A stretch of DNA of 64,000 nt from positions 7,472,501-7,536,500 of the forward strand of contig NZ_JAQNDO010000001.1 in NCBI RefSeq assembly GCF_028369105.1. The letters run 5' to 3'. The notes below the pieces were generated by a model. The model saw only the letters and a list, made by a program, of their open reading frames with translations, made no database searches and had not been told where the DNA came from. Positions 1 through 64,000 of this stretch are shown here, piece after piece. Position 1 is the stretch's first letter, and every line of letters starts with the position of its first letter. The stretch is from Polyangium mundeleinium. Lineage in GTDB: Bacteria; Myxococcota_A; Polyangia; Polyangiales; Polyangiaceae. The position numbers and the translations under genes are program-made.

Positions 1-177
1 CCGAAAGATCGCCGAATTGTTGATCAAATTCGCGTACTTGGACATGCCGCCCGGAGAAACTTCTCGCATTTCGCCCAGATAGTTCAGGCGATACACGAAG
101 GGAGGCCGGCCGGTCGCCAAGCGCGCGATATCGATCCGGTTCTTCCGGGAACCAGCTCGAAGAGAGGTCGCGCACAT
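1..177 (-). CDS. Partial hypothetical protein (3' part off the left edge)
   Basis: This frame is open on the minus strand from an ATG at 177 to the window edge, so about 59 N-terminal residues are visible. The residue mix (YRLNYLGEM, SKYANLINNS) looks like a real protein rather than the Arg/Ala/Pro-rich antisense translations typical of this genome, and the wobble positions are more GC-rich than in the competing plus frame. I do not recognise a family. No clear Shine-Dalgarno site precedes the ATG, and an in-frame GTG lies further upstream. The stretch is less GC-rich than its neighbours. It follows the cysteine desulfurase gene on the same strand, about 60 bp downstream of its stop. Confidence 0.35.
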   Translation of the reverse strand, partial: MCATSLRAGSRKNRIDIARLATGRPPFVYRLNYLGEMREVSPGGMSKYANLINNSAIFR

Positions 178-240
178 CGGGTTTGGGAGGACGAACCCGC
201 ACGACACGCGTGCATGTGAGCCGATCGGCAGGACGAACGT

Positions 241-1410
241 TCAGGATGCGGGGCGGGTGCGTCCGAGGACGCGGGCGAACCGCGCGAGGGCCTCGTCGAC
301 GTCGTCCGCGGTGGTCTCTTCGCCGAGCGAGACCCGCACCGCCGCGAGCGCGCGCGCCTCGCCCACCATCGCCGCGAGCACCGGCGAAGGCTCGGCCGTG
401 CCCGCGCTGCAAGCCGACCCGCTGGAGACCGCCACGCGCTCGAGGTCGAGCGCCGCGCAGAGCTCCTCGCCACGCCAGCCCGGAAAGGAGAGGTTCGTCA
501 CATGAGGCGCGCGCTCGGCCGCGCCGTTGGGCAGAGCCTCGGCCCCGGCCTCGCGGCCCAGCCGAACGAGGTCGGCCTGGAGCCGATCCCGGAGCGGCGC
601 GAGCTCGGCGTACCGGGTGGGGGTGTGTCGCGCCCGCTCGGCCGCCACGGCGAACCCCGCGGCAGCGACCGGATCCTGCGTCCCCGGCCGGAGCCCGCGC
701 TCTTGCGAGCCGCCGTACAGGAGGCGCGACAGCCGCACCGACGGCGCCGTGAGCAGCGCGCCGATGCCCTTGGGCCCCCGGATCTTGTGCGCGGCCACGC
801 TGACGAGATCCGCGCCTTCGAGGGTCGAGCGCGGCAGCTTGCCCACGGCCTGCACCGCGTCGACGTGGAGGAGCGCCCCCCGCGACCGGCAGAGCGCCGC
901 GACGGCTGCGACCGGCTGGATCACGCCCGTCTCGTGGTTCACGGCCTGGAGCGCGACGAGCCGCACGGAGGCTCCCGACGCAACCGCACGATCCATGGCG
1001 TCGGCGACGGCCTCGGGCGAGATCCGCCCCGAGGGCTCGGGATCCACCCACGCAACGAGGACCCCACGCGCGGCGAGGTGTTCGGCGAACCGAACGACGC
1101 TCGGGTGCTCGATGCGGCCTACGACGAGCGCAGGTTGCGAAGACGCGCCGCCCGTCGATGCGAACGCATGGTGGAGCGCGAGGTTGTTCGCCTCGGTCCC
1201 GCCCGAGGTCAGCACGACGTCGCGCGGATCAAACCCCACGAGCGCGGCGACCGCCTCGCGTGCGTCCTCGACACGCGAGCGCGCCCGCCGCCCCGGCCCG
1301 TGCACGCTGGCCGGGTTGCCCCACGCCGAGGTCGCCGCCTCGACCATCGCGGCGACGACGTCCGGATGCGGCGGCGTCGTCGCGTTCCAGTCGAGGTAGA
1401 CGACCCTCAC
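241..1410 (-). CDS. Cysteine desulfurase (NifS/IscS-like, class V aminotransferase)
   Basis: The 389-residue product is a PLP enzyme that removes sulfur from cysteine and holds it as a persulfide for Fe-S cluster or other thio-cofactor assembly in the cytoplasm. The PLP Lys is in AAHKIRGPKG (K209), with upstream cofactor residues H102, the NHETG loop and D184. The mobile catalytic Cys is in SSGSACSAGTAEPS (C334), the long-loop arrangement of the NifS/IscS group. The start is GTG inside a GTGA overlap with the stop of the upstream sensor kinase gene, so the two are probably co-translated. No IscU, IscA or SufE partner is visible, so I assign the family and not a specific gene name. Confidence 0.9.
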   Translation of the reverse strand: MRVVYLDWNATTPPHPDVVAAMVEAATSAWGNPASVHGPGRRARSRVEDAREAVAALVGFDPRDVVLTSGGTEANNLALHHAFASTGGASSQPALVVGRIEHPSVVRFAEHLAARGVLVAWVDPEPSGRISPEAVADAMDRAVASGASVRLVALQAVNHETGVIQPVAAVAALCRSRGALLHVDAVQAVGKLPRSTLEGADLVSVAAHKIRGPKGIGALLTAPSVRLSRLLYGGSQERGLRPGTQDPVAAAGFAVAAERARHTPTRYAELAPLRDRLQADLVRLGREAGAEALPNGAAERAPHVTNLSFPGWRGEELCAALDLERVAVSSGSACSAGTAEPSPVLAAMVGEARALAAVRVSLGEETTADDVDEALARFARVLGRTRPAS

Positions 1411-2660
1411 CGCTCCTTCTCCGCGTCCGGCGACGGCAGCTCGCCCGGCGCGCGTTGCGCGACCGTCAGGAAAAACGCCGCGCCGCCGAGCCGCACGCCC
1501 TCGATGATCTCGTTGCAGGGCGAAGCGAGCTTGAGCTCGCCGCCGAGCCCGCGCGCCGTGCGCCGCGCGATCGCAAGTCCCACGCCCACACCCCCGTGCT
1601 CTCGCGTGACCGATCCATCCACCTGGTAGAACGGATCGAAGATGCGCTGCTGCTGATCGGGCGGGATGCCCGGCCCGGTGTCGCCCACGCAGAGCTCGTA
1701 GTGCCCCGAGGCGAGGCGCGCCACACGCACGCCCACAGTGCCGCCGGACGGCGTGAACTTCGCGGCGTTCTCGAGCAAGTGCACCATCGCGCGCTGGAGC
1801 CTGCCCGCGTCGCCCCAGCCGGGGAGCGGGCCGCGCGGAAGATTCTCGACGAGGTGGATCCGCGCCTCGGCGAGGTTGTCGGCGACCTGCGCGACGGCCC
1901 TGCGTGTCGTGTCGAGGAAGTCGTAGTCGACGTGGATGAAGCGCATGCGCCCCGTCTCGAGCCCCGTCACGTCGAGCAGGTTGTCCATGAGCGATCGCAG
2001 CCGCCGGACGCAGTCGTCCATCGCGCGCAGCGCCTTGCCCTGCGCCCGCGTGAGCGGCCCGAGCTCCTCGTCGAGCAGCAGTTTCACGTAGCCGACGATC
2101 GGGGTCATCGGCGTCGCCAGCTCGTGCGAGATGTTCCGGTAGAATTCGGTGCGCGCGGCGTCCGCCTCACGCAGCCGCGCGTTCGCCCGGCTGAGCTCGG
2201 CGACCTTCTCTTCGAGGTGCTGCACGATGCGCTGGCTCTGCTGGCGCAGGCGCACCGCGCCGGCCGAGACGGGCATGTTCTCGCGCGTGCCTTGCTGGAT
2301 GTAGCGCTCGATCACGGTCGCGAACGAGCGTGCGTCGATGGGCTTCTGCAGGAAGCCGTCGCAGCCGACGGCGAGGCTCGTCTCGCGATCGCCCTCGGCC
2401 GTGATGGCCACGATGGGCACGCCCGCGAGCTGCTGCTCGCCGCGCAGGCGCAACGTCACCTCGAACCCGTCGAGCCCGGGGATGTTGAGATCGACCAGGA
2501 TGAGGTCGGGCGCCATGCCGCTGACTGCCAGCCGGACGCCCTCGAGCCCGTCGGCAGCGTCGATCACCTCGTGGCCTGCTTTCTGAAGCAGCTTGCGCAC
2601 GAGCAGGCGGTTCGCGGGATCGTCCTCGATGTGAAGGATTCGGGGCATTCTCGGGGCCAT
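1407..2660 (-). CDS. Response regulator-histidine kinase hybrid
   Basis: This is a soluble two-component protein of about 417 residues. An N-terminal receiver domain has the acidic pocket IEDD near residue 12, phospho-acceptor D57 in ILVDLNIPG and conserved K106 in FLQKPID. A coiled linker (about 130-170) follows, then a HisKA helix with H179 in NISHELATP, then an HATPase_c domain with the N box (HLLENAAKF) and G box (GDTGPGIPP). The receiver-first order suggests a relay node that takes a phosphoryl group and gates its own kinase. I start at the ATG at 2660; an ATG at 2648 is also possible, and frame sequence further upstream overlaps the divergent ppiC-like gene. It overlaps the desulfurase gene by 4 bp. 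Confidence 0.85.
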   Translation of the reverse strand: MAPRMPRILHIEDDPANRLLVRKLLQKAGHEVIDAADGLEGVRLAVSGMAPDLILVDLNIPGLDGFEVTLRLRGEQQLAGVPIVAITAEGDRETSLAVGCDGFLQKPIDARSFATVIERYIQQGTRENMPVSAGAVRLRQQSQRIVQHLEEKVAELSRANARLREADAARTEFYRNISHELATPMTPIVGYVKLLLDEELGPLTRAQGKALRAMDDCVRRLRSLMDNLLDVTGLETGRMRFIHVDYDFLDTTRRAVAQVADNLAEARIHLVENLPRGPLPGWGDAGRLQRAMVHLLENAAKFTPSGGTVGVRVARLASGHYELCVGDTGPGIPPDQQQRIFDPFYQVDGSVTREHGGVGVGLAIARRTARGLGGELKLASPCNEIIEGVRLGGAAFFLTVAQRAPGELPSPDAEKER

Positions 2661-2738
2661 CGTACCCCGACCTCGGCCACCTTTTGCTGCAAACGCGCAG
2701 GTTGACGGCCGGCCGCACGTCGGCAATACGTGCCGGCC

Positions 2739-3257
2739 ATGCGCCTGCGTCTCCTCCCGAACATCGTGCTCCTCTTCGTGGCCACTGGTTGCTGCAACGC
2801 GGGCTCGGATTCGAGCCAGAACGCAGCGCCCTCCGACAGCGCCGTGCTCCCCTCGCCCTCGGCTGTAGCGCCGAGCGCGCCCTCCGCCTCCGCCGCCGAA
2901 GCGCCTGCGCCCGCACCCACAGCGGAGCGGCAGATCGCGGGCGCCGCGCACATCCTCGTCGCCTGGAAGGGCGCCGAGCGCGCGCCGAAGACGGTGACGC
3001 GCACCAAGGACGAGGCGAAGAAACGCGCAGGGGACGTCCTCGCGCAGGTGAAGGACAGCAAGCAGACCTTCGAGGAGCTCGTCGCGAAGTACACCGACGA
3101 CGAGGTCTCGAAGGCCGCGAACGGCGCCATCGGCAACTTCGAACGCAACGCGATGCCGCCGGCGTTCGCGGACGCGACCTTCGCCATGGAGGTCGGCACG
3201 ATCTCGGACGTCGTCGAGACGGCCCAGGGCTACCACATCATCAAGCGGACCAGGTGA
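2739..3257 (+). CDS. Parvulin-type peptidyl-prolyl isomerase lipoprotein
   Basis: A short signal peptide ends in the lipobox VATGC, followed by a Ser/Ala/Pro-rich tether of about 50 residues and one parvulin (PpiC/rotamase) domain. The domain shows AAHILVAWKG at its start and GYHIIKRTR at its end, the usual flanks of the fold. It should catalyse prolyl isomerisation of exported proteins while anchored to a membrane. The ATG at 2739 puts the charged residues directly before the hydrophobic core; an ATG 9 bp upstream is also possible. The gene ends 2 bp before the lnt start, so a lipoprotein is co-expressed with a lipoprotein-modifying enzyme. It diverges from the sensor kinase gene. Confidence 0.85.
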   Translation: MRLRLLPNIVLLFVATGCCNAGSDSSQNAAPSDSAVLPSPSAVAPSAPSASAAEAPAPAPTAERQIAGAAHILVAWKGAERAPKTVTRTKDEAKKRAGDVLAQVKDSKQTFEELVAKYTDDEVSKAANGAIGNFERNAMPPAFADATFAMEVGTISDVVETAQGYHIIKRTR

Positions 3258-3259
3258 CC

Positions 3260-4963
3260 ATGTCTGAAGGGGAGGCGACGCAGGACCCGAGCGCCGAGGA
3301 CGTCGCAAAGGGCGCCGAGGCCGACGAGGCGAAGGCGCTGGAAGGCGAAGCCAAAGGCGCGGCCAAGAAGGCGAAGGGCAAGGCCAAGGCGGCGTCGAAA
3401 GACGCGGCCAAGGCGTGGAACCCCACCGGCGCGCTACCAGCGCGGCAGGCGTACGCGCTCGCGGTGGTGAGCGGCTTGCTCTACTTCCTCGGCTTCCCGG
3501 GCATCGACATCTGGCCGCTCTCGCTCGTCGCGCTCGTGCCGCTCATCGTGGCGATGCGTGGTCAGCCGGTGCGCCGCGCCGCAGGCCTCGGGTGGACGGC
3601 CGGCTTCACGATGACGATGACCGGCTTCTACTGGCTGATGGAGATGCTGAAGGTCTTCAGCGGCTTCCCTGTGCCGCTGTGCATGCTCTTCATGGCAATC
3701 CTCTGCGCCTACCAGGGCGGCCGCATCGCGCTCGCCGGCTGGCTCTACGGACGCGCCGAGACACGCGGATGGCCCGCGCCGCTCGTCTTCGCGCTCGCCT
3801 TCGCCGCGAGCGAGCTCGTCTTCCCGCTGCTCTTCCCCTGGTACTACGGCGCCTCGGTGCACAACGCGCCCGTGCTGATGCAGGTCGCCGATCTCGGCGG
3901 CCCGATCCTCGTCGGCCTCGTGCTCGTCTGCGCGAACCTCGGCCTCGCCGAGATCATCGTTGCCTGGCGCAAGCGCGAGAAGGCCAATCACCGCATCGTC
4001 GCGATCGGCATCGCCGTCCCGCTGCTCGCGGCCGGCTACGGATTCCTCCGGGTCCGTACGATCGGCCAGACGATGGCCGAGGCGAAGAAGGTGCGGATCG
4101 GCATCGTGCAGGGGAACATGGGCCTCTTCGATCGGAAGAACGCCTACCAGGTCTACGTGAACCGCACGAAGGAGCTCGCGAAGTCGAAGGAGGTCGACCT
4201 CGTGGTGTGGAGCGAGGGCGCCGTCCCCGCCCCGCGCGTCGTCAGCGAGGCGAGCTACAAGGACGAGGTCCAGAAGAGCCTCACGAAGCAGCTCGGCGTC
4301 CCGACGATCGTGGGCTCGGTGCTGCGCACGCCGCCGAGCACGCCGGGCGGGCGCATGACCTACTTCAACACGGCGCTCATGGCCGGCGACGAGGGCAAGA
4401 TCCTCGGCCGCTACGACAAGCAGTACCTGCTCGCCTTCGGCGAGTACCTGCCGTTCGGCGACATGTTCCCGATCCTGTACAAATGGTCGCCGAACTCAGG
4501 TCAGTTCACGCCGGGCACGTCGCTCGACGCGTTGCCCTGGGGCGAGCACAAGATCGGCGCGCTCATCTGCTACGAGGACATCCTGCCGTCGTTCGTGCAG
4601 AAGCTCGTGAAGCACAGCGATCCGGACCTGCTCGTGAACCTCACGAACGACGCGTGGTTCGGCGACTCGACGGAGCCGTGGATCCACCTCGCGCTGGCGA
4701 AGCTACGCGCCGTGGAGCACCGGCGCTTCCTCGTGCGCGCGACGAACAGCGGCGTGAGCGCGATCGTCGACGCAACAGGCCGGGTGGTCGCGCACGGCGG
4801 CACGTTCCGCGAGGAGACGATCATCGGCGAGGGCCGCTTCATGCGGGCCTGGACGCTCTACGGCGCGATCGGCGATGTGCCCTGGTACCTCGCCACGGCA
4901 GCGATCGTGGCGATGGGCATCTGGAGCCGCCCGAAACGCGCGGCGGCCGCGAAGGCTGCTTAG
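3260..4963 (+). CDS. lnt: Apolipoprotein N-acyltransferase
   Basis: This inner-membrane enzyme adds the third acyl chain to the N-terminal Cys of lipoproteins. The 567-residue product has a charged Lys/Ala/Glu-rich N-terminal extension of about 55 residues, several membrane segments up to about residue 265, and a C-terminal nitrilase-fold domain. The catalytic triad is visible as E319 (VWSEGAVP), K387 (YDKQYLLAFGEYLPFG) and C437 (ICYED), with spacing close to that of E. coli Lnt. The hydrophilic extension is unusual for the family. The many lipoproteins in this window are likely substrates. A hairpin terminator follows the gene. Confidence 0.92.
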   Translation: MSEGEATQDPSAEDVAKGAEADEAKALEGEAKGAAKKAKGKAKAASKDAAKAWNPTGALPARQAYALAVVSGLLYFLGFPGIDIWPLSLVALVPLIVAMRGQPVRRAAGLGWTAGFTMTMTGFYWLMEMLKVFSGFPVPLCMLFMAILCAYQGGRIALAGWLYGRAETRGWPAPLVFALAFAASELVFPLLFPWYYGASVHNAPVLMQVADLGGPILVGLVLVCANLGLAEIIVAWRKREKANHRIVAIGIAVPLLAAGYGFLRVRTIGQTMAEAKKVRIGIVQGNMGLFDRKNAYQVYVNRTKELAKSKEVDLVVWSEGAVPAPRVVSEASYKDEVQKSLTKQLGVPTIVGSVLRTPPSTPGGRMTYFNTALMAGDEGKILGRYDKQYLLAFGEYLPFGDMFPILYKWSPNSGQFTPGTSLDALPWGEHKIGALICYEDILPSFVQKLVKHSDPDLLVNLTNDAWFGDSTEPWIHLALAKLRAVEHRRFLVRATNSGVSAIVDATGRVVAHGGTFREETIIGEGRFMRAWTLYGAIGDVPWYLATAAIVAMGIWSRPKRAAAAKAA

Positions 4964-4982
4964 AACGACGCCCTCACCCCTG

Positions 4983-5010
4983 CCCCTCTCCCGCGCGGGA
5001 GAGGGGTTTT
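4983..5010. terminator. Hairpin terminator between convergent genes
   Basis: A 10-bp perfect stem (CCCCTCTCCC with GGGAGAGGGG) around a GCGC loop is followed by TTTT on the plus strand. It lies between lnt (plus) and the Roadblock-like gene (minus), whose stop codon it touches. The same 10-bp stem recurs at 45859-45882. Confidence 0.7.
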
Positions 5011-5656
5011 AGGCCTTCGGCTTGCGCTGCGGCTTCTCAGGCGCAGACGCAGGCTCCGACGGCGGCGAGCTGCTCCTGTAGGGCAGCGTCGTCCGCAGCA
5101 CGTCGCGCGGGATGTGTGGTGTTGGCACGTGCGGGCCGGATTGGATCTCCTTCTCGATTGCGTTCAGCGTCTCGGATCCGAGCCTGCGTGCGGGCTCGAC
5201 GCTGATGTCCGGTGATGTGTCTCGGCCGCGCCGTGACTTGCGGCTCGATGCGACCGGCACCATCTCCCCGCTCCGCGCGACCTTTTCGGCTGCGCGGTTG
5301 ATCATCGGCTCGATCGCGCGGAGGCCGATCCGCAGCGCGTTTGTCACCCGCCGCGCCTCTGTGCCGCCGCGGACGACCAGACAAAGCACGGCCCGGTTTG
5401 CTGCGACGCCGACGTGACAGTCGAGGGAGAGCGTCCCGGCGCGCGACACCAGCTCGCCGTGTGCGAGCTGGACCAGCACGACCCGATCCGTCCCTGCGAC
5501 GACGTCTGCGGCTGCGGAGAGCGTTTTCCGCGCGCCCTCGGGGATCTCCCGCGGCCCTCCCTTCGTGACGAGATCGCCACGACGGGAGAGCACGAACGCA
5601 TAGAGCGCGTCTGCGTCGATCCGGACACGCTCCACGACGTCATCGAGTTGGGACAT
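5009..5656 (-). CDS. Hypothetical protein, possible Roadblock/LC7-like domain
   Basis: The 215-residue product has two parts. Residues 1-115 alternate hydrophobic strands and helices (ALYAFVLSRRGDLV, VVLVQLAHGELV, AVLCLVV) in a pattern like Roadblock/LC7 proteins, which act as dimeric regulators of small GTPases such as MglB. Residues 115-215 are Ser/Arg/Pro-rich and probably disordered. The Roadblock idea rests only on the strand-helix pattern and could be wrong. The gene starts 45 bp after the proS stop on the same strand and may be read from the same message. Confidence 0.6.
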   Translation of the reverse strand: MSQLDDVVERVRIDADALYAFVLSRRGDLVTKGGPREIPEGARKTLSAAADVVAGTDRVVLVQLAHGELVSRAGTLSLDCHVGVAANRAVLCLVVRGGTEARRVTNALRIGLRAIEPMINRAAEKVARSGEMVPVASSRKSRRGRDTSPDISVEPARRLGSETLNAIEKEIQSGPHVPTPHIPRDVLRTTLPYRSSSPPSEPASAPEKPQRKPKA

Positions 5657-5701
5657 GGCCCCCGAGTCTACCAGGGGCCAGCACGCCCGCGTCGGACAAC
5701 G

Positions 5702-7264
5702 TCAGTACGACTTCGCGAACACCACCCGCTGCCGGCTCGGCTTGCCGGAGACGATGCAGCGCCCCTCTTCTTGGAGGTCCTTCGCGTCGGCCACGCCGTC
5801 GATGCCCGAGAGCGGGATGCAGCGGATCGTCACCTTGAACTTGTCCTTGAGATGCGCCTCGACCTCGGGCTCGCCCGACCAGTGCGCGAGCGCGAACCCG
5901 CCGTGGATCTCGGGTTTGTCCTCGTTCTTCGCCGTGAAGAACTTCTCGAAGTCCTTCATGTCGTCGATGCGCTTCGTGTTCGCGGCGCGGTGCTGCTTTG
6001 CCTTCGCGAGCAGACCGTTCTGGATGTCGGCGAGGATCTCGGGGATCTTCGTGACGAGCTCGGCGCGCCCGAGCGTCGCCTTGTCCTTCGTCCCGCGATC
6101 CCGACGCGCCACCATCACCACGTTGCCGTCGACGTCGCGCGGGCCGATCTCGATGCGGATCGGCGCGCCCTTCTTGATCCACTCCCACTGCTTGTCGCCG
6201 CCGCGGATGTCGCGCTTGTCGACCTCGACCTCGATCGGCCGCCCGCCGTAGCTCGTGCTGCGCAGCTCCGCAGCGACCGCGTCGACGTACTCCATCACCT
6301 TCGCCTTCGTGTCGTCGCCGCGCAGCACGGGCAGGATGACCACGTGCGCAGGCGCGAGCCGCGGCGGCAGGATGAGGCCGTCGTCATCCGCGTGCGTCAT
6401 GAGCAGGCCGCCGATGAGCCGCGTCGACACGCCCCACGACGTCGTCCACGCGTACTCCTCGGTCTCCTTCGCCGTCTGGAACTTGATCCCGCTCGCCTTG
6501 GCAAAATTCTGCCCGAGGAAGTGCGACGTCCCGGCCTGCAGCGCCTTGCGGTCCTGCATCATCGCCTCGATCGCGAAGGTGTCGACCGCGCCGGGGAACC
6601 GCTCGCTCGCCGTCTTCGGCCCCTTGATCACGGGCATCGCCATGAACTCCTCGGCGAACGTCGTGTACACGTCGAGCATCTGCATCGTCTCCGCGCGCGC
6701 CTCCTCCTCGGTCGCGTGCGCCGTGTGCCCCTCTTGCCAGAGGAACTCCGTCGTCCGCAAAAAGAGCCGCGTGCGCAGCTCCCAGCGCACCACGTTCGCC
6801 CACTGGTTGATGAGCAGCGGCAGATCCCGGTAGCTCTGCACCCAGCTCGCGAACGCGGCTCCGATGATCGTCTCCGACGTCGGCCGCACGATGAGCGGCT
6901 CCTCGAGCTTCGCCTCGGGATCCGGCACGAGCCCGCCCTCGGGCCCCGCGACGAGCCGGTGGTGCGTCACGATCGCGCACTCCTTGGCGAACCCCTCGAC
7001 GTGCTCGGCCTCTTTTTCGAGGAACGACTTCGGGATGAAGAGCGGGAAGTACGCGTTCTTGTGGCCCGTGGCCTTGAACATCCGGTCGAGCTCGCGCTGG
7101 ATGTTCTCCCAGAGCGCGTAGCCCCACGGCTTGATCACCATGCAGCCGCGCACCGGCGAGCTCTCGGCGAGATCGGCGGCACGCACGACCTGCTGGTACC
7201 ACTCGGCGTAGTCCTCGGCGCGGGTCGGGGTGATGGCAGTCTTCGGGGCGTCATTCTTGGCCAC
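5702..7264 (-). CDS. proS: Prolyl-tRNA synthetase (short, archaeal/eukaryote-like form)
   Basis: This cytoplasmic enzyme charges tRNA-Pro. The 520-residue product has class II synthetase motifs: GCMVIKPWGY near the start, motif 2 with the conserved arginine (VVRWELRTRLFLRTTEFLWQEGH), and a C-terminal anticodon-binding region ending in the SY dipeptide typical of the archaeal/eukaryote-like ProRS. It lacks the large editing insertion of the long bacterial form, as expected for this type. The start is a GTG at 7264 because GGAGGA lies 7 nt upstream; the ATG much further upstream in the same frame would run into the divergent cyanophycinase gene. Confidence 0.93.
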   Translation of the reverse strand: MAKNDAPKTAITPTRAEDYAEWYQQVVRAADLAESSPVRGCMVIKPWGYALWENIQRELDRMFKATGHKNAYFPLFIPKSFLEKEAEHVEGFAKECAIVTHHRLVAGPEGGLVPDPEAKLEEPLIVRPTSETIIGAAFASWVQSYRDLPLLINQWANVVRWELRTRLFLRTTEFLWQEGHTAHATEEEARAETMQMLDVYTTFAEEFMAMPVIKGPKTASERFPGAVDTFAIEAMMQDRKALQAGTSHFLGQNFAKASGIKFQTAKETEEYAWTTSWGVSTRLIGGLLMTHADDDGLILPPRLAPAHVVILPVLRGDDTKAKVMEYVDAVAAELRSTSYGGRPIEVEVDKRDIRGGDKQWEWIKKGAPIRIEIGPRDVDGNVVMVARRDRGTKDKATLGRAELVTKIPEILADIQNGLLAKAKQHRAANTKRIDDMKDFEKFFTAKNEDKPEIHGGFALAHWSGEPEVEAHLKDKFKVTIRCIPLSGIDGVADAKDLQEEGRCIVSGKPSRQRVVFAKSY

Positions 7265-7271
7265 AGCGCGT

Positions 7272-7277
7272 TCCTCC
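7272..7277 (-). promoter_or_regulatory. Shine-Dalgarno site of proS
   Basis: On the minus strand GGAGGA ends 7 nt before the GTG at 7264. This spacing decides the GTG start for proS. Confidence 0.7.
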
Positions 7278-7382
7278 GCGGCCGCCTCTATCACTTTTCC
7301 GGCGAGAGGGCGAACAAGCGAACACGAGCCGCCTCCGAACCCCCTCTCCGAAAAACGGGAACCGTGATAACCGTGGCGCGCC

Positions 7383-8258
7383 TTGGCCCACGACAAGCCC
7401 GAAGCGAGCGCGCCTGACGCGCACGGAAAAGACGGCCATCTCCAGCGCGGACCCCTCATCGCCATCGGCGGTGCGGAGGACAAAGTCGGCGCGCGGAATG
7501 TCCTGCGTGAAGTCGTCCGTCACGCCGGCGGCCCGAAACAAGCCCGGATCGCCGTCTTCCCCACGGCCTCCAGCATCCCCACCGAGCTCGCGGGGACGTA
7601 CGAGGCGATCTTCCGCGAGCTCGGCGCCGACGTACACGTCGTGCGGATCGAGTCGCGCGCCGACGGCGAGGATCCGCGGATCCTCGCCCTCGTCAAAGAG
7701 ATGACCGCGGTCTTCTTCACGGGCGGCGATCAAGGCCGCATCGTGACGATGCTCGGCGGCACCGAACTCGCGCGTACGATCCGCCGCGCGCACCGGAGTG
7801 GCTGCGTCGTCGCCGGCACCTCCGCGGGCGCGAGCGTCCTCTGCGACCACATGATCGCGCAGGGCAAGAAGGGCTACGCGCCGCGCCGCGAGCTCGTCAT
7901 GCTCGCGCCCGGCCTCGGCCTCACGCGCAAGCTCGTCATCGACCAGCACTTCGCGCAGCGCCACCGGATCGGCCGGCTCTTCTCCGCCGTCGCGATGAAC
8001 CCCTTCTTGATCGGCGTCGGCATCGACGAGGACACCGCGATCGTCCTGCGCTCCGACAAGAAGATGGACGTCATCGGCCGGGGCACGGTCACGATCATCG
8101 ACGGCTCGAAGATCCAGCACACCGACATCCACGAGGTCCCGCGAAACTCGTCCGCGGCGCTGCTCGGGTTGTCCGTCCACGTCCTGACGCAGGGTTGCGG
8201 CTACGACATCGATGGCCGTCAGCCCTCGTGGCCATCCCGCAGCAAGGAGGCAACGTGA
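7383..8258 (+). CDS. cphB: Cyanophycinase (peptidase family S51)
   Basis: This serine peptidase cuts the Arg-grafted poly-Asp polymer cyanophycin into beta-Asp-Arg dipeptides. The 291-residue product has the S51 nucleophile elbow GTSAGAS (S147), an N-terminal GGAEDK glycine-rich loop, FFTGGDQ and a conserved DQHFAQRHRIGRL stretch. Its length fits the family (about 270). No ATG or GTG is available: an in-frame TAA lies just upstream, so translation most likely starts at the TTG at 7383. The gene overlaps cphA by 4 bp (GTGA), which makes this a degradation-synthesis operon. The 118-bp gap to proS should hold both divergent promoters. Confidence 0.9.
   Translation: MAHDKPEASAPDAHGKDGHLQRGPLIAIGGAEDKVGARNVLREVVRHAGGPKQARIAVFPTASSIPTELAGTYEAIFRELGADVHVVRIESRADGEDPRILALVKEMTAVFFTGGDQGRIVTMLGGTELARTIRRAHRSGCVVAGTSAGASVLCDHMIAQGKKGYAPRRELVMLAPGLGLTRKLVIDQHFAQRHRIGRLFSAVAMNPFLIGVGIDEDTAIVLRSDKKMDVIGRGTVTIIDGSKIQHTDIHEVPRNSSAALLGLSVHVLTQGCGYDIDGRQPSWPSRSKEAT
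8245..8250 (+). promoter_or_regulatory. Shine-Dalgarno site of cphA
   Basis: AGGAGG lies 4 nt before the GTG at 8255, inside the end of cphB. It supports the GTG as the cphA start although the upstream frame is open. Confidence 0.75.
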
Positions 8259-10924
8259 AACTGCTCGAAACGCGCGTCTACCGCGGCCCCAACCTCTACG
8301 GATACCGCCCCGTCATTCGCCTGACCCTCGACCTCGAGGAGCTCGAGCAGTACCCGAGCAACAAGATCCCCGGCTTCGTGGATCGGCTGCTCGCCGACGT
8401 GCCCACGCTGCACGAGCACGGCTGCTCCTACGGCGAGCCCGGCGGCTTCATCCGCAGGCTGCAGGACGGCACGTGGTTCGGGCACATCACCGAGCACATC
8501 GCGCTCGAGCTCCAGTGCCTCGCGGGCACGCCCGTCACGTACGGCAAGACGCGCACGGCGCACCGCGAGGGCGTCTACCACGTCGTCTACAGTTTTGAAG
8601 AAGAGTCGGTCGGCAGGCGCGCCGGTGAGCTCGCGCTGCGTTACTTGCAAGGCCTCCTGCCCGCGCACTTCCCCGATCACCTGCCGCCCCTCGCCGACCT
8701 GAACGCCGAGATCGAGAATCTCGCGCGGCTCGCGGAGCGCATGGCGCTCGGCCCGTCGACGCGCAGCCTCGTCGACGAGGCGAAGCGCCGCGGCATCCCG
8801 ACGATGCGCCTCAACAAGCACAGCCTCGTGCAGTTCGGCTGGGGCACGCACCAGAAGCGCATCCAGGCCACGGTCACGAGCGAGACGCGGCACATCGCCG
8901 TGGAGATCGCGCAGGACAAGGAGCTCACGAACTCGCTGCTCGAGCGCGCGGGCCTGCCCGCGCCGCAGCAGGAGCGCGTCTACTCCGCGGACGAAGCCGT
9001 CGAGGCGGCCGAGCGCATCGGTTACCCCGTCGTCGTCAAGCCCATGGATCTCTCGCACGGCCGCGGCGTCGCGTTGAACCTCACGACGCCCGAGGCCGTG
9101 CGCGACGCGTACACGAAGGCGTACGACCTCTCGAGCTACGTCCTCGTCGAGACCTTCCAGCCCGGCAAGGATCACCGCGTGCTCGTGGTGAACGGCGAGG
9201 TCGTCGCCGTCTCCGAGCGCGTGCCGGGCCATGTCGTCGGCGACGGCAAGAGCACGATCAAGGAGCTCGTCGACGTCGTGAACACCGACCCGCGCCGCGG
9301 CGTGGGTCACGAAAAAGTCCTCACGCGGATCGAGATCGACGACCAGGCGAGCCGCCTCATGGGGCAGGCCGGCGTCACGCTGGAGACCGTGCTCCCCGCG
9401 GGCCAGGTCTTCGCGCTGCGCTCGACGGGCAACCTCTCCACGGGTGGCACCGCGATCGATCGCACCGACGTGATCCACCCGGACAACATCGACATCAGCG
9501 TGCGCGCCGCGAAGGTCGTCGGCCTCGACGTCGCGGGCATCGATCTCATCTGCCCCGACATCTCGAAGAGCGTGCGCGAGCACGGCGGCGTCATCGTCGA
9601 GATCAACGCGGCGCCCGGCTTCCGCATGCACGTCTCGCCGACCGTGGGCACGCCGCGCAACGTCGCGTCGCCCGTGCTCGAGATGCTCTTCCCGAACGGC
9701 GCGCCTGCGCGCATCCCACTCGCCGCGATCACCGGCACGAACGGCAAGACCACGACGAGCCGCATGGTCGCGCACATCCTCAAGATGAGCGGCAAGCGCA
9801 CGGGCCTCACCACGACGGACGGCATCTACATCGACGGCGAGCGCATCCTGAAGGGCGACATGACAGGACCGTGGAGCGCGCGCGTCGTGCTCACGGATCC
9901 GACCGTGGAGGCCGCGGTGCTGGAGACGGCGCGCGGCGGCGTTCTTCGCGAAGGGCTCGGCTGGGATCGGTGCGACGTCGGCGCGGTGCTCAACGTCTCG
10001 GCCGATCACCTCGGCCTCGCGGGCATCGACACCGTCGAGGATCTCGCGTTCGTGAAGCGGCTCGTCGTGGAGGTCGTGCGGGACGGCGGCACGAGCGTGC
10101 TCAACGCCGACGACGAGCTCGTGCGCGAGATGGCGGACAAGGCAGGCGGCCGCGTCATGTGGTTCTCGCGCTCGCCTTCGAACGAGACCGTCCGCAAGCA
10201 CGTGCGCGCGGGCGGCCGCGCGGTCGTGCTCGAGCAGGGCGTCAACGGCGACATGATCACGATCTACGACGGCGACCGGCACGTCCCGGTCACGTGGACG
10301 CACCTCGTCCCCGCCACGTTCGAGGGCAAGGCGAAGTTCAACGTCGAGAACGCGCTCGCGGCGGCGGCGATCGCCTTCTCGATGGGCATCTCGCTCGAAC
10401 ACATCCGCCAGGGCCTGCGCACCTTCACGACCTCGTTCTTCCAGGCGCCCGGGCGCTGCAACGTCTTCGACGAGCACCCGTTCCGCGTGATCGTCGACTA
10501 CGGCCACAACGCAGCGGCGATGTCGAAGATGGCCGAGCTCGTCCTCGGCCTCCGCCGCGAGCGCTCGATCGGCGTGCTCATGGCCGCGGGGGATCGGCGC
10601 GACGACGACATCCGCGCGATCGGCCGCGAGGCAGCACGCGCGTTCGACGTGGTCATCGCGAAGGAGGACGCGTCGCGCAGGGGCAGGAAGCCCGGCGAGA
10701 TCGCCTCGCTGCTCGCGGAGGGCGCGCGGGAGGCGGGCAAGGCCGAGGAGCAGATCCTGAAGAAGCTCGACGAGAAGGAGGCCGTGGACACGGCACTCGC
10801 AATGGCGCGGCCCGGCGACCTCGTGGTGCTGTTCGCGGACGACGTCACGGCCTGCTGGAAGCAGGTCATCTACTGGGGGAAGGAGCGCACGTCGCACCTG
10901 CCTTCCTTGCCGGACGAGGCCTGA
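8255..10924 (+). CDS. cphA: Cyanophycin synthetase
   Basis: CphA polymerises Asp and Arg into cyanophycin, an insoluble nitrogen store, using ATP. The 889-residue length matches the family. An N-terminal CphA-specific domain (LETRVYRGPNLYG) is followed by an ATP-grasp module (VVVKPMDLSHGRGVALN near residue 260; VIVEINAAPGFRMH near 450) that adds Asp, and a Mur-ligase-like module with P-loop ITGTNGKTTT near residue 492 that adds Arg. The GTG start overlaps the cphB stop (GTGA) and has AGGAGG upstream. The next gene, an isoaspartyl peptidase, starts 2 bp after the stop. All expected active regions are present, so a functional enzyme is likely. Confidence 0.95.
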   Translation: MKLLETRVYRGPNLYGYRPVIRLTLDLEELEQYPSNKIPGFVDRLLADVPTLHEHGCSYGEPGGFIRRLQDGTWFGHITEHIALELQCLAGTPVTYGKTRTAHREGVYHVVYSFEEESVGRRAGELALRYLQGLLPAHFPDHLPPLADLNAEIENLARLAERMALGPSTRSLVDEAKRRGIPTMRLNKHSLVQFGWGTHQKRIQATVTSETRHIAVEIAQDKELTNSLLERAGLPAPQQERVYSADEAVEAAERIGYPVVVKPMDLSHGRGVALNLTTPEAVRDAYTKAYDLSSYVLVETFQPGKDHRVLVVNGEVVAVSERVPGHVVGDGKSTIKELVDVVNTDPRRGVGHEKVLTRIEIDDQASRLMGQAGVTLETVLPAGQVFALRSTGNLSTGGTAIDRTDVIHPDNIDISVRAAKVVGLDVAGIDLICPDISKSVREHGGVIVEINAAPGFRMHVSPTVGTPRNVASPVLEMLFPNGAPARIPLAAITGTNGKTTTSRMVAHILKMSGKRTGLTTTDGIYIDGERILKGDMTGPWSARVVLTDPTVEAAVLETARGGVLREGLGWDRCDVGAVLNVSADHLGLAGIDTVEDLAFVKRLVVEVVRDGGTSVLNADDELVREMADKAGGRVMWFSRSPSNETVRKHVRAGGRAVVLEQGVNGDMITIYDGDRHVPVTWTHLVPATFEGKAKFNVENALAAAAIAFSMGISLEHIRQGLRTFTTSFFQAPGRCNVFDEHPFRVIVDYGHNAAAMSKMAELVLGLRRERSIGVLMAAGDRRDDDIRAIGREAARAFDVVIAKEDASRRGRKPGEIASLLAEGAREAGKAEEQILKKLDEKEAVDTALAMARPGDLVVLFADDVTACWKQVIYWGKERTSHLPSLPDEA

Positions 10925-10926
10925 AC

Positions 10927-11817
10927 GTGAAATACGCCATTCTGACGCACGGGGGCGCGGCCTCGCCGCACGTCCATTCGGACGGCTGCGTGAAGGCCGC
11001 GGAGTCGGCACGCTCGGTGCTGGAGCGCGGCGGCGACGCGCTCGAAGCCGCGCTCGCGGCGACGGTGATCCTGGAGGACGATCCGCGCTTCAATGCGGGG
11101 ACGGGCTCGAACCTACGTTTCGATGGGAAGACCATTGAAATGGACGCGTCCGTGATGACGAGCGACGCGAGGTTTGGCGCGGTCGCCTGCATCCAGCGGG
11201 TGAAGAATCCGATCCTGGTGGCGGCGAAGGTGATGGAGACGCCGCATTTGCTGATCGTGGGGGACGGCGCCACGCAGTTCGCCCGCGCGCATCGGTTCTC
11301 CGATTACGATCCGCTCACGGAGAAGGCGCAGGGCAAGCACGCGCGGGCCATGGCGGAGCTCCGGGGCCAAGGCGACGGCGATTATGCGGCGGACGCGGCG
11401 CCGTGGCATTCGATCGACTGGAAATCGCTGTGGAACTTCGGCGAGGCGCCCTTCCAGGACACGGTGGGCGCAGTCGTGCGGGACAGCCAGGGAAGGTTCG
11501 CGGCGACCGCGTCGACGGGCGGGACGGTGTACATGCTGAAGGGCCGCGTGGGCGATTCGCCGCTCATGGGCTGCGGCGTGTACGCGGGCCCGGCAGGCGC
11601 GGTGGCCGCGACCGGCGTGGGCGAGGAGATCGTGCGGCGCTTCCTGTCGAAGACGGTCTACGATTGGCTGGAGGAAGGCATCCCGGCGGCGCGGGCGGCG
11701 CAGCGGGGCATTGCGAAGTTCCCGGAGATCGTGGACGTGGGCCTGCTCGTGGCGTCGCGTGATGGGCAGGCGATCGCGTCGAATCGGAACATGGCGAGCG
11801 CGCTGCTCGTGGGGTAG
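10927..11817 (+). CDS. Isoaspartyl peptidase / plant-type L-asparaginase (Ntn hydrolase)
   Basis: The 296-residue product is an Ntn hydrolase that should cleave itself and use the freed Thr to hydrolyse isoaspartyl dipeptides. The N-terminal HGGA motif, the FNAGTGSNL loop and the nucleophile in FQDTVGAVV (T179) are all present. In this operon its natural substrate would be the beta-Asp-Arg released by cyanophycinase, giving free Asp and Arg. It starts with GTG 2 bp after the cphA stop. A decayed second copy lies at 13546-13904, beyond the ATPase/RloB-like cassette, so this intact gene is the surviving member of an old tandem duplication. Confidence 0.9.
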   Translation: MKYAILTHGGAASPHVHSDGCVKAAESARSVLERGGDALEAALAATVILEDDPRFNAGTGSNLRFDGKTIEMDASVMTSDARFGAVACIQRVKNPILVAAKVMETPHLLIVGDGATQFARAHRFSDYDPLTEKAQGKHARAMAELRGQGDGDYAADAAPWHSIDWKSLWNFGEAPFQDTVGAVVRDSQGRFAATASTGGTVYMLKGRVGDSPLMGCGVYAGPAGAVAATGVGEEIVRRFLSKTVYDWLEEGIPAARAAQRGIAKFPEIVDVGLLVASRDGQAIASNRNMASALLVG

Positions 11818-11843
11818 AGCGAAGCGAGGGGGGCCGGCCGACC

Positions 11844-12989
11844 ATGTTGAAGCGGATCAGCATCCACAATTTCAAGTGCTTCGTCGACTTCGATCTCGAT
11901 TTACCACGAATTAGCTTGGTCGTCGGTAGCAATGGATCCGGCAAGACTAGCCTCTGGGAGGTCCTGGCTGGGCTTCAGGACGTTATCGTGCGGGGAGCCG
12001 ACATCTCGACCGCATTTCCCACGAGAACGCTCACGCGGTGGCGGAAGGACGAGCCGGTTCAGCGGTTCGGACTGACGTTGGAGAACGACGAAGGAACGTA
12101 CCAATACGACCTCGAAGTCGGCCATGACGAAAAGCGCCGCATCCCTACCATTCGACGTGAGGAGCTTCGTTCCGGAAACCGAACGCTCCACAAGACCATC
12201 GACGGGGCAATCACCGTCCAACACGGACACTCGCTGAGGAAGCGCTTGGCATTCAGCCGCAAGCTTTCCTATCTGTCTGCTATGGAAGCGAGCGACGCGA
12301 ACGAGTTCTTGATTGCCTTTCGCGAATCCGTTGCGAACCTGTGGTTGCTTGCCCCGTCACCGCGGCGGATCGAGCCGACGACGCAAGCGGAAGCCAATTG
12401 GCTCGATCGCGACGGCGCCAACTTCGCTTCGTGGTGGCGTGGCATCTTGGTTGAGCGCACGGAGGTGAGCGCACGGTTGCTAGAGGCACTTCGCCCCGCT
12501 ATGCCCGGCTTACAAGGCATCACGTTCGAACGGATGAGCAGCGAAGTTCGCGAGTTGATGTTGAACTTCCGTATCCGAGGCTCCGACTACAAGCTCTCCG
12601 CGAGTGAACTCTCTGACGGCCAACGTTCGCTGCTCTTGCTCTACGGCTTCCTGTACGGCGCGCTCGACCGGCCCGCGACGGTCTTCATCGACGAACCCGA
12701 GACGAACCTCGCTCCTCATGAGATGCAGCCTTGGCTCTCCGCGATGCGGATGGCGATCGAGGACCACGGAGGCCAAGTCCTCGTGATCTCCCACCACCCC
12801 GAGGTCATCGATTACGTCGCCTCCGCGCACACGATCCAGTTCCGGCGGCCTCATGGCGGGCCAGCCATGACCAACGAGGTGACGCTCGAAACCACGGGCG
12901 GCCGCCCTGTCTCCGAGTGGCTGTCTCGGCCCTGGGCTTACGAGGACGAAGAAGAGGGGGACCAGCGTGAAGAAGAGCCAGCGCCGTAG
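11844..12989 (+). CDS. OLD/RecF-like AAA ATPase of a probable two-gene defence system
   Basis: This is a 381-residue ABC-type (SMC/RecF-like) ATPase. Walker A is GSNGSGKT (28-35), the signature region is SASELSDGQRS, Walker B is VFIDEPETNLAP (about 279-290) and the switch His is in VISHHPEV. There is no C-terminal TOPRIM domain; instead the next gene, overlapping by 23 bp, encodes a small acidic-motif protein. Such ATPase plus RloB/TOPRIM-type pairs are known or suspected anti-phage modules (AbiL-like, RloAB, split OLD). GC content and codon use are clearly lower than in the flanking genes, and a duplicated gene fragment follows the pair, both signs of transfer. Anti-phage function is inferred. 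Confidence 0.82.
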   Translation: MLKRISIHNFKCFVDFDLDLPRISLVVGSNGSGKTSLWEVLAGLQDVIVRGADISTAFPTRTLTRWRKDEPVQRFGLTLENDEGTYQYDLEVGHDEKRRIPTIRREELRSGNRTLHKTIDGAITVQHGHSLRKRLAFSRKLSYLSAMEASDANEFLIAFRESVANLWLLAPSPRRIEPTTQAEANWLDRDGANFASWWRGILVERTEVSARLLEALRPAMPGLQGITFERMSSEVRELMLNFRIRGSDYKLSASELSDGQRSLLLLYGFLYGALDRPATVFIDEPETNLAPHEMQPWLSAMRMAIEDHGGQVLVISHHPEVIDYVASAHTIQFRRPHGGPAMTNEVTLETTGGRPVSEWLSRPWAYEDEEEGDQREEEPAP

Positions 12990-13545
12990 GCTCCACGTCC
13001 TCTGTGAGGATCGCCTTACCGTCGACTTTGTCGAGCGTCTCGCCGATCGCTGGGGAATGGGACCGCGGCAACGCAGTATTGACACGTCTCCCAAAGCACG
13101 GGGCTCTGGCGAGCAATACGTGCGTGAGCATTTCGCCAAAGCTGTTGCTCGCTGGCGGGCGCAAAGCGATGAGAACGTCGTGTTACTCGTCGTTGTTGAT
13201 GGAGACAACAAGGGCGTGGCCCGGCGACGAAACGAACTTGAGCAGACGCTCAGGGAAGCAGGAGCCACGCGCATCGCTGCCTCCGACCCCGTCGCGATCA
13301 TCGTGCCCACCTGGCACATCGAGACCTGGATCGCTTGGCTCTGCGGGCATCGCCCCGTCAGCGAGCTTCAACGGTACAAGAACGACGAACCCCTCGGTCG
13401 GGAGGTTGCTAACAAGATCAAGGCGGGCGAGTACACGCCCAAGCTTGCCGTCGCCGCCTGGACGCACCCCGCCCCCGACGAGGCCACCCACGTCCCCTCC
13501 CTGACCGACGCGCGGGACGAGCTTACGCGCCGCCTCGGCGTCTGA
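12967..13545 (+). CDS. RloB/DUF4276-like protein with TOPRIM-type acidic motifs
   Basis: This is a 192-residue partner of the ATPase. It has a Glu in LCEDRLTVDF (E14), a DxD motif in LVVVDGDNKG (D78, D80) and a conserved-looking PTWHIETW block (114-121). This E...DxD layout with a terminal W-rich motif is the pattern of RloB-like and TOPRIM-fold nucleases, in which the acidic residues bind metal. I did not run a profile search, so the family is a best guess. The start is GTG inside the ATPase gene (23-bp overlap), which implies translational coupling and a complex. Its stop lies exactly at the junction with the duplicated isoaspartyl peptidase fragment. Confidence 0.72.
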   Translation: MKKSQRRRLHVLCEDRLTVDFVERLADRWGMGPRQRSIDTSPKARGSGEQYVREHFAKAVARWRAQSDENVVLLVVVDGDNKGVARRRNELEQTLREAGATRIAASDPVAIIVPTWHIETWIAWLCGHRPVSELQRYKNDEPLGREVANKIKAGEYTPKLAVAAWTHPAPDEATHVPSLTDARDELTRRLGV

Positions 13546-13904
13546 GGTTCGGCGCGGTCGCCTGCATCCAGCGGGTGAAGAATCCGATCCTCGTGGCGGC
13601 GAAGGTGATGGAGACGCCGCATTTGCTGATCGTGGGGGACGGGGCCACGCAATTCGCGCGCGCGCATCGATTCCCGGATTACGATCCGCTCACGGAGAAG
13701 GCGCAGGGCAAGCACGCGCGGGCCAGGGCGGAGCTCCGGGGCCAGGGCGACGGCGATTACGCGGCCGACGCGGCGCCGTGGCATTCCATCGACTGGAAGT
13801 CGCTGTGCACCGAGATCGTGGACGTGGGCCTGCTCGTGGCGTCGCGTGATGGGCAGGCGATTGCTTCCAATCGGAACATGGCGAGCGCGCTTCTGGTGGG
13901 GTAG
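13546..13904 (+). pseudogene. Decayed second copy of the isoaspartyl peptidase gene
   Basis: This stretch is nearly identical to the isoaspartyl peptidase gene at 10927-11817. It starts at the codon for about residue 82, runs to the WKSL motif (about 168), and then jumps to the last 30 or so codons (EIVDVGLLVASRD to ALLVG and the stop). About 300 bp including the catalytic Thr are deleted, and the first 80 codons are replaced by the ATPase/RloB-like cassette. The match continues about 15 bp past the stop codon. A frame from a GTG at 13575 is still open but cannot make an active enzyme. Confidence 0.85.
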
Positions 13905-14439
13905 AGCGGCAGCGGGGGATGTGTCTCCTCTGCCCCTGGACCCGGGGCCTGCGCGAGCGCTGGATGCGGGGTCGATGAACGGCCGATGGCAAGACCGGCG
14001 GCGAAGCTGCCAGCCAAGGCCACGGCGCTGCAGGTTCCACGGGCGACGTGCGCCCTCGGGCGCCGCAGGATGGGGGGCGCAGAGCGCGCTTGGGGACCTG
14101 CGGCGCCGTCGAACGGGAGACGGCCTCGCGGAGGGAGACTTGCAGCGCCGCAGATCGGTGTCTCCAGAGCGGAGTTTTCGAGCTGCGGCGCCGCCTCCCG
14201 GGTGCGGGTGAGCACGGAGAACTGCTTGTGGTGCCGCAGGGCCGAGGACGCGCCCGGGGAGCGGCAGTTCACGACGCCCGAGGTCGGCGGGCGCGCGGAC
14301 GGGGACCGGGTTGCGGCGCGGCAGGAGGCAATCCACGGGGATCGATCGCGATCTTGCGGGGAGGCAGGGCCTTCGGCGCCCGGGTCGAGACCGGCGACGC
14401 ACCTGCCCCAACACGCGGCGCGGCAGGTTCGACGGGTGA
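13905..14439. other. Intergenic region without a supported gene
   Basis: No frame here has convincing protein composition or motifs. The part near 13930-13990 weakly resembles one end of the hairpin-array repeat that starts at 14440. The stretch may be a decayed internal part of that element or remnant sequence next to the cassette. Confidence 0.4.
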
Positions 14440-14620
14440 CGTACCCATCGCCGGTGGAAACGTCAGCGCTGCGGTCTTGGTGGGCAGGGTCGTCGCGGGT
14501 CTTGACCTGGCCTGTTCGATGAACTGCGCATCGCGCAGTTCATCGCTACGAGTCCAGCGCTTGCGCTGGTCCGGGTCGAGGGGTGGACAACCCCTCGTCG
14601 GGTCCGGGGTGAAACCCCGG
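14440..14620. repeat. Hairpin-array repeat, copy A
   Basis: A module of about 75 bp shared with the copies at 54 and 60 kb is followed by four perfect hairpins: 14518-14544 (arms GATGAACTGCGC and complement, 3-nt loop), 14554-14569 (CCAGCGC arms), 14577-14597 (CGAGGGG arms) and 14604-14620 (CCGGGG arms). The last three supply the final codons and stop of the ferritin-like lipoprotein gene on the minus strand. Confidence 0.75.
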
Positions 14621-15736
14621 CGCGACGCTTTCAAGCAGCATCCCCGCCGCGGGCCCCACCACCTCCTCCATCGCCCGCGCCGTCGCCTCCGCGAGCGCTG
14701 CGCCTGCGAGCCGCCCATGCCGCGCGAACCGCGGATCCCCCGCGCCATCTGCATCCAGCACCACGCCGTGCCCGAGCCCTGCAAAGACCTCCTCCACGGC
14801 CGCCCGCACCCGCTCGCCCCCGACGCGGATCGCCCACGCCACCGTGCGCCACGCCAGCTCTGCGTGCCGCGCCTCGTCGGCCGCGATCCCGGCGAGCACC
14901 TCGGCGACGGCGGGATCCTCGGCCTTCATGCATTGCTCCGCCGCGATCACGGCTGCGATCGTCTCGCCGATGCATCCCTCTTTTGCCGTGCGCGCCGCGA
15001 TCGACGCGAGATCCGCCACGACCTCCGCTGCGCCTCCGAAGGGGAATGCCCCCGGCGCGACGGGCTCGCCTGCGTATGCGCTTGCCAATGCAAAGCAGAG
15101 ACGCGCGTGCCGCACCTCGTCGAGCGCTGCCCGGTGCGCCTCTTCCAAAAGCTCCGCCGGCGCGCCCACGGCGAGCAGCTCCAGCGCGAAGCGCCCGAAT
15201 GACGCCACGGACGCGTGCTCGAAAAGCGCGTCGCGCGTCCATTCCGCCGCGAGCGCCGCGCGGAGGTCGGGCGCGATGCCCGAAACGTCCGGTCCGGCCG
15301 ATGTCTCCGCGCCCCACCCGCTGTCCCCACGGCCGCGAAGCGCGAACGCCGTGCGGGCCACTTCGTCGACGAGGTACGGCCGCCCCTCGCAATAGGGGAT
15401 GAATTCGGTGGCGTAGCAGCATTGGCCGTTCTTCAGCGTCCCGTCGCTTTTCACCGTGTGGTTCGCGAAGAACGCTGTATCGAGCCGCGTCTTCGCCTCG
15501 TCCCGCGACGGGCACACGAGCGGATCGACGCTCCCGCCGCCACCACCACCGCCGCCGCCTGCGCCGGCGTCCTCCGGCGGCCAGTCGAGGCATCGCTCGG
15601 CGACCACGGGCTCGGAATTGTCAGGGCAACTCGTGCTGAAGAAGCATCCGGAGACGGCGGCGCCCGCGGCCGGGAGCGCGAGCAGGGCGAAAAGACGATG
15701 GGCGAGCGAGCGGCGGAAAACATGCGCAGGATTCAT
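14546..15736 (-). CDS. Ferritin-like domain lipoprotein
   Basis: The product is a lipoprotein of 396 residues. A signal peptide ends in the lipobox VSGC, a poly-Gly linker follows, then a short Cys-bearing region, and from about residue 150 a four-helix ferritin-like domain. Two diiron half-sites are visible: FEHASVASF with EVRHARLC, and EGCIGETIAA with ADEARHAE. This suggests a metal-binding or oxidoreductase protein facing the periplasm; the substrate is unknown. The ATG at 15736 is chosen because GGAGG lies 5-6 nt upstream and the signal peptide starts there. The last 26 or so residues (APGFHPGPDEGLSTP onward) come from hairpin-array repeat copy A. The next gene upstream is a paralogue. 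Confidence 0.82.
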   Translation of the reverse strand: MNPAHVFRRSLAHRLFALLALPAAGAAVSGCFFSTSCPDNSEPVVAERCLDWPPEDAGAGGGGGGGGGSVDPLVCPSRDEAKTRLDTAFFANHTVKSDGTLKNGQCCYATEFIPYCEGRPYLVDEVARTAFALRGRGDSGWGAETSAGPDVSGIAPDLRAALAAEWTRDALFEHASVASFGRFALELLAVGAPAELLEEAHRAALDEVRHARLCFALASAYAGEPVAPGAFPFGGAAEVVADLASIAARTAKEGCIGETIAAVIAAEQCMKAEDPAVAEVLAGIAADEARHAELAWRTVAWAIRVGGERVRAAVEEVFAGLGHGVVLDADGAGDPRFARHGRLAGAALAEATARAMEEVVGPAAGMLLESVAPGFHPGPDEGLSTPRPGPAQALDS

Positions 15737-15874
15737 CGAGGCCTCCGTGGGGGGGTTCCCAATCGTGCCGGCCCCCGAATGCACGGCACGTGCCCTCCGC
15801 ATGCGCGCCCAAATTCGAGGCGCCGCCGCCCGCCGCCCCCTGACAATCACGTCACGGCGTGGCCCAGCCGCCCG

Positions 15875-17179
15875 TCATCCGCGGGCCGAAAGGAAAGCTT
15901 GCGCCGTCTTCCGTGCCAAACCCAGGTTCTGCTCCCACGAGGCGTCGATGTCCTGCGGCCCGATCCTTCCATATCCCCGCCACGCCGCCGGCTCCGCCTC
16001 CGGCAAAACCTCCCTCGCCGGCCCCTCCGGCGACGCTGCCACGGCCTCGCCCAGCGCCTCGCGCACCGGCCTTCCTCCCTCGGACAGGCACCATTGCACG
16101 ACCCGCCACCCGAGCTCTGCGTGCCGCGCCTCGTCCGCCGCAATCACGCCGAGCGCCGCGCCGATGCCCGGCGCCTTCGCTCCCCTCGCCTGCCTCCGCG
16201 CCCGCTCGGCCGCGGCGCCCTCGCCGAGGCAGCCGTCTTCCCAGGACTCGACGCACAGACGCTGGAGCTCCCGCGTCCGATCGAGCCCCGACCGCCGCGG
16301 CGACGGGAGCAACGCGGGCGTGAGCGTCCTCGACGCGAGATCCCCTGCGATCGAAGCACAAAGCTCCGTATGCCGGACCTCGTCGGCCGCCGCGGCGAGC
16401 GCCCGGTCCACGAGGTCGCGCGGCGCGCCCACGGCCGCGAGATCCCGCGCCAAGGCGAGGAACGCAGGGATGGACGCGCATTCGCCCCGCGCGTCGTCCT
16501 GCCAGGCCGAAACGAGGGCGGCCCGCGTCGTCTCGTCGATCCGCCCGCTGCGCCCGCTCCCACGGCGCGGGGTTCCGGCGACGCCCGGCAAGACGTAACG
16601 GCCGTCCACACGAAGCGGCCGCCCGATGACGCATACGCCGGGCTCGCCGTACATCGGCGGGAAATGGGCCCCCACGGTGATCGTGTATTCTGGTTTTCTC
16701 ACGTCGCCCGGCAGGGGAATCGTGCCGCGAAATGCCAGGTCGATGATCTCGCCGCCGATGCCGCCGAGGCCCACGTGGATCCCGTGGCCGCCCGGGTGCA
16801 GGTCGGAGAGCGCGGTGCGATACGTCCAGCCCACCTCGGCGTTCGCGCCGAAGCCGGGATTCCGCAGGTCGATTCCGCCGTGAAGGCCTGCGGCGAACCG
16901 GCCCGCGGACGAGAAGTTGAGCCACGAGGCTTGCGCGAACGCGCCGATGCCGCCGCGGGGCCCGGAGAAGCAGCCGGTGTTGCCGACGAAGAGGAGCGAG
17001 TAGCGGGCGTCGAGGCCGAGGCCGAAGTTGAGCTTGTCGCCGAAGCTCAGGGACAACATGAGCCCGGGCGAGAACCAGTGGATGTCGTCGTCCGCGCGCG
17101 CCTCGCCGGGGGCCAAGAGGATGGCGGCGGCGCCGAGCGCGCAAAGCGTAGGACCAAGACGAGAAGATAAGGAACCCAT
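15875..17179 (-). CDS. Probable outer-membrane barrel fused to a ferritin-like domain
   Basis: The 434-residue product has a cleavable signal peptide ending near GEARADD, then about 170 residues of Gly/aromatic alternating strands (SPGLMLSLSFGDKLNFGLGLDAR, YSLLFVGNTG) like a small outer-membrane beta-barrel. After a basic linker comes a ferritin-like domain from about residue 220 (GECASIPAFLALARDL, DEVRHTELC, EGAAAERARRQ, ADEARHAELGWR). It is a paralogue of the adjacent lipoprotein in this second part only. The ATG at 17179 has GGAGG upstream, and a longer frame would run into the divergent VWA gene. An envelope metal-handling role is inference. Confidence 0.78.
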   Translation of the reverse strand: MGSLSSRLGPTLCALGAAAILLAPGEARADDDIHWFSPGLMLSLSFGDKLNFGLGLDARYSLLFVGNTGCFSGPRGGIGAFAQASWLNFSSAGRFAAGLHGGIDLRNPGFGANAEVGWTYRTALSDLHPGGHGIHVGLGGIGGEIIDLAFRGTIPLPGDVRKPEYTITVGAHFPPMYGEPGVCVIGRPLRVDGRYVLPGVAGTPRRGSGRSGRIDETTRAALVSAWQDDARGECASIPAFLALARDLAAVGAPRDLVDRALAAAADEVRHTELCASIAGDLASRTLTPALLPSPRRSGLDRTRELQRLCVESWEDGCLGEGAAAERARRQARGAKAPGIGAALGVIAADEARHAELGWRVVQWCLSEGGRPVREALGEAVAASPEGPAREVLPEAEPAAWRGYGRIGPQDIDASWEQNLGLARKTAQAFLSARG

Positions 17180-17341
17180 GAGGACCTCCGAGGGCTCATG
17201 GTAACGGAGGTCGCTCACCTTTCCCAGTTGGCTGGACGTTTGCGCCCTTGACGCAGGCGGGGACGCGCGATTCCATGGAAGGCCTCGACGCCGGGGAATC
17301 CCCCCTGCGCCGAAAAACCCTTGCCTTGGATTGGAATCACC

Positions 17342-18817
17342 ATGCAACGACGACGAACGTCTCCCACGGAAACGATCCTTCGCTCGCTTCGTCCCCTGGC
17401 CCTCGTGCTTGCGCTCGCGCCCGTCGGGTGCGGCGATTATTCGGCCGGGAGTGAATTCCTCGGGGCCACGCCCGGCGGCGCCCAGGACATGGGGCTCGCG
17501 CGCAGCATCATCGCGTCCGGCGGCGTGCCGACCCTCGACGATTTCACCCCCGAGGGCCTCTACTCCGAGCACGACCTCGCCCTCGCGGCCCCCGTGCCCT
17601 GCGCAAAACCGCTCTGCATCAACACGGCCGCGGGCCTCGATGTCGGCCTCGACGACGACGAGCGCGACCTCTTCGTTCAGCTCGGCATGCAATCGAACAT
17701 CAGCGAGGATGAATTCGTCCGCAAGCCGCTGAACCTCGGCATCGTGATCGACACGAGCGGCTCGATGGATGGAAACCTCTCGCACGTGCGCGAGGCGCTG
17801 CACACGCTCGTCGACAACCTCCGGCCAGACGATCGCGTGGCCCTCGTGGAGTTCGCTGCGAGCGCGAACACGATCCTCAGCTCGACGCCCGTCTCCGACA
17901 AGGAATCGCTGCACGAGGCGATCGACGAGATCACGACCGGCGGCTCGACCTCGCTGGAGGAGGGCATGAAGCTCGGGTATGCCGTGATCGACGAGCACGT
18001 GCAGAGCGGCACGCTCTCGCGGCTGATGGTGTTCACCGACGCGATGCCGAACGTCGGCGCGACCGACGCCGCGAGCTTTCAGTCGATGGTCAAGGCGGCC
18101 TCGGCGCTCGACATCGGCTTCACGTTCTTCGGCTTCGGCGCGAACTTCGACGCCTCGTTCGTCGACCAGATCGGCCACCTGCGCGGCGGAAACTATCGAT
18201 TCGTGGGCGCCGAGGACGTGAAGCCGATCTTCGAAGAGGAGCTCGATTTCCTGGTGACGCCCATTGCGTACGATCTCCGCGTCTCCACGGCGGCGGCCGA
18301 GGGGACCGCGGTCTCCACGGTGTACGGCGTGCCGCAGCTCGGCGAGCATGGGAGCGGCGAGCTCTTCGACGTGACCACGGTGTTCCTGAGCAAACGCAAA
18401 GGGGGCATCGTGCTCCGGCTCGACGGGACGAACCTCGAGCCGCTCGTCTCGGGCGAGGCGATCGAGGCGGGCTCGGTGACGATCGAATACGCGACGCCGG
18501 AGGGCGCCGTCGAGACGGACACGCTGCCGATCCGCTTGCCCTTCCAGACGCTGCCGGGGCCGACGGACGCGCTCTTGCCGACCCCGCACATCGCGCGGAC
18601 GCTCGCCGTGACGAACGAATACCTCGTGATGAAGCGGCTCTGCGGGGATTTTCACGCCGGCAGCCTCGACCCCGTGGACGGGGCCGCGCGGCTCGAACAG
18701 GCGATCGCGCGGCTCACGAGCGCCGACGCGGCCCTCTCTGACGAGAACCTGAAGCGGGAGATCACCCTGCTCCAGAAGCTCGGGCAAAACCTCGGCCTCG
18801 CCGCGGGGACGCCATGA
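17342..18817 (+). CDS. VWA-domain lipoprotein
   Basis: The 491-residue lipoprotein has its lipobox at LAPVGC (C30). A von Willebrand factor A domain starts near residue 130 with the metal-ion-dependent adhesion site DTSGSM (D137) and continues through GGSTSLEEG and VFTDAMPN. This resembles the YfbK/inter-alpha-inhibitor-type VWA proteins of myxobacteria. The C-terminal part (about 310-490) is a predicted beta-sandwich followed by helices. VWA domains bind protein partners through a divalent ion. The gene overlaps the next small lipoprotein gene by 4 bp (ATGA), and an ATG at 17342 fits the signal peptide better than an upstream TTG. Confidence 0.85.
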   Translation: MQRRRTSPTETILRSLRPLALVLALAPVGCGDYSAGSEFLGATPGGAQDMGLARSIIASGGVPTLDDFTPEGLYSEHDLALAAPVPCAKPLCINTAAGLDVGLDDDERDLFVQLGMQSNISEDEFVRKPLNLGIVIDTSGSMDGNLSHVREALHTLVDNLRPDDRVALVEFAASANTILSSTPVSDKESLHEAIDEITTGGSTSLEEGMKLGYAVIDEHVQSGTLSRLMVFTDAMPNVGATDAASFQSMVKAASALDIGFTFFGFGANFDASFVDQIGHLRGGNYRFVGAEDVKPIFEEELDFLVTPIAYDLRVSTAAAEGTAVSTVYGVPQLGEHGSGELFDVTTVFLSKRKGGIVLRLDGTNLEPLVSGEAIEAGSVTIEYATPEGAVETDTLPIRLPFQTLPGPTDALLPTPHIARTLAVTNEYLVMKRLCGDFHAGSLDPVDGAARLEQAIARLTSADAALSDENLKREITLLQKLGQNLGLAAGTP

Positions 18818-19077
18818 GCACGCGCGTGGGAAAGGGGCTCTTCGGCGCGCTCGTGCTCGCGTGTCTCACCATGGCCGGCTGCTCCGACGAGGGGCAAAGG
18901 TCCTGCCCGAGCGATTTTACGTGCGCGGATCTCGTGACGAACACGTGTGGCGAGGACGGCGCTTGCGGGAGCTCGCAGAGCTGCGCGGCGGCGAAGAAGC
19001 TCGAGCAGGCAGGCGATCGAGGCGCCTGCGAGGCCGCGTGGTGCTCGCTCGGCGAGTCGTACGAGGAATGCGACTGA
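18814..19077 (+). CDS. Small Cys-rich lipoprotein
   Basis: The 87-residue product has a signal peptide ending in the lipobox MAGC, followed by a compact region with ten further Cys residues (RSCPSDFTCADL, NTCGEDGACGSS, SCAAAKK, GACEAAWC, EECD) that could form disulfides in the periplasm or at the surface. It is translationally coupled to the VWA lipoprotein gene by ATGA, so it may be a partner of that protein. I do not recognise a named family. Confidence 0.75.
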   Translation: MSTRVGKGLFGALVLACLTMAGCSDEGQRSCPSDFTCADLVTNTCGEDGACGSSQSCAAAKKLEQAGDRGACEAAWCSLGESYEECD

Positions 19078-19078
19078 C

Positions 19079-20371
19079 TCAAGCCTTCCGCGGGCGGAAC
19101 GTCGGGACCAGGCACACCGCCGAGAACACCGCAAGCGCGACGAAGACGTAAAACAGTTTGTCCCACCCGTAGCGCTCGCTCACGCCACGCGTGACGTACT
19201 CCTGAAGAATCGCCCCGATCGAGCCGACTCCATTCACGACGCCGAGCGCGGTGGCGGCCGCGTACTTTCCGCCCGCGTCCTGGGCCGCGGCGCCGCTGAT
19301 GAGCGAGTCCGGCCCGAAGAGCATCGCGCCGACGAACGCCATCACGACGAAATTGGTGACGGTGCCCGTGGAGCCGAGCTGCGCATACAAGAAGAGCGCG
19401 CCAGCGAGGAGCACGAGCCACGCCGCGGCAAACCAGGAGCGCGGGAGGTGGCGATATCGATCGGAGAGCGCCCCCATCCCGATCGTGCCGAGCACGCCGC
19501 CGACCTCGAACGAAATGGACATGTACCCGGCGCCCGTCTTCGAATAATGGAGCGCCGTCGTGAGGTAAAACGGCAGCCAGAACAGGATGCTGTACCGGAT
19601 GAGCTTCATCCCGAAGTACGAGGCGCCATAAAACCAGACCGTGGGGTTTCTGAGCACGCGGTTCCGCTCCGCCCGCTGCGTCTCCGCCACCGCGGCGGAG
19701 CCTGCGCCCGCGACCGGGACCACGACCGCCCCCGGCCCCGGCTTCAGGAACAGGAGCACGAGCACGCCAACGAGCGCGACGACGACGGCCGGGGCCCAAA
19801 AGCTCGCGCGCCAGCCATAGAGGCTCAGCATGAACGTGGCGAACCAGGTCGCGATGATGCCGCCGGCCTGATAACACGTCGCCCACACGCCCATCACGCG
19901 GCCGCGGTTCTCGGACGTCGTCCACTCGGCCATCGCCTTCACATTGCCCGGCCAGCCCGACGATTGCGCGAAGCCGTTCACCAGGAACGCGACGAGAAAC
20001 GCGATCCCCACGCTCGACGCGCTGAACGCGAAGCACGCGCCCGCCGAGACGAGCATGCCCACGCCCACGAGCCGGCGCGCCCCCACACGATCGCCGAGCA
20101 TGCCGTTCACGTACTGGCCGACCATGTACGCCGCGAGGTACGCCGTCTCAACGTTGCGCAGCGCGTCCTTGCCGAGGCTCTCCATGATGGGCGCCTTCGC
20201 AACGCTGATCCCTTTGCGCCCCAAGTAATACGTCGCGTAGGAGACCCACGTGAGGACCCACGCAGTCCACCGTCCTCGACGCGTCGCTGCGTCCTCGGCA
20301 CGCTCGCCGGACGGCGGGACTCGCTCGGTCGCGACGGGCGGCGCATAGGGCTCGAGAGGGCCTTGGCTCAT
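19079..20371 (-). CDS. MFS transporter, organophosphate:phosphate antiporter (GlpT/UhpT-like)
   Basis: The 430-residue inner-membrane protein has about 12 transmembrane helices and a hydrophilic N-terminus of about 35 residues. The stretch YATYYLGRKGISVAKAPIMES and the GWPGNVKAMAEW motif are characteristic of the OPA family (GlpT, UhpT, UhpC), which swaps sugar phosphates or glycerol-3-phosphate for phosphate. A central loop of about 40 residues separates the two six-helix halves. No transported-substrate enzyme lies next to it, so the substrate is not assigned. It converges with the Cys-rich lipoprotein gene, ending 2 bp from its stop. Confidence 0.85.
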   Translation of the reverse strand: MSQGPLEPYAPPVATERVPPSGERAEDAATRRGRWTAWVLTWVSYATYYLGRKGISVAKAPIMESLGKDALRNVETAYLAAYMVGQYVNGMLGDRVGARRLVGVGMLVSAGACFAFSASSVGIAFLVAFLVNGFAQSSGWPGNVKAMAEWTTSENRGRVMGVWATCYQAGGIIATWFATFMLSLYGWRASFWAPAVVVALVGVLVLLFLKPGPGAVVVPVAGAGSAAVAETQRAERNRVLRNPTVWFYGASYFGMKLIRYSILFWLPFYLTTALHYSKTGAGYMSISFEVGGVLGTIGMGALSDRYRHLPRSWFAAAWLVLLAGALFLYAQLGSTGTVTNFVVMAFVGAMLFGPDSLISGAAAQDAGGKYAAATALGVVNGVGSIGAILQEYVTRGVSERYGWDKLFYVFVALAVFSAVCLVPTFRPRKA

Positions 20372-20463
20372 CGTTTGCCGAGGGTACGCGCGGCGGCGCC
20401 TCGGCCGCTACCAGATCACGACCGGACAACCTGGTCCTTTCTCACCGTGCTACACAAAACTCC

Positions 20464-21972
20464 ATGATCACCCCCGACGCGATCGTGATCGGCGCAGGTC
20501 CAAACGGGCTCGTGGCCGCCAACTACCTCGCCCAGGCCGGGTGGTCCGTGCTCGTGCTGGAAGCCCAAAACCGGCCCGGCGGCGCCGTCTGGACGGAGGA
20601 GAGCACCCTGCCCGGCTTCCTGCACGACGTGGGCGCCGCGTTCTTCCCGTTCGGCACGACGAGCCCCGCCCTGCTCCCGCTCGACCTGCCCGAAGCCGGG
20701 CTCGTCTGGCGCCACGCGCCCCTCGACAGCGCCCACCCCGCCAAGGACGGCACGTGCGCAGCCATCGGGCGCGACCTCGAAGCGAGCAAGCGGAGCCTCG
20801 GCGAGGACGGAGCCGCCTGGGAAAAGCTCGCGCGCTGGCACGCGCGGACCCGAGACGAGCTGCTCGACGCGCTGCTGTCCACCCTGCCAGCCCTGGGGCC
20901 GATGTTCCGCTTCGGGCCGGCCAACCTGCTGCGGCTCGCGGCCGTGGCCGCGTCGAGTGGTCGCGGGTACGCGGAATGGACGTTCAAGACCGAACCCGCG
21001 CGCCGCATCCTCCCGGCGCTCGCGCTGCACACCGACGTCGGCCCGGACGATCCCTTCGGCGCGATCGTGGGCTTCATGCTGGCCATGCTCGCGTCGAGCG
21101 GGGGCTTCGCCATCCCCGAAGGCGGCGCAGCCTCGATCACGCGGGCCTTGCTGAAGCGGCTCTCGGACCTCGGCGGCGTGGTGCGGACGGGCACACGCGT
21201 GAAGCGCATCGTGGTGCGCGAGGGCCGCGCCGCCGCCGTCATCACCGAGCAAGGCGAGGAGATCGAGGCCGATCGCGCGATCATCGCCGACACCTCGGCG
21301 CCCGCGCTTTACCTGCGTCTGCTCGATCCGGACCTCGTGCCCACGCCCCTCACCGAGTCGATGCGCAACTTCAAGTACGGCTTCGGCACGTTCAAGATGG
21401 ACTGGGCGCTCTCGGGCCCGGTGCCATGGTCGTGCGAGGACGCCGCGCGCGCAGCCGTGGTGCACACAGGCGACAGCCTCGACGATCTCGCGCGCTTCAC
21501 AGCCGAGGTGCGTCGCGGCGAGCTGCCGCGTGATCCCTACCTCGTCATCGGCCAGCAGACGCTCGCCGATCCCACGCGCGCGCCCGCAGGCAAGCACACG
21601 CTGTGGGCTTACTCGCGTGTCCCTTCGACGTTGCCGGGCGGCTGGAAGGCAGCAGCGCCCTCGTTCGCCGATCGCATCGAGGCGCGCATCGAGGAGCTCG
21701 CCCCAGGCTTCAAGCAGCGCATCCTCGCGCGGGTCCTCGTCACGCCGCCAGACCTCGAAGCCATGGACGAGAACCTCGTCGGCGGAGATCTCGGCGGCGG
21801 CTCGGCGCAGATCCAGCACCAGCTCTTCTTCCGCCCCGTCTTCCCGTACTTCCGGTATCGAACGCCGATCCGCGCGCTCTACCTCGGCTCCTCGTACACG
21901 CACCCAGGCGCCGGCGTGCACGGCGCCTGCGGCAAGAATGCGGCAGAGGCAGCGCTCCGGGACGAAGGTTAA
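20464..21972 (+). CDS. Phytoene-desaturase-like FAD oxidoreductase
   Basis: The 502-residue product is an amine-oxidase/phytoene-desaturase-fold flavoprotein. The N-terminal dinucleotide-binding motif is VIGAGPNGLVAANYLAQAG, followed by the ribose-binding Glu in VLVLEAQNRPGGAV. The C-terminal FAD motif is LYLGSSYTHPGAGVHGACGKNAA. It belongs with the CrtI/PYROXD2-type family. There are no carotenoid genes around it, so a role in carotenogenesis is not supported. It diverges from the MFS transporter gene and overlaps the next convergent gene by 4 bp at the stop codons. Confidence 0.85.
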   Translation: MITPDAIVIGAGPNGLVAANYLAQAGWSVLVLEAQNRPGGAVWTEESTLPGFLHDVGAAFFPFGTTSPALLPLDLPEAGLVWRHAPLDSAHPAKDGTCAAIGRDLEASKRSLGEDGAAWEKLARWHARTRDELLDALLSTLPALGPMFRFGPANLLRLAAVAASSGRGYAEWTFKTEPARRILPALALHTDVGPDDPFGAIVGFMLAMLASSGGFAIPEGGAASITRALLKRLSDLGGVVRTGTRVKRIVVREGRAAAVITEQGEEIEADRAIIADTSAPALYLRLLDPDLVPTPLTESMRNFKYGFGTFKMDWALSGPVPWSCEDAARAAVVHTGDSLDDLARFTAEVRRGELPRDPYLVIGQQTLADPTRAPAGKHTLWAYSRVPSTLPGGWKAAAPSFADRIEARIEELAPGFKQRILARVLVTPPDLEAMDENLVGGDLGGGSAQIQHQLFFRPVFPYFRYRTPIRALYLGSSYTHPGAGVHGACGKNAAEAALRDEG

Positions 21973-23015
21973 TCCCGGCGTCGCTTCCAGTACTCGACGA
22001 GTGCAGGAAGCACGGTCGACGACATCTGCGCGAGGTGCGCGATGTGGTCGTCTTCCTTGACCCCCCGATAGCCCGCGATGCGCAGATCTCCTCGCTGCGC
22101 CTCGCTGCGTTGTTCGAGCCAGCGCTCGGTCGACATGACGGCGCGTGCCAGGGGGAAACTTGGGCGATCGGGCCAGCCGATCGTGCGGGAGCGTTCGATG
22201 CCGAGGGCGCGGAGGAGCGCGTCCGAGGTCTCGGTCGTGGTTGCGTACCGGAACTCGCCGATCTCCGAGTGCGTCATGACGAAGAGCTTTTCGCCGGCTG
22301 CTGCCTTGTCCGCGAAACGCACGAAGGGCGCGATCCGAACCATGTCGACCTCGCGGCTGCCCTTGTCCACGAGGTTCGAGTGGAGCGCGTCGCAGAGCAG
22401 CACCGCCGACACACGGGAGAACGCCTCGTCTCGCGCGAGGATCCGCCCGATCGCACCGTATCCGGCGCTCCATGCGGCGAGCGCGAGCCGCCCGAGCCGC
22501 GCACCGCGGAGCCCGCGTGCGGAGGCCGTCTCGACGACCCGCGCCAGGTCGAAATCGAGCATCCCCGGCGGCCCATACCGCGTGTCGTACGCGCCTGAGC
22601 CCACGCCGACGTTCACCACGAGCACGAGTGCCGAGAGCCCCGCTGCGGCCACGCTCTCCGCGACGAGCTCGGCGTTGCCGTGGAAATGAATCAAGAGGTC
22701 GAACGTGCCATCGGCCGATGCGAACGACGACGGGACGAACAGCGCGCCTGCGGAGACGAGCGTGTAGCCCTCGCGCGAGAGCTGGTGATCGGCGCGCGCT
22801 CGTGGCTCCACGACCGCCTCCGGCGCGGCCTTGGGCGGCGGCGGGGGCGGGGCCGAGGGCAACGCGGGGAGGTGCACCGCGGCGGAGATCGCGGGCGCGC
22901 TGAAATCGCGCATGGCCACGAACGACACCGCGCCGATGAAGAGCGCGCCTACCGCGGCGAGCGAAAGCCGGCCGACGATCGTCTCAGTTCGCTTGCTCCG
23001 CCGGAGGGGCTTCAC
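21969..23015 (-). CDS. Membrane-anchored hypothetical protein, possible alpha/beta hydrolase fold
   Basis: The 348-residue product starts with a basic segment and one membrane helix (VGRLSLAAVGALFIGAVSFVAM), then a Pro-rich spacer. The main domain has features like an alpha/beta hydrolase or esterase: a buried strand FDLLIHFHGN, AAWSAGYGAIGRIL at a possible nucleophile elbow, and a late His in HSEIGEF or DDHIAHL. The assignment is tentative because the elbow sequence is not the usual GxSxG. The start is GTG at 23015, overlapping the upstream PP2C gene by 32 bp, so the two are probably one transcript. Confidence 0.65.
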   Translation of the reverse strand: MKPLRRSKRTETIVGRLSLAAVGALFIGAVSFVAMRDFSAPAISAAVHLPALPSAPPPPPPKAAPEAVVEPRARADHQLSREGYTLVSAGALFVPSSFASADGTFDLLIHFHGNAELVAESVAAAGLSALVLVVNVGVGSGAYDTRYGPPGMLDFDLARVVETASARGLRGARLGRLALAAWSAGYGAIGRILARDEAFSRVSAVLLCDALHSNLVDKGSREVDMVRIAPFVRFADKAAAGEKLFVMTHSEIGEFRYATTTETSDALLRALGIERSRTIGWPDRPSFPLARAVMSTERWLEQRSEAQRGDLRIAGYRGVKEDDHIAHLAQMSSTVLPALVEYWKRRRD

Positions 23016-24261
23016 GCAGCGATCGAATGTACTCCGCCGGCTTCTTCACGCAGACCAGGATCGCCGTAATGTTGTCGTGCCCGCCCTTCTCGTTGGCGCG
23101 GGCGATCAGCTGGTCGATGGCCTGTTGCGGGTGCTTGGTCTCGACCAGGATCTGCCGCAGTTCCTCGTCGGGCACCATCTTCGAAAGCCCGTCGGAGCAA
23201 AGCAGGTAGGCGTCGTCGGGGCGCGGGCGACCGATGATGAGATCGATCTCCACGGATGGCTGCGTGCCCACCGCGCGGTTCAAACGGTGGGCAAACGCAG
23301 GGCCGGTGAAGCCGAGCGCGGCCATCGTGTGATCCGTGGTGATCTGCTCGAGCTTCCCCTCGCGCAGCCGATAACAGCGGCTGTCACCCACGTGCCCGAG
23401 GTAGAGGCGCTGCTTGTTCAGGGAGAAGCGCGCGGCCACCACCGTCGTGCCCATGCCCTTCAGCATCGGGTCCCCGGCGGCTTTCTCGAAGACGGCCTTG
23501 TTTGCCATCTGGATGGTGCGCGCGAGCTCCCGGCCTCGCCGCGGCACATTCTCGTAGGCCGGGCCCTCGAATGTCTGCGCCTTGAACGCCTTCTCGATCA
23601 CCTCGACCGTGAGCGCGCTGGCGATCTCGCCGCCCGCATACCCGCCCATGCCGTCGGCCACCACGAAGAGGCCGTGCTCGTCGACGACGACGTAGCTGTC
23701 CTCGTTGTTCTTGCGCTTCTGCCCCTTGTCCGTTTGCCCCGCGGCGCTCACGAGGATGAACGGCGAGGCGCGCGTCGGCTCGTCCGCGGCCGCGTCGTCG
23801 TCCACGACGATGGGCTTTGCGGGCGCATCCGGGTGCTCCTCTTCCTCGCGCTCGTCGTCGTTCGAGAGGTCCGAGAGCCGCGGCATTTTCGGGCTCAACG
23901 TGATGACCGTCAACTCGCTGTCATCCTCGTCCTCGTTCGGCTCCGCGATCTTGGGCAGCAGTTTGTCCGAGGACGTTCGCTCGGGCGCGGGCTTGCTCGA
24001 ACGCTCGGGCGCGGGCTTGCTCGTGCGCTCGGGCGTGGGCTTGCTCAAACGCTCCGGCGCGGGCTTGCTCGTGCGCTCCGGCGCGGGCTTGCTCGTGCGG
24101 GCGACGGCCGTCGCTTCGGGCGCGTCGCCCGGCTTGTCCCCTTCCCCTTTGCCCTCGCCTTTGCTGCCCGAGGGCAAGGTTTTGGGCCGCGTGAGCAGAA
24201 AACCGGCGGCTCCGACGAGAACGACACCGAGGGCGAGTGCGATCGCGGTCCAAAGCTGCAT
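22984..24261 (-). CDS. PP2C-type Ser/Thr protein phosphatase, membrane-anchored
   Basis: The 425-residue product has an N-terminal membrane helix, then an eight-residue repeat (TSKPAPER and variants, about six copies) and an acidic stretch, and from about residue 175 a PP2C domain. Metal-binding motifs are intact: KNNEDSYVVV, VADGMGGYAGGE, GMGTTVVAA, HVGDSRCYRLR, CSDGLSKMV and GGHDNITAILV. It should remove phosphate from Ser/Thr in proteins. It lies directly downstream of a giant Hanks kinase gene on the same strand (115-bp gap), so kinase and phosphatase probably act on shared targets. The ATG at 24261 begins the membrane helix. Confidence 0.9.
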   Translation of the reverse strand: MQLWTAIALALGVVLVGAAGFLLTRPKTLPSGSKGEGKGEGDKPGDAPEATAVARTSKPAPERTSKPAPERLSKPTPERTSKPAPERSSKPAPERTSSDKLLPKIAEPNEDEDDSELTVITLSPKMPRLSDLSNDDEREEEEHPDAPAKPIVVDDDAAADEPTRASPFILVSAAGQTDKGQKRKNNEDSYVVVDEHGLFVVADGMGGYAGGEIASALTVEVIEKAFKAQTFEGPAYENVPRRGRELARTIQMANKAVFEKAAGDPMLKGMGTTVVAARFSLNKQRLYLGHVGDSRCYRLREGKLEQITTDHTMAALGFTGPAFAHRLNRAVGTQPSVEIDLIIGRPRPDDAYLLCSDGLSKMVPDEELRQILVETKHPQQAIDQLIARANEKGGHDNITAILVCVKKPAEYIRSLREAPPAEQAN

Positions 24262-24376
24262 GGGCGGAGATCCCCGGGCGGCGCGCGACGTACCGGACGC
24301 CCCCTCGGTTTTTCTACTACGACCACCCGCAGGTTGTGTGGAAAAACCGGCCCCGGCGAAGCGGCCGCGCGCGGCG

Positions 24377-27300
24377 CTAGTCGCGCATCGCCTCGGCGAG
24401 GTGCCGCGCCAGCCGCTTGCCAATCACGTTCGGGATCTGCCGCGACAGGGCGAGCGCGCGGTCGAGATGACGCGCTGCCTCACGCCGCCTCCCCCGTCGC
24501 AACGCCGACAGGCCTCGCGCCTCGACCACCTCGATGCGCTCCTGGCCAATCGAGTACCGCTCCGAGCGGGCCTCCAGCGCCTCCCACGCCTCCTCGCTCG
24601 CGTCCTCGGCCGCGAGCTCGATCATCGAGCAAAGCACGTCGTCGGAGGGGACCGTGAGCGGCGCAGACGTCCCGCCGCGGGCCCGCGCGGCGAGCGCGCG
24701 CGCATTCTCGATGTCGCCCCGGTAGAGCAGCATCCGCGCCTGGAGTAGGATGCTGGCCGTGCGGGGCTCGCCGCCCACGGGCCGCTCGTCGATGGCGCGC
24801 GCCTGGGCCACGTGGGGCTCGGCCGCTTCGAGCTCGGCCATCAGATACAGGCATTCACCCAGGTTGAAGTGGCCGGTCCACTCGATGTAGTCCTGCCCGA
24901 GCTCGCGGCCGAGCGAGATGACCCTCTCGAGGTCCGAGATCATCCGCTGCCGCTCGCCCTGGAACCCGCGCAGAACGCCGCGCGTGTTGATCGACGCCGC
25001 GAGGTGAAGCGCGTCGCCGTGCGCGTCGCACAAGGTGACGGCCCGATCGAGCGCACGCTCGGCCTCCGCGTGCCGGCCGATGCCCTGCTCCAGGTAGCCC
25101 AGCATGAGCAGGGCGATCACCTGCGTCTCGTACCCCGCCTCGCCGAGCGCCGCCGCCTCGGTCGCCGCGCGCGTGAGCGCGTCGAGCGCCTCTTCCTTGA
25201 GCGAGAATCGATAATGCGAGCGCCCGATCCCGAGCCGGATCCGCGCCGAGAGCAGCGGCGTCGCCCGGCCCGCGACGAGCACCTGCGCCTCGTGGACCTT
25301 GTCGCGCGAGGCCGCGTGCTCGCCCATCCAGTCGAGCGCCGTCGCCTCGTCGAGCAGGATCTCGACGATCTCCATCTCGTCGCTCGCCGCGCTCGCCGCC
25401 GCGCGCGCCTCGGCGAAGTCCGCGAGCGCGTCGTGGTAACGGCCCACGCGGTAGCGCATGAGCCCGCGACCCCGGTACGCCCCGCCGCGCCGCGTCCCCG
25501 TGCTCGCCTGTTGCTCCAGCGCCAGCGTGTAAAAGCGCTCGGCGTCGACGTACGCATGCCTCGCCCGCGCCGCCTCGGCGAGGGCCATGTAGGCCGCCTC
25601 GGCCACGTCGCAGAGCCCCGCGCAGGCCGCGTGGTAGGCGAGCTGCGGCAGCCGTTGCTCCTCGGGCGGGCCCTCGGGCGGCCCCGGCGCGTCGCGGTAG
25701 TACTCGGCGCACGTCAGGTGGATCTTGCGGCGCAGCGCCTCGGGGACGCCGCGGGCGATCGCCTCGCGGACGAGCGCGTGCCGGAAGCCGACGCGGCCGT
25801 GGCGCTGCCGGCGGAGGACCCCCGTGTTGAGCAGCCGCTCGATGCCGATCCGCGCGTCGAGCGGGAACTCGCTCGACTCGCCGCTCTGATCGAGGCGGCG
25901 CAGGATCCCGCGGAGAATGCCTGAAATCTCCTCCGGCGTGACCTCGGCCCCGACCGTCGCCACGAGCCTGGCGTGCGCCCGCTCCGCCGGCGAGAGCGCG
26001 TCGATCTCGCGGTGCGCGAGCCACTCGATGAGCGGCAGATCCGGCACCCGATCGAGCTCGTCCGTCGCGACGTAAAACCCACGGCCGCCCTCGTGCCGGC
26101 GCACGATCCCGGCGCCCTTGAGCCCACGCACGAGCTCGACGAGCAGGAGCGGGATCCCCTGCGTCCGCTCCACGAGCCTTCGCACCGCGAGCTCCGGCAC
26201 GTTTTCCGCCGGCGCCAGCAGCGCGCGCACCAGCGAGGCGGCGCTCTGCGGATCGAGCGGCCCGAGATCAAAGACGTCCCGGTGCGCGGCGCGCTCGGCC
26301 CAGGACGGGTGGTTTTCCTTGAACACTGGCCGGCCGAGGGCGCACACGAAGATCGGCGCCCGCGCCTCCGCGAGCGTCGCGTGCTCCAGGATGCCGAGCG
26401 TCGCTTCGTCCGCGAACTGCGCGTCGTCGAGCACCACGCAAAGCGGCGTCCGCTCCGCGCGCCGCCGGAGCGCCTCGCCGCCGGCCACGCGCAGGGTCGC
26501 CCCGAGCGCGAAGGGCGCGGCTTCGAGGGCGCGCAGGCCCGGAAAGTCCGTGGTCTCGTCGCCGCGCGGCGGCCCCACCCAGCCGAGGGCGAGGGCGAGC
26601 GCGGCCTCCGCCTCGGGGCTCGACGCCGGGCCGAGGCGCTCGCGCAGCGCGGCCTTGCGCCCCTCCGCGGGCATGGACGCGGGCAGGCCGAGCGCCGCGG
26701 AGAGCAGGTCGCGCACGCTGTCGCCGCCGCCGACGATGGGCTCGGGCGCGCGGAGATCCACCACCGCCCCAAGCGGCACGAGCGTGCGCATGCGCTCGAC
26801 CAAAAGCCTGCGCAGGTGGCTCTTTCCGTGCCCCGGATCCCCGACGATCACCGCGACCGACGGCACGCCCTCGCGGACCGAGCGCAGCGCCGAGAGCGCG
26901 AGCGTCTCCAGCAGATCGTCCCGACCGACGAGCGGCGGCCCCACGTGCCCGAGCCGCGTCGTCGGATCCTCCGCGCCGGAGAGCTCGCTCTCCTCGACGG
27001 TCTTCGCCCCGAAGAGCGAGAGCAGCTCCGAGAGATCGGCCTCCGTCAGCACGCCGCGCGCCGCCGGCGAGAGCAGGATCGGCGCCGTCGACGCGGGCAG
27101 CGGCGCTTGCCCGATCCGGGCGAGGTGCGGCGAGAGCAGCCGCTTCGATCCGTCGGGCCGCGACGTCACGGACACGTTCGCGAGATCGATCCACACCCGC
27201 TCGCAGATCCCGCGCGCGACGAGATCCTGCGCCGCGCGGATCGCCAGACGCACCGGGTTTTCGTCCGCCTCGTGCCCGAACGCCACCGCGTACCGGCCGC

Positions 27301-28537
27301 TCGACGCGCGCATCACGTGCCCGCCGATCGGCTCGATGCGCCCCTGCAGCGCGATCGGATCGAGCTGCGACGTGAAGTGCAGCAAGGCCACCGTCCGCCG
27401 CTCGCTCGCCGATGCATCGGACGACCTCGGTCGCGCGTCAGCCGACGACGCCCGATCCACGGGCTGGGGTTTTCCAATCCCGTTCGTCGCGGGGTCCCCG
27501 GGGCTCCTCGGGGCCTTCCGCACCTCGGGCTCCGTCCCGAGGGGGATCGCCGCGAGCGCCTCGTCGAGCGCCCTCGCGTTCGTGTATCGCGCCGCCGGAT
27601 CCTTCTCCAGGCACCGGAGCACGATGTCCTCCAGCGCCGCCGGGATGGGCGCGCCGGCCGCACGTTCGAGCCGCGCGGGCCTGCGGGATAGGTGTCCCTC
27701 CCGCACCGCCGCGGGTGGCCCCCAGAACGGCGGCGGGCCGGCGAGCATCTCGTACAGGATCACGCCCACCGCATACACGTCGGCGCGCGCGTCGAGCTCG
27801 GCACGGCCCTCGCATTGCTCGGGCGCCATGTACTCGATCGTGCCGACCATGGTGCCCTCCTCGGGCGGGGTCGTGCGCGCCGGCATCACGCCCTCGCGCC
27901 GGGCGAGCCCCAGGTCGAGCACGGTCGCGCGGCCGGGCGGCTCCGCGACGAGGATGTTTTCGGGCTTGATGTCGCGGTGGACCAGGCCCTCGTCGTGCAC
28001 GGCGCGCAGCGACGCGAGCAGGACGCGCGTGATCGCGCAGGCCTCGGCCGGGGGCAGCGCCCCTCCGCGGGCCACGAGGATCTCCGCGAGCGTCCTCGCC
28101 TCGACGAGCTCCATCACGATGTAGGGTGAACCCGAGGCGAGCACGCCTGCGTCGAGCACCTCGGGCACGTGCGGTTGTCCCACGAGGCGCAGCGCCACGA
28201 GCTCGTGGGCCAGCCGTTGCGCGGCGCCGGCCCGATCGTCGCGGGCCAGCTTGATCGCTACGCGGCGCCCGACATTCGGCGGCGCTGTCGACACGGCTGC
28301 ATAGACCATGCCAAACCCGCCGCGGCCGAGCATACGCTCGGTGCGGTATCCGCGAAACTCGGGCAGCGGCGCCTCGGGCTCGGACGCGAGCTCGGGCGCC
28401 GTGTCCCCTTCCAGCGAGCGACCATGCTCCGGGCACCCGGAGGCCCCCACCCGCCTCCCGCACGAAGCACAACGCGAGCCTTTCCGTCCTTGGCGGACGG
28501 TCGCGTCATGCTCCGGCGGCGTCGGTGGAGTGGTCAT
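24377..28537 (-). CDS. Ser/Thr kinase-AAA ATPase-TPR regulatory protein
   Basis: The product has 1386 residues. A Cys-rich knuckle (CASCGRRVGASGC, about 22-34) precedes a Hanks kinase with LGRGGFGMVY, VAIKLARDD, HRDIKPENI, a DLG in place of DFG, and MAPEQ. A cyclase-like domain (about 370-490) lacks the metal Asp. Then comes an AAA/STAND ATPase with Walker A GDPGHGKS (near 580) and LCVVLDDAQ, and a long C-terminal TPR-type helical region. This is the PknK/MalT-like plan in which sensing through helical repeats gates a kinase. The ATG at 28537 leaves 2 bp to the lipoprotein gene upstream; a longer frame would overlap it. Confidence 0.9.
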   Translation of the reverse strand: MTTPPTPPEHDATVRQGRKGSRCASCGRRVGASGCPEHGRSLEGDTAPELASEPEAPLPEFRGYRTERMLGRGGFGMVYAAVSTAPPNVGRRVAIKLARDDRAGAAQRLAHELVALRLVGQPHVPEVLDAGVLASGSPYIVMELVEARTLAEILVARGGALPPAEACAITRVLLASLRAVHDEGLVHRDIKPENILVAEPPGRATVLDLGLARREGVMPARTTPPEEGTMVGTIEYMAPEQCEGRAELDARADVYAVGVILYEMLAGPPPFWGPPAAVREGHLSRRPARLERAAGAPIPAALEDIVLRCLEKDPAARYTNARALDEALAAIPLGTEPEVRKAPRSPGDPATNGIGKPQPVDRASSADARPRSSDASASERRTVALLHFTSQLDPIALQGRIEPIGGHVMRASSGRYAVAFGHEADENPVRLAIRAAQDLVARGICERVWIDLANVSVTSRPDGSKRLLSPHLARIGQAPLPASTAPILLSPAARGVLTEADLSELLSLFGAKTVEESELSGAEDPTTRLGHVGPPLVGRDDLLETLALSALRSVREGVPSVAVIVGDPGHGKSHLRRLLVERMRTLVPLGAVVDLRAPEPIVGGGDSVRDLLSAALGLPASMPAEGRKAALRERLGPASSPEAEAALALALGWVGPPRGDETTDFPGLRALEAAPFALGATLRVAGGEALRRRAERTPLCVVLDDAQFADEATLGILEHATLAEARAPIFVCALGRPVFKENHPSWAERAAHRDVFDLGPLDPQSAASLVRALLAPAENVPELAVRRLVERTQGIPLLLVELVRGLKGAGIVRRHEGGRGFYVATDELDRVPDLPLIEWLAHREIDALSPAERAHARLVATVGAEVTPEEISGILRGILRRLDQSGESSEFPLDARIGIERLLNTGVLRRQRHGRVGFRHALVREAIARGVPEALRRKIHLTCAEYYRDAPGPPEGPPEEQRLPQLAYHAACAGLCDVAEAAYMALAEAARARHAYVDAERFYTLALEQQASTGTRRGGAYRGRGLMRYRVGRYHDALADFAEARAAASAASDEMEIVEILLDEATALDWMGEHAASRDKVHEAQVLVAGRATPLLSARIRLGIGRSHYRFSLKEEALDALTRAATEAAALGEAGYETQVIALLMLGYLEQGIGRHAEAERALDRAVTLCDAHGDALHLAASINTRGVLRGFQGERQRMISDLERVISLGRELGQDYIEWTGHFNLGECLYLMAELEAAEPHVAQARAIDERPVGGEPRTASILLQARMLLYRGDIENARALAARARGGTSAPLTVPSDDVLCSMIELAAEDASEEAWEALEARSERYSIGQERIEVVEARGLSALRRGRRREAARHLDRALALSRQIPNVIGKRLARHLAEAMRD

Positions 28538-28539
28538 CT

Positions 28540-29382
28540 CTACGGTAGGAAAACCGTGATCACATACTCGGTTTTCACCGCGGAAGGAACCCCAGATTCG
28601 GGTGCGGCGCAGCCTGGATGGTACAGGCCTTCGCCGAGTGGCTCGCATTGCTCCGCGCAGGGTCCCATGATTTCCATGATACCGCAGTCCTCGTCGCCCT
28701 TTCCGGGGAGGCCTGCCGCGCAATCACGCGACGTCCTCCGGGCCCGGCCCACGTTCGCCGGGTTGTAACAGGTGCGCAGATAGGGCTCCGGAACGAAGAG
28801 GTTTCCCCAGAACGCCCCCTCCTCGTACGTGAATTCATGGATCTCCTCGTCCGCCGGCTCCGCAAGCGCGTCCGCGGATCCCTGCATCGAGATCTCCACG
28901 GCCCGGCCGTACCGATTCGTGCGCGCGCCGAGGCACGCCGACACCCACTGCTGACCCACCTCGTCGAGCGGCGCTTGCTCCCACGACGGGGCGAGCCCCG
29001 CGATGCCCCGGTACGACTCGTTGTGGCCGACGCCGTGCAGGTCCGTCCAGGAGAACGAGAACACCTGCCCCGGCCCCAGGGCGCAGCCCACGGCATATCG
29101 GAGGAACATCCGCGCGAGCCGCCCCCGCTCCGAGGGCGACGTGATAGCCGCGCGCGCCCCCGGCACCATCGCGTCGACCGAAAGCCGCGCCTTGGCGAAG
29201 TCCCCACCCGCCGTCAGCGCCTCGGGAACGAGCGCGTTTAGAATGTTTATCCCGAAGGTCGCCTCCCCCACGACCTCGGTGCTCTCCACCTCTTCGTCTC
29301 CCGGCGCCCCCACGCAACCGATGACCGGCACGACCGCCACGAGCATGAACGGAAAAAACGCGACCATTGATTTCCGAGACAT
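28540..29382 (-). CDS. Hypothetical lipoprotein
   Basis: This 280-residue lipoprotein has its lipobox at VPVIGC. After an acidic linker there is a domain with helices then Cys-containing loops (CALGPGQVF, SACLGARTN, RTCYNPANVG, SRDCAAGL, DCGIMEIMGPCAEQCE). The late Cys are likely disulfide-bonded. The layout recalls myxobacterial lipoproteins of unknown role. Its stop is 2 bp from the start of the giant kinase gene, so it may be the first gene of an operon with the kinase and the PP2C phosphatase, and could serve as an envelope input for them. Confidence 0.72.
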   Translation of the reverse strand: MSRKSMVAFFPFMLVAVVPVIGCVGAPGDEEVESTEVVGEATFGINILNALVPEALTAGGDFAKARLSVDAMVPGARAAITSPSERGRLARMFLRYAVGCALGPGQVFSFSWTDLHGVGHNESYRGIAGLAPSWEQAPLDEVGQQWVSACLGARTNRYGRAVEISMQGSADALAEPADEEIHEFTYEEGAFWGNLFVPEPYLRTCYNPANVGRARRTSRDCAAGLPGKGDEDCGIMEIMGPCAEQCEPLGEGLYHPGCAAPESGVPSAVKTEYVITVFLP

Positions 29383-29701
29383 GTACCCCCCCCGTCTCAG
29401 AGATTCCCCTCACGATAGCGCGAAACACGGAGCCGGCACAGGACACGACGAACTTGGAGTACGGGCGTCCTGCGAACGGGAAACCCTCGACGAGGGCGTC
29501 GGGAATCACCCTGATGGCCGTCTAGGGTCGGGGGATCGGGAGCGGCCCCATCAGGCCCGTGCGTACCCTGATTCGATCACGCAACGCAGCGATCCTGCGG
29601 CCTTCCGGAGAGCGAGGATAGCGCGGAAATCGGTTGCCGATACGGCGCATTTCGGGTCATACCCGTGGCGTGGGATCGCGATCGTACCGGGGGAGGGCAA
29701 G
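29383..29701. other. Divergent intergenic region
   Basis: This 319-bp gap separates the minus-strand lipoprotein gene from the plus-strand kinase gene and should carry both promoters. The octamer ACCCTGAT occurs twice (near 29510 and 29576). I see no RNA gene or mobile element in it. Confidence 0.4.
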
Positions 29702-31131
29702 ATGGGTCGATCAGGGCTTCTCGGGGGAAGCGTGGTGAGCGGCGGCGGGGATCACGATGTCCCCCTTGCCGTCGGGACGTCCGTGGGTGGTTACGTCATC
29801 GACCGGCTCGTCGCGCGAGGTGGGTGTGGCTCGGTGTACCGCGCGCATCCAGCGGGCCGGGCCGAGCCTGTGGCGATCAAGGTCCTGCATCCGACGCTCG
29901 CGCCGCTGCCCAAGATGATCGAGCGGTTCGTCCGGGAGGTCGAGCTGCTCCGGCGCATCCGCCATCCGAACATCGTCGAGATCAAGGAAGTCGGCGCGCT
30001 CGCCTGCGGCACGCCGTTCTTCGTGATGGAGTATCTGCCTGGCGTCACGCTCGACGTCTTGCTCTCGATGCGCGGCCGCCTCGGCCCAGAAGAGGCGCTC
30101 GAGATCCTCGAGCCCGTCTGCGCCGCGCTCGGCGCCGCTCACGCGGCGGGCATCGTTCATCGCGACGTCAAGGCGAGCAACGTGATGGCGACGGGCGGGC
30201 TCGGCGGCGTGAAGCTCCTCGATTTCGGCATCGCGAAGCTCGTCGATCCGGGCACGTCGAGCGCGGGCCTGACCTCGGTGAACCGGCAGATCGGCACGCT
30301 CACGATCATGGCGCCCGAGCAGCTCCTCTGCGCGCCGGTCGACGCGCGCACGGATGTCTACGCGCTCGGCGCGCTCGTCTATCGCCTGCTCACGGGCCGT
30401 TTGCCGTTCGAGTCCTCGTTCCCCGGCGAGCTCGTGCGCAAGCACCTGGAAGAGCCGCGCCGCGCCCGAGCGAGCGTGTCCCCGTCTCGCGCGAGATCGA
30501 CGCGGTGGTGCTGAAGTGCCTGGAAAAACGGCCTGAGCGCCGGTACGAATCGGTGCACGCGCTCGTGCGGGCGCTGCGCCACGCGACCTCGGCGGGCACG
30601 CTGCGCTCGTCTTCGCACCAGCTCCCGCGCTTCGCGGTGGGCCTCTTCATCGAGATAAGGCTCCGCGCGGACGCCGAGGACGCGCCGGATCTTTTTGCGG
30701 CCGAGATCGAGCGGATCCTGGCGAGCGCCGAGGATCGGATGCGCAGCGCGGGCTTCGCGCTGTGCACGAGCACGAGCGCGGAGGTGCTCGGCTTGCGGCT
30801 GCTCCCGCGGGATCCTGCGCGCTGGCAGGACGAGCGGCAGGCCACGCTTGATTTCGCGCTCGACCTGCATACGGCGCTCGCGTCGCGTTCGGGATCGGAT
30901 CCACGCGTGCACGTGAATGTCTCTGCGCATGCGGGCGAGGTCGTGGTGCGCGAGCGAATCGACGCGGATCCGGAGATCGTCGGCGGACCGCTCGCGCGCA
31001 CGGGCGACTGGGCCTCGTCGGAGGAGACGGCGAACCTGTGCGCGACGTGGGAGCTGCTCGACGGCCTCGGCGGCTTCGAAGCGGCGCCCGGCCCCGATCC
31101 GCTCGTCCTCGTCAGCCGCAGCGCGGCCTGA
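29702..31131 (+). CDS. Ser/Thr kinase with cyclase-like C-terminal domain, frameshifted
   Basis: The first frame (29702-30514) encodes a Hanks kinase: ARGGCGSVYRA, VAIKVLHP, HRDVKASNV, LLDFGIAKL and MAPEQ. After HLEEP, near 30455-30463, the homology moves to the minus-one frame, which gives the end of the kinase fold (SREIDAVVLKCLEKRPERRY) and a C-terminal domain of about 175 residues resembling a degenerate nucleotide cyclase (HVNVSAHAGEVVVRE). A single missing base in a GC repeat would explain this; it may be an assembly error or a recent mutation. GGGGGAGGG lies just upstream of the ATG. A candidate hairpin terminator follows. If the break is real, the truncated product keeps most of the kinase lobes. 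Confidence 0.78.
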
Positions 31132-31163
31132 AAAAGAAAACCGAGGGGCGCTCTGTCCCTCGG
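31131..31163. terminator. Candidate hairpin terminator after the frameshifted kinase gene
   Basis: An A-rich tract (31131-31140) is followed by a 7-bp stem CCGAGGG/CCCTCGG (31141-31147 and 31157-31163) with a 9-nt loop. The T-tract is clear only on the minus strand, so it may work best in that direction. Confidence 0.4.
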
Positions 31164-31820
31164 AAATTCGATTCCCCGCACATTTCAATCCTATCCATCG
31201 CGACCCTTGCGACGCCCGTCCGGCGCAAGGGTCGCGCATAACATTCCATTCTCATACCACACAAACAACAATTACCATGACAAACATATCCAACCATCAT
31301 TAATACGGTTTTACAGGAAACACGTTTTACTGGACAATCTATTTTTAAATATAAACCACAATGCTCTACAATGCGACGCGTCAAAATTCGCGGCGCTCCA
31401 TGACGCAAAATCGGCAAAAAAACGGGCCTTAAACACCCGGAGGACCGGAAAAGGCCCCAGGAGACCCACGAGGACCCCGCGGAGGCCGCTGCCGATAAGG
31501 AAAAAACGGCCCCAAAGTACTGGTAGCAAGACGTTTGGGTGAACACAATTCGCAAATTCCGTCTCCGACGTAACCGATCGGTACAAAATGGTGATTAGCC
31601 TATCAGTATATCTTGACAAACCAGGCTCACTGGACTGGCAGCACGACGTTATAGTACCAACACAGCTACACATTGGTTAGATAAAATCCATAACAACCAG
31701 CACGTATCCAAACCATCAGTTTATCGAGACAAACTCACCATCGCACCCCCGCCGCCGTTGCCGGACGCGAGGGGCGGGGGATACGATGGGCGCCGGTCGA
31801 CACCCCCCGGGAGCCCCTAC
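31164..31820. other. AT-rich non-coding island
   Basis: About 500 bp in the middle of this gap (about 31240-31750) fall to roughly 45% GC by eye, with segments near 35%, against about 70% in the rest of the window. A 13-bp perfect inverted repeat with a 12-nt loop lies at 31199-31236 (arms CGCGACCCTTGCG). No frame in the island looks like protein. It directly precedes the multidomain metallophosphatase/GTPase gene, and could be a foreign remnant, an H-NS-like-silenced control region or an uncharacterised RNA. Confidence 0.55.
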
Positions 31821-34800
31821 ATGGCCGGACTCGGCTGGCTGCACCTCAGCGATCTTCACGTCGGAGCCGCCCGAACCCTCTGGCAGCGGCCCCGCTACCG
31901 CGAGGAGATGGAGCGGGACCTCGGCTGGCTCCACGAACGAGGCGGCTCGTTCGACCTCCTCCTCGTGACCGGCGACCTCGCCTCGACCGGCACCGAGACC
32001 GAATACGAGATCGTCACGGAGGGGCTCGCCTCGCTCCAGGATTTCCTGGCCGGCCTCGGCTCACGCCCCGCCCTGCTCGCGGTGCCCGGCAACAAGGACC
32101 TCGTTCGCACCACAGCGAGCGCGGCCCCCGACCCGGCCACCTGGGAGGCAGACCCCAAGACACGCGAGGCCTTCTTCGAGGACGCGACGCATCGAAGCCG
32201 ACAAGTGGTCACGGCCGCGTTCGCCCCCTTCCGTCGGTGGATGGCTGGGTGGCATCAACGACCCGCCTCCGTCGACGTCGCCGCAAAGGAGGGCCTCCTG
32301 CCGGGCGACTTCGCGGCGACCGTGACGAAAGGCGGCCACCGCTTCGGCGTCGCAGGCATCAATACGGCCTTTCTGGAGCTCGCCGGGGGCGCCTTTGGCG
32401 CGCTCGACCTGGATCCGCGGCAGATCGAAGCGGCCGCGGGGGACCTCGACGCGTGGGCCCGCTCGCACGACGCCTGCCTCCTGCTCACGCACCATCCGCC
32501 CTCCGGGCTCTCCCCGCGCGCGCTCGCGCGATTCTCGACCGACCTCGCGCCGCTCGGCCGGTTCGCGCTCCACCTCGCGGGCAGCCTCAACGGCGGCGCG
32601 CCCCTGGTGGGCGACGCCCCTCACGCGCCTCTCTTTTCCACGTTTCCCTTCTCCAGCGGCGTCAGCGCCGACCGACGCCACGGGTATGCCGCCGGTCGCC
32701 TCGACCTCGACACCGGCACGATTGCATTCTGGCCCCGCCTCCTCGGCTTCTCCCCGAGCATGGAGCCGCATTTCCAGGGCCCCGCCTCCACACGCCCGGA
32801 CGAGCCCCTCCGTGTGTTCGTCCGGCAGCGTCCCGCCGAATTGGCGAAATCGTACGATGTGGCGGAGGACGAGGCCCTCGAATTGCCGTTCCCCGCGGAA
32901 TGCGCTCCCGAACTCGAAGCCAAGCCCGCGGCCATGCCCGCTACCAAACCCGCGCCCGAGCCGCTCGAATCAAAAAAGGAAGCCGGCCCCCCGCCGCCCC
33001 CTCGCCCGCCGCCCATCACCGCGTACGTCGCCGCATTTGCCCCCTCCCCCGTCCCCTCCCCCGTCCCCGGCCGCGCCCCCGGCGCCACCCGCGGCCTCGG
33101 CCCCGCTTCCGCTTCCGGTTTCGTTCCCGCGTCCGCCCCCGCTCCCGCGGCCGCCCCCGCTTCCGCCAACCTCCCCTCCGAATTCACGCTCCTCCGCTCC
33201 TTGCCCATCGACCGCGGCCCGCTCGCCCGCGTCCGCTTCTCGCCCGCCGGAGGCGCCTTCGCCGCCATTTCGTTTTGGGGCAAAATCCATGTATGGGACG
33301 CGGACACGCAAGCGAACCGCTGGGTCGCGCGCGCCGGCTCCGACGCGATGGACCTCTGCTTCTCCCCCGACGGGCGCCGCCTGGCCACACGCGCCGGGAC
33401 AAACCTCTCCGTGTGGGATGCGTCGAACGGCGAATGCCTCCGCGCCCTGCACGAGGTCTCCGGCACGAGCCTCGCCTGGTCCCCGGAAAACATCCTCGCC
33501 GTCGGCCAGCCCGACGGCAAGATCCTCTTCCTCGACGCGGACGAGCTCTCCCCCCTCGGCCACCTCGATCACGGCTTCTGCCCCGAAGGCATCTTCGCCC
33601 TCGCCTTCTCGCCCGACAGTGAATTCCTCGTCTCCGGTGGCAAGGGTGACGGGTTCGTTGCCATTTCCACGATCCCGGCCGGCAGCTTGCCGCAAAACGG
33701 CTTCACCCGCGCCGCCCATTTCCACCGCGGCGCCGTCCTCGATTTCGCATTCCGGCCCCGCACCCCCCACGTCGCCTCCTCCGCCGACGACGGCACCATT
33801 GCGGTCTGGAGCCTCGTCGACGGCGCCTTCCTCGCCAAGCTCGAAGGCCATCCCGCCGCCGTCACGAGCCTCTCCTTCTCGCACGACGGCCGCCTCCTCG
33901 CCTCCCGCTCCCGCGACGGCCTCGTCCTCCTCTGGCGCACCGATACCTGGGAGCCCGTCGCTCGTTTGCGATCCTCCACGAATTACCTCGCAGGCGCCGT
34001 CTTCTCCCCCACCGAGCCCCTGCTCGCCATTCCCTCACCGACCGGCAACCTCGCCCTCTTCTCCATCGATATCGACGCCCTCCGCGGCCGCGCCCCCTCC
34101 TCCACCACGCTCCACACCACCACCGCCAAGGTCGTCCTCCTCGGCGAGGGCCGCGCTGGAAAAAGCTGCCTCGCCCTCCGCCTCGCCGAGGATCGTTACG
34201 AGGAGCAACCTTCCACCCACGGCATGCGCTTCTGGCCGATTGCGGGCGCGCGCCTCCCCCGCGACACGCCTGTCCCGAAAAACCACCGCCGCGAGCTCGT
34301 CGTATGGGATCTCGGCGGCCAGGACGAATATCGCCTCGTCCACCCCCTCTTTTTACGGGACACCTCCCTCGCCGTGCTCGTCTTCGAGCCCGGCCGCGGC
34401 AAGGCTGCCGAAAACGAGATTGTCTCCTGGAATGATCACCTCGGCGATACCGACGAGCACGACGGCGCTCCCCGCCGCTTGCTCGTCGGCACCAAGCTCG
34501 ACGATTCCGAGCACGCCCCCGAGGATCGCGCCGGAAGCGAGCGCCTCCGTACCCGCACCGGCGCCCTCGCGTACGTGCCCACGAGCGCCCGCACGGGACG
34601 CGGCATCTCCGAATTGAAGAGCGCGATCCTCGGCGCCATCGATTGGTCCTCGCTCGGCCCGACGAGCCGCCCCGTCCTCTTCGAGCGCATTCGCGCGCAC
34701 GTCGAGCGCGCCCGCAAGGCCGGCCGTGCCGTGCTCACGCTCCTCGAGCTCCAGGCCAGCGTGGCCCAGGACGAGACCGACACCGAGCTCGATGTCGCGA

Positions 34801-36775
34801 TCCCCGCCGTCGCCTCCCAGCTCGCCCGCCAGGGCCTCGTCGCCGACATTCGTTTGTCCGATGGAACCCGCGCGCTCGTCCTCGAAGTCGAACAGATCTC
34901 CCGGTATGCCGGCTCCTTGATCCTGCTCGCGCGCGACAATCCGCACGGCGTTCCCGCGCTCGCCATCGCCACGCTCTTCGGCCCTGCCGCGCGATTCCCG
35001 CGCATTCCGCCCGGCGAGCGCCTGCGCAAAGATCAGGAGCTCGGCGTCCTCGACGGCGTCATTGCGCTCCTCCTCGAACAGGGCATGTGTTTCCTCCACG
35101 AAGGCTTGCTCGTCTTCCCTGCCCTCTTCCCGGCCCCCACACCCGCTGCCGATCCGGCCGATCCCGCCGCTGCACCCCTCCCGGCCGCCATTCGTTACGA
35201 AATGAGCCGCCCCGCCTCGGAGGTCTATGCCTCCGCCGTCACGGCCCTCGCCCTCGGCCGCCGCTTTGGCCCCGCGCGCCTCGGCCCTGGCCGCGCCGAT
35301 TTTGGCCTCCCTGGGGAGGGTCTGTCGCGGCTCTCCATGGCCCTTGCCCCGGGCGGAAAGGCGCGCGGCGGGCTCGAAGTCGCCTTCTCCTCGGACACGC
35401 CCGACGAGGTGCGGCGCCTCTTCGCGGGGTTTCTGGAAGATCACATGAAGCAGCGCGGCGTCCATTTCGTCGAGCGCGTCTCCGTCCGCTGCCCGTGCGG
35501 GTATGTCTTGCCCGAGGACACCGTCAAGAGCCGCCTCGTCGGCGGCCATTCCGACATCGGCTGCCCCGAATGCGACGCCCGCACCCCGCTCGTCCCGCGA
35601 ACCGAAGGAAACGACGCGCTCGCCGCGCCCATCTTCGCGCTGCGACGCGAGGCCGAGCGCCGGCGCGAGGAGAGCGTCGAGGCGGCGCGCATGGCCATGG
35701 CCGTCGCGCGCGTCACCTCGGACAAACCCCCCACGCCCTTCGGATCCTGCACCTCAGCGACCTGCACCTCCACGAGGGCGACGATCCCGAGGTCCTGCTC
35801 CAGCCCTTGCTCACGGATCTGCGCGACCGCGTCGAGGGGCTCGCCCTCGAAAAACTCGATTTCGTGGTCGTCTCCGGCGACCTCTCGAACCGCGCGAGCC
35901 CCGGCGAACTCGCCGCCGCGCGCCATTTCCTCTCGCGCCTCGCCGAGGCCACGGGCCTCACCGCCGAGCGCTGCATCGTCGTGCCTGGCAACCACGATCT
36001 CGACTGGGACACCGAGGTCTACGATTTCAAGAAGCGGCGTGCCGTCGATCCGAAGCGCCTCGCGCCCGGCAGCTTCGTCGAGCAGGAGAACGGCTACCTC
36101 GTGCGCGACGACGCGCGGTACCCCGATCGATTCCGTCATTTCTCCCGCCACCTCTACCACCCGCTTTGCCTGCGCGAGTACCCGATGAGCCCCGAGGAGC
36201 AAGGGCTCGCCCTGCTCTTCCCGGCCGAGCGGCTCCAGTTCCTCGCCCTGAACTCGGCCTTCGAGATCGACGAATACCACCGCGACCGCTCGGCCATTCA
36301 CCCTGGCGCGCTCTCCCGCGCCCTCGCCGAGGCGGAGCGGCAGGTCGAGGAGGCGCGAAAGCGCGGGGATCTCGACCCGAACGCCTCCGTCCTGCGGCTC
36401 GCCGTCTTCCACCACCCGGTCACGGGCAATGAAAAGATGGCCGACGACGCCTTCCTCGAACGATTGCGCCGCGCCGACGTCCGGGCCGTCCTGCATGGGC
36501 ACGTCCACGAGGATCGCGCCGATCTCGTGGGCTACCTGCACCCCACGCGAAAGCTCCACGTCGTCGGCGCGGGCAGCTTCGGCGCGCCGGCGGACCACCG
36601 CCCCGCGTCCGTACCGCGGCTCTACAACCTGATCACGATCCCGCGGGATCTCGGGCGAATGCGCGTGGACACGCGCTCGCTGCGCAAGGACGAGGGCATC
36701 TGGGAGCCCTGGTCTACGTGGCCGGGCGAAAAGCCTGGCGAGAGGCGCGCCCATTACGAAGTGCGGTGGGGCTGA
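31821..36775 (+). CDS. Metallophosphatase-WD40-Roc GTPase-zinc ribbon-metallophosphatase protein, frameshifted
   Basis: In the first frame, residues 1-320 are a calcineurin-like phosphoesterase (LHLSDLHVG, LVTGDLA, VPGNKD, LLTHHPP) lacking the usual GNHD and GHxH ligands. A Pro/Ala linker and a WD40-like propeller (about 455-765) follow. Next is a Roc/Ras-like GTPase with GEGRAGKS, VVWDLGGQDE and GTKLD, then helical/winged-helix sequence and a zinc ribbon (CPCGY...CPECD). After a C6 run at 35727-35732 the homology moves to the minus-one frame and a second, intact phosphoesterase begins at LRILHLSDLHLHEG (VVSGDLSN, VPGNHD, FHHPV, HGHVHED), ending at 36775. No start codon lies near the second domain, so I treat both frames as one gene. 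A sensor-switch-effector role is inference. Confidence 0.8.
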
Positions 36776-38395
36776 TCAGAGCTCGTCCGCGCCGATGTCG
36801 ACCGGGCCGTTCTTTCGATTGTCCCCGTCGAAGTCCACCTCGCCCACGTCGAGCGCCCCGCTCCCCTTGTCTTTCGCGGGAGATCCCGGCGAAAGGTGCA
36901 GATCGCCGTTCGCCGGATCCACGAGCTTCGGGTCCACGGTGAGCGAATTCGCGCCGCCCGTGGCGCCGTCGAGGCCGCCCCCGAAGTAGACGTTGAAATC
37001 GAACACGTTCCCCGTGTTGCCGCTGCCCCCGACGGCGACCACGCTCGTGCCCATCGTCGCGACCACGACGTTGTTCTGGTACATATTGCCCTGGTTGCGG
37101 TTCTGCAGCAGGATCGCCGCGTCCGCCCAGCCATCTCGCGAGCAATCGAAGAGCGTGTTGTTCACGACCACGTTGTTCTTCGCCGCTCCGCCCCCGCCGC
37201 CGTTGCCGCTGCTGTATCCACCGGTCGCGATGCATGTGACGTCGTTTGCGTAGAGGAAATTGTTTCGCACCACGATGCCCTGCGTCGACTTGCCGAACCA
37301 CTCGCTCGCGAGCTCCACGCCGAGATCACAACCGTGCGCGGTGTTCCGCTCGAGGACGAGATCCGCCCCTCCGTCCACGTAAAAGCAGCCCGCGGCCTTC
37401 TCGTTGCCATAAGCAGGATTGCCGTAGCTCGTGACGTCGTGCGCGAGGTTGCCGACGATGAGGCCTTGGCGGACGCGGTTCACGTTGTCCGTGTCGATCA
37501 CGTCGTTCTGGGAGCAGGCGCCGCAGACGTCGCTCTCGAAGCCGATGAAATCGAACGCGATGTTGTTCACGTGGTGGACGTGGTTGTCGCGCACCTCGAA
37601 ATCACGCACGTTCCCGTTGACCACGAGCGCCTCGCTCCAGCCGAGGACGAGGTCGTGAAGCTCGTTGCCGACGATCGAGATTCGCTCGGCCGGCGTGGTC
37701 TTGGTCCCGTACACGCCGATGCCGTGCGCGCCCGCGCCGTCGCCGCCATTCTCGGCCTGGATGTCGTGGATCACGTTGTCGCGGATCACGACGTCGTGCG
37801 AGGCGCCGCGCACCCATATGCCCGCGGGGAAGCCGCCCATGCCCGTGAGGTTCCGGATCTCGAACCCCTCGACCACGATGTGCCCCTGATCCACGACCGA
37901 AAAGAGCGCCGGCTCCCCCGTGCCGACGAGGCCCGTTCCGTCGAGGATCGGCCGCTCGCCGCAGGCCGCGCGGACCGTGATCGGAGCCCCGGGCGCGCCC
38001 GAGCGTGGAAACTCGACGAGCTCGTTGTACGTGCCCTGGCGGACGACCACGGTATCGCCGGGCTGGGCGACATCCACGGCGTGAGAGATGTGCTGAAATG
38101 GTTTGTCCGACGTGCCAGAATTCCCGTCGTTGCCCGTATTCGAGACGAAATAGGTCCCCGCCGCCGGATCACATGCGCTGCTGCCGCCGCCGCCTCCGCT
38201 ACCACCGCCTCCGCTACCACCGCCGCCGCCACCACCGCCTCCGCCGCCGCTTCCGCCCCCGCCTTCGCCGCCGCTTCCGCCTCCGCTTCCGCCCGCGCCA
38301 CCGCCTCCGCTTCCGCTCGCGCCCGTACCATTCGACGAGCACGCGAGGAGCCCGATCCCGCCGAGAAGCGCCACCACGAACCATCGATGCATCAT
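36776..38395 (-). CDS. Right-handed beta-helix lipoprotein
   Basis: The 539-residue product starts with a signal peptide and lipobox (GLLACS), followed by a Gly/Ser linker of about 50 residues. The mature part begins with the DUF1565-like motif GTYFVSNTGNDGNSGTSDKPFQ, and continues as repeated PbH1 turns (GIWVRGASHDVVIRDNVIHDI, ISIVGNELHDL, FEVRDNHVHHV, IVVRNNFLYAND) of a parallel beta-helix as in pectate lyases and surface glycan-acting proteins. No catalytic site is obvious, so a binding or depolymerase role is open. The gene converges with the large metallophosphatase gene, with directly adjacent stops. Confidence 0.82.
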   Translation of the reverse strand: MMHRWFVVALLGGIGLLACSSNGTGASGSGGGGAGGSGGGSGGEGGGGSGGGGGGGGGGGSGGGGSGGGGGSSACDPAAGTYFVSNTGNDGNSGTSDKPFQHISHAVDVAQPGDTVVVRQGTYNELVEFPRSGAPGAPITVRAACGERPILDGTGLVGTGEPALFSVVDQGHIVVEGFEIRNLTGMGGFPAGIWVRGASHDVVIRDNVIHDIQAENGGDGAGAHGIGVYGTKTTPAERISIVGNELHDLVLGWSEALVVNGNVRDFEVRDNHVHHVNNIAFDFIGFESDVCGACSQNDVIDTDNVNRVRQGLIVGNLAHDVTSYGNPAYGNEKAAGCFYVDGGADLVLERNTAHGCDLGVELASEWFGKSTQGIVVRNNFLYANDVTCIATGGYSSGNGGGGGAAKNNVVVNNTLFDCSRDGWADAAILLQNRNQGNMYQNNVVVATMGTSVVAVGGSGNTGNVFDFNVYFGGGLDGATGGANSLTVDPKLVDPANGDLHLSPGSPAKDKGSGALDVGEVDFDGDNRKNGPVDIGADEL

Positions 38396-38528
38396 GCCGC
38401 CCTACCTTTCCGCATTACGCGGGCCGCAGCATACCTATTTTCTGGACCGGCGTCGCTCCCTCGTGGTTCAGTGCCTACGCATACAGCAAGCCGCGCGCGG
38501 CGATACGCCACGCGCCACGGAGGCATTC

Positions 38529-39794
38529 ATGTCCGAATCCCGTTCAACGGGCCGAGGAGGGTCCCCCTGCGGCAAGGAGCATTTCCCCCTCGCCTCGCCC
38601 ATGCTCGACGATCCTCGCCCCTTTTATGCGCGCGCTCGCCGCGACGAGCCCGTGTTCTTCAGTGATTCGCTCGGCCTCTGGGTCGTGACGCGTTACGAGG
38701 ACGTCTGCGCCGTCGCGAAAGACGCGGCGCGCTTCTCGTCGCTCGATTCGATCACGCCCAAAGCCGCGACCACGCCTCCCCCGCCGGAGCTCCTCGCCGA
38801 GCTCATGAAGGGGTTTCCGCTCCTTCCGAGCCTCGTGGACAGCGATCCCCCCGTCCACACGCGCGGCCGCGCCCTCGTCACGAAGGCCCTCTCGCTCCGC
38901 CGCCTCGCCGCGTTCGAGCCGATCCTCCGCGACATCGCCACGCGGCTCGTGGACGGATTCGTCGCGAAGGGCCACGTCGAGCTCGTGCACGCATTCGCCA
39001 TCGCATTGCCCGGACGTTTCATCGTCGACCTCCTCGGGCTCCCCCGCGAGCACCTCGATCAGGTCGACCGCTGGACCACGAACAGCACCGCGATCTTCGC
39101 AGGGCACGAGCCCCTCCCCGTGCTCCTCGAACACGCCCGGGGCTTCGTCGCCTTCCAGCATTACCTCGCCGACGCGATCGAGGACCGCCGGACGACCCCC
39201 CGCGACGACGCCCTCTCCGATATCGTCACCGGCGCGGCGGCCCTCGATCCGCCGTTCGGCGTGGCCGAGCTCGTCAACATGCTCCTCCAGATCCTCTTCG
39301 CGGGCTACGAGACCACGGCCGGCCTCATCGCGGCCGCGGCGCTCGAGCTCGCCCGGGATCCCGAGCTCTTTGCTGCCACACGGAAAGATCCCGCTATCCT
39401 CCCGTCGATCGTCGAGGAGGTCTTGCGGGTCGCCTCGCCCATTCACGCGATGTACCGCACGGCGCTCGAAGACGTCGAGGTCGGCGGCGTGCCCATCAAA
39501 AAGGGCGAGCGCTTGCAGATCGCCTACATCTCGGCGAACCACGACGAGCGCCGCTTCGAGGATCCGCTCCGGTTCGACCTTCGCCGGACGACGCCGCATC
39601 TCGCGTTCGGGCACGGCATTCATTATTGCATCGGCGCGCCGCTCGCGCGCCTCGAAGGCCGCATCGCGCTGGAGGTCCTGACCCAGCGCCTCCCAGGCCT
39701 GCGCCTCGTCCCGGATCAGACGTTCTCCTATTTCCCGAGCGCCACCGCCCGCCGCCTCGAATCGCTGGAGCTCGCCTGGGATCCGCCGGGATGA
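38529..39794 (+). CDS. Cytochrome P450
   Basis: The 421-residue soluble bacterial P450 has the I-helix motif FAGYETT (near residue 260), the K-helix ExxR in EEVLR (about 298-302) and the heme-binding loop FGHGIHYCIG with C367 as thiolate ligand. The size and form are those of class I bacterial P450s that use a ferredoxin and reductase, none of which is encoded nearby. No biosynthetic cluster surrounds it, so the substrate cannot be predicted. The ATG at 38529 is preferred over an earlier in-frame start because the upstream residues look non-coding and overlap the beta-helix gene. Confidence 0.93.
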   Translation: MSESRSTGRGGSPCGKEHFPLASPMLDDPRPFYARARRDEPVFFSDSLGLWVVTRYEDVCAVAKDAARFSSLDSITPKAATTPPPPELLAELMKGFPLLPSLVDSDPPVHTRGRALVTKALSLRRLAAFEPILRDIATRLVDGFVAKGHVELVHAFAIALPGRFIVDLLGLPREHLDQVDRWTTNSTAIFAGHEPLPVLLEHARGFVAFQHYLADAIEDRRTTPRDDALSDIVTGAAALDPPFGVAELVNMLLQILFAGYETTAGLIAAAALELARDPELFAATRKDPAILPSIVEEVLRVASPIHAMYRTALEDVEVGGVPIKKGERLQIAYISANHDERRFEDPLRFDLRRTTPHLAFGHGIHYCIGAPLARLEGRIALEVLTQRLPGLRLVPDQTFSYFPSATARRLESLELAWDPPG

Positions 39795-39803
39795 GCCGGT
39801 TCG

Positions 39804-40703
39804 TCAGAGCATCCCTTCGCCCTTCAGGATCTCGTAGCTGATGCGCGCGGCCTCCGGGCCGATCTTCTTCTCGTCGCTCGATCGAATGCGGCACGCGAAG
39901 ACCCACGTGCGGCCTTGTTTCTCCAGCGCGCCGACGAACCAGCCGATCGCGCCGAGCGGCCCCGGCGGGCCATCGTCCGGGAGGTAACTCCCCGTCTTGC
40001 CGCTGAGCAAGACGCCCGCCGGGATCTGATCGATGAACGGGAGCCGGTCGCGCACGTTCTCCACGGCTTCGCCGCGCAATTCGAGGGTCTTTTTCACCAC
40101 GGTCGTGGCGCGCGGCGAGACGGGCAGCTTGTTCTCGTACAGGGCCGCGAGGAAACGACGCTCCTCGCGCGGCGAGATTTGGAGCACGTCGTTCAGCCAG
40201 AACATCGTCACGTCGCCCGAGGGATCCGCATTGCCGTACTGGAAGGCCGAGAGATACGCGCGATACCGCGGCTCGCCGACCTGCTCGGCGATGCGCTGGA
40301 AGTACCAGACCGTCGAATGCCACATCGCGGTGGCGAGGGAATGATCCCGGTTCCACGTGGCGCGCCATCGCTCCTTGCCGTCCCAGCGAAACACGGTGTT
40401 CTCGTCCTGCACCACGCCCGTGTCGACCGCGATGAGCGCGTTCGGGATCTTGAACGTCGAGGCCGGCGAGGTGCGTACGTCGCACTCGTCGCCGCCGTAC
40501 TCGACCGTCTGCCCGGTGCCGAGCTCGACCATGGTGAAGCAGCCGACGAGCCCAGCGAAACGGGACGCGGCCCCCGGGGGCGTCCGGGGGACGCCGGGGT
40601 CCGGGACCGTCGCTGCGCCGTGCGTGCAGCCCGCGACGAGGAGGAAGAGCGGCGCGGCGAGGCGCCACGCGGACCGGGCGAGAGAACACGAACGTGCGGT
40701 CAT
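39804..40703 (-). CDS. Class D (OXA-like) beta-lactamase, lipoprotein form
   Basis: The 299-residue product has a signal peptide with lipobox LLVAGC (C26) and a class D serine beta-lactamase domain. The motifs are STFK (82-85, nucleophile S82 and the Lys that is carbamylated in this class), STV (130-132), YGN (156-158), FWL with W169, and KTGS (236-239). The 48-residue spacing between the first two matches OXA-10. It should hydrolyse beta-lactams, but narrow activity or a signalling role like BlaR1 sensor domains cannot be excluded. It stands alone, with no mobile element or regulator beside it, and seems to be a resident chromosomal gene. Confidence 0.88.
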   Translation of the reverse strand: MTARSCSLARSAWRLAAPLFLLVAGCTHGAATVPDPGVPRTPPGAASRFAGLVGCFTMVELGTGQTVEYGGDECDVRTSPASTFKIPNALIAVDTGVVQDENTVFRWDGKERWRATWNRDHSLATAMWHSTVWYFQRIAEQVGEPRYRAYLSAFQYGNADPSGDVTMFWLNDVLQISPREERRFLAALYENKLPVSPRATTVVKKTLELRGEAVENVRDRLPFIDQIPAGVLLSGKTGSYLPDDGPPGPLGAIGWFVGALEKQGRTWVFACRIRSSDEKKIGPEAARISYEILKGEGML

Positions 40704-40808
40704 GACGCTCGTACGCCCGCGCCAACCGGCGCATTTCCGGTGGGGGCATTTTTTCGCGGGCGTTTCGATGGTTGACATGGAGCGACCGTCGCGGCTAGGA
40801 GAAGCCCG

Positions 40809-41840
40809 ATGGTCGATTCCGGACGGCTCGACGTCGCCGTGCTGGGCGCCGGCGTGATGGGGCTCGTCGCCGCCGTCACGCTCGTGCGTGCAGGGCTCCG
40901 GGTCGCGGTCCACGAGCGCGCCGCCGATATCACGGCGAGCGCCGCGTGGCGCTCCGGCGGCATGCTCGCGCCCGACTGCGAGGCCGAGATCGCCGAGCCG
41001 CTCGTGGTCGCCCTCGGCCGGCGCTCGCTCGCGCTCTGGCCCTCCCTCATCCCGGGCGTCGAGACGAACGGGACCCTCGTCATCGCCCCGCCGCGCGAGC
41101 CGGGCGTGCTCACGCGATTCGAGCGCCTGACCCCCCATCACCAAACCCTCGACGAAGAAGCCCTCGGCGCGCTCGAGCCCGCCCTCGCCGGCCGCTACCG
41201 GCGTGGCCTCTTCTTCCCGAACGAAGGGCACCTCGACCCGCGGCGTACGCTGCAAGCGCTGCAAACGTGGCTGCGCGAAGCCGGCGTACCCCTCGCATTC
41301 GGTTTTGCCGGGGATCCCGAGGCGCTCCGCGCCGATCGTATCGTCGACGCGCGCGGGCTCGGCGCGCGGGATCGATTCCCGACCTTGCGCGGCGTCAAAG
41401 GCGAAATGGCCCTCGTCCGGAGCCGGGACGTGACGCTCGCGCGGCCCGTGCGCCTGCTCCACCATCGCCACCCGCTTTACGTGGTGCCGCGCGAGGAAGG
41501 CGTCTTCATGATCGGCGCGACGACGATCGAATCGGCGTCGCCCGACCCGAGCGAGGAGACACGCGTCACGTTGCGCTCGGCCGGCGAGCTGCTCACGCAG
41601 GCGTATGCGCTCCACCCCGCGTTCGCCGAGGCGGAGATCCTGGAGCTCAACGCGGGGCTCCGGCCCGCCTTCCCCGACAACAACCCGCGGATCGAGGTCT
41701 TCGGACGCACGATCGCCGTGAATGGATTGTATCGCCACGGCTGGCTCGTCGCGCCCGCGCTCGCCGCGCGGATCGTCGACGTTCTTCGCGGAAAGATCCC
41801 CCCGAACGAGGTCATGCATGCGGATCCGGCTCAATGGTGA
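40809..41840 (+). CDS. thiO: Glycine oxidase (ThiO-type FAD enzyme)
   Basis: This 343-residue FAD-dependent D-amino-acid-oxidase-fold protein has the dinucleotide motif VLGAGVMGLVAA at residues 10-21, a C-terminal LNAGLRPAFPDNNPRI with the substrate-binding arginine, and NGLYRHGWLVAPALA. In thiazole synthesis ThiO oxidises glycine to iminoglycine for ThiG. The context supports this: thiS overlaps its end by 23 bp, then thiG and thiE follow. I found no TPP riboswitch in the 105 bp upstream, so control of the operon is not evident from sequence. Confidence 0.9.
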   Translation: MVDSGRLDVAVLGAGVMGLVAAVTLVRAGLRVAVHERAADITASAAWRSGGMLAPDCEAEIAEPLVVALGRRSLALWPSLIPGVETNGTLVIAPPREPGVLTRFERLTPHHQTLDEEALGALEPALAGRYRRGLFFPNEGHLDPRRTLQALQTWLREAGVPLAFGFAGDPEALRADRIVDARGLGARDRFPTLRGVKGEMALVRSRDVTLARPVRLLHHRHPLYVVPREEGVFMIGATTIESASPDPSEETRVTLRSAGELLTQAYALHPAFAEAEILELNAGLRPAFPDNNPRIEVFGRTIAVNGLYRHGWLVAPALAARIVDVLRGKIPPNEVMHADPAQW

Positions 41841-42015
41841 AGAGATCGATACGACGGCGAAGGATCTCGCCGCGCTGATCGAGGACCGAGGGTTCGACGT
41901 CGCGGGGGTCGCGACCGCGCTCAATGGCGAGTTCGTGCCGCGGGGCCTCCGGGCCGAGACGACACTCGCCGAGGGCGACGCCGTCGAGGTGCTCCGGCCC
42001 ATGCAGGGAGGATGA
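41818..42015 (+). CDS. thiS: Sulfur carrier protein ThiS
   Basis: This is a 65-residue ubiquitin-fold protein that carries sulfur as a C-terminal thiocarboxylate to ThiG. It starts with the family strand MRIRLNGEE, has [13 protein letters not shown] and ends in MQGG, the required Gly-Gly tail. The length is standard. It overlaps thiO by 23 bp and thiG by 4 bp (ATGA), so the three are tightly coupled. No ThiF is seen in this window, so the adenylating enzyme must be elsewhere. Confidence 0.93.
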
Positions 42016-42803
42016 GCATGGTCGATTTTTATGGGCGCACGTTCGAAAGCAGGCTCCTCCTCGGGACGGCGCGGTACCCCTCGCCCGAGGCGCTCGGCCA
42101 GGCCGTGGCGCGCTCGGGCGCGCAGATCGTGACCGTCTCGCTCCGGCGTGAATCCGCGGCCGGCGCGAAGGCGGGGCAGGCCTTCTGGGAGCTCGTCAAA
42201 GCGCTCGGCGTGACGATCCTGCCGAATACGGCCGGCTGCCATTCCGTGCGGGAGGCCGTGACGACGGCGCGCATGGCGCGCGAGGTCTTCGGGACGCCGT
42301 GGATCAAGCTCGAGGTCATTGGCGACGACGTGACGCTCCAGCCCGATCCGTTCGCGCTCGTGGACGCGACGCGCGCGCTCGTCGCGGAGGGATTCGAGGT
42401 GTTTCCGTACATGACGGAGGATCTCGTGCTCGCCGAAAAGCTCGTCGAGGCTGGCTGCCGCGTGCTCATGCCGTGGGGCGCGCCGATCGGTACGGGCCGC
42501 GGGCTCAACAATCCGTACGCGCTCCGCCTCCTGCGAAGACATTTCCCCGGGATCACGCTGGTCGTGGACGCCGGGATCGGCGCGCCGAGCCACGCGGCGG
42601 CGGCGATGGAAATGGGCTACGACGCCCTTTTGATCAACACGGCGGTGGCGACCGCGGGGGATCCGCCGGCCATGGCGGAGGCATTCGCCGAGGCCATTCG
42701 GGCCGGGCGGCGGGCGCACGAGGCGGGGCTCATGGAGCCGACCGACCTCGCGACGGCGTCGACGCCGACGTTCGGCGCGCCTTTCTCGCCCTTCGCAGGC
42801 TGA
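42012..42803 (+). CDS. thiG: Thiazole synthase ThiG
   Basis: This 263-residue TIM-barrel enzyme condenses 1-deoxy-xylulose-5-phosphate, iminoglycine and ThiS thiocarboxylate into the thiazole of thiamine. The Schiff-base Lys is K99 in [10 protein letters not shown]. Other family marks are [33 protein letters not shown] and [12 protein letters not shown]. The ATG overlaps the thiS stop. An ATG six bases later is also possible. An SD-preceded thiE follows after 16 bp. Confidence 0.95.
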
Positions 42804-42819
42804 TTCCGAGGAGGGGACG

Positions 42820-43437
42820 ATGCTCGTGCTGGATCGTTTTTATCTCATCGTCGACAGCACCCGGTGGCTCGACCGCCTCCTACCGCTGGGTTTACGCTTC
42901 GTCCAGCTGCGCGTAAAAGGGCTCGACGCGGCGGCGCGGCGGGCGGAGATCGCGGCGTCCCTTGCGAAATGCCGGTCGCACGGGGCGACACTCGTGGTGA
43001 ACGATTTCTGGCAGGACGCGATCGACCTCGGCGCGGAATGGGTGCACCTCGGGCAGGAGGATCTCGCGGGGGCCGACGTCGCGGCGATCCGCCGGGCCGG
43101 CCTGAAGCTCGGCCTCTCGACGCACAGCCACGAGGAGATCGACACGGCGCTTTCGGTCGATCCCGATTACGTGGCCCTCGGCCCGGTGTATCCGACGACG
43201 CTCAAGGTGATGCCGTGGGCGCCGCAGGGGCTCGATCGGATCGGCGAATGGAAGCGCATCGCGCGGCGGCCGCTCGTCGCGATCGGCGGCATCACGCTGG
43301 AGCGCGCGGAGGGCGTGGCGCGGGCGGGCGCGGATTCGATCGCGGTCATCTCGGACGTCCTCTCGCACCCGGATCCCGAGGCCCGCTGCAAGGCCTGGCT
43401 CGACGCGCGGGCGACGTGGCCCCGCGCCTCGGAATGA
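42820..43437 (+). CDS. thiE: Thiamine phosphate synthase
   Basis: The 205-residue TIM barrel joins the pyrimidine and thiazole phosphates into thiamine phosphate. Family motifs are FVQLRVKG, LVVNDFWQDAIDLGAEWVHLGQEDL, STHSHEEIDTA, DYVALGPVYPTTLKV and VAIGGI. GAGGAGGGG precedes the ATG. It closes the thiOSGE cluster; the pyrimidine branch genes (thiC, thiD) are not in the window. Confidence 0.9.
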   Translation: MLVLDRFYLIVDSTRWLDRLLPLGLRFVQLRVKGLDAAARRAEIAASLAKCRSHGATLVVNDFWQDAIDLGAEWVHLGQEDLAGADVAAIRRAGLKLGLSTHSHEEIDTALSVDPDYVALGPVYPTTLKVMPWAPQGLDRIGEWKRIARRPLVAIGGITLERAEGVARAGADSIAVISDVLSHPDPEARCKAWLDARATWPRASE

Positions 43438-43453
43438 GGGAGGATGTCGGATC

Positions 43454-43897
43454 ATGAAGGAGCTGAGCTACGAGGTCGCGGTCAACGAGCCGGGCGAGAC
43501 TCCGCTTTCGCGGGCCGAGGTCTGGCGGGGGCTCGAAATCAAGGCGGAGAACGCGCTGCCGTTCATCCCGGGGATCCAGCGATGTGAGGTCCTGGAGAGA
43601 GGCGACGGCTGGCTCTTGCGCGAGATCGATCTCGAAGGCCAGCCCATCCGGGAGCGGGTCACGTTCGAGCCCGAGACGCGCGTGCATTTCGAGCGGGTCG
43701 CGGGCGCGCCGGGGTGGGTCGACAACGTGATCGACGAGCGGCCCGACGGCTCCCTCGTGCTCCGCTTCGTGTTCGGCGTGCCGGACGAGGACGAGGCGAA
43801 GGCGCGAGATCGCGAACCCGTCTATCGGAATGCGCTGGCCGCGACGCTCGCGACGGTGCGGCGCATGGTGAAGGACGGGACGATTCCGCGGCGTTGA
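43454..43897 (+). CDS. DUF1857/AtaL-like SRPBCC protein
   Basis: The 147-residue product resembles the DUF1857 (AtaL-like) branch of the START/SRPBCC fold, a beta-sheet around a long C-terminal helix that forms a hydrophobic pocket. It begins with strand KELSYEVAVNE and LSRAEVWRGLEIKAENALPFIPGIQ and ends with a helix rich in Arg and Ala (RNALAATLATVRRMV). The ligand is unknown. It starts 16 bp after thiE and may ride on the same transcript, but nothing ties it to thiamine synthesis. Confidence 0.75.
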   Translation: MKELSYEVAVNEPGETPLSRAEVWRGLEIKAENALPFIPGIQRCEVLERGDGWLLREIDLEGQPIRERVTFEPETRVHFERVAGAPGWVDNVIDERPDGSLVLRFVFGVPDEDEAKARDREPVYRNALAATLATVRRMVKDGTIPRR

Positions 43898-43900
43898 GAT

Positions 43901-44830
43901 TCACCCGCGCCGCTTCGAGGCGACGTACGCGAGCCCCTGCGCATTGAGCGCGAGATCGAGCTCGAGCATCTCGTGATCGCGGGCATCGAGCGCGATCCCC
44001 GCCTCCTCGGCCGCGCGCTCCATCTCCTCGTCGAGCGCCTTCCGGATCATGGCCTCAGCCTCGGCCGGCGCGAGCGGCACGGCCGCCTCGACGAGCGACG
44101 CCGAAAGCTCGATCCATCGATGAAGCTGCGCGGCCACGACGTCGAGATCCTCGATCTCGCCGAAATGCGTGAGCGCCGCGCGCCGCGCCCCCGACGTGCG
44201 CACCACCTCGATGCTCGCATGCGCCGCCTCCGCGTCGAAATCGGTCGGGCTCGTGGAGGGGAACGCAAAGCGCCGCCCGCGCTGGAGGTGCGGATACACG
44301 AGGCCAAACGTATCGCCGGTGAACACGGCCTCCCGGGCGGGGTCGAGCACGATGAAATGGTGGTTCGCGTGCCCGCGTGTATGCACGAACGAGAGCGTCG
44401 CGCCGCCGAGCAAGACGCTCTCCCGATCGTCGAGCGACCGCACGCGCGCCGCGTCGATCGGCAGGATCGTCCCGTAGAGCTCGGCGAATCGCGCCGCGCC
44501 GTAGACGGCCTCGGCGCTCTTGACGAGCTTCGACGGATCGACGAGGTGACGCGCCGCGCGCGGATGCGCGAGCACGGTGGCGTTCGGCAGCGCCGCGAGC
44601 AGGGCCGAGGCGCCGCCCGCGTGATCGAGGTGGACGTGCGTGACGATGACCCAGCGCACAGCCTCCCGCGCGATCCCCTCCCGATCGAGCGCCGCGAGCA
44701 GCCGCGGGACCGCGTGCGTGGTGTTCGTCTCCACGAATGCCGCCTCGTCGCCCTCCACACGGAGATACGCGGCGGCGAAGCCGGGCCCGAGGTAATCGCA
44801 GTCGATCGTGACAAGGCGCGAGGAGCTCAT
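43901..44830 (-). CDS. MBL-fold metallo-hydrolase
   Basis: The 309-residue protein has the metallo-beta-lactamase fold. The metal-binding motif is THVHLDHAGG (H65, H67, D69, H70), with a later His in HTRGHANHH, the bridging Asp in FTGDTFG and a distal His in LTHFGE. The extra C-terminal helices suggest a glyoxalase II-like or lactonase-like hydrolase. The substrate is not predicted. It converges with the DUF1857 gene, with 3 bp between stops. Confidence 0.82.
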   Translation of the reverse strand: MSSSRLVTIDCDYLGPGFAAAYLRVEGDEAAFVETNTTHAVPRLLAALDREGIAREAVRWVIVTHVHLDHAGGASALLAALPNATVLAHPRAARHLVDPSKLVKSAEAVYGAARFAELYGTILPIDAARVRSLDDRESVLLGGATLSFVHTRGHANHHFIVLDPAREAVFTGDTFGLVYPHLQRGRRFAFPSTSPTDFDAEAAHASIEVVRTSGARRAALTHFGEIEDLDVVAAQLHRWIELSASLVEAAVPLAPAEAEAMIRKALDEEMERAAEEAGIALDARDHEMLELDLALNAQGLAYVASKRRG

Positions 44831-45051
44831 GCCCCGACCTTAGCAGACCGCCGGGGTCCCGGCTTCCTGTCCGTCATGGAGGCTGGCCAACTGGCACAGT
44901 GCCAACGAAATGACTCCGACAAACCCGCGGGCAAACTCGCGCCGCTTTTCCCGTTGACGCCTCGCGAGACCCTCGTGTACTGCAATTCCAGCGCGCGAGG
45001 GGGGGTCTTCCTTCCTCGAACAGAGACACGCGATAGGGAGGAAAGAGACCG

Positions 45052-45846
45052 ATGAGCAACGTCGACGGACACGACGCCGGGACGCCCACGTGGTTCGACC
45101 TCATGACGCCGGACCTCGCGGGGGCGCAGAGGTTTTATGGGGAGCTTTTTGGCTGGACCTTTCTCCAGGGTACCGCCGAAACGATGTACTACACGATGTG
45201 CCAGAAGAATGGCCGGAATGCCGCGGGCATGGGCAAGCGCCCCGAGGATGCGCCTTACCCGACGGCGTGGAGCGTCTATTTCGACAGCAAGGACGTCGAC
45301 GCCACGGCGGCTCGCGTCCGCGAGGCGGGCGGCCAGTTGATGATGGAGCCGATGGACGTGATGGACCAGGGCCGGATGCTCGTCTGCGTCGACCCGACGG
45401 GCGCGGTCTTCGGCTACTGGCAGGGCCGCAGGCACAACGGCGCGCAGATCATCGACGAGCATGGCGCGATGACCTGGTGCGAGGTGAACACGCGGGACGG
45501 CCTGAAGGCGTCCGACTTCTACGCGAAGGTCCTCGACGTCGAGCCGCGCAAGTGGCCGATGGCGGAGGACCCGGACTTCGTGTACTACACGCTTCACAAG
45601 GGCGAAAAGGCCGTCGCCGGCGTCATGCAAATGAACGCGCAGTGGCCGGACGCGATCCCGCCGCATTGGATGCCGTACTTCGCCGTCGACGACGCCGAGG
45701 CCGCGTGTGAGAAGATCAAGTCGCTCGGCGGGAAGGTGATGCACGGCCCCTTCGATTCGCCCTACGGCCGCATCGCCGTGGTCACCGACCCCTACGGCGC
45801 GACCTTCTCCATCATCAAGCTCTCCGAAGCCGCCATGGCGGCCTGA
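45052..45846 (+). CDS. Two-domain VOC (glyoxalase/bleomycin resistance) protein
   Basis: The 264-residue product contains two VOC modules in tandem. The first (about 10-130) shows WFDLMTPDLAGAQRFYGELFGW and ends DPTGAVFGYWQ; the second (about 140-260) shows WCEVNTRDGLKASDFYAKVLDV and ends DPYGATFSII. This is the CFP30B-like arrangement. VOC enzymes bind metal between strands and act as lyases, dioxygenases or binding proteins, so the reaction is open. GGGAGGAAA lies upstream of the ATG. A palindrome TGGCACAGTGCCA at 44892-44904 in the 221-bp upstream gap could be an operator. It ends in a shared hairpin terminator. Confidence 0.82.
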   Translation: MSNVDGHDAGTPTWFDLMTPDLAGAQRFYGELFGWTFLQGTAETMYYTMCQKNGRNAAGMGKRPEDAPYPTAWSVYFDSKDVDATAARVREAGGQLMMEPMDVMDQGRMLVCVDPTGAVFGYWQGRRHNGAQIIDEHGAMTWCEVNTRDGLKASDFYAKVLDVEPRKWPMAEDPDFVYYTLHKGEKAVAGVMQMNAQWPDAIPPHWMPYFAVDDAEAACEKIKSLGGKVMHGPFDSPYGRIAVVTDPYGATFSIIKLSEAAMAA

Positions 45847-45858
45847 TTCCTCCCCTCG

Positions 45859-45882
45859 CCCCTCTCCCGCAAGGGAGAGGGG
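45859..45882. terminator. Hairpin terminator between convergent genes
   Basis: A 10-bp perfect stem (CCCCTCTCCC with GGGAGAGGGG) with a GCAA tetraloop lies between the VOC gene (plus) and a kinase gene (minus). The arms are identical to the hairpin at 4983-5006. The following tract is TTGGGGG, so the T-run is weak and processing rather than intrinsic termination is possible. Confidence 0.6.
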
Positions 45883-45894
45883 TTGGGGGTGAGG

Positions 45895-47349
45895 CTACCG
45901 CGCCTGCACCCATTTCTGATTCGAGGGCTCCTGCGCGTCCGCGCCTGCGCCGGCGGCGCAAACACACGTCAGGCACCCGCCGAACGTCACGACGATCAGC
46001 CCCAGGACGGCGATAAGCGCGATCGTCGAGGGGTGCATCTTGCCCTTGTTCGGATCCACCGGCGCCATGGGCTGCATTGGCTGCGCGCCATAGGCCGTCC
46101 CGTACGGCGACTGCGCCTGCGCGCCATATCCCGGCGGCGGCCCCCCTTGCGGGCCATACCCATGCGGCTGCGAATGATATCCTGGACGCGTCGGGCCTTG
46201 CGGGCCATACCCTTGCTGCGGCTGCGGGCCATAGCCCGGCGGCGTCGCCCCTTGCGGGCCATACCCCGGCGGCGTCGCCCCTTGCACGCCGTAGCTCGAA
46301 TGCGCGGGCCCCAGCGTTGGGCCCGTCGTATACCCCGTCCCTGCGATCGTCGGGGCCACGCCGCCCTGCATGGCGGCCGCCGAGCCCGGCGGCGCGGTCG
46401 GGCTGCCCGCTTGCGCCGCCGGCCCGGCCGGTGGCAGCGCGACGCCCGTGATCCGGCCAATCCGCTCGGCCGACAGACGCGCCCGCGCCGGAGCGAATGG
46501 GACGAGCGCCGCCGCGAGCTCGCCGACGCTCGCGAACCTTCGCGCCGCGTCCTTTTCGAGGCAACGCAGGATCACCGCTTCGAGCGCAGGCGGCGCGTCC
46601 GGGCGCACCTTCCGCAAGGGCTCCGGCGGGGCCGAGAGAATCGCGGCATAGACCTCCGGCACCGTCGAGCCCTGGAATGCGAGACGGCCGGTCACGAGCT
46701 CTTGCAGGATCACCCCGAGCGCCCAGATGTCGGTCCGGGCATCGACGTGCTTCGACGAACGGAGCTGCTCCGGCGCCATGTACCCGGGCGTGCCGAGGAC
46801 GCTCTGCGTCTGCGTCATCTGCTGCGCCTCGGGGGACGAACCGACGAGCGCTGCCTTGGAGATGCCGAAATCGAGCACCTTCACGCAGGCCGAGCCGTCC
46901 GCACGCCGCGTCAAATACAGGTTCGCGGGCTTCAGATCCCGGTGCACGATCCCTGCGACGTGCGCCTCGGCGAGCGCCTCGCACGCTTGCAGGAGATACT
47001 CGACGGCGTCTTCGATCTCCAGCGACCCCTGGCGCTTGACGAGCTTCGAGAGGTCCGACCCCTCGAGATACTCCATCACCATGTACGGCTCGCCTGTGTC
47101 GAGCGTGCCGACGTCGAGCACGCGGGCCACGTGCTCGCTCTGGATGCGGCTCGCGCTCCGGGCCTCGTTGGCGAAGCGGGCGACGAGCTCCTTGTGCTTC
47201 AGGGCCTCGGGTTGCAGCAGCTTGATGGCCACGGTGCGGCCGAGGTGCAGGTGGTAGGCGGCGAGCACGACGCCCATGCCGCCTTCCCCGAGCACCCGCT
47301 CGATCCGGAACTTTCCCGAAAGGACATCACCGGGGCTCGGCGTGCTCAT
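45895..47349 (-). CDS. Membrane-anchored Ser/Thr protein kinase
   Basis: The 484-residue product is a PknB-type kinase. The kinase domain (about 12-285) has LGEGGMGVVLAA, VAIKLL, HRDLKPANL, LDFGISKA and GYMAPEQ, all catalytic residues present. Then follows a linker of about 130 residues with repeats of the type GYGPQGATPPGYGPQ (Pro/Gly/Gln/Tyr-rich, low-complexity), one membrane helix (IALIAVLGLIVVTFGGCLTC) and a short tail. The linker could phase-separate or scaffold partners. The ATG at 47349 directly precedes SPGDVLSGKFRIE, the usual kinase start in these bacteria. Confidence 0.9.
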   Translation of the reverse strand: MSTPSPGDVLSGKFRIERVLGEGGMGVVLAAYHLHLGRTVAIKLLQPEALKHKELVARFANEARSASRIQSEHVARVLDVGTLDTGEPYMVMEYLEGSDLSKLVKRQGSLEIEDAVEYLLQACEALAEAHVAGIVHRDLKPANLYLTRRADGSACVKVLDFGISKAALVGSSPEAQQMTQTQSVLGTPGYMAPEQLRSSKHVDARTDIWALGVILQELVTGRLAFQGSTVPEVYAAILSAPPEPLRKVRPDAPPALEAVILRCLEKDAARRFASVGELAAALVPFAPARARLSAERIGRITGVALPPAGPAAQAGSPTAPPGSAAAMQGGVAPTIAGTGYTTGPTLGPAHSSYGVQGATPPGYGPQGATPPGYGPQPQQGYGPQGPTRPGYHSQPHGYGPQGGPPPGYGAQAQSPYGTAYGAQPMQPMAPVDPNKGKMHPSTIALIAVLGLIVVTFGGCLTCVCAAGAGADAQEPSNQKWVQAR

Positions 47350-47498
47350 CGGGCCTCGGACGAGCGATATGGGCGAACGGTCGCGATCATCGCGGGCATT
47401 CTTCCATGCGACAGGCCCCGGAGCCAAGTGCCTTCGCGCGGCGCGTGCCACGCCTCGGGGCTTGTGCCACGCCGAGGGCCCATGCGATCCTCGCTTCC

Positions 47499-48356
47499 AT
47501 GAGCTTCCAAAGGCCCCTCTCTCGACTTCTCTTCACGCTCCCCACCCTCGCCGCGACGTTCGTCCTCGGCCTCGCTGCGTGTGGTGACGATACCGGCGAG
47601 ACGCCGCCCCCGCCGAAGTACACGCTCGACAACGTCTGCGCGCAAGTCGCGCCTCAGCTCTGCGAGGTGCGCAAGTCGTGCTGTGAAAAAGGCGAGGGCT
47701 ACGACGAGGCCGCGTGTATCACGTACGAGACCGAGGTTTGCACGAAGAACATCGCCGACGTCGAGGCGGGCCTCATGACCTTCGACGCGAACAGCGTCGA
47801 CGCCTGCGTGGCGGCGCTCAAGCCCTACGCAGACAAGTGTTACCTGACGATCCCCGACTACTACAATGCGCCCGAGGACCTCGCGCCGTGTTCGAAGGTC
47901 TTCGCGGGCAAGCTGACGGAGGGATCGAATTGCGAGCGTGACGCGCAATGCGCGTCCTCGATCGAAAAGCGCGAGATCGTCGCGTGCGACGACGACACGA
48001 AGAAATGCTCGGCGACGCGGTTCTTGCCGCAGGACGCGGCCTGCGAGGTCAGCGCTGACACGAAGGAGCTCTGTGATCAGGGGCTCTACTGCGATTTCGA
48101 CTTCCTGGCGATGGAGGGCCTGTGCCAGCCGGCGAAGAAGCTCGGCGCGACATGCACGCCGAGCCCGATCCAGCTCTCGTGTGGCCTCAATGCCTATTGC
48201 GACGCGACCACGAAGGTCTGCACCGAGGCGAAGGTCGAGGGCTCGGCCTGCCAGAGCCCGCTCGAATGCCAGTCGTTGAAGTGCGATCTGATGGCCTGCG
48301 GCCCGATCACGCCTTTCTTCGAAGGCGAGCAATGCAAGGGGAGCGCCGCGCCCTGA
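47499..48356 (+). CDS. Cys-rich lipoprotein
   Basis: The 285-residue lipoprotein has its lipobox at LAAC. The mature part has many paired Cys (NVCAQVAPQLCEVRKSCCEKG, GSNCERDAQCASS, ACDDDTKKC, EGLCQPAKKLGATC, GLNAYCDATTKVC, SACQSPLECQSLKC) in a dickkopf/EGF-like spacing, suggesting a disulfide-rich surface or periplasmic module. Many myxobacterial genomes carry families of such proteins of unknown function. It diverges from the kinase gene with 149 bp between starts. Confidence 0.8.
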   Translation: MSFQRPLSRLLFTLPTLAATFVLGLAACGDDTGETPPPPKYTLDNVCAQVAPQLCEVRKSCCEKGEGYDEAACITYETEVCTKNIADVEAGLMTFDANSVDACVAALKPYADKCYLTIPDYYNAPEDLAPCSKVFAGKLTEGSNCERDAQCASSIEKREIVACDDDTKKCSATRFLPQDAACEVSADTKELCDQGLYCDFDFLAMEGLCQPAKKLGATCTPSPIQLSCGLNAYCDATTKVCTEAKVEGSACQSPLECQSLKCDLMACGPITPFFEGEQCKGSAAP

Positions 48357-48448
48357 TCCCGCCCCCCGTCCCCTGAACCGAAAATCCCGCCGATCGGATC
48401 GAAAAACACGCCCTGCCAGCGGCACTCGACCCGAGCTACGGTCAGCCC

Positions 48449-49240
48449 ATGGCAAACGAATCCAACCAAGCCGGCGAAGATCGCGGGGCCCACACGACCG
48501 AGCGTCTCCTCCGCGACGCAGGCATCTCCACGGGCATGCGCGTCCTCGACGTCGGCTGCGGACGAGGCGACGTATCCCTGATGGCGGCACGCCTGGTGGG
48601 CGAAACCGGCCTCGTCATCGGCCTCGACCACGACGAACGAGCCACGTCGACCGCCACCGAGCGCGCAAAAGACCTCGGGATCAAAAACGTGCAATTCCTC
48701 CCAGGAGACCTGCACGCCCCCCCCATCGTCGGCGCGCCCTACGACGCAGTCATCGGGCGGCGCGTCCTGATGTACCAGCCCAATCGCATCGCCGCCCTTC
48801 GTCCCCTCGTCGACGCACTCCGGCCCGGAGGCCTCGTCGCATTCCAAGAAGTCGACGCAACCATGGTGCCCGCATCGCCGAAACCACACCCCCTCCACGA
48901 GCAAGTCACGCGCTGGCTCTGGCAAACCGTCGAGCGAGAGGGAGCCACGACCACCATGGGATTCGAGCTCCCCATCGCACTCGAAGCCGCCGGGCTGAAC
49001 GTCGAAGGACAACGCGCCGAAGCCATCCTCCAAACCAAGCACCATCGTCACATCACAGCCTGGATCGTGCGAGCCATGATGCCCCGCATCCTCGAGCGCG
49101 GCGTCGCATCGGAAGCAGAAATCGACATCGAAACGCTAGACGCACGCCTCGCCGAGGAGCTCCACCAGACCAACAGCACATTCATCGGCGATATGCTCTT
49201 CAGCGCCTGGGCACGGAAGCCGTTGCGCTCGGAGGCGTAG
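48449..49240 (+). CDS. SAM-dependent methyltransferase, class I
   Basis: The 263-residue product has a Rossmann methyltransferase core: motif I VLDVGCGRGDVS (about 33-44), an acidic loop end VIGLDHDE, motif II-like FLPGDLHAPP and motif III LRPGGLVAFQEVD. The C-terminal helices are substrate-specific. The substrate is unknown; UbiE/COQ5-like small-molecule methylation is a general guess. The gene ends 3 bp before repeat copy B and converges with the molybdopterin oxidoreductase gene. Confidence 0.85.
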   Translation: MANESNQAGEDRGAHTTERLLRDAGISTGMRVLDVGCGRGDVSLMAARLVGETGLVIGLDHDERATSTATERAKDLGIKNVQFLPGDLHAPPIVGAPYDAVIGRRVLMYQPNRIAALRPLVDALRPGGLVAFQEVDATMVPASPKPHPLHEQVTRWLWQTVEREGATTTMGFELPIALEAAGLNVEGQRAEAILQTKHHRHITAWIVRAMMPRILERGVASEAEIDIETLDARLAEELHQTNSTFIGDMLFSAWARKPLRSEA

Positions 49241-49242
49241 CG

Positions 49243-49345
49243 CTGGGGCTTCGCCCCAGGCCCGACCAGGGGCTCTTCGCCCCTGGACCCGAACCAGGGC
49301 ACAGCCCTGGACCGAGGGTGCATCAACCGCGATGCGGTCGATGCA
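49243..49345. repeat. Hairpin-array repeat, copy B (half element)
   Basis: Four perfect or near-perfect hairpins follow one another: 49243-49259 (CTGGGGC arms), 49266-49286 (CCAGGGGC arms), 49294-49310 (CCAGGGC arms) and 49319-49345 (TGCATC/GATGCA plus ACCGC/GCGGT, 3-nt loop). The copy fits exactly between the stop codons of two convergent genes. Confidence 0.75.
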
Positions 49346-49350
49346 AGAGA

Positions 49351-51525
49351 TCAGGGAGGAGGCGCCGCGTCCGCTGCCTCCACCGTTACCGGCACCCCAT
49401 TCAGAATGGCCGTCCCGGTGAGCGGCTCGACGTAAAGATCGTCGGTGATTGCATTCGCGTTCGCACCCGGCACGCCTGCCGCGACGCGCATCGTATCGGC
49501 TGCCGCTGCGTGCCCGTGCCCGTGCGGCAGGCTCACGACGCCCGGCATCATGTCCTCCGTCACGGCCATGGCCACGACGACCTCGCCCACGCGGCTGCGC
49601 ACGCGCACGCGCGCCCCCGACGTGAGCCCGAGCCGCGCGGCGTCCGTCGGATGCACGAGCAGCATCGAGCGGTCGGGGCCCTTCACGAGCGAGGGCACAT
49701 TGTGCATCCAGGAGTTGTTGTTCCGCATGTGCCGCCGCCCGATGAGCACGAGGCCTGCGGCAGTCGCCTCGTCCAGGAATCGCTCGAGGCGCGGGACGTC
49801 GGCGAGGATCTCGGGCGGCGCGAGGCGCGCTTTTCCGGTCTTCGTGCGCACGCGCTCCCGGAACATGGGCCGGAGCGCGCCGAGATCGATGCCATGTTCG
49901 GCCTTCTTCAGTTTTTCGAGGGTGAGCCCCTTCGAGAAGGGGAGGAAGCGATCGCCATAAGGGCCCGCGCGGAGCAGGACGTCGAGCAGGCCGTCGGCGC
50001 CGAGCCTGTTCAGGAGGCCAAGAAGGCGCTCGGCGGCGGCGCCGAGGGGCGACGGCGAGAGGCGTTTTCCGAGCAGGCTCGCCGCGAGGCCCACGAGGAT
50101 CTCCGCGTCGTCCTTCGTGTCCGGCGGGGCCTCGATCACGGGCGCCGACCATTTTGCCGTGTTGCGGACCGCGAGCGTGTGGAAGAGCAGATCGTAATGG
50201 CTCCGCTCGAGCGCGTACCGCGGCGGCAGGATCAGGTGCGCGTGGCGCGTCGTCTCGTTCTGGTAGATGTCGACCGCGACCATGAAATCGAGGTTCGACA
50301 GGGCTCTTCCGATCCGCTCGCCATTGGGGACCGAGAGGACGGGGTTGCCCGCGACGACGACCAGACCTCGGATCTGGCCCGCGCCGGGGGTCTCCATTTC
50401 CTCGGCCATGGTGGTGGCGGGGAGGTTCCCGCCGACCTCGGGCAAGCCGCGGACGCGTGAGCGGAAGCGGCCGTGGCCGCCCATGCCGAGGATACGCGCG
50501 ATGCGCACGACGTCGGCCGCGGGGGTCGTGAACATGGCGCCGCCGGGACGATCGAAATGGCCGGTGACGATGTTCAGGGCGTCGACGAGGAAACTCGACA
50601 ACGGGCCGAAGGCGCTCGTGGAGAGGCCCATGCGGCCATAGGCGACGGCGCGCGGGGTCCGGGCGAATTCGCGGGCGATGCGGCGCACGTCGTGGGCCGG
50701 AATGCCCGTGGGGCCTTCGATACGCTCGGGGGGGAAACGCGCGGCGATTGCACGGAGCTCGGCGACGCCGTCGGCGAGGTCGGTGAGGGCGCCGTTGTCG
50801 TAGAGGTTCTCCGCGAAGATGACGTGGAGCATTCCGAGGAGGAGGGCCGCGTCGGAGCCGGGGCGGATGAAATGGTGCTCGTCGGCGTAGGCGGCGGTCT
50901 CGGTCTTGCGCGGGTCGAAGAGGATGAATTTGCCGCCCCGTTCGCGGACGCCGGCGAGCCGGCTCCGGACGTCGCCGAGGGTCATGATGCTGCCGCCGGA
51001 GGCCGCGGGGTTCGCGCCGAAGACGAGGAAATAGTCCGTCCGGTCGATGTCGGGGATGGTCAGGCTGGTGGCGTCGCCGAACATCTGGAGGGCGGCGTAA
51101 ATGCGGGGATTGGCGTCCTGGGAGTTCGAATCGAAGCGGTTCTTCGTGCCGAGGGCCATTCCGAGGAGGTTCGCGCCGAGGATCGCGCCGTGGCCGTGGG
51201 CCGTGGGATTGCCGAGGTACATGGCGACGGCGTCGGGGCCGTGCGCGCGCTGGAGGGCGGCGAGGCGCTCGCCTGCCTCGGCGAGGGCCTCGTCCCAGCT
51301 CACGCGGACGAAGCCCGCGGCGGTGCGGCGCAGGGGGAAGCGGAGGCGGTCGGGGTCCTCCTGGAGCTCCCGCATAGCCGGGCCTTTGGGGCAGATGTGG
51401 CCGCGGGAGAAGACGTCGTCCCGATCGCCGCGGATCTCGACGACGCGGTTGTCCTCCACGGCGACGCGCATGCCGCACATGGCCTCGCAGACGTTGCACG
51501 TGCGGAAATGAACCGTGCCTCCCAT
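49351..51525 (-). CDS. Molybdopterin-dependent oxidoreductase (formate dehydrogenase/nitrate reductase family)
   Basis: The 724-residue product is a bis-MGD enzyme of the DMSO-reductase superfamily. An N-terminal [4Fe-4S] site has C10, C13, C17 and C45 (TCNVCEAMCG and HICPKGPA). Molybdopterin-binding regions follow (YLGNPTAHGHG, VFGANPAASGG, VVAGNPVLSVPNG) and a C-terminal dinucleotide-binding barrel (RNNNSWMHNVPSL, PTDAARLGLTSG). There is no signal peptide, so it is probably cytoplasmic. No FeS-subunit or membrane-subunit gene is adjacent, so the electron acceptor and substrate are open. GGAGC precedes the ATG. The upstream gap holds the 43-bp tandem repeats. Confidence 0.88.
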   Translation of the reverse strand: MGGTVHFRTCNVCEAMCGMRVAVEDNRVVEIRGDRDDVFSRGHICPKGPAMRELQEDPDRLRFPLRRTAAGFVRVSWDEALAEAGERLAALQRAHGPDAVAMYLGNPTAHGHGAILGANLLGMALGTKNRFDSNSQDANPRIYAALQMFGDATSLTIPDIDRTDYFLVFGANPAASGGSIMTLGDVRSRLAGVRERGGKFILFDPRKTETAAYADEHHFIRPGSDAALLLGMLHVIFAENLYDNGALTDLADGVAELRAIAARFPPERIEGPTGIPAHDVRRIAREFARTPRAVAYGRMGLSTSAFGPLSSFLVDALNIVTGHFDRPGGAMFTTPAADVVRIARILGMGGHGRFRSRVRGLPEVGGNLPATTMAEEMETPGAGQIRGLVVVAGNPVLSVPNGERIGRALSNLDFMVAVDIYQNETTRHAHLILPPRYALERSHYDLLFHTLAVRNTAKWSAPVIEAPPDTKDDAEILVGLAASLLGKRLSPSPLGAAAERLLGLLNRLGADGLLDVLLRAGPYGDRFLPFSKGLTLEKLKKAEHGIDLGALRPMFRERVRTKTGKARLAPPEILADVPRLERFLDEATAAGLVLIGRRHMRNNNSWMHNVPSLVKGPDRSMLLVHPTDAARLGLTSGARVRVRSRVGEVVVAMAVTEDMMPGVVSLPHGHGHAAAADTMRVAAGVPGANANAITDDLYVEPLTGTAILNGVPVTVEAADAAPPP

Positions 51526-51601
51526 GGTGCGCTCCTTCGGTCCGGGTCCGTCCGGGTGGAGGGCATCCTACCAAAAAAGGGCGCAGAAGCGGAAACGGGA
51601 G
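51526..51601. other. Leader of the molybdopterin oxidoreductase gene
   Basis: A short stretch lies between the ATG at 51525 and the tandem repeats. It includes the A-rich tract CCAAAAAAGGG near 51571, the only AT-rich part of the gap. A promoter here is possible but not proven. Confidence 0.3.
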
Positions 51602-51945
51602 GTCGGCGCGTCCGGGGAGACGCCTGGCGCAGGTGCAAACAGGGGTCCGGACGTCCGGGGAGACGCCTGGCGCAGGTGCAAACAGGGGTCCGGGCGTCCG
51701 GAAGGGCGCTTGGCGCAGGTGCAAGCGAGGGTCCGGACGTCCGGAGGGGCGCTTGGCGCAGGTGCAAGCGAGGGTCCGGGCGTCCGGAAGGGCGCCTGGC
51801 GCAGGTGCAAGCGAGGGTCCGGGCGTCCGGAAGGGCGCCTGGCGCAGGTGCAAGCGAGGGTCCGGACGTCCGGAAGGGCGCTTGGCGCAGGTGCAAGCGA
51901 GGGTCCGGGCGTCCGGAGAGGCTTTGGCGCGGGTGCGAAGGGGTG
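51602..51945. repeat. Tandem array of eight 43-bp units
   Basis: The block TGGCGCAGGTGCAA recurs exactly every 43 bp (51625, 51668, 51711, 51754, 51797, 51840, 51883, with a degenerate copy near 51926). Each unit also holds CCGGACGTCCGG, a perfect 12-bp palindrome, or the one-base variant CCGGGCGTCCGG. The first and last units are degenerate. The array lies between the transketolase stop and the start of the oxidoreductase gene. 43 is not a multiple of three, so the array is not a protein repeat. Confidence 0.9.
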
Positions 51946-51963
51946 TCGGCGCGAGGGGAACGC

Positions 51964-53964
51964 TCAGGAACGCCGCATCGCACGAATCTTCCCGGCGACG
52001 ACGTCGGGCACGAAGCCGAACGCCTTGGCGAGGTCCTTGTCCGGCGCGGAGGCGCCGAAGTCGTCGCGGCCGATCACGAGGCCACGCTCGCCGACGAGCG
52101 CGCGCCAGGGCATCGTCGAGCCCGCCTCGATGACCACGCGCGGCGTGCCGGGAGGCAGGACCTCCTCGCGATACGCCTGATCCTGCCGCAGGAATTGCTC
52201 CAGGCAGGGCATCGAGACGACACGCACGCGGTCGCCTTCGGCTTCGAGGATCTTCTTCGCGTCCATCGCGAGCGAGACCTCCGAGCCCGTGGCGATGACC
52301 ACGACGGCCGGCGGGTTCGTGGCGGAATCGGCGAGCACGTACCCACCCCTCAACATGAGCTTCGGATCAAAACCCTCGGGCCGCGGGAGCTCGGGGAGCT
52401 TCTGCCGGGAGAGCGCGAGCGCCGTCGGGCCAGAGCGGCGCAGGAGCGCGTGGGCCCAGGCGGCCGCGCATTCGAGGCTGTCGGCGGGCCGGAGGACGTC
52501 GACGTTCGGGATGAGGCGGAGCGACCAGAGGGTCTCGATCGGCTGGTGCGTGGGGCCGTCTTCGCCGAGGAAGACGCTGTCGTGCGTGAAGACGAAGACG
52601 CTGTGCAGCTCGGAGAGGGCCGCCATGCGGATCGCCGGGCGCATGTAGTCGGCGAAGACGAGGAACGTCGAGCCGAAGGGGATGAAGCCACCGGCGAGCG
52701 CGCAGCCGTTGACGAAGGCGCCCATCGCGTGTTCGCGGATGCCGAAGTGGATGTTGCGGCCGGAGAAGTCGCCCTTCTGGATGGCGGGCGAGCCCTCGAT
52801 GTAGGTCTTCGTGGAGGGGTTCAGGTCGGCCGAGCCGCCGATGAGCGAGGGCACGAGGGCGGCGGCGCGTTGCTCGATGAGGCCGGCGCTCTGGCGCGTG
52901 GCGGCGTCTTTGCGGGGCGCGGCCTTGACGAGCTCGTCGAAGAGGTTTTCGGGGACCTCGCGGGCGATGAGGCGGCGGTAGAGGGACGCGGCTTCGGGGT
53001 CCTTCTGCTCGAGGGCGCGCATGGCCTCGTTCCAGGCCTCGTGCGCCTTGCGGCCTTCGTCGGCGCGGGCCGCGAAGATCGCGCGGACGTCGTCCGGGAT
53101 GAGGAAGGTGGGCTCGGTGGGCCAGCCGATCGCCTTCTTGGTGGCCTCGACCTCCTTGGCGCCGAGCGGCTCGCCGTGGGCCTTGGAGCTGCCCGCCTTG
53201 CCGGGCGAGCCGTACGCGATGACCGTGCGCGCGACGATGAGCGAGGGGCGCGCGGGCTCGGCGACGGCGGCGTCGAGGGCGGCGCGGATCTGCGCGTGGT
53301 CGTGGCCGTCGATCTTCTGCACGAACCAGCCGTAGGCCTCGTAGCGCTTGCCGACGTCTTCGCTGAAGGCGAGGTCGGTCTTGCCGTCGATGGTGATGTG
53401 GTTGTCGTCGTAGAAGAAGACGAGGTTCGAGAGGCCGAGGTGGCCGGCGAGGCTCGAAGCCTCGGCGGAGACGCCCTCCATGAGGTCGCCGTCGGAGGCG
53501 ATCCCGAAGACACGCGCGGTGGCGACGTTGCCCTTCGCGCTGAAGCGGGCCTCCATCATCTTGAGCGCGGCGGCCATGCCGACCGCAGTGGAGATGCCCT
53601 GGCCGAGGGGGCCGGTGGTGACCTCGACGCCGGGCGTCAGGTGCACCTCGGGATGGCCAGGCGTGCGCGAGCCGAGCTGGCGGAAGTGCTTGAGCTCGTC
53701 GAGGGAGAGGTCGTAGCCCGCGAGGTGGAGCAGGCCGTAAAGGAGCATCGACGCGTGGCCGGCGGAGAGGACGAAGCGGTCACGATCGGGCCAGCTCGGG
53801 TCCTTGGGGTCGTAACGCAGGTGCCGCGTGAAGACCTCGAACGCGATCGAGGCGAGGCCCATCGGCGCGCCGGGGTGGCCCGAGTTCGCCTTCTCGACGG
53901 CGTCGACCGCGAGCATCTGGATCGTGTGGACGGCCTTCTTTACTGTCGACTCGTCGATGTACAT
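51964..53964 (-). CDS. tkt: Transketolase
   Basis: This thiamine-diphosphate enzyme moves two-carbon units in the pentose phosphate pathway. The 666-residue length is standard. Visible motifs are SGHPGAPMG near the start, GPLGQGISTAVGMA, the ThDP motif GIASDGDLMEGVSAE ending in DDNHITIDG, the pyrimidine-domain GIREHAMGA and THDSVFLGEDGPTHQPIE. GGAGGA lies upstream of the ATG. Its cofactor is the end product of the thiOSGE genes about 10 kb away, though there is no physical link. The tandem array and then the oxidoreductase gene follow downstream. Confidence 0.95.
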   Translation of the reverse strand: MYIDESTVKKAVHTIQMLAVDAVEKANSGHPGAPMGLASIAFEVFTRHLRYDPKDPSWPDRDRFVLSAGHASMLLYGLLHLAGYDLSLDELKHFRQLGSRTPGHPEVHLTPGVEVTTGPLGQGISTAVGMAAALKMMEARFSAKGNVATARVFGIASDGDLMEGVSAEASSLAGHLGLSNLVFFYDDNHITIDGKTDLAFSEDVGKRYEAYGWFVQKIDGHDHAQIRAALDAAVAEPARPSLIVARTVIAYGSPGKAGSSKAHGEPLGAKEVEATKKAIGWPTEPTFLIPDDVRAIFAARADEGRKAHEAWNEAMRALEQKDPEAASLYRRLIAREVPENLFDELVKAAPRKDAATRQSAGLIEQRAAALVPSLIGGSADLNPSTKTYIEGSPAIQKGDFSGRNIHFGIREHAMGAFVNGCALAGGFIPFGSTFLVFADYMRPAIRMAALSELHSVFVFTHDSVFLGEDGPTHQPIETLWSLRLIPNVDVLRPADSLECAAAWAHALLRRSGPTALALSRQKLPELPRPEGFDPKLMLRGGYVLADSATNPPAVVVIATGSEVSLAMDAKKILEAEGDRVRVVSMPCLEQFLRQDQAYREEVLPPGTPRVVIEAGSTMPWRALVGERGLVIGRDDFGASAPDKDLAKAFGFVPDVVAGKIRAMRRS

Positions 53965-54054
53965 CGGTTCCTCCGGGCGCGTCTCTAGGCGAGATCAGGC
54001 CGGAAGGAAAGCGGACGAGCAGGTGCCACGCCATGGGTCGACCACAACGGAACG

Positions 54055-54357
54055 CCGGGGTTTCACCCCGGACCCCGACCAGGGGTTGTCCACCCCTGGA
54101 CCCGGACCAGGCACGGCCTGGACCGGTGATTGAAAACCTGCGCGGTGCGCAGGTTTTCAAACGGGCCGACGAAGAAGCCGGGGCGCCAGCAGAACCCGCA
54201 GCGCGGCGGTCTCGGTTGGCAGGATCGTCGCCGGTCTTGACCCGGGCCTGCTTGAAAACCTGCGCATCGCGCAGGTTTTCAACCCTGGGTCCAGCCCCTG
54301 GCTGGTCCGGGGTGCAGGGGGCGGACAGCCCCCGCTGGGGTTTGGGGCAACGCCCCA
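54055..54357. repeat. Hairpin-array repeat, copy C (full element)
   Basis: Eight hairpins flank a central module. Outer hairpins have arms CCGGGG (54055-54071) at one end and TTGGGGC (54341-54357) at the other. The two inner hairpins, 54130-54160 and 54252-54282, share the 14-nt arm TTGAAAACCTGCGC and differ only in their 3-nt loops (GGT and ATC). The right end is 3 bp from the stop codon of the amidotransferase gene. This element fills nearly all of the 396-bp gap 53965-54360; the remaining 90 bp next to tkt should hold its promoter. Confidence 0.8.
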
Positions 54358-54360
54358 ACC

Positions 54361-55323
54361 TCAGGCTGAAGCAGCTTGCGCCGGACGGTCCTGGATGGGC
54401 GGGGAGGCGAAGATGTCGGCTTGGCTCTCGCTGGGCGGGGGCAGCTCCACGTAGCCGCGGAATTGGGCGAGCATGTTGAAGCGGCGGGCCATCCAGCCGG
54501 GGATCACGAGGGCGTAGGTGCGGGCGAGACGGCGCGGGTCGTCGAGGGTGCGCAGCATCGCCTGGTAGGTGAGTTCGCCGTAGGCGGCTTTGAAGGCGGC
54601 GGCTTGTTCGGGGCGGGAGACCCAGTTCATGACGCCGGGACGATCGGCTTCCGGGTGGAACTGGACCGACTCGATGCCGGCGGTCACGTCGAGACCGAGG
54701 ATGGCGCGGCCTTTGGACATGCCGTCGCGGCTCTCGCGGGCGAGGAGGGAGCCGCCGAGGGATTCGAGCAGCGGCTCGTCGAGGTCGACGGCTTCCCAGC
54801 TTCGGTGCTCGAAGGCGAAGAGACGGTCGCCGAAGGGGCGGAGGAGTGGGTGGGCTTGGCCTTCGGGGGTCGTGTAGATGGGCATCACGCCGAACTTGCG
54901 CTCGGTGCGGGGCACGACGGCGGCCAGGCGGAAGTGCCGCACGACCATCTCGAAGGAGTAACAGATGGCGAAGAGCGCGCTCTGCTCCTCGCCGCCGCGG
55001 ATGGCGGAGTCGGCCACGTGGTCGAGGAAGCCCGAGTAGTCCGTGACCCAGGGCATGCCGTCGCCGTCGTAGGGCGATCCGGGGCCGCCGGTCGAGATGT
55101 AGAGGTCGTAGTCGCGCGGGACGGGGTTTTGGGTGTCGCGCGGCGACACCTCGCCGAGCACGCACTCGACGTTGGGGTTGTGGCGGCGGACGCGGTCGAA
55201 GAACGTCGACACGATGCCGCGCAGGCATCGCATCGCCTGGTTGACATGCCCGTTGTTCATGTCGACCAGGCAGATCCGCAAGGGGAGCTGTCGCGGCTCT
55301 CCGCTCACGTCACCAACCTCCAT
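54361..55323 (-). CDS. Class I glutamine amidotransferase-like protein
   Basis: The 320-residue product has a class I (triad) glutaminase fold. The oxyanion region is ISTGGPGSPYDGDG, the nucleophile Cys is in AICYSFEMV and the His-Glu pair is in VQFHPEAD. The long C-terminal tail (about 80 residues) is unlike GuaA or TrpG. It is not fused to a synthetase, so it may pair with an unknown acceptor enzyme, or have changed function as in gamma-glutamyl hydrolases. Its stop touches repeat copy C. Confidence 0.8.
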   Translation of the reverse strand: MEVGDVSGEPRQLPLRICLVDMNNGHVNQAMRCLRGIVSTFFDRVRRHNPNVECVLGEVSPRDTQNPVPRDYDLYISTGGPGSPYDGDGMPWVTDYSGFLDHVADSAIRGGEEQSALFAICYSFEMVVRHFRLAAVVPRTERKFGVMPIYTTPEGQAHPLLRPFGDRLFAFEHRSWEAVDLDEPLLESLGGSLLARESRDGMSKGRAILGLDVTAGIESVQFHPEADRPGVMNWVSRPEQAAAFKAAYGELTYQAMLRTLDDPRRLARTYALVIPGWMARRFNMLAQFRGYVELPPPSESQADIFASPPIQDRPAQAASA

Positions 55324-55434
55324 CCAGCCGAGGGAATTGCAAAACGACCCATCACGCGCGTGACCTCTACATCTTCCCCCGGCGCCGCGATGGTCGTAGC
55401 ACGAAGCCCGAGCGCCGAAAAGACAGCATTTCTG

Positions 55435-57192
55435 TCACTTTCCACGCAGAGTCCAAGCGACCGCCCGCACGACCGGATCTTCGGATTGCGCTGCAGTTGC
55501 AGCGGATTGGCGCACGCGGGACGGGGCAAACCGAGCGAGCGAGCGGAGCGCGGAGACGCGTAGATCGGTGCTCGTGGTTTCCTGCGTCGCCAGGGTCTCC
55601 GCGAGCGTGACGGCGCGGGTGCGCTCGTCGCCTTGGGAGACGCGGACGTAGGCGCCGAGCGCGCGGGCGCGGATCAGCTCGGAGGCCTTGTCGTCGAGGA
55701 CGAGCGTGCGGAGCGTGAGGGGCGCGGATGCGCCGGCGATGCGGAGCGCGAGGGCCTCGTAGTCGCCTTTGCCGTGCGCGCACCAGACACCACCGAGGAC
55801 ACGCTCGAGGGTCGTGGGCTTCGCCGGGAGCGGCTTGTTCGGGCGGCGCGTGGCGGCGACGGCGAAGGGCGGCTCGGGGGCGAGGGGCGGGAGCGGCGGA
55901 GCGAACTTGCCACCGGTGGGCGGCTGCTCTGGGGGCGTGGGCTGGCCGCCTTCTTCGAGGATGCCGCGGTAGAGGGCGCTGCCGTGGAGGACGCGCTTTT
56001 GCGCCTCGGTGAGGTCGAGCGCGCCGTAGGCGATCGGGAACATCGTGTTCGTGACGTCCGGGCAGTTGTCGGGGTTCGACTGCATGACGGACGTCGGGCA
56101 CTCGACGGTGTCGCTGAGGGGATCGGTCTCCTCGACGGAGAACTCGGTCGTGTGGAAGAGGCCCGCGAGGTGGCCGACCTCGTGGCGGAGGACGCTGGCG
56201 TCGTACTGCGGGTTGCCCGAGGGCATGTACGCGACGCCGCTCATGGTGGTGCCGTGGAGGACGGGGCTGCCGGGGATGCCGCCCGCGACGCCGATGGCCT
56301 GGCCGAACTCGGAGCCGAAGCTGCCGATGACGAAGAGGTTCAAGGCCGGCGCGCTGCCGGCGCCCGACGAGGAGGCGAGGAGGGTTCGGTACTCGTTGTA
56401 CGTGCCGACGTTCGTGAAGCTCGCGTCGAGCGGGAGGAAGGTGACCTTGCCGAGACCGAGGCCGGCGTAGTCGACGAACATCTCGCTGAGGACCTGGTTC
56501 ACGTAGTTCTGCGTGGTCGAGTTCGGCGCGAGGAAGACGTTCACGTCGACGACGCCGCCGTGGAAGAGACCGTCCTTCGTGCGGCGGATCCACACGTCGA
56601 CGTGCGCGCTCTTGACCGTGCCGTCGTCGTCGCCGAGGGCGATGCGCCACTGGCCTTGCTGCATGGGCCAGGCGTCCGGCCCGTCGGACTGCGGGTTCGC
56701 GCCGCCGACCCAGCCGTAGTTCGCGAAGGCGAGGTTGTTCTTGCCGGCCATCGCGTAGTTGAAGATGACCGGGTCGCCCGTGGGAGGACGGAGCCGGCTG
56801 ATGCCCACGACGTCGTTCAGGTCCGCCGCGCCGACCGTGACCGTGAGGCCGAGGGCGCGGTCGGGGACCTCGAAGGGCTGGAGCGTGTTCAGCGGGATGT
56901 CGCCGAGGTCGATGTGCTCGAGCGAATAGGGCCCGCTCGGCCCCGCACCCACGCCTGAGCCGCCCGCGCCGTTCCCGCCTGCGCCGCCCGCGCCCGCGCC
57001 GCCCACGCCGGGGCCCGCGGTCCAGGTCTCGCCGCCTTCCCCGCCGGTACCGGGAGTCTCGGTGCGGGTCGTCGCGCCGCACGCGGCGAGCGTGAGGAGC
57101 GCGATCGCGGAGAAGAAGGAGGACCGGAGAACTCCGGCGGACGAGGCGCGAAGGGAAGCCGAGAGCCCACGGAAGGCGGTAGGTGCAAGCAT
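55435..57192 (-). CDS. Metzincin-like zinc metallopeptidase lipoprotein
   Basis: The 585-residue product has a signal peptide with lipobox LTLAAC, a Gly/Ala-rich linker, a beta-rich region and the metzincin zinc signature HEVGHLAGLFH (H337, E338, H341, H347), which fits HExxHxxGxxH. The Met-turn may be in NTMFPIAYG. The C-terminal 150 residues look like short helical (HEAT-like) repeats. It should be a surface or periplasmic peptidase; the substrate is unknown. The gene diverges from murJ with 43 bp between starts. Confidence 0.82.
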   Translation of the reverse strand: MLAPTAFRGLSASLRASSAGVLRSSFFSAIALLTLAACGATTRTETPGTGGEGGETWTAGPGVGGAGAGGAGGNGAGGSGVGAGPSGPYSLEHIDLGDIPLNTLQPFEVPDRALGLTVTVGAADLNDVVGISRLRPPTGDPVIFNYAMAGKNNLAFANYGWVGGANPQSDGPDAWPMQQGQWRIALGDDDGTVKSAHVDVWIRRTKDGLFHGGVVDVNVFLAPNSTTQNYVNQVLSEMFVDYAGLGLGKVTFLPLDASFTNVGTYNEYRTLLASSSGAGSAPALNLFVIGSFGSEFGQAIGVAGGIPGSPVLHGTTMSGVAYMPSGNPQYDASVLRHEVGHLAGLFHTTEFSVEETDPLSDTVECPTSVMQSNPDNCPDVTNTMFPIAYGALDLTEAQKRVLHGSALYRGILEEGGQPTPPEQPPTGGKFAPPLPPLAPEPPFAVAATRRPNKPLPAKPTTLERVLGGVWCAHGKGDYEALALRIAGASAPLTLRTLVLDDKASELIRARALGAYVRVSQGDERTRAVTLAETLATQETTSTDLRVSALRSLARFAPSRVRQSAATAAQSEDPVVRAVAWTLRGK

Positions 57193-57235
57193 CTCGAGAT
57201 TCTAGCTCGCGCCGGGTTGGGGTAGAAGCTGGCGC

Positions 57236-58837
57236 GTGCAGAGCGTCGATACGGCGGCGGCGGGGACCAAAGGCCGCGAAGAAGCACCTCCCAGGGCAGG
57301 AGGCGCGCGATCGGCGGCGCTCGTCACGGCGGGCATCGTGTTGTCACGGCTCGTGGGGCTCGTGCGGCAGCGCGTCATGGCCCACTACTTCGGGACATCG
57401 GCCTGGGCGGACATGATCGCGGCCGCGTTCCGCGTCGGCAACATCACGCAGAACCTGATGGGCGAAGGGACGTTGTCCGCGACGTTCATCCCGCTCTACG
57501 CGCGGCTGCGTGGCGAGGGCAAGGGCGAGGAGGCGGCGCGGTTCGCGCGGTCGGCGCTTGGCCTCTTGCTCGTGGTGGTGGTGGTGGCGTCGGCGCTCGG
57601 CGTCTTGTTCGCGCCGTGGCTGTCGTGGCTCGTGGCGGCGGGGTTCGACGAGGAGAAGCTCGCGGGGACGGCGACCATCGTGCGCATCGTCTTCCCGATG
57701 ACGGGCCTGCTCGTGCTGTCGGCGTGGGGGCTCGGCGTGCTGAACGCGCACAGGCGCTTCTTCTTGCCGTACGCGGCGCCCGTGGTGTGGAGCCTCGCGC
57801 AGATCGCGGCGCTCGTCATCGCGGGGACGTTCCTCGGGCAGCGGGGCGGCGCGCTCGCGACGGCGCTCGCGTGGGGCGCGTTCGCGGGGGCGTTCTTGCA
57901 GGTCGTGGTGCTCTTGCCGGCGGCGCGGAGGCTACTCGGGAGGATCGCCCCGCGCTTCGACGCGAAGGATCCGCACGTGCGCGAGGCGGCGGCGCGGCTG
58001 CCCGGCGCGCTCGTGGGTCGGGGGATCATCCAGATCTCGGGCCTCGTGGACACGCTGCTCGTGAGCTTTCTGGGCACGGGCGCGAACGCGACGTTCGGCT
58101 ACGCGCAGACGATCTACCTCCTGCCGATGAGCGTGCTCGGGACGGGCGAGGCCGCGGCGGCGCTGCCCGAGCTCTCCCGCGACACGGCGGAGGCGGACGT
58201 GGCGAAGCGGAACGCGGCCGTGCGCGCGCGGCTCGGCGCGTCCCTCGCGCGCATCGCCGTGCTGACGGTGCCGGCGACGCTCGTGTTCGTTCTGCTCGGC
58301 GGGGACCTCGTGGCGCTGCTCCTCCAGACGGGGACCTTCGATCAAGAAGCAACCGCGCGGGTAAAGCCGCTTCTCGCGGCGTATGGGTTTGCGCTGCTCG
58401 GGAACGCGGCGGGGCGTGTGCTGACGACGACGGCGTATGCGCTCGGCGATACACGGACGCCGGCGCGGTTCGCGGTGCTGCGGGTCGTCGTGAGCACGGC
58501 GCTCGCGCTCGTCTTGATGCGGCCGCTCGGCGTGCTCGGCGTGGTGCTCGGCGCGGTGATCGCGGGCTGGGTGGAGACGTGCGCGATGGGGATCCGGCTG
58601 TCTCGGGCGATCGGAGGGCTCGGGCTCGGGGCGATTCGCGGCGGGCGGATCGCGCTGCTCGGCGTGATCTCCGTGGGCGCGGGTGTCCTCGTGCGCTCCC
58701 TTTTGCCCGCGGCGCTCGCGGGGACGACGATCGGCGCGATGCTCTCGCTCGGGGCGTTCGGTGCAGCGTTCGTGGTGCTCTGCCCGCTGCTCGGGCTCTT
58801 CGACGTGCGCTCGCTCCTGCGACGCGCCCGTCGCTGA
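57236..58837 (+). CDS. murJ: Lipid II flippase MurJ
   Basis: The 533-residue protein of the MOP superfamily has about 14 membrane helices and moves lipid II across the inner membrane for peptidoglycan synthesis. Family sequence includes GIVLSRLVGLVRQRVMAHYFGTS at the first helix, NLMGEGTLSATFIPLY, and FGYAQTIYLLPMSVLGTGEAAAALPELSRD. The start is a GTG at 57236. The hydrophilic N-terminal 28 residues are longer than in most homologues. The next gene, 87 bp on, is a phosphatase on the same strand. Confidence 0.93.
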   Translation: MQSVDTAAAGTKGREEAPPRAGGARSAALVTAGIVLSRLVGLVRQRVMAHYFGTSAWADMIAAAFRVGNITQNLMGEGTLSATFIPLYARLRGEGKGEEAARFARSALGLLLVVVVVASALGVLFAPWLSWLVAAGFDEEKLAGTATIVRIVFPMTGLLVLSAWGLGVLNAHRRFFLPYAAPVVWSLAQIAALVIAGTFLGQRGGALATALAWGAFAGAFLQVVVLLPAARRLLGRIAPRFDAKDPHVREAAARLPGALVGRGIIQISGLVDTLLVSFLGTGANATFGYAQTIYLLPMSVLGTGEAAAALPELSRDTAEADVAKRNAAVRARLGASLARIAVLTVPATLVFVLLGGDLVALLLQTGTFDQEATARVKPLLAAYGFALLGNAAGRVLTTTAYALGDTRTPARFAVLRVVVSTALALVLMRPLGVLGVVLGAVIAGWVETCAMGIRLSRAIGGLGLGAIRGGRIALLGVISVGAGVLVRSLLPAALAGTTIGAMLSLGAFGAAFVVLCPLLGLFDVRSLLRRARR

Positions 58838-58924
58838 GAGGGTGTTCCCCAGGCTGCTGCGCGTGAGAAGCCGGTGGCGGAGCGGCGCCGGGCGCTGCAA
58901 GAACGCAGCGTGACGCCTGGCAAG

Positions 58925-59476
58925 ATGTTGCACCCCGCGCTCTTCCACCCCTACCGCGCCGCGTTTTACGTCTTCCTCGCCGCGCGCCGCACGCTGGTGG
59001 AGCTGTCGCCCGATCGTGGCTGGCGGACGTGGATCACGCCTCAGATCCTGCTCGGCGGTTTCCTCGTGCCGAGCGACGTCGCCGAGCTCGAGCGGCTGGG
59101 CGTGCGCGCCGTGGTGAACGCGACGAGCGAGCTCGTGGAGCCGCTCGGCACGCTGCGCGCCGCGGGCATGGACTACCTGCAGATCCCCTGCTGGGACATG
59201 AACACGCCGAGCCCCGAGGACGCCGACCGCGCGCTCACGTTCCTCGCCGAGCACATCCAAGCGGGGCACCGGGTCTACGTGCACTGCGCGAGCGGCGTGG
59301 GCCGGAGCGTGGCGCTCGTCGTGTGTTACCTGGCGCTCTACCGGGGCATGAACGTGGAGGAGGCGATCGCCTGGATCCGCGCGCGGAGGCGCGTGGCGAT
59401 GCGCGAGGGGCAGCTTCGGTTCGTGAACGACTACGTGTCGACGCGCGGTGGCCGGAGGAGCGCGGAGAACGTGTAG
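58925..59476 (+). CDS. Dual-specificity protein phosphatase
   Basis: The product of about 183 residues has the Cys-based phosphatase loop HCASGVGRS (C121) with the general-acid region around CWDMNTPSPED. One hydrophobic N-terminal stretch (AAFYVFLAARR) may bind membrane. The fold matches bacterial DSPs that act on phospho-Tyr/Ser/Thr or on phosphoinositide-like lipids (PTPMT1-like). I chose the ATG at 58925; a GTG at 58874 is an alternative and neither has a strong Shine-Dalgarno site. Its position after murJ is suggestive of an envelope role only. Confidence 0.82.
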   Translation: MLHPALFHPYRAAFYVFLAARRTLVELSPDRGWRTWITPQILLGGFLVPSDVAELERLGVRAVVNATSELVEPLGTLRAAGMDYLQIPCWDMNTPSPEDADRALTFLAEHIQAGHRVYVHCASGVGRSVALVVCYLALYRGMNVEEAIAWIRARRRVAMREGQLRFVNDYVSTRGGRRSAENV

Positions 59477-59602
59477 TCCGAGGAACGCGTAGACCAAGGA
59501 ACACGGAGATCACGGGCACGGCGCGCGCGAACCACCCCGCGCTGGCACGGCCCTTCCAATCGAGGCCCGGGGGAGGCGCGAGCGCCCCCGCCTGGAGACC
59601 TC

Positions 59603-60025
59603 ATGCGAACGATCGCGCACGCTGGCCGCGGGGACGTGCACACGCTGCTCATCGTGCTCCCGCTCGTCTTCTTCGCGATCTCCCTCGCCTTCGACGTCGT
59701 CGCGATGCTCTCGGGCGCGCACGTCTGGGGCGTCGCAGCCGCCGTGAACCTCGCGGCAGGGCTCGTGAGCGGATCCCTGTCGTCCGTGTATTTCGCGCGG
59801 GAGCACGACCGGTATCGGCCGGGATCCCGGGCGCGCGACCTGAGCTTTTTGTTCCTGTGGCTCTCGATCTGCGCGCTCCTGCCGTTCGCGGTAAGCCTCG
59901 TCCTGCGCGCCGTGCACCCCGATGGCGTGACGCCGTCAGCAAGCGTGGCGCTCTCGATCATGGCGCTCGGCGTCGCGACGCTGGCAGGTTGGCTCGGCGA
60001 CGAAGCAACCCGGGAGCAGGCGTAG
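59603..60025 (+). CDS. DUF2231-like membrane protein
   Basis: The 140-residue product has four predicted membrane helices (VHTLLIVLPLVFFAISLAF, VWGVAAAVNLAAGLVSG, FLFLWLSICALLPFAVSLVL, SASVALSIMALGVATLAGWL) and a conserved first-helix start with HTLL, as in DUF2231 proteins. The function is not known; the family has been proposed to be redox or heme related but nothing here proves that. Repeat copy D starts 18 bp after the stop. Confidence 0.75.
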   Translation: MRTIAHAGRGDVHTLLIVLPLVFFAISLAFDVVAMLSGAHVWGVAAAVNLAAGLVSGSLSSVYFAREHDRYRPGSRARDLSFLFLWLSICALLPFAVSLVLRAVHPDGVTPSASVALSIMALGVATLAGWLGDEATREQA

Positions 60026-60042
60026 ATCTCCACGGCGTCTCG

Positions 60043-60332
60043 CCGGGGTTTCACCCCGGGCCCGACCAGGGGTTGTCCACCCCTGGACCCGGACCAGCGC
60101 CAGCGCTGGACCTTGGTGGAAGAACTGCGCTCCGCGCAGTTCTTCCAACGGCCAGGGGAGATGCCCACCGCAACGTCAGCGCTGCTGTCTCGCTGGGCAG
60201 GCACGTTGCCGGTCTTGACCCGGCCTGTGCGATGAACTGCGCATCGCGCAGTTCATCGTCCTGGGTCCAGCGCCTCGCTGGTCCGGGTCCAGGGGCGGAC
60301 AGCCCCTGGTGGGGCCTGGGGCAACGCCCCAG
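60043..60332. repeat. Hairpin-array repeat, copy D (full element)
   Basis: This is the same plan as copy C: outer hairpins with CCGGGG arms (60043-60059) and CTGGGGC arms (60316-60332), internal CCAGGGG and CCAGCG hairpins, and two inner hairpins at 60118-60146 (arms GGAAGAACTGCGC) and 60231-60257 (arms GATGAACTGCGC) around a central module. It lies between the DUF2231-like gene and the transpeptidase-fold gene and takes up most of the 375-bp gap 60026-60400. Confidence 0.8.
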
Positions 60333-60400
60333 CGCAGCGCCCTGAGCCGAAAAGCACGAGAGTTGGCCCATCGACGCGAGCTCTGGCATGCGTCGCCTCG

Positions 60401-61990
60401 ATGCAAGACGATCGCCCTGGCTCGACCCGGCCCACGCGCCTCGGGCTCCCGCTCCTTTGCGCGCTCGCGCTCGCGCCCCTTGGCTGCAAGGGCGGTAACG
60501 CCCCCGCGCTCGCGAAGGGCGAGCCGACGGAGGAGCCGCCGCCCGAGGCGCCGTCGCCGCCGGCCGATGGGCCGAAGCTCGTCGTCCTGCAGAGCGGCAC
60601 CGTGGTGTACGACCGGCCCTCGACGAAGGGCCGTCCGCTCGGGGAGCTCAGCGCAGGGGCGGCGATCGCGCGCTCCTCGGAGCCGTTCACGCGAAAGGAA
60701 TGCCCAGGCGGCTGGTACGTCGTGCGCCCGCGTGGCTTCGTGTGCGCAGGCGAGGCTGCGACGACGGATCCGTCCCTCGCCGTCGCGCTGCCGCCCGGCC
60801 CGGATCTCTCGCGCGCCCTGCCCTACCGCTACGGCCGCGCCCGGACCGAAGGCGTGCCGATCTACACGCGCCTGCCGATGCCGGCCGAGCAGACGACCGA
60901 GGAGCCCGATCTGAAGCGCTACCTCAACAAGCGCGGCGCGCTCGACGCCGAGGTGCTCGGCGCGGCCGCGAACGACGTGCCCGTCGATCCACGCGGCGTG
61001 CCCGCAGGCCCGCCCGTGCTGATGCCCGGCGTCGACGGCGCGGACGCGGCCGGCAAGCGCACGGTGGGCTCGTTCTTCGCATTCCCGGCGCCCGCGGTGG
61101 CGCCGCTCGCGCCGCTCGCGTCCCGCGTGGCGGACCTGAAAAGCGGCGTCTTGCGCAAGGGCAGCGGCGTGGCGCTGGCGGGGTCGTTCGTGGCGTCGGT
61201 CGCGTCGAACGGGGGCGAGGGGCGGCGCTTCGGCGTGACGCCCTCGGGGCAGGTGGTCCCGATCGACAGGCTGAAGCCGGCCCTCGGGACGACGTGGCAC
61301 GGGCTCGACGTGGAGAAGGTGGGGCTGCCCGTGGCCTTCGTGCACAAGTCCGGCGTGACGGCCTGGAACCTACGCAAGGGCGAGGCCGAGCCGGACGAGG
61401 ACGAGGAGCTCGAGAGGCGCACGGCCGTGCCGCTCAGCGGGAAGTTCCGGACGGTGAACGGCGTGCGCTTCGAGCAGTCACGCGAGGGCTACTGGCTGCG
61501 CGCGCAGGACCTCGTGGTGATCGTCCGCCGGACGAAGTTCCCGGATTTCGCGAAGGGCGATCAAAAGTGGCTGGACGTGAGCCTGGCCAACCAGACGCTC
61601 ACGGCCTACGAGGGGCAGAAGCCGGTCTACGCGACGTTGATCTCGTCGGGACGCGACGTGCTGAAGGAAGCGGCCGAGAGCGCGTCGACGGCGCGCGGGA
61701 CGTTCCGGATTCGTAAAAAACAGGTGAGCGCGGCGCTCGACAGCCGCGAGGTGCACGGCGACTTCGAGGTCGCCGACGCGCCCTGGGTGATGGAGTTCGA
61801 ACCGGGATACGCGCTCACGGGCACGTACTGGGGTGATGGGCTGGGGGAAGCGCAAACTTTCCATGCTGTCGCGCTCTCGCCCGTCGACGCGCGCAGGCTC
61901 TTTCACTGGTCCGGGCCGGAGCTGCCAGAGGGCTGGCACGGCGTGACCGACGCGATGGGCGAAGGGACGATGGTCGTCGTTCGGCCGTAG
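60401..61990 (+). CDS. L,D-transpeptidase (YkuD)-fold lipoprotein lacking the catalytic Cys
   Basis: The 529-residue product has a signal peptide and lipobox APLGC, a Pro-rich linker, a bacterial SH3-like region (about 58-125), a second beta domain, and a C-terminal YkuD-type domain that begins KWLDVSLANQTLTAYEG and ends GWHGV...GTMVVVR. In active relatives the last part carries HGTYW and SHGCVNLSP. Here those positions read TGTYW and TFHAVALSP, so both the His and the nucleophile Cys are gone. It is therefore probably a peptidoglycan-binding or regulatory pseudo-enzyme. The alignment rests on my memory of the family motif. Confidence 0.8.
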   Translation: MQDDRPGSTRPTRLGLPLLCALALAPLGCKGGNAPALAKGEPTEEPPPEAPSPPADGPKLVVLQSGTVVYDRPSTKGRPLGELSAGAAIARSSEPFTRKECPGGWYVVRPRGFVCAGEAATTDPSLAVALPPGPDLSRALPYRYGRARTEGVPIYTRLPMPAEQTTEEPDLKRYLNKRGALDAEVLGAAANDVPVDPRGVPAGPPVLMPGVDGADAAGKRTVGSFFAFPAPAVAPLAPLASRVADLKSGVLRKGSGVALAGSFVASVASNGGEGRRFGVTPSGQVVPIDRLKPALGTTWHGLDVEKVGLPVAFVHKSGVTAWNLRKGEAEPDEDEELERRTAVPLSGKFRTVNGVRFEQSREGYWLRAQDLVVIVRRTKFPDFAKGDQKWLDVSLANQTLTAYEGQKPVYATLISSGRDVLKEAAESASTARGTFRIRKKQVSAALDSREVHGDFEVADAPWVMEFEPGYALTGTYWGDGLGEAQTFHAVALSPVDARRLFHWSGPELPEGWHGVTDAMGEGTMVVVRP

Positions 61991-62448
61991 CGCTCGGGGG
62001 CTCCGCGCGGACAACCCGAGCTACGCCCCAACCCTTTGCAGCGGAAGCACGACTGTCCCGCAGCGTGACAGGCCACCAAGCAGGCTGTGCGTTCCCTGCT
62101 CGCACGTCGTCCGCGCGGATCGCGATTGCCCCCGGCCGTGACACCAGGGCCCACGCGCCGCGCCGCATCTCGCGTCGCCCGCGCGGCAAGGATGACGCTC
62201 CCGACGAAGCCACCCCGAAGGCTCGATTCTCCCGAACAACACGCGCAAAACGAGCCTTCCCACGCGTCAAAGCGCGCGCGTCACGAGGCGATTGAGCGCG
62301 CGCACGGGGGTCGCGAAGGGCACGGCACGACCCTTGCCGACGAGCACGCACGTCACCGCGCCCTTCGCTCGCAAGAGGCGACGGCGGAGGAAACGCGTGG
62401 TCCGACGACCGGATCGCGTTCAATCCCGCGGCGGCAGAGGGACGAACC
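61991..62448. other. Intergenic region without a supported gene
   Basis: This 458-bp gap has no frame with convincing composition on either strand and no hairpin-array element. It should contain the promoter of the histone H1-like gene. Confidence 0.4.
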
Positions 62449-62874
62449 ATGGCTTCCAAGACGACGACGACGCGCACGAAGAGCGCAGCCAAGCGCGGAG
62501 CGACAACCACGGCGCGCAAAGCCTCCAACGCGGCCAAGGGCGCGGCGAAGAGGACGACGAAGAGCGCCAGCAAGCGCGCCGCGGCGACGAAGGCGACTAC
62601 GCGAACGGAAACGGCCGGACGCGCGACGGCGCGCAAGGCCGCCCCCGCGAAGCGCACGGCTGCGAAGAAGACGACGCGCAGCGCCGCCGGACAACGCACG
62701 ACGGCGTCCAAGGCGGCCCCGGCGCGGGCGCCCCGGAAGAGCGCCTCGACGTCGCGCAAGTCGGCGGCGGGAAGCCAGGCCCGCCCGAGCAGCACCCGCA
62801 GGACGGGCGCTCGCTCGGGTGCGAGCCAAGCTCGACGCGGCAGCGCTGCGGCGCCTGTGTCGTCGAGCGGTTGA
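62449..62874 (+). CDS. Histone H1-like DNA-binding protein
   Basis: The 141-residue product is made almost entirely of Lys, Arg, Ala, Thr and Ser (AAKRGATTTARKASNAAKGAAKR and similar), in short KxAAK-type repeats, as in eukaryotic H1 tails and bacterial H1-like or AlgP-like proteins. It should bind DNA non-specifically and compact the nucleoid. No folded domain is visible. The low complexity means the assignment rests on composition, but the frame is clearly selected: other frames lack such bias. GAGGGA precedes the ATG. A tRNA gene on the other strand begins 3 bp after the stop. Confidence 0.8.
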   Translation: MASKTTTTRTKSAAKRGATTTARKASNAAKGAAKRTTKSASKRAAATKATTRTETAGRATARKAAPAKRTAAKKTTRSAAGQRTTASKAAPARAPRKSASTSRKSAAGSQARPSSTRRTGARSGASQARRGSAAAPVSSSG

Positions 62875-62877
62875 AGC

Positions 62878-62954
62878 TGGTGCCGAAGGAGGGAATCGAA
62901 CCCCCGACCCGGCGCGTATGAAACGCCTGCTCTAGCCAACTGAGCTACTTCGGC
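62878..62954 (-). tRNA. tRNA with anticodon CAT (elongator Met; Ile2 possible)
   Basis: On the minus strand the acceptor arms GCCGAAG and CTTCGGC pair over 7 bp. The D-arm (GCTC...GAGC), an anticodon arm with loop TTCATAC (anticodon CAT) and a T-arm with GGTTCGATTCC are present, and CCA is encoded. The 1:72 pair is G:C, which argues against the initiator. An Ile2 tRNA with modified C34 cannot be excluded. The anticodon stem ends in a T-G pair. Confidence 0.93.
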
Positions 62955-63145
62955 GGAAGCGGCGCGCACTATGTCGACGGCCGACGGGCCTGTCAAGCAG
63001 GCAATCCGTCGAGGGGGGCTTTCTCGCGAAGAGCGTGGGCAAACCCACGCGAAAGGCCGGTGAGGGGGAGGCCGAAGGCGCATGTCCTTCGGCCCGCCGG
63101 TCCGCCCCGGGAAGCGTTCTGAAAGCTCTCATGTTTGTCCGCGCG

Positions 63146-64000
63146 TCAGGGGCGCGCAGGATCCGGGGGGCGCACCGCGGGATTCTTCGCGACGAAGGGC
63201 ATCGACCAGGCGAAGGTAGGCCCGAGCTCGCGCGGGAGCGGCTCGAAGGGAGCGCCGCGCAGGACCGCCTGCCGGCAATTCTCGTCGAACTCGGGGATGC
63301 CGCTCGGCCGCGCCACACGCGCGCTCGCGACGCTGCCATCAGCGCGGATGACGAACGCCACGACGACCGTGCCGCCGCGCCCCTCCGCGATCGCCCAGCG
63401 CGGGAACGCGTCTTTCCAGAGGGGATGAATCCGCGCGAGGACACGACGCACGTAGTCCATGCGGCGCTTGTCGAGCGCGCTCGCGTCGAGGCCAGGTCCC
63501 TGGCCCGTGCCGAGCGGATCGGCGACGGAGCCGCGGCCCGCGCTGCCGCCCGATCCCGGCGACGTGGGTCCGTTTTGCCCACCGGTCCCGTCGCCCGGCG
63601 CGCCGCCGGCGGTGCTCGCGTGCACGATCGACTGGAGCGCGAGCGCAGCCTCTTGTTCGCTGTCGACGCGGTCCGTGGGTCGTCCCTCGTGATCCGCAGG
63701 CACGGACGGCGTTCCCGCCGTCACCCAGGGCCGCGCAAGTGGCACCTCGGCGCTCGCGCGCGCGTCCTTGCCAGGCGCCCCATCCCGCGCGCCGATCCCC
63801 TCGGAAGGCGCGTCGACGCCCTCCTCCGCGCCGCCGACGGGCCGCGCCACCTCGATGCCGTCGGGCGGGAGCGCCGCAGCGCCGAGCGCTCCTCCACGCC
63901 GCGTGGCGCGTCCGGCGCGGAGTCCGCCCGAGGACGGATCGTGCACGGCGTACGTGCGTCGCTCGGGTCGACTGCCGGAGCGACCACTCGCGAGGAAGGT
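63146..64000 (-). CDS. TonB-family protein (5' part off the right edge)
   Basis: The visible 285 residues are open to the window edge, so the start is missing. Most of it is a Gly/Pro/Ala-rich linker suited to cross the periplasm. The last 90 residues are a TonB C-terminal-like domain: YVRRVLARIHPLWKDAFPRWA, GTVVVAFVIRADGSVASARVARPSG, FDENCRQAVLRGAPFEPLP. TonB proteins carry energy from the ExbBD complex to outer-membrane transporters, but in myxobacteria TonB-like domains are also used in other machines. A GTG at 63946 could serve as an internal start. Confidence 0.82.
   Translation of the reverse strand, partial: TFLASGRSGSRPERRTYAVHDPSSGGLRAGRATRRGGALGAAALPPDGIEVARPVGGAEEGVDAPSEGIGARDGAPGKDARASAEVPLARPWVTAGTPSVPADHEGRPTDRVDSEQEAALALQSIVHASTAGGAPGDGTGGQNGPTSPGSGGSAGRGSVADPLGTGQGPGLDASALDKRRMDYVRRVLARIHPLWKDAFPRWAIAEGRGGTVVVAFVIRADGSVASARVARPSGIPEFDENCRQAVLRGAPFEPLPRELGPTFAWSMPFVAKNPAVRPPDPARP

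Follow-up and report, generated by a model that had tools for sequence, protein, structure and literature searches.

What is encoded by two overlapping genes wedged between an intact isoaspartyl peptidase gene (iaaA) and a partial copy of it in Polyangium mundeleinium, and how did they come to stand there? The window, by which we mean the whole stretch of 64,000 nucleotides analyzed from this 13.25-Mb genome (G000), had been described beforehand from its letters, and this preliminary description proposed a recently acquired defense module made of an SMC/RecF-like ATPase and a TOPRIM-like protein. The open reading frames and their coordinates agree with two overlapping genes (by 23 nt), and the position of the pair between the two iaaA copies was confirmed, the partial copy beginning at the stop codon of the second gene, whose product is called here protein B (Table 1). 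Both genes are probably read with iaaA as one transcript. Their GC content (60.6% for the ATPase gene and 64.2% for the B gene, against 69.7% for the whole window) is lower as first noted, although "far lower" was too strong a wording, and their GC3 is about 75% against 89% for iaaA and 95% for cphA, a gene also carried in the window (Pfam Cyanophycin_syn, 6.6e-42). The immediate surroundings, judged by eye, consist of cyanophycin genes and a stretch rich in repeats and do not form a defense island, PADLOC having been run on the pair alone.

Table 1. Features of the iaaA locus of P. mundeleinium, in positions of the window
Feature	Positions	Strand	Basis
iaaA, intact; isoaspartyl peptidase / plant-type asparaginase, upstream neighbor of the pair	10927..11817	+	Pfam Asparaginase_2, 1.4e-63
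Spacer of 26 bp, iaaA stop to ATPase start	11818..11843	+	24 of 26 bases common to the congener G089
Predicted ABC/OLD-type ATPase, 381 aa	11844..12989	+	Pfam AAA_21, AAA_15; PADLOC HEC-01A, AriA, AbiLi
Codon of the ATPase Walker A lysine K34	11943..11945	+	Open reading frame and alignment
Protein B, 192 aa; predicted TOPRIM-like nuclease of an unclassified family	12967..13545	+	hhalign, weak PADLOC HEC-01B match, 19-member alignment
Codon of B E14 (LCED), candidate metal ligand	13006..13008	+	Invariant in 19 of 19 aligned sequences
Codons of B D78-G79-D80 (DxD), candidate metal ligands	13198..13206	+	D78 and D80 invariant in 19 of 19
Partial iaaA, best read as a second allele; lacks the 5' part and an internal 288 bp	13544..13904	+	Comparison with intact iaaA

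The product of the first gene matches Pfam AAA_21 (2.9e-19, 70.7 bits for a cut-off of 27) and AAA_15 (2.4e-16, 60.8 bits for a cut-off of 32.1), both above the Pfam cut-offs. Its best PADLOC match is HEC-01A (3.4e-27, residues 2-324), an assignment judged by E-value and not by PADLOC's own cut-offs, followed by AriA (1.3e-22), AbiLi (3.5e-22), mad3 (4.8e-20) and GajA (5.5e-15). It also resembles RecF/SMC-type models below their cut-offs and scores 71 bits with NCBIfam MADS3, for which the cut-off is 420. The motifs known as Walker A (G28xNGxGK34), ABC signature (S257xGxR261), Walker B (D283-E284) and H-loop (H317-H318) are all present, and their named residues are invariant in the eight aligned sequences, the window's own among them; K34, which the preliminary description had singled out, is the Walker A lysine. 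When its profile was compared to PDB sequences, many ABC proteins were retrieved, the best being an ABC-F protein (5e-15), with an OLD-family protein at 2.3e-13. Judged by its sequence, the first gene encodes an OLD/RecF-type ABC ATPase, which agrees with the proposed SMC/RecF-like ATPase.

Protein B gave little in direct searches. None of the 19 sequences formed by B and its relatives matches a Pfam family at E ≤ 0.01, which includes RloB, DUF4276 and OLD_TOPRIM, the families pointed to beforehand; the search of B against NCBIfam returned nothing meaningful (best E 0.14), nor did that against PHROGs. RloB/AbiLii (PF13707) matched no B protein in Pfam or PADLOC scans and its gathering score was not reached, and the gathering score of DUF4276 (PF14103) was reached by 0 of 19 members, one of eight relatives touching this family at E 0.15, so that kinship to DUF4276 is visible from profile to profile only. 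In PADLOC, B shows a weak and partial match to HEC-01B (5.2e-4, residues 53-122 of 192), the best of the 19 relatives reaching 9.6e-6 and one of the 19 touching mad4 (0.0073), while B has no AriB match at E ≤ 1. The HEC-01B match does not extend over most of the length of B, in contrast to the DUF4276 proteins scanned, all three of which are HEC-01B in PADLOC (best 4.5e-76); the two RloB proteins scanned are both AbiLii (best 1.7e-28).

The comparison of profiles was more informative. Aligned by hhalign, the 19 B proteins gave 93.1% with DUF4276 (E 3.2e-7, 107 columns) and 70.3% with RloB, for 0.1% in the control with the ATPase profile. After removal of gappy columns, the values were 88% for DUF4276 and 33% for RloB, and none of 100 column shuffles scored as high as the real alignment, whichever family was compared; in an earlier run that kept the gappy columns, a single RloB shuffle out of 60 gave an aberrant 135.5, above the observed 36.6. 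DUF4276 aligns to the OLD TOPRIM domain at 93.3%, whereas the direct values are low for RloB (19.6%) and for B (10%), yet this last alignment places E14 on the TOPRIM glutamate and D78-x-D80 on the DxD motif. A conserved glutamate after strand 1 and a DxD motif after strand 3 are characteristic of TOPRIM domains, and B has this feature, with E14, D78 and D80 kept in 19 of 19 sequences. Besides the start methionine, the residues invariant in all 19 are E14, D15, P42, V52, D78, D80, R87, W121, G127 and E133; the E14, DxD and ExW points align with conserved points of both DUF4276 and RloB in hhalign, and the CED, DGD and PTWHIETW motifs reported earlier are indeed present. Against PDB sequences, the B profile A1 had no match and the 19-member profile a single one at chance level (E 0.57), and the DUF4276 and RloB profiles had no meaningful match either, their best E-values being 0.23 and 0.049. 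Taken as a whole, these alignments support B as a TOPRIM-like protein, as first proposed, closest to DUF4276/HEC-01B rather than to RloB, and as a predicted effector of an unclassified family outside the models tested. The AbiL, RloAB or split OLD plan put forward in the preliminary description thus holds as a two-gene ATPase and TOPRIM-like arrangement, but not in taking RloB as the nearest family.

Two structure models of B, built from two-row alignments, were poor (mean pLDDT 52.6 and 52.0). Both start with a strand-helix-strand-helix-strand-helix order, and E14 and the DxD motif follow strands 8-13 and 71-76 in the first of these low-confidence models. Foldseek found 0 matches in the PDB at E ≤ 0.001 for the first model, and VIA-align gave it a best Z of 6.0, the OLD TOPRIM 6nk8 standing among ties (Z 5.1, rmsd 5.4, 138 aligned). 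For the second model, that of the So ce26 orthologue, the top structure was 2p62 (Z 8.5, rmsd 3.1, 111 aligned), i.e. PH0156, which we take to be a member of a Toprim-like Pfam family, and the OLD TOPRIM 6njx (Z 6.9, rmsd 4.2, 103 aligned) appeared among unrelated Rossmann-like rows. With poor models, no Foldseek match and the OLD TOPRIM standing among VIA-align ties, the TOPRIM fold of B is a tentative prediction.

The association of the two genes is constant. The ATPase lies directly beside B at 7/7 other uncut loci of the family and at 15/15 further loci of the phylum (22/22, of which four are weak B matches), one locus (G104) having been set aside since its B gene is cut by a contig end. 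A match to the ATPase profile is likewise found at most 1.5 kb from 22 of 24 DUF4276 genes and from 12 of 12 RloB genes examined, counts from which L127 (internal stop) and L119 (below cut-off) were excluded. An ATPase beside B, DUF4276 and RloB alike indicates three related effector families with one common plan. L115 was excluded from A9, and L144 and the short-flank loci from A8.

The occurrence of B is patchy. It was found in at least 8 of 108 genomes of the family and at least 17 of 377 sampled genomes of the phylum, its own genome being included in both tallies, which are lower bounds because up to 30 (family) or 8 (phylum) candidates were scored per genome. About 3.4 Mb separate the pair (at 2.75 Mb) from iaaA (at 6.19 Mb) in So ce26, a myxobacterium of the same family, so the pair is not conserved beside cyanophycin genes in many species, an outcome that the preliminary description had named as contrary to its proposal. 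A search of genome contigs with B, sensitive to close relatives only, found So ce26 alone. No B relative was detected in plasmids and phages by tblastn, nor in viral contigs; the ATPase profile matched one viral contig (L109), none of whose ORFs matched the B profile.

We then considered the surroundings of B elsewhere, reading 18 other B loci with longer flanks, several of which reach a contig end, and scanning for families 19 neighbor proteins chosen by eye from 9 of these loci. Recognized defense genes occur at 6 or more of the 18 loci, a raw count that comes from the 9 scanned. The pair stands between cas6 and cas3 within the type I-B CRISPR-Cas genes of G107, follows brxC (1435 bits) in G383, and belongs in G336 to a run with a DruE-like helicase, a type IIG/DrmMI-like methylase and GmrSD. 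It follows IetA and IetS in G029, and lies about 2.9 kb from a DUF1016 nuclease in G282 and about 1.6 kb from a type IIG-like methylase in G010. No family was matched by the one neighbor protein scanned at G103 or by the one scanned at the second locus of G029. These neighbors in other genomes argue for a defense role of the pair and thereby support the defense module first suggested. Separately, a second HEC-01A-like ATPase was observed close to the pair in G168.

How the pair reached its place was approached through the genus. Up to the end of iaaA, the stretch 7000-11817 is collinear in all five congeners, and what follows iaaA differs: among the six genomes, the pair is present in G000 and G089, at the same place and with the same spacer, and is absent behind iaaA in four of the five congeners. 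G086, G087 and G088 carry there a zinc-ribbon-type gene and G085 unrelated genes (both named by eye); a 244-aa gene comes next in G087, G088 and G089, while in G000, G085 and G086 its sole matches are distant ones that lie elsewhere. The claim of a recent acquisition is weakened by G089, which carries the pair in this very position behind the same spacer, although the four other congeners lack it.

The two species differ in the pair far more than in its flank. Between G000 and G089, DNA identity is 90% in iaaA and only about 70% in the pair, where it approximately equals the identity to So ce26 in the interior; one stretch within the ATPase gene is higher (85% at 12020-12079), and near the 3' end of B the values are 88, 82 and 93% per 60 bp from position 13340. 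By a rough count method and near saturation, dS is 0.21-0.30 for cphA and iaaA, and 1.03 and 0.79 for the pair, whose dN/dS of 0.28 and 0.32 indicates purifying selection. Since the dS of the pair is far above that of the flanks, and since faster protein evolution alone would have no effect on dS, the simplest reading of these sequences suggests that the interior of the pair has been replaced by divergent alleles at a shared slot.

The partial iaaA copy bears on the same question. Two blocks of it remain, of 264 bp and about 97 bp, on either side of a 288-bp gap, and only 14 sites of the 264-bp block differ from intact iaaA, so the likeness is not due to chance. In total 21 differences separate the two copies, and 18 of them are synonymous, indicating that they diverged mostly while coding. 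At 15 of the 21 sites the partial copy shares its letter with another species of the genus and at 6 its letter is unique, that of intact iaaA being unique at 2. Because of these synonymous differences and shared letters, the fragment is most readily understood as a remnant of a second allele, probably left behind when the pair and the end of iaaA recombined in, and this fits better than the decayed duplicate of the preliminary description. A fresh tandem duplication of iaaA is disfavored by the letters peculiar to each copy, 6 in the fragment and 2 in the intact gene. A possible alternative is a tandem duplication of iaaA followed by the loss of a second copy of the pair, with which two observations agree: a tree of the duplicated columns, in which the fragment edges are misaligned, joins both copies with a support of 0.649, and the fragment ends in TAGAGCG, as does iaaA of G000 and G089.

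Altogether, we propose, with a probability of about 0.7, that the two genes form a phage-defense pair of the "OLD-ABC ATPase + TOPRIM-like effector" kind, similar to PARIS, AbiL and HEC-01, in which infection would be sensed through the ATPase and the response executed by B. The family and motifs of the ATPase, the constant pairing, the sequence kinship of B to DUF4276/RloB, the conservation of E...DxD, the patchiness, the purifying selection and the defense neighbors elsewhere were observed here and support it. That the ATPase senses infection and unleashes B is expected by analogy with PARIS, AbiL and AAA-neutralized TOPRIM toxins. In PARIS, according to PMC12409363, the TOPRIM tRNase is held by a hexamer of the ATPase, from which a phage protein frees it, and AAA-type antitoxins neutralize TOPRIM_OLD toxins in tested pairs, with a similar model for AbiL, according to PMC10440598. 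By the same scheme, the ATPase, probably a multimer, would bind B and hold it inactive; a phage product or infection damage would be perceived through the ATPase, and B would then be released or activated. As a metal-dependent nuclease with E14, D78 and D80, B could cut RNA (tRNA, like AriB) or DNA, and the infected cell would stop growing or die ahead of phage release. The alleles of the pair appear to have been exchanged in the slot behind iaaA, probably by recombination through iaaA, with a piece of the second allele left behind. A broader proposal, to which we give somewhat less than even odds, is that B founds a further effector family beside RloB/AbiLii, DUF4276/HEC-01B and AriB, and that alleles swapped in place through recombination in the end of iaaA would renew phage specificity without a mobile element.

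Other readings were weighed against this defense pair. The location of the pair 26 bp behind iaaA in two species and its RecF/SMC-type ATPase, though under the cut-offs of those models, could be expected if it were a housekeeping auxiliary, traveling with iaaA, to the breakdown of cyanophycin or the repair of DNA. However, the pair is missing behind iaaA in four of five congeners and lies far from iaaA in So ce26, its relatives are found within CRISPR-Cas, BREX and other defense loci, and B occurs in just 17 or more of the 377 sampled genomes of the phylum, a distribution that has already largely refuted this idea, which we regard as very improbable. The lower GC and GC3 and the iaaA copies on both sides would be compatible with a recent arrival from a distant donor, the iaaA fragment being a fresh tandem duplicate produced by the insertion; since G089 has the same slot and spacer, and since the copies differ at 21 sites (18 synonymous, with 15 fragment letters present elsewhere in the genus) as expected for long-separated alleles, such an arrival seems unlikely.

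A toxin-antitoxin addiction pair, with B as toxin and the ATPase as antitoxin, that maintains itself and has only an incidental defense effect, appears about as unlikely as this recent arrival. The overlap of the two genes, the changing slots in which the pair is found and the AAA-type antitoxins acting on TOPRIM_OLD toxins in tested pairs (PMC10440598) speak for it, but the defense-locus neighbors suit a sensor-effector device equally, and the authors of those toxin tests themselves speculate that such pairs are Abi systems. B might also be no nuclease at all, its E and DxD residues serving another metal-dependent or a non-catalytic Rossmann-like role while the ATPase acts; the poor models and the many unrelated Rossmann-like folds that tie in structure alignment would allow this, but E14, D78 and D80 are invariant in 19 of 19 sequences and the same E / D(xD) / E points are kept in the DUF4276 and RloB families, which makes it slightly less probable still.

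Toprim domains occur in diverse defense systems where their function is largely unknown, as stated in PMC12409363. Against this background, B represents a predicted effector family that is compact, unclassified and constantly paired with an ATPase, also within CRISPR-Cas and BREX loci, and is a target for toxicity, trigger and nucleic-acid tests. The iaaA slot offers a case of seemingly in-place allele exchange of a defense pair, with a leftover gene piece as a marker. Among the papers listed for HEC-01, PADLOC, RloB/AbiL, DUF4276, AriB and MADS, we recognized none describing this pair.

Of the known systems, HEC-01 is an Hma-embedded candidate of PADLOC that associates an AAA ATPase (HEC-01A) with a DUF4276-type protein (HEC-01B); several of these HEC candidates were antiviral in assays, HEC-06 being named in PMC12988326. 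The ATPase of the pair has HEC-01A as its best PADLOC match and adjoins the effector as in HEC-01, and DUF4276, the family nearest to B, is HEC-01B, but B itself reaches only 5.2e-4 with HEC-01B, its best relative 9.6e-6, and none matches Pfam DUF4276 at E ≤ 0.01. AbiL (AbiLi and AbiLii) and RloA-RloB share the two-gene plan of an ATPase (AbiLi, 3.5e-22) and a TOPRIM-like protein, whereas B aligns to RloB at 70% in hhalign and at 33% without gappy columns, shows no direct match, and has VPTWHIETW where RloB proteins have a conserved SNPCFELW context. With PARIS (AriA and AriB), the pair shares the ATPase match (AriA, 1.3e-22) and the supposed logic of an ATPase sensor and a TOPRIM tRNase effector, as outlined in PMC12409363, but B lacks an AriB match at E ≤ 1. 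MADS, compared on mad3 and mad4 only, is approached by the ATPase (mad3, 4.8e-20) and by one of 19 B relatives (mad4, 0.0073), although the ATPase stays at 71 bits, far under the NCBIfam MADS3 cut-off of 420. OLD and Gabija, the latter compared on GajA only, follow the same ABC ATPase and TOPRIM logic (GajA, 5.5e-15), and the E and DxD residues of B align to the OLD TOPRIM, but here two separate short proteins are found and B aligns to OLD at 10% in hhalign. Because the effector tests for HEC-01B, DUF4276, RloB and AriB failed, we file the pair on its sequences as HEC-01/AbiL-like and not as a member of these systems: the general plan of an ATPase and an effector is already known, and the family of B has no name in the libraries searched.

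Upstream of iaaA, a cyanophycinase-like gene, recognised by eye, and a cyanophycin synthetase gene, identified by Pfam, make up a cyanophycin cluster. Two dispersed repeats lie downstream of the pair. The longer has at least 12 matches elsewhere in the P. mundeleinium genome (about 280-470 bp, 75-88% identity) and is also matched in the congeners G085 and G086, with fewer among the matches listed than in P. mundeleinium. The shorter, of about 70 bp, has many copies in P. mundeleinium and the congeners G085 to G088 among the matches listed, mostly at 85-94% identity. Next to these, a minus-strand gene and the 3' part of the adjacent minus-strand ORF look like paralogues, and the C-terminal parts of both are alike, with repeated DEARHAEL-type motifs and, by eye, a ferritin-like appearance.

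Features around the pair and at loci from other genomes
Feature	Sequence	Coordinates
Cyanophycin genes	window	7383-10924
Longer repeat	window	13929-14383
Shorter repeat	window	14450-14520
Minus-strand gene	window	14546-15850
Minus-strand ORF	window	15875-18787
Slot behind iaaA	L056 (G085)	6965-12190
Three-gene form	L174 (G168)	1787-4460
Three-gene form	L175	8150-10823
Second ATPase and partner	L174 (G168)	6992-9097
Pair in type I-B CRISPR-Cas locus	L065 (G107)	8715-15767

In G085, the slot behind iaaA spans about 5.2 kb and is occupied by other genes, among them one for a 723-aa protein without a PADLOC match at E<=1e-4.

At two other loci, the pair takes a three-gene form, in which a 329-aa ATPase-like protein, shorter than the ATPase of the pair, is encoded alongside that ATPase and protein B. 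Another ATPase, encoded near the B-ATPase pair of G168, matches the PADLOC model HEC-01A (5.8e-17), and its 316-aa partner had no PADLOC match at E<=1e-4. Finally, the B-ATPase pair of G107 is placed within a type I-B CRISPR-Cas locus, between cas6 and cas3 and on the same strand as cas3-cas5-cas7.
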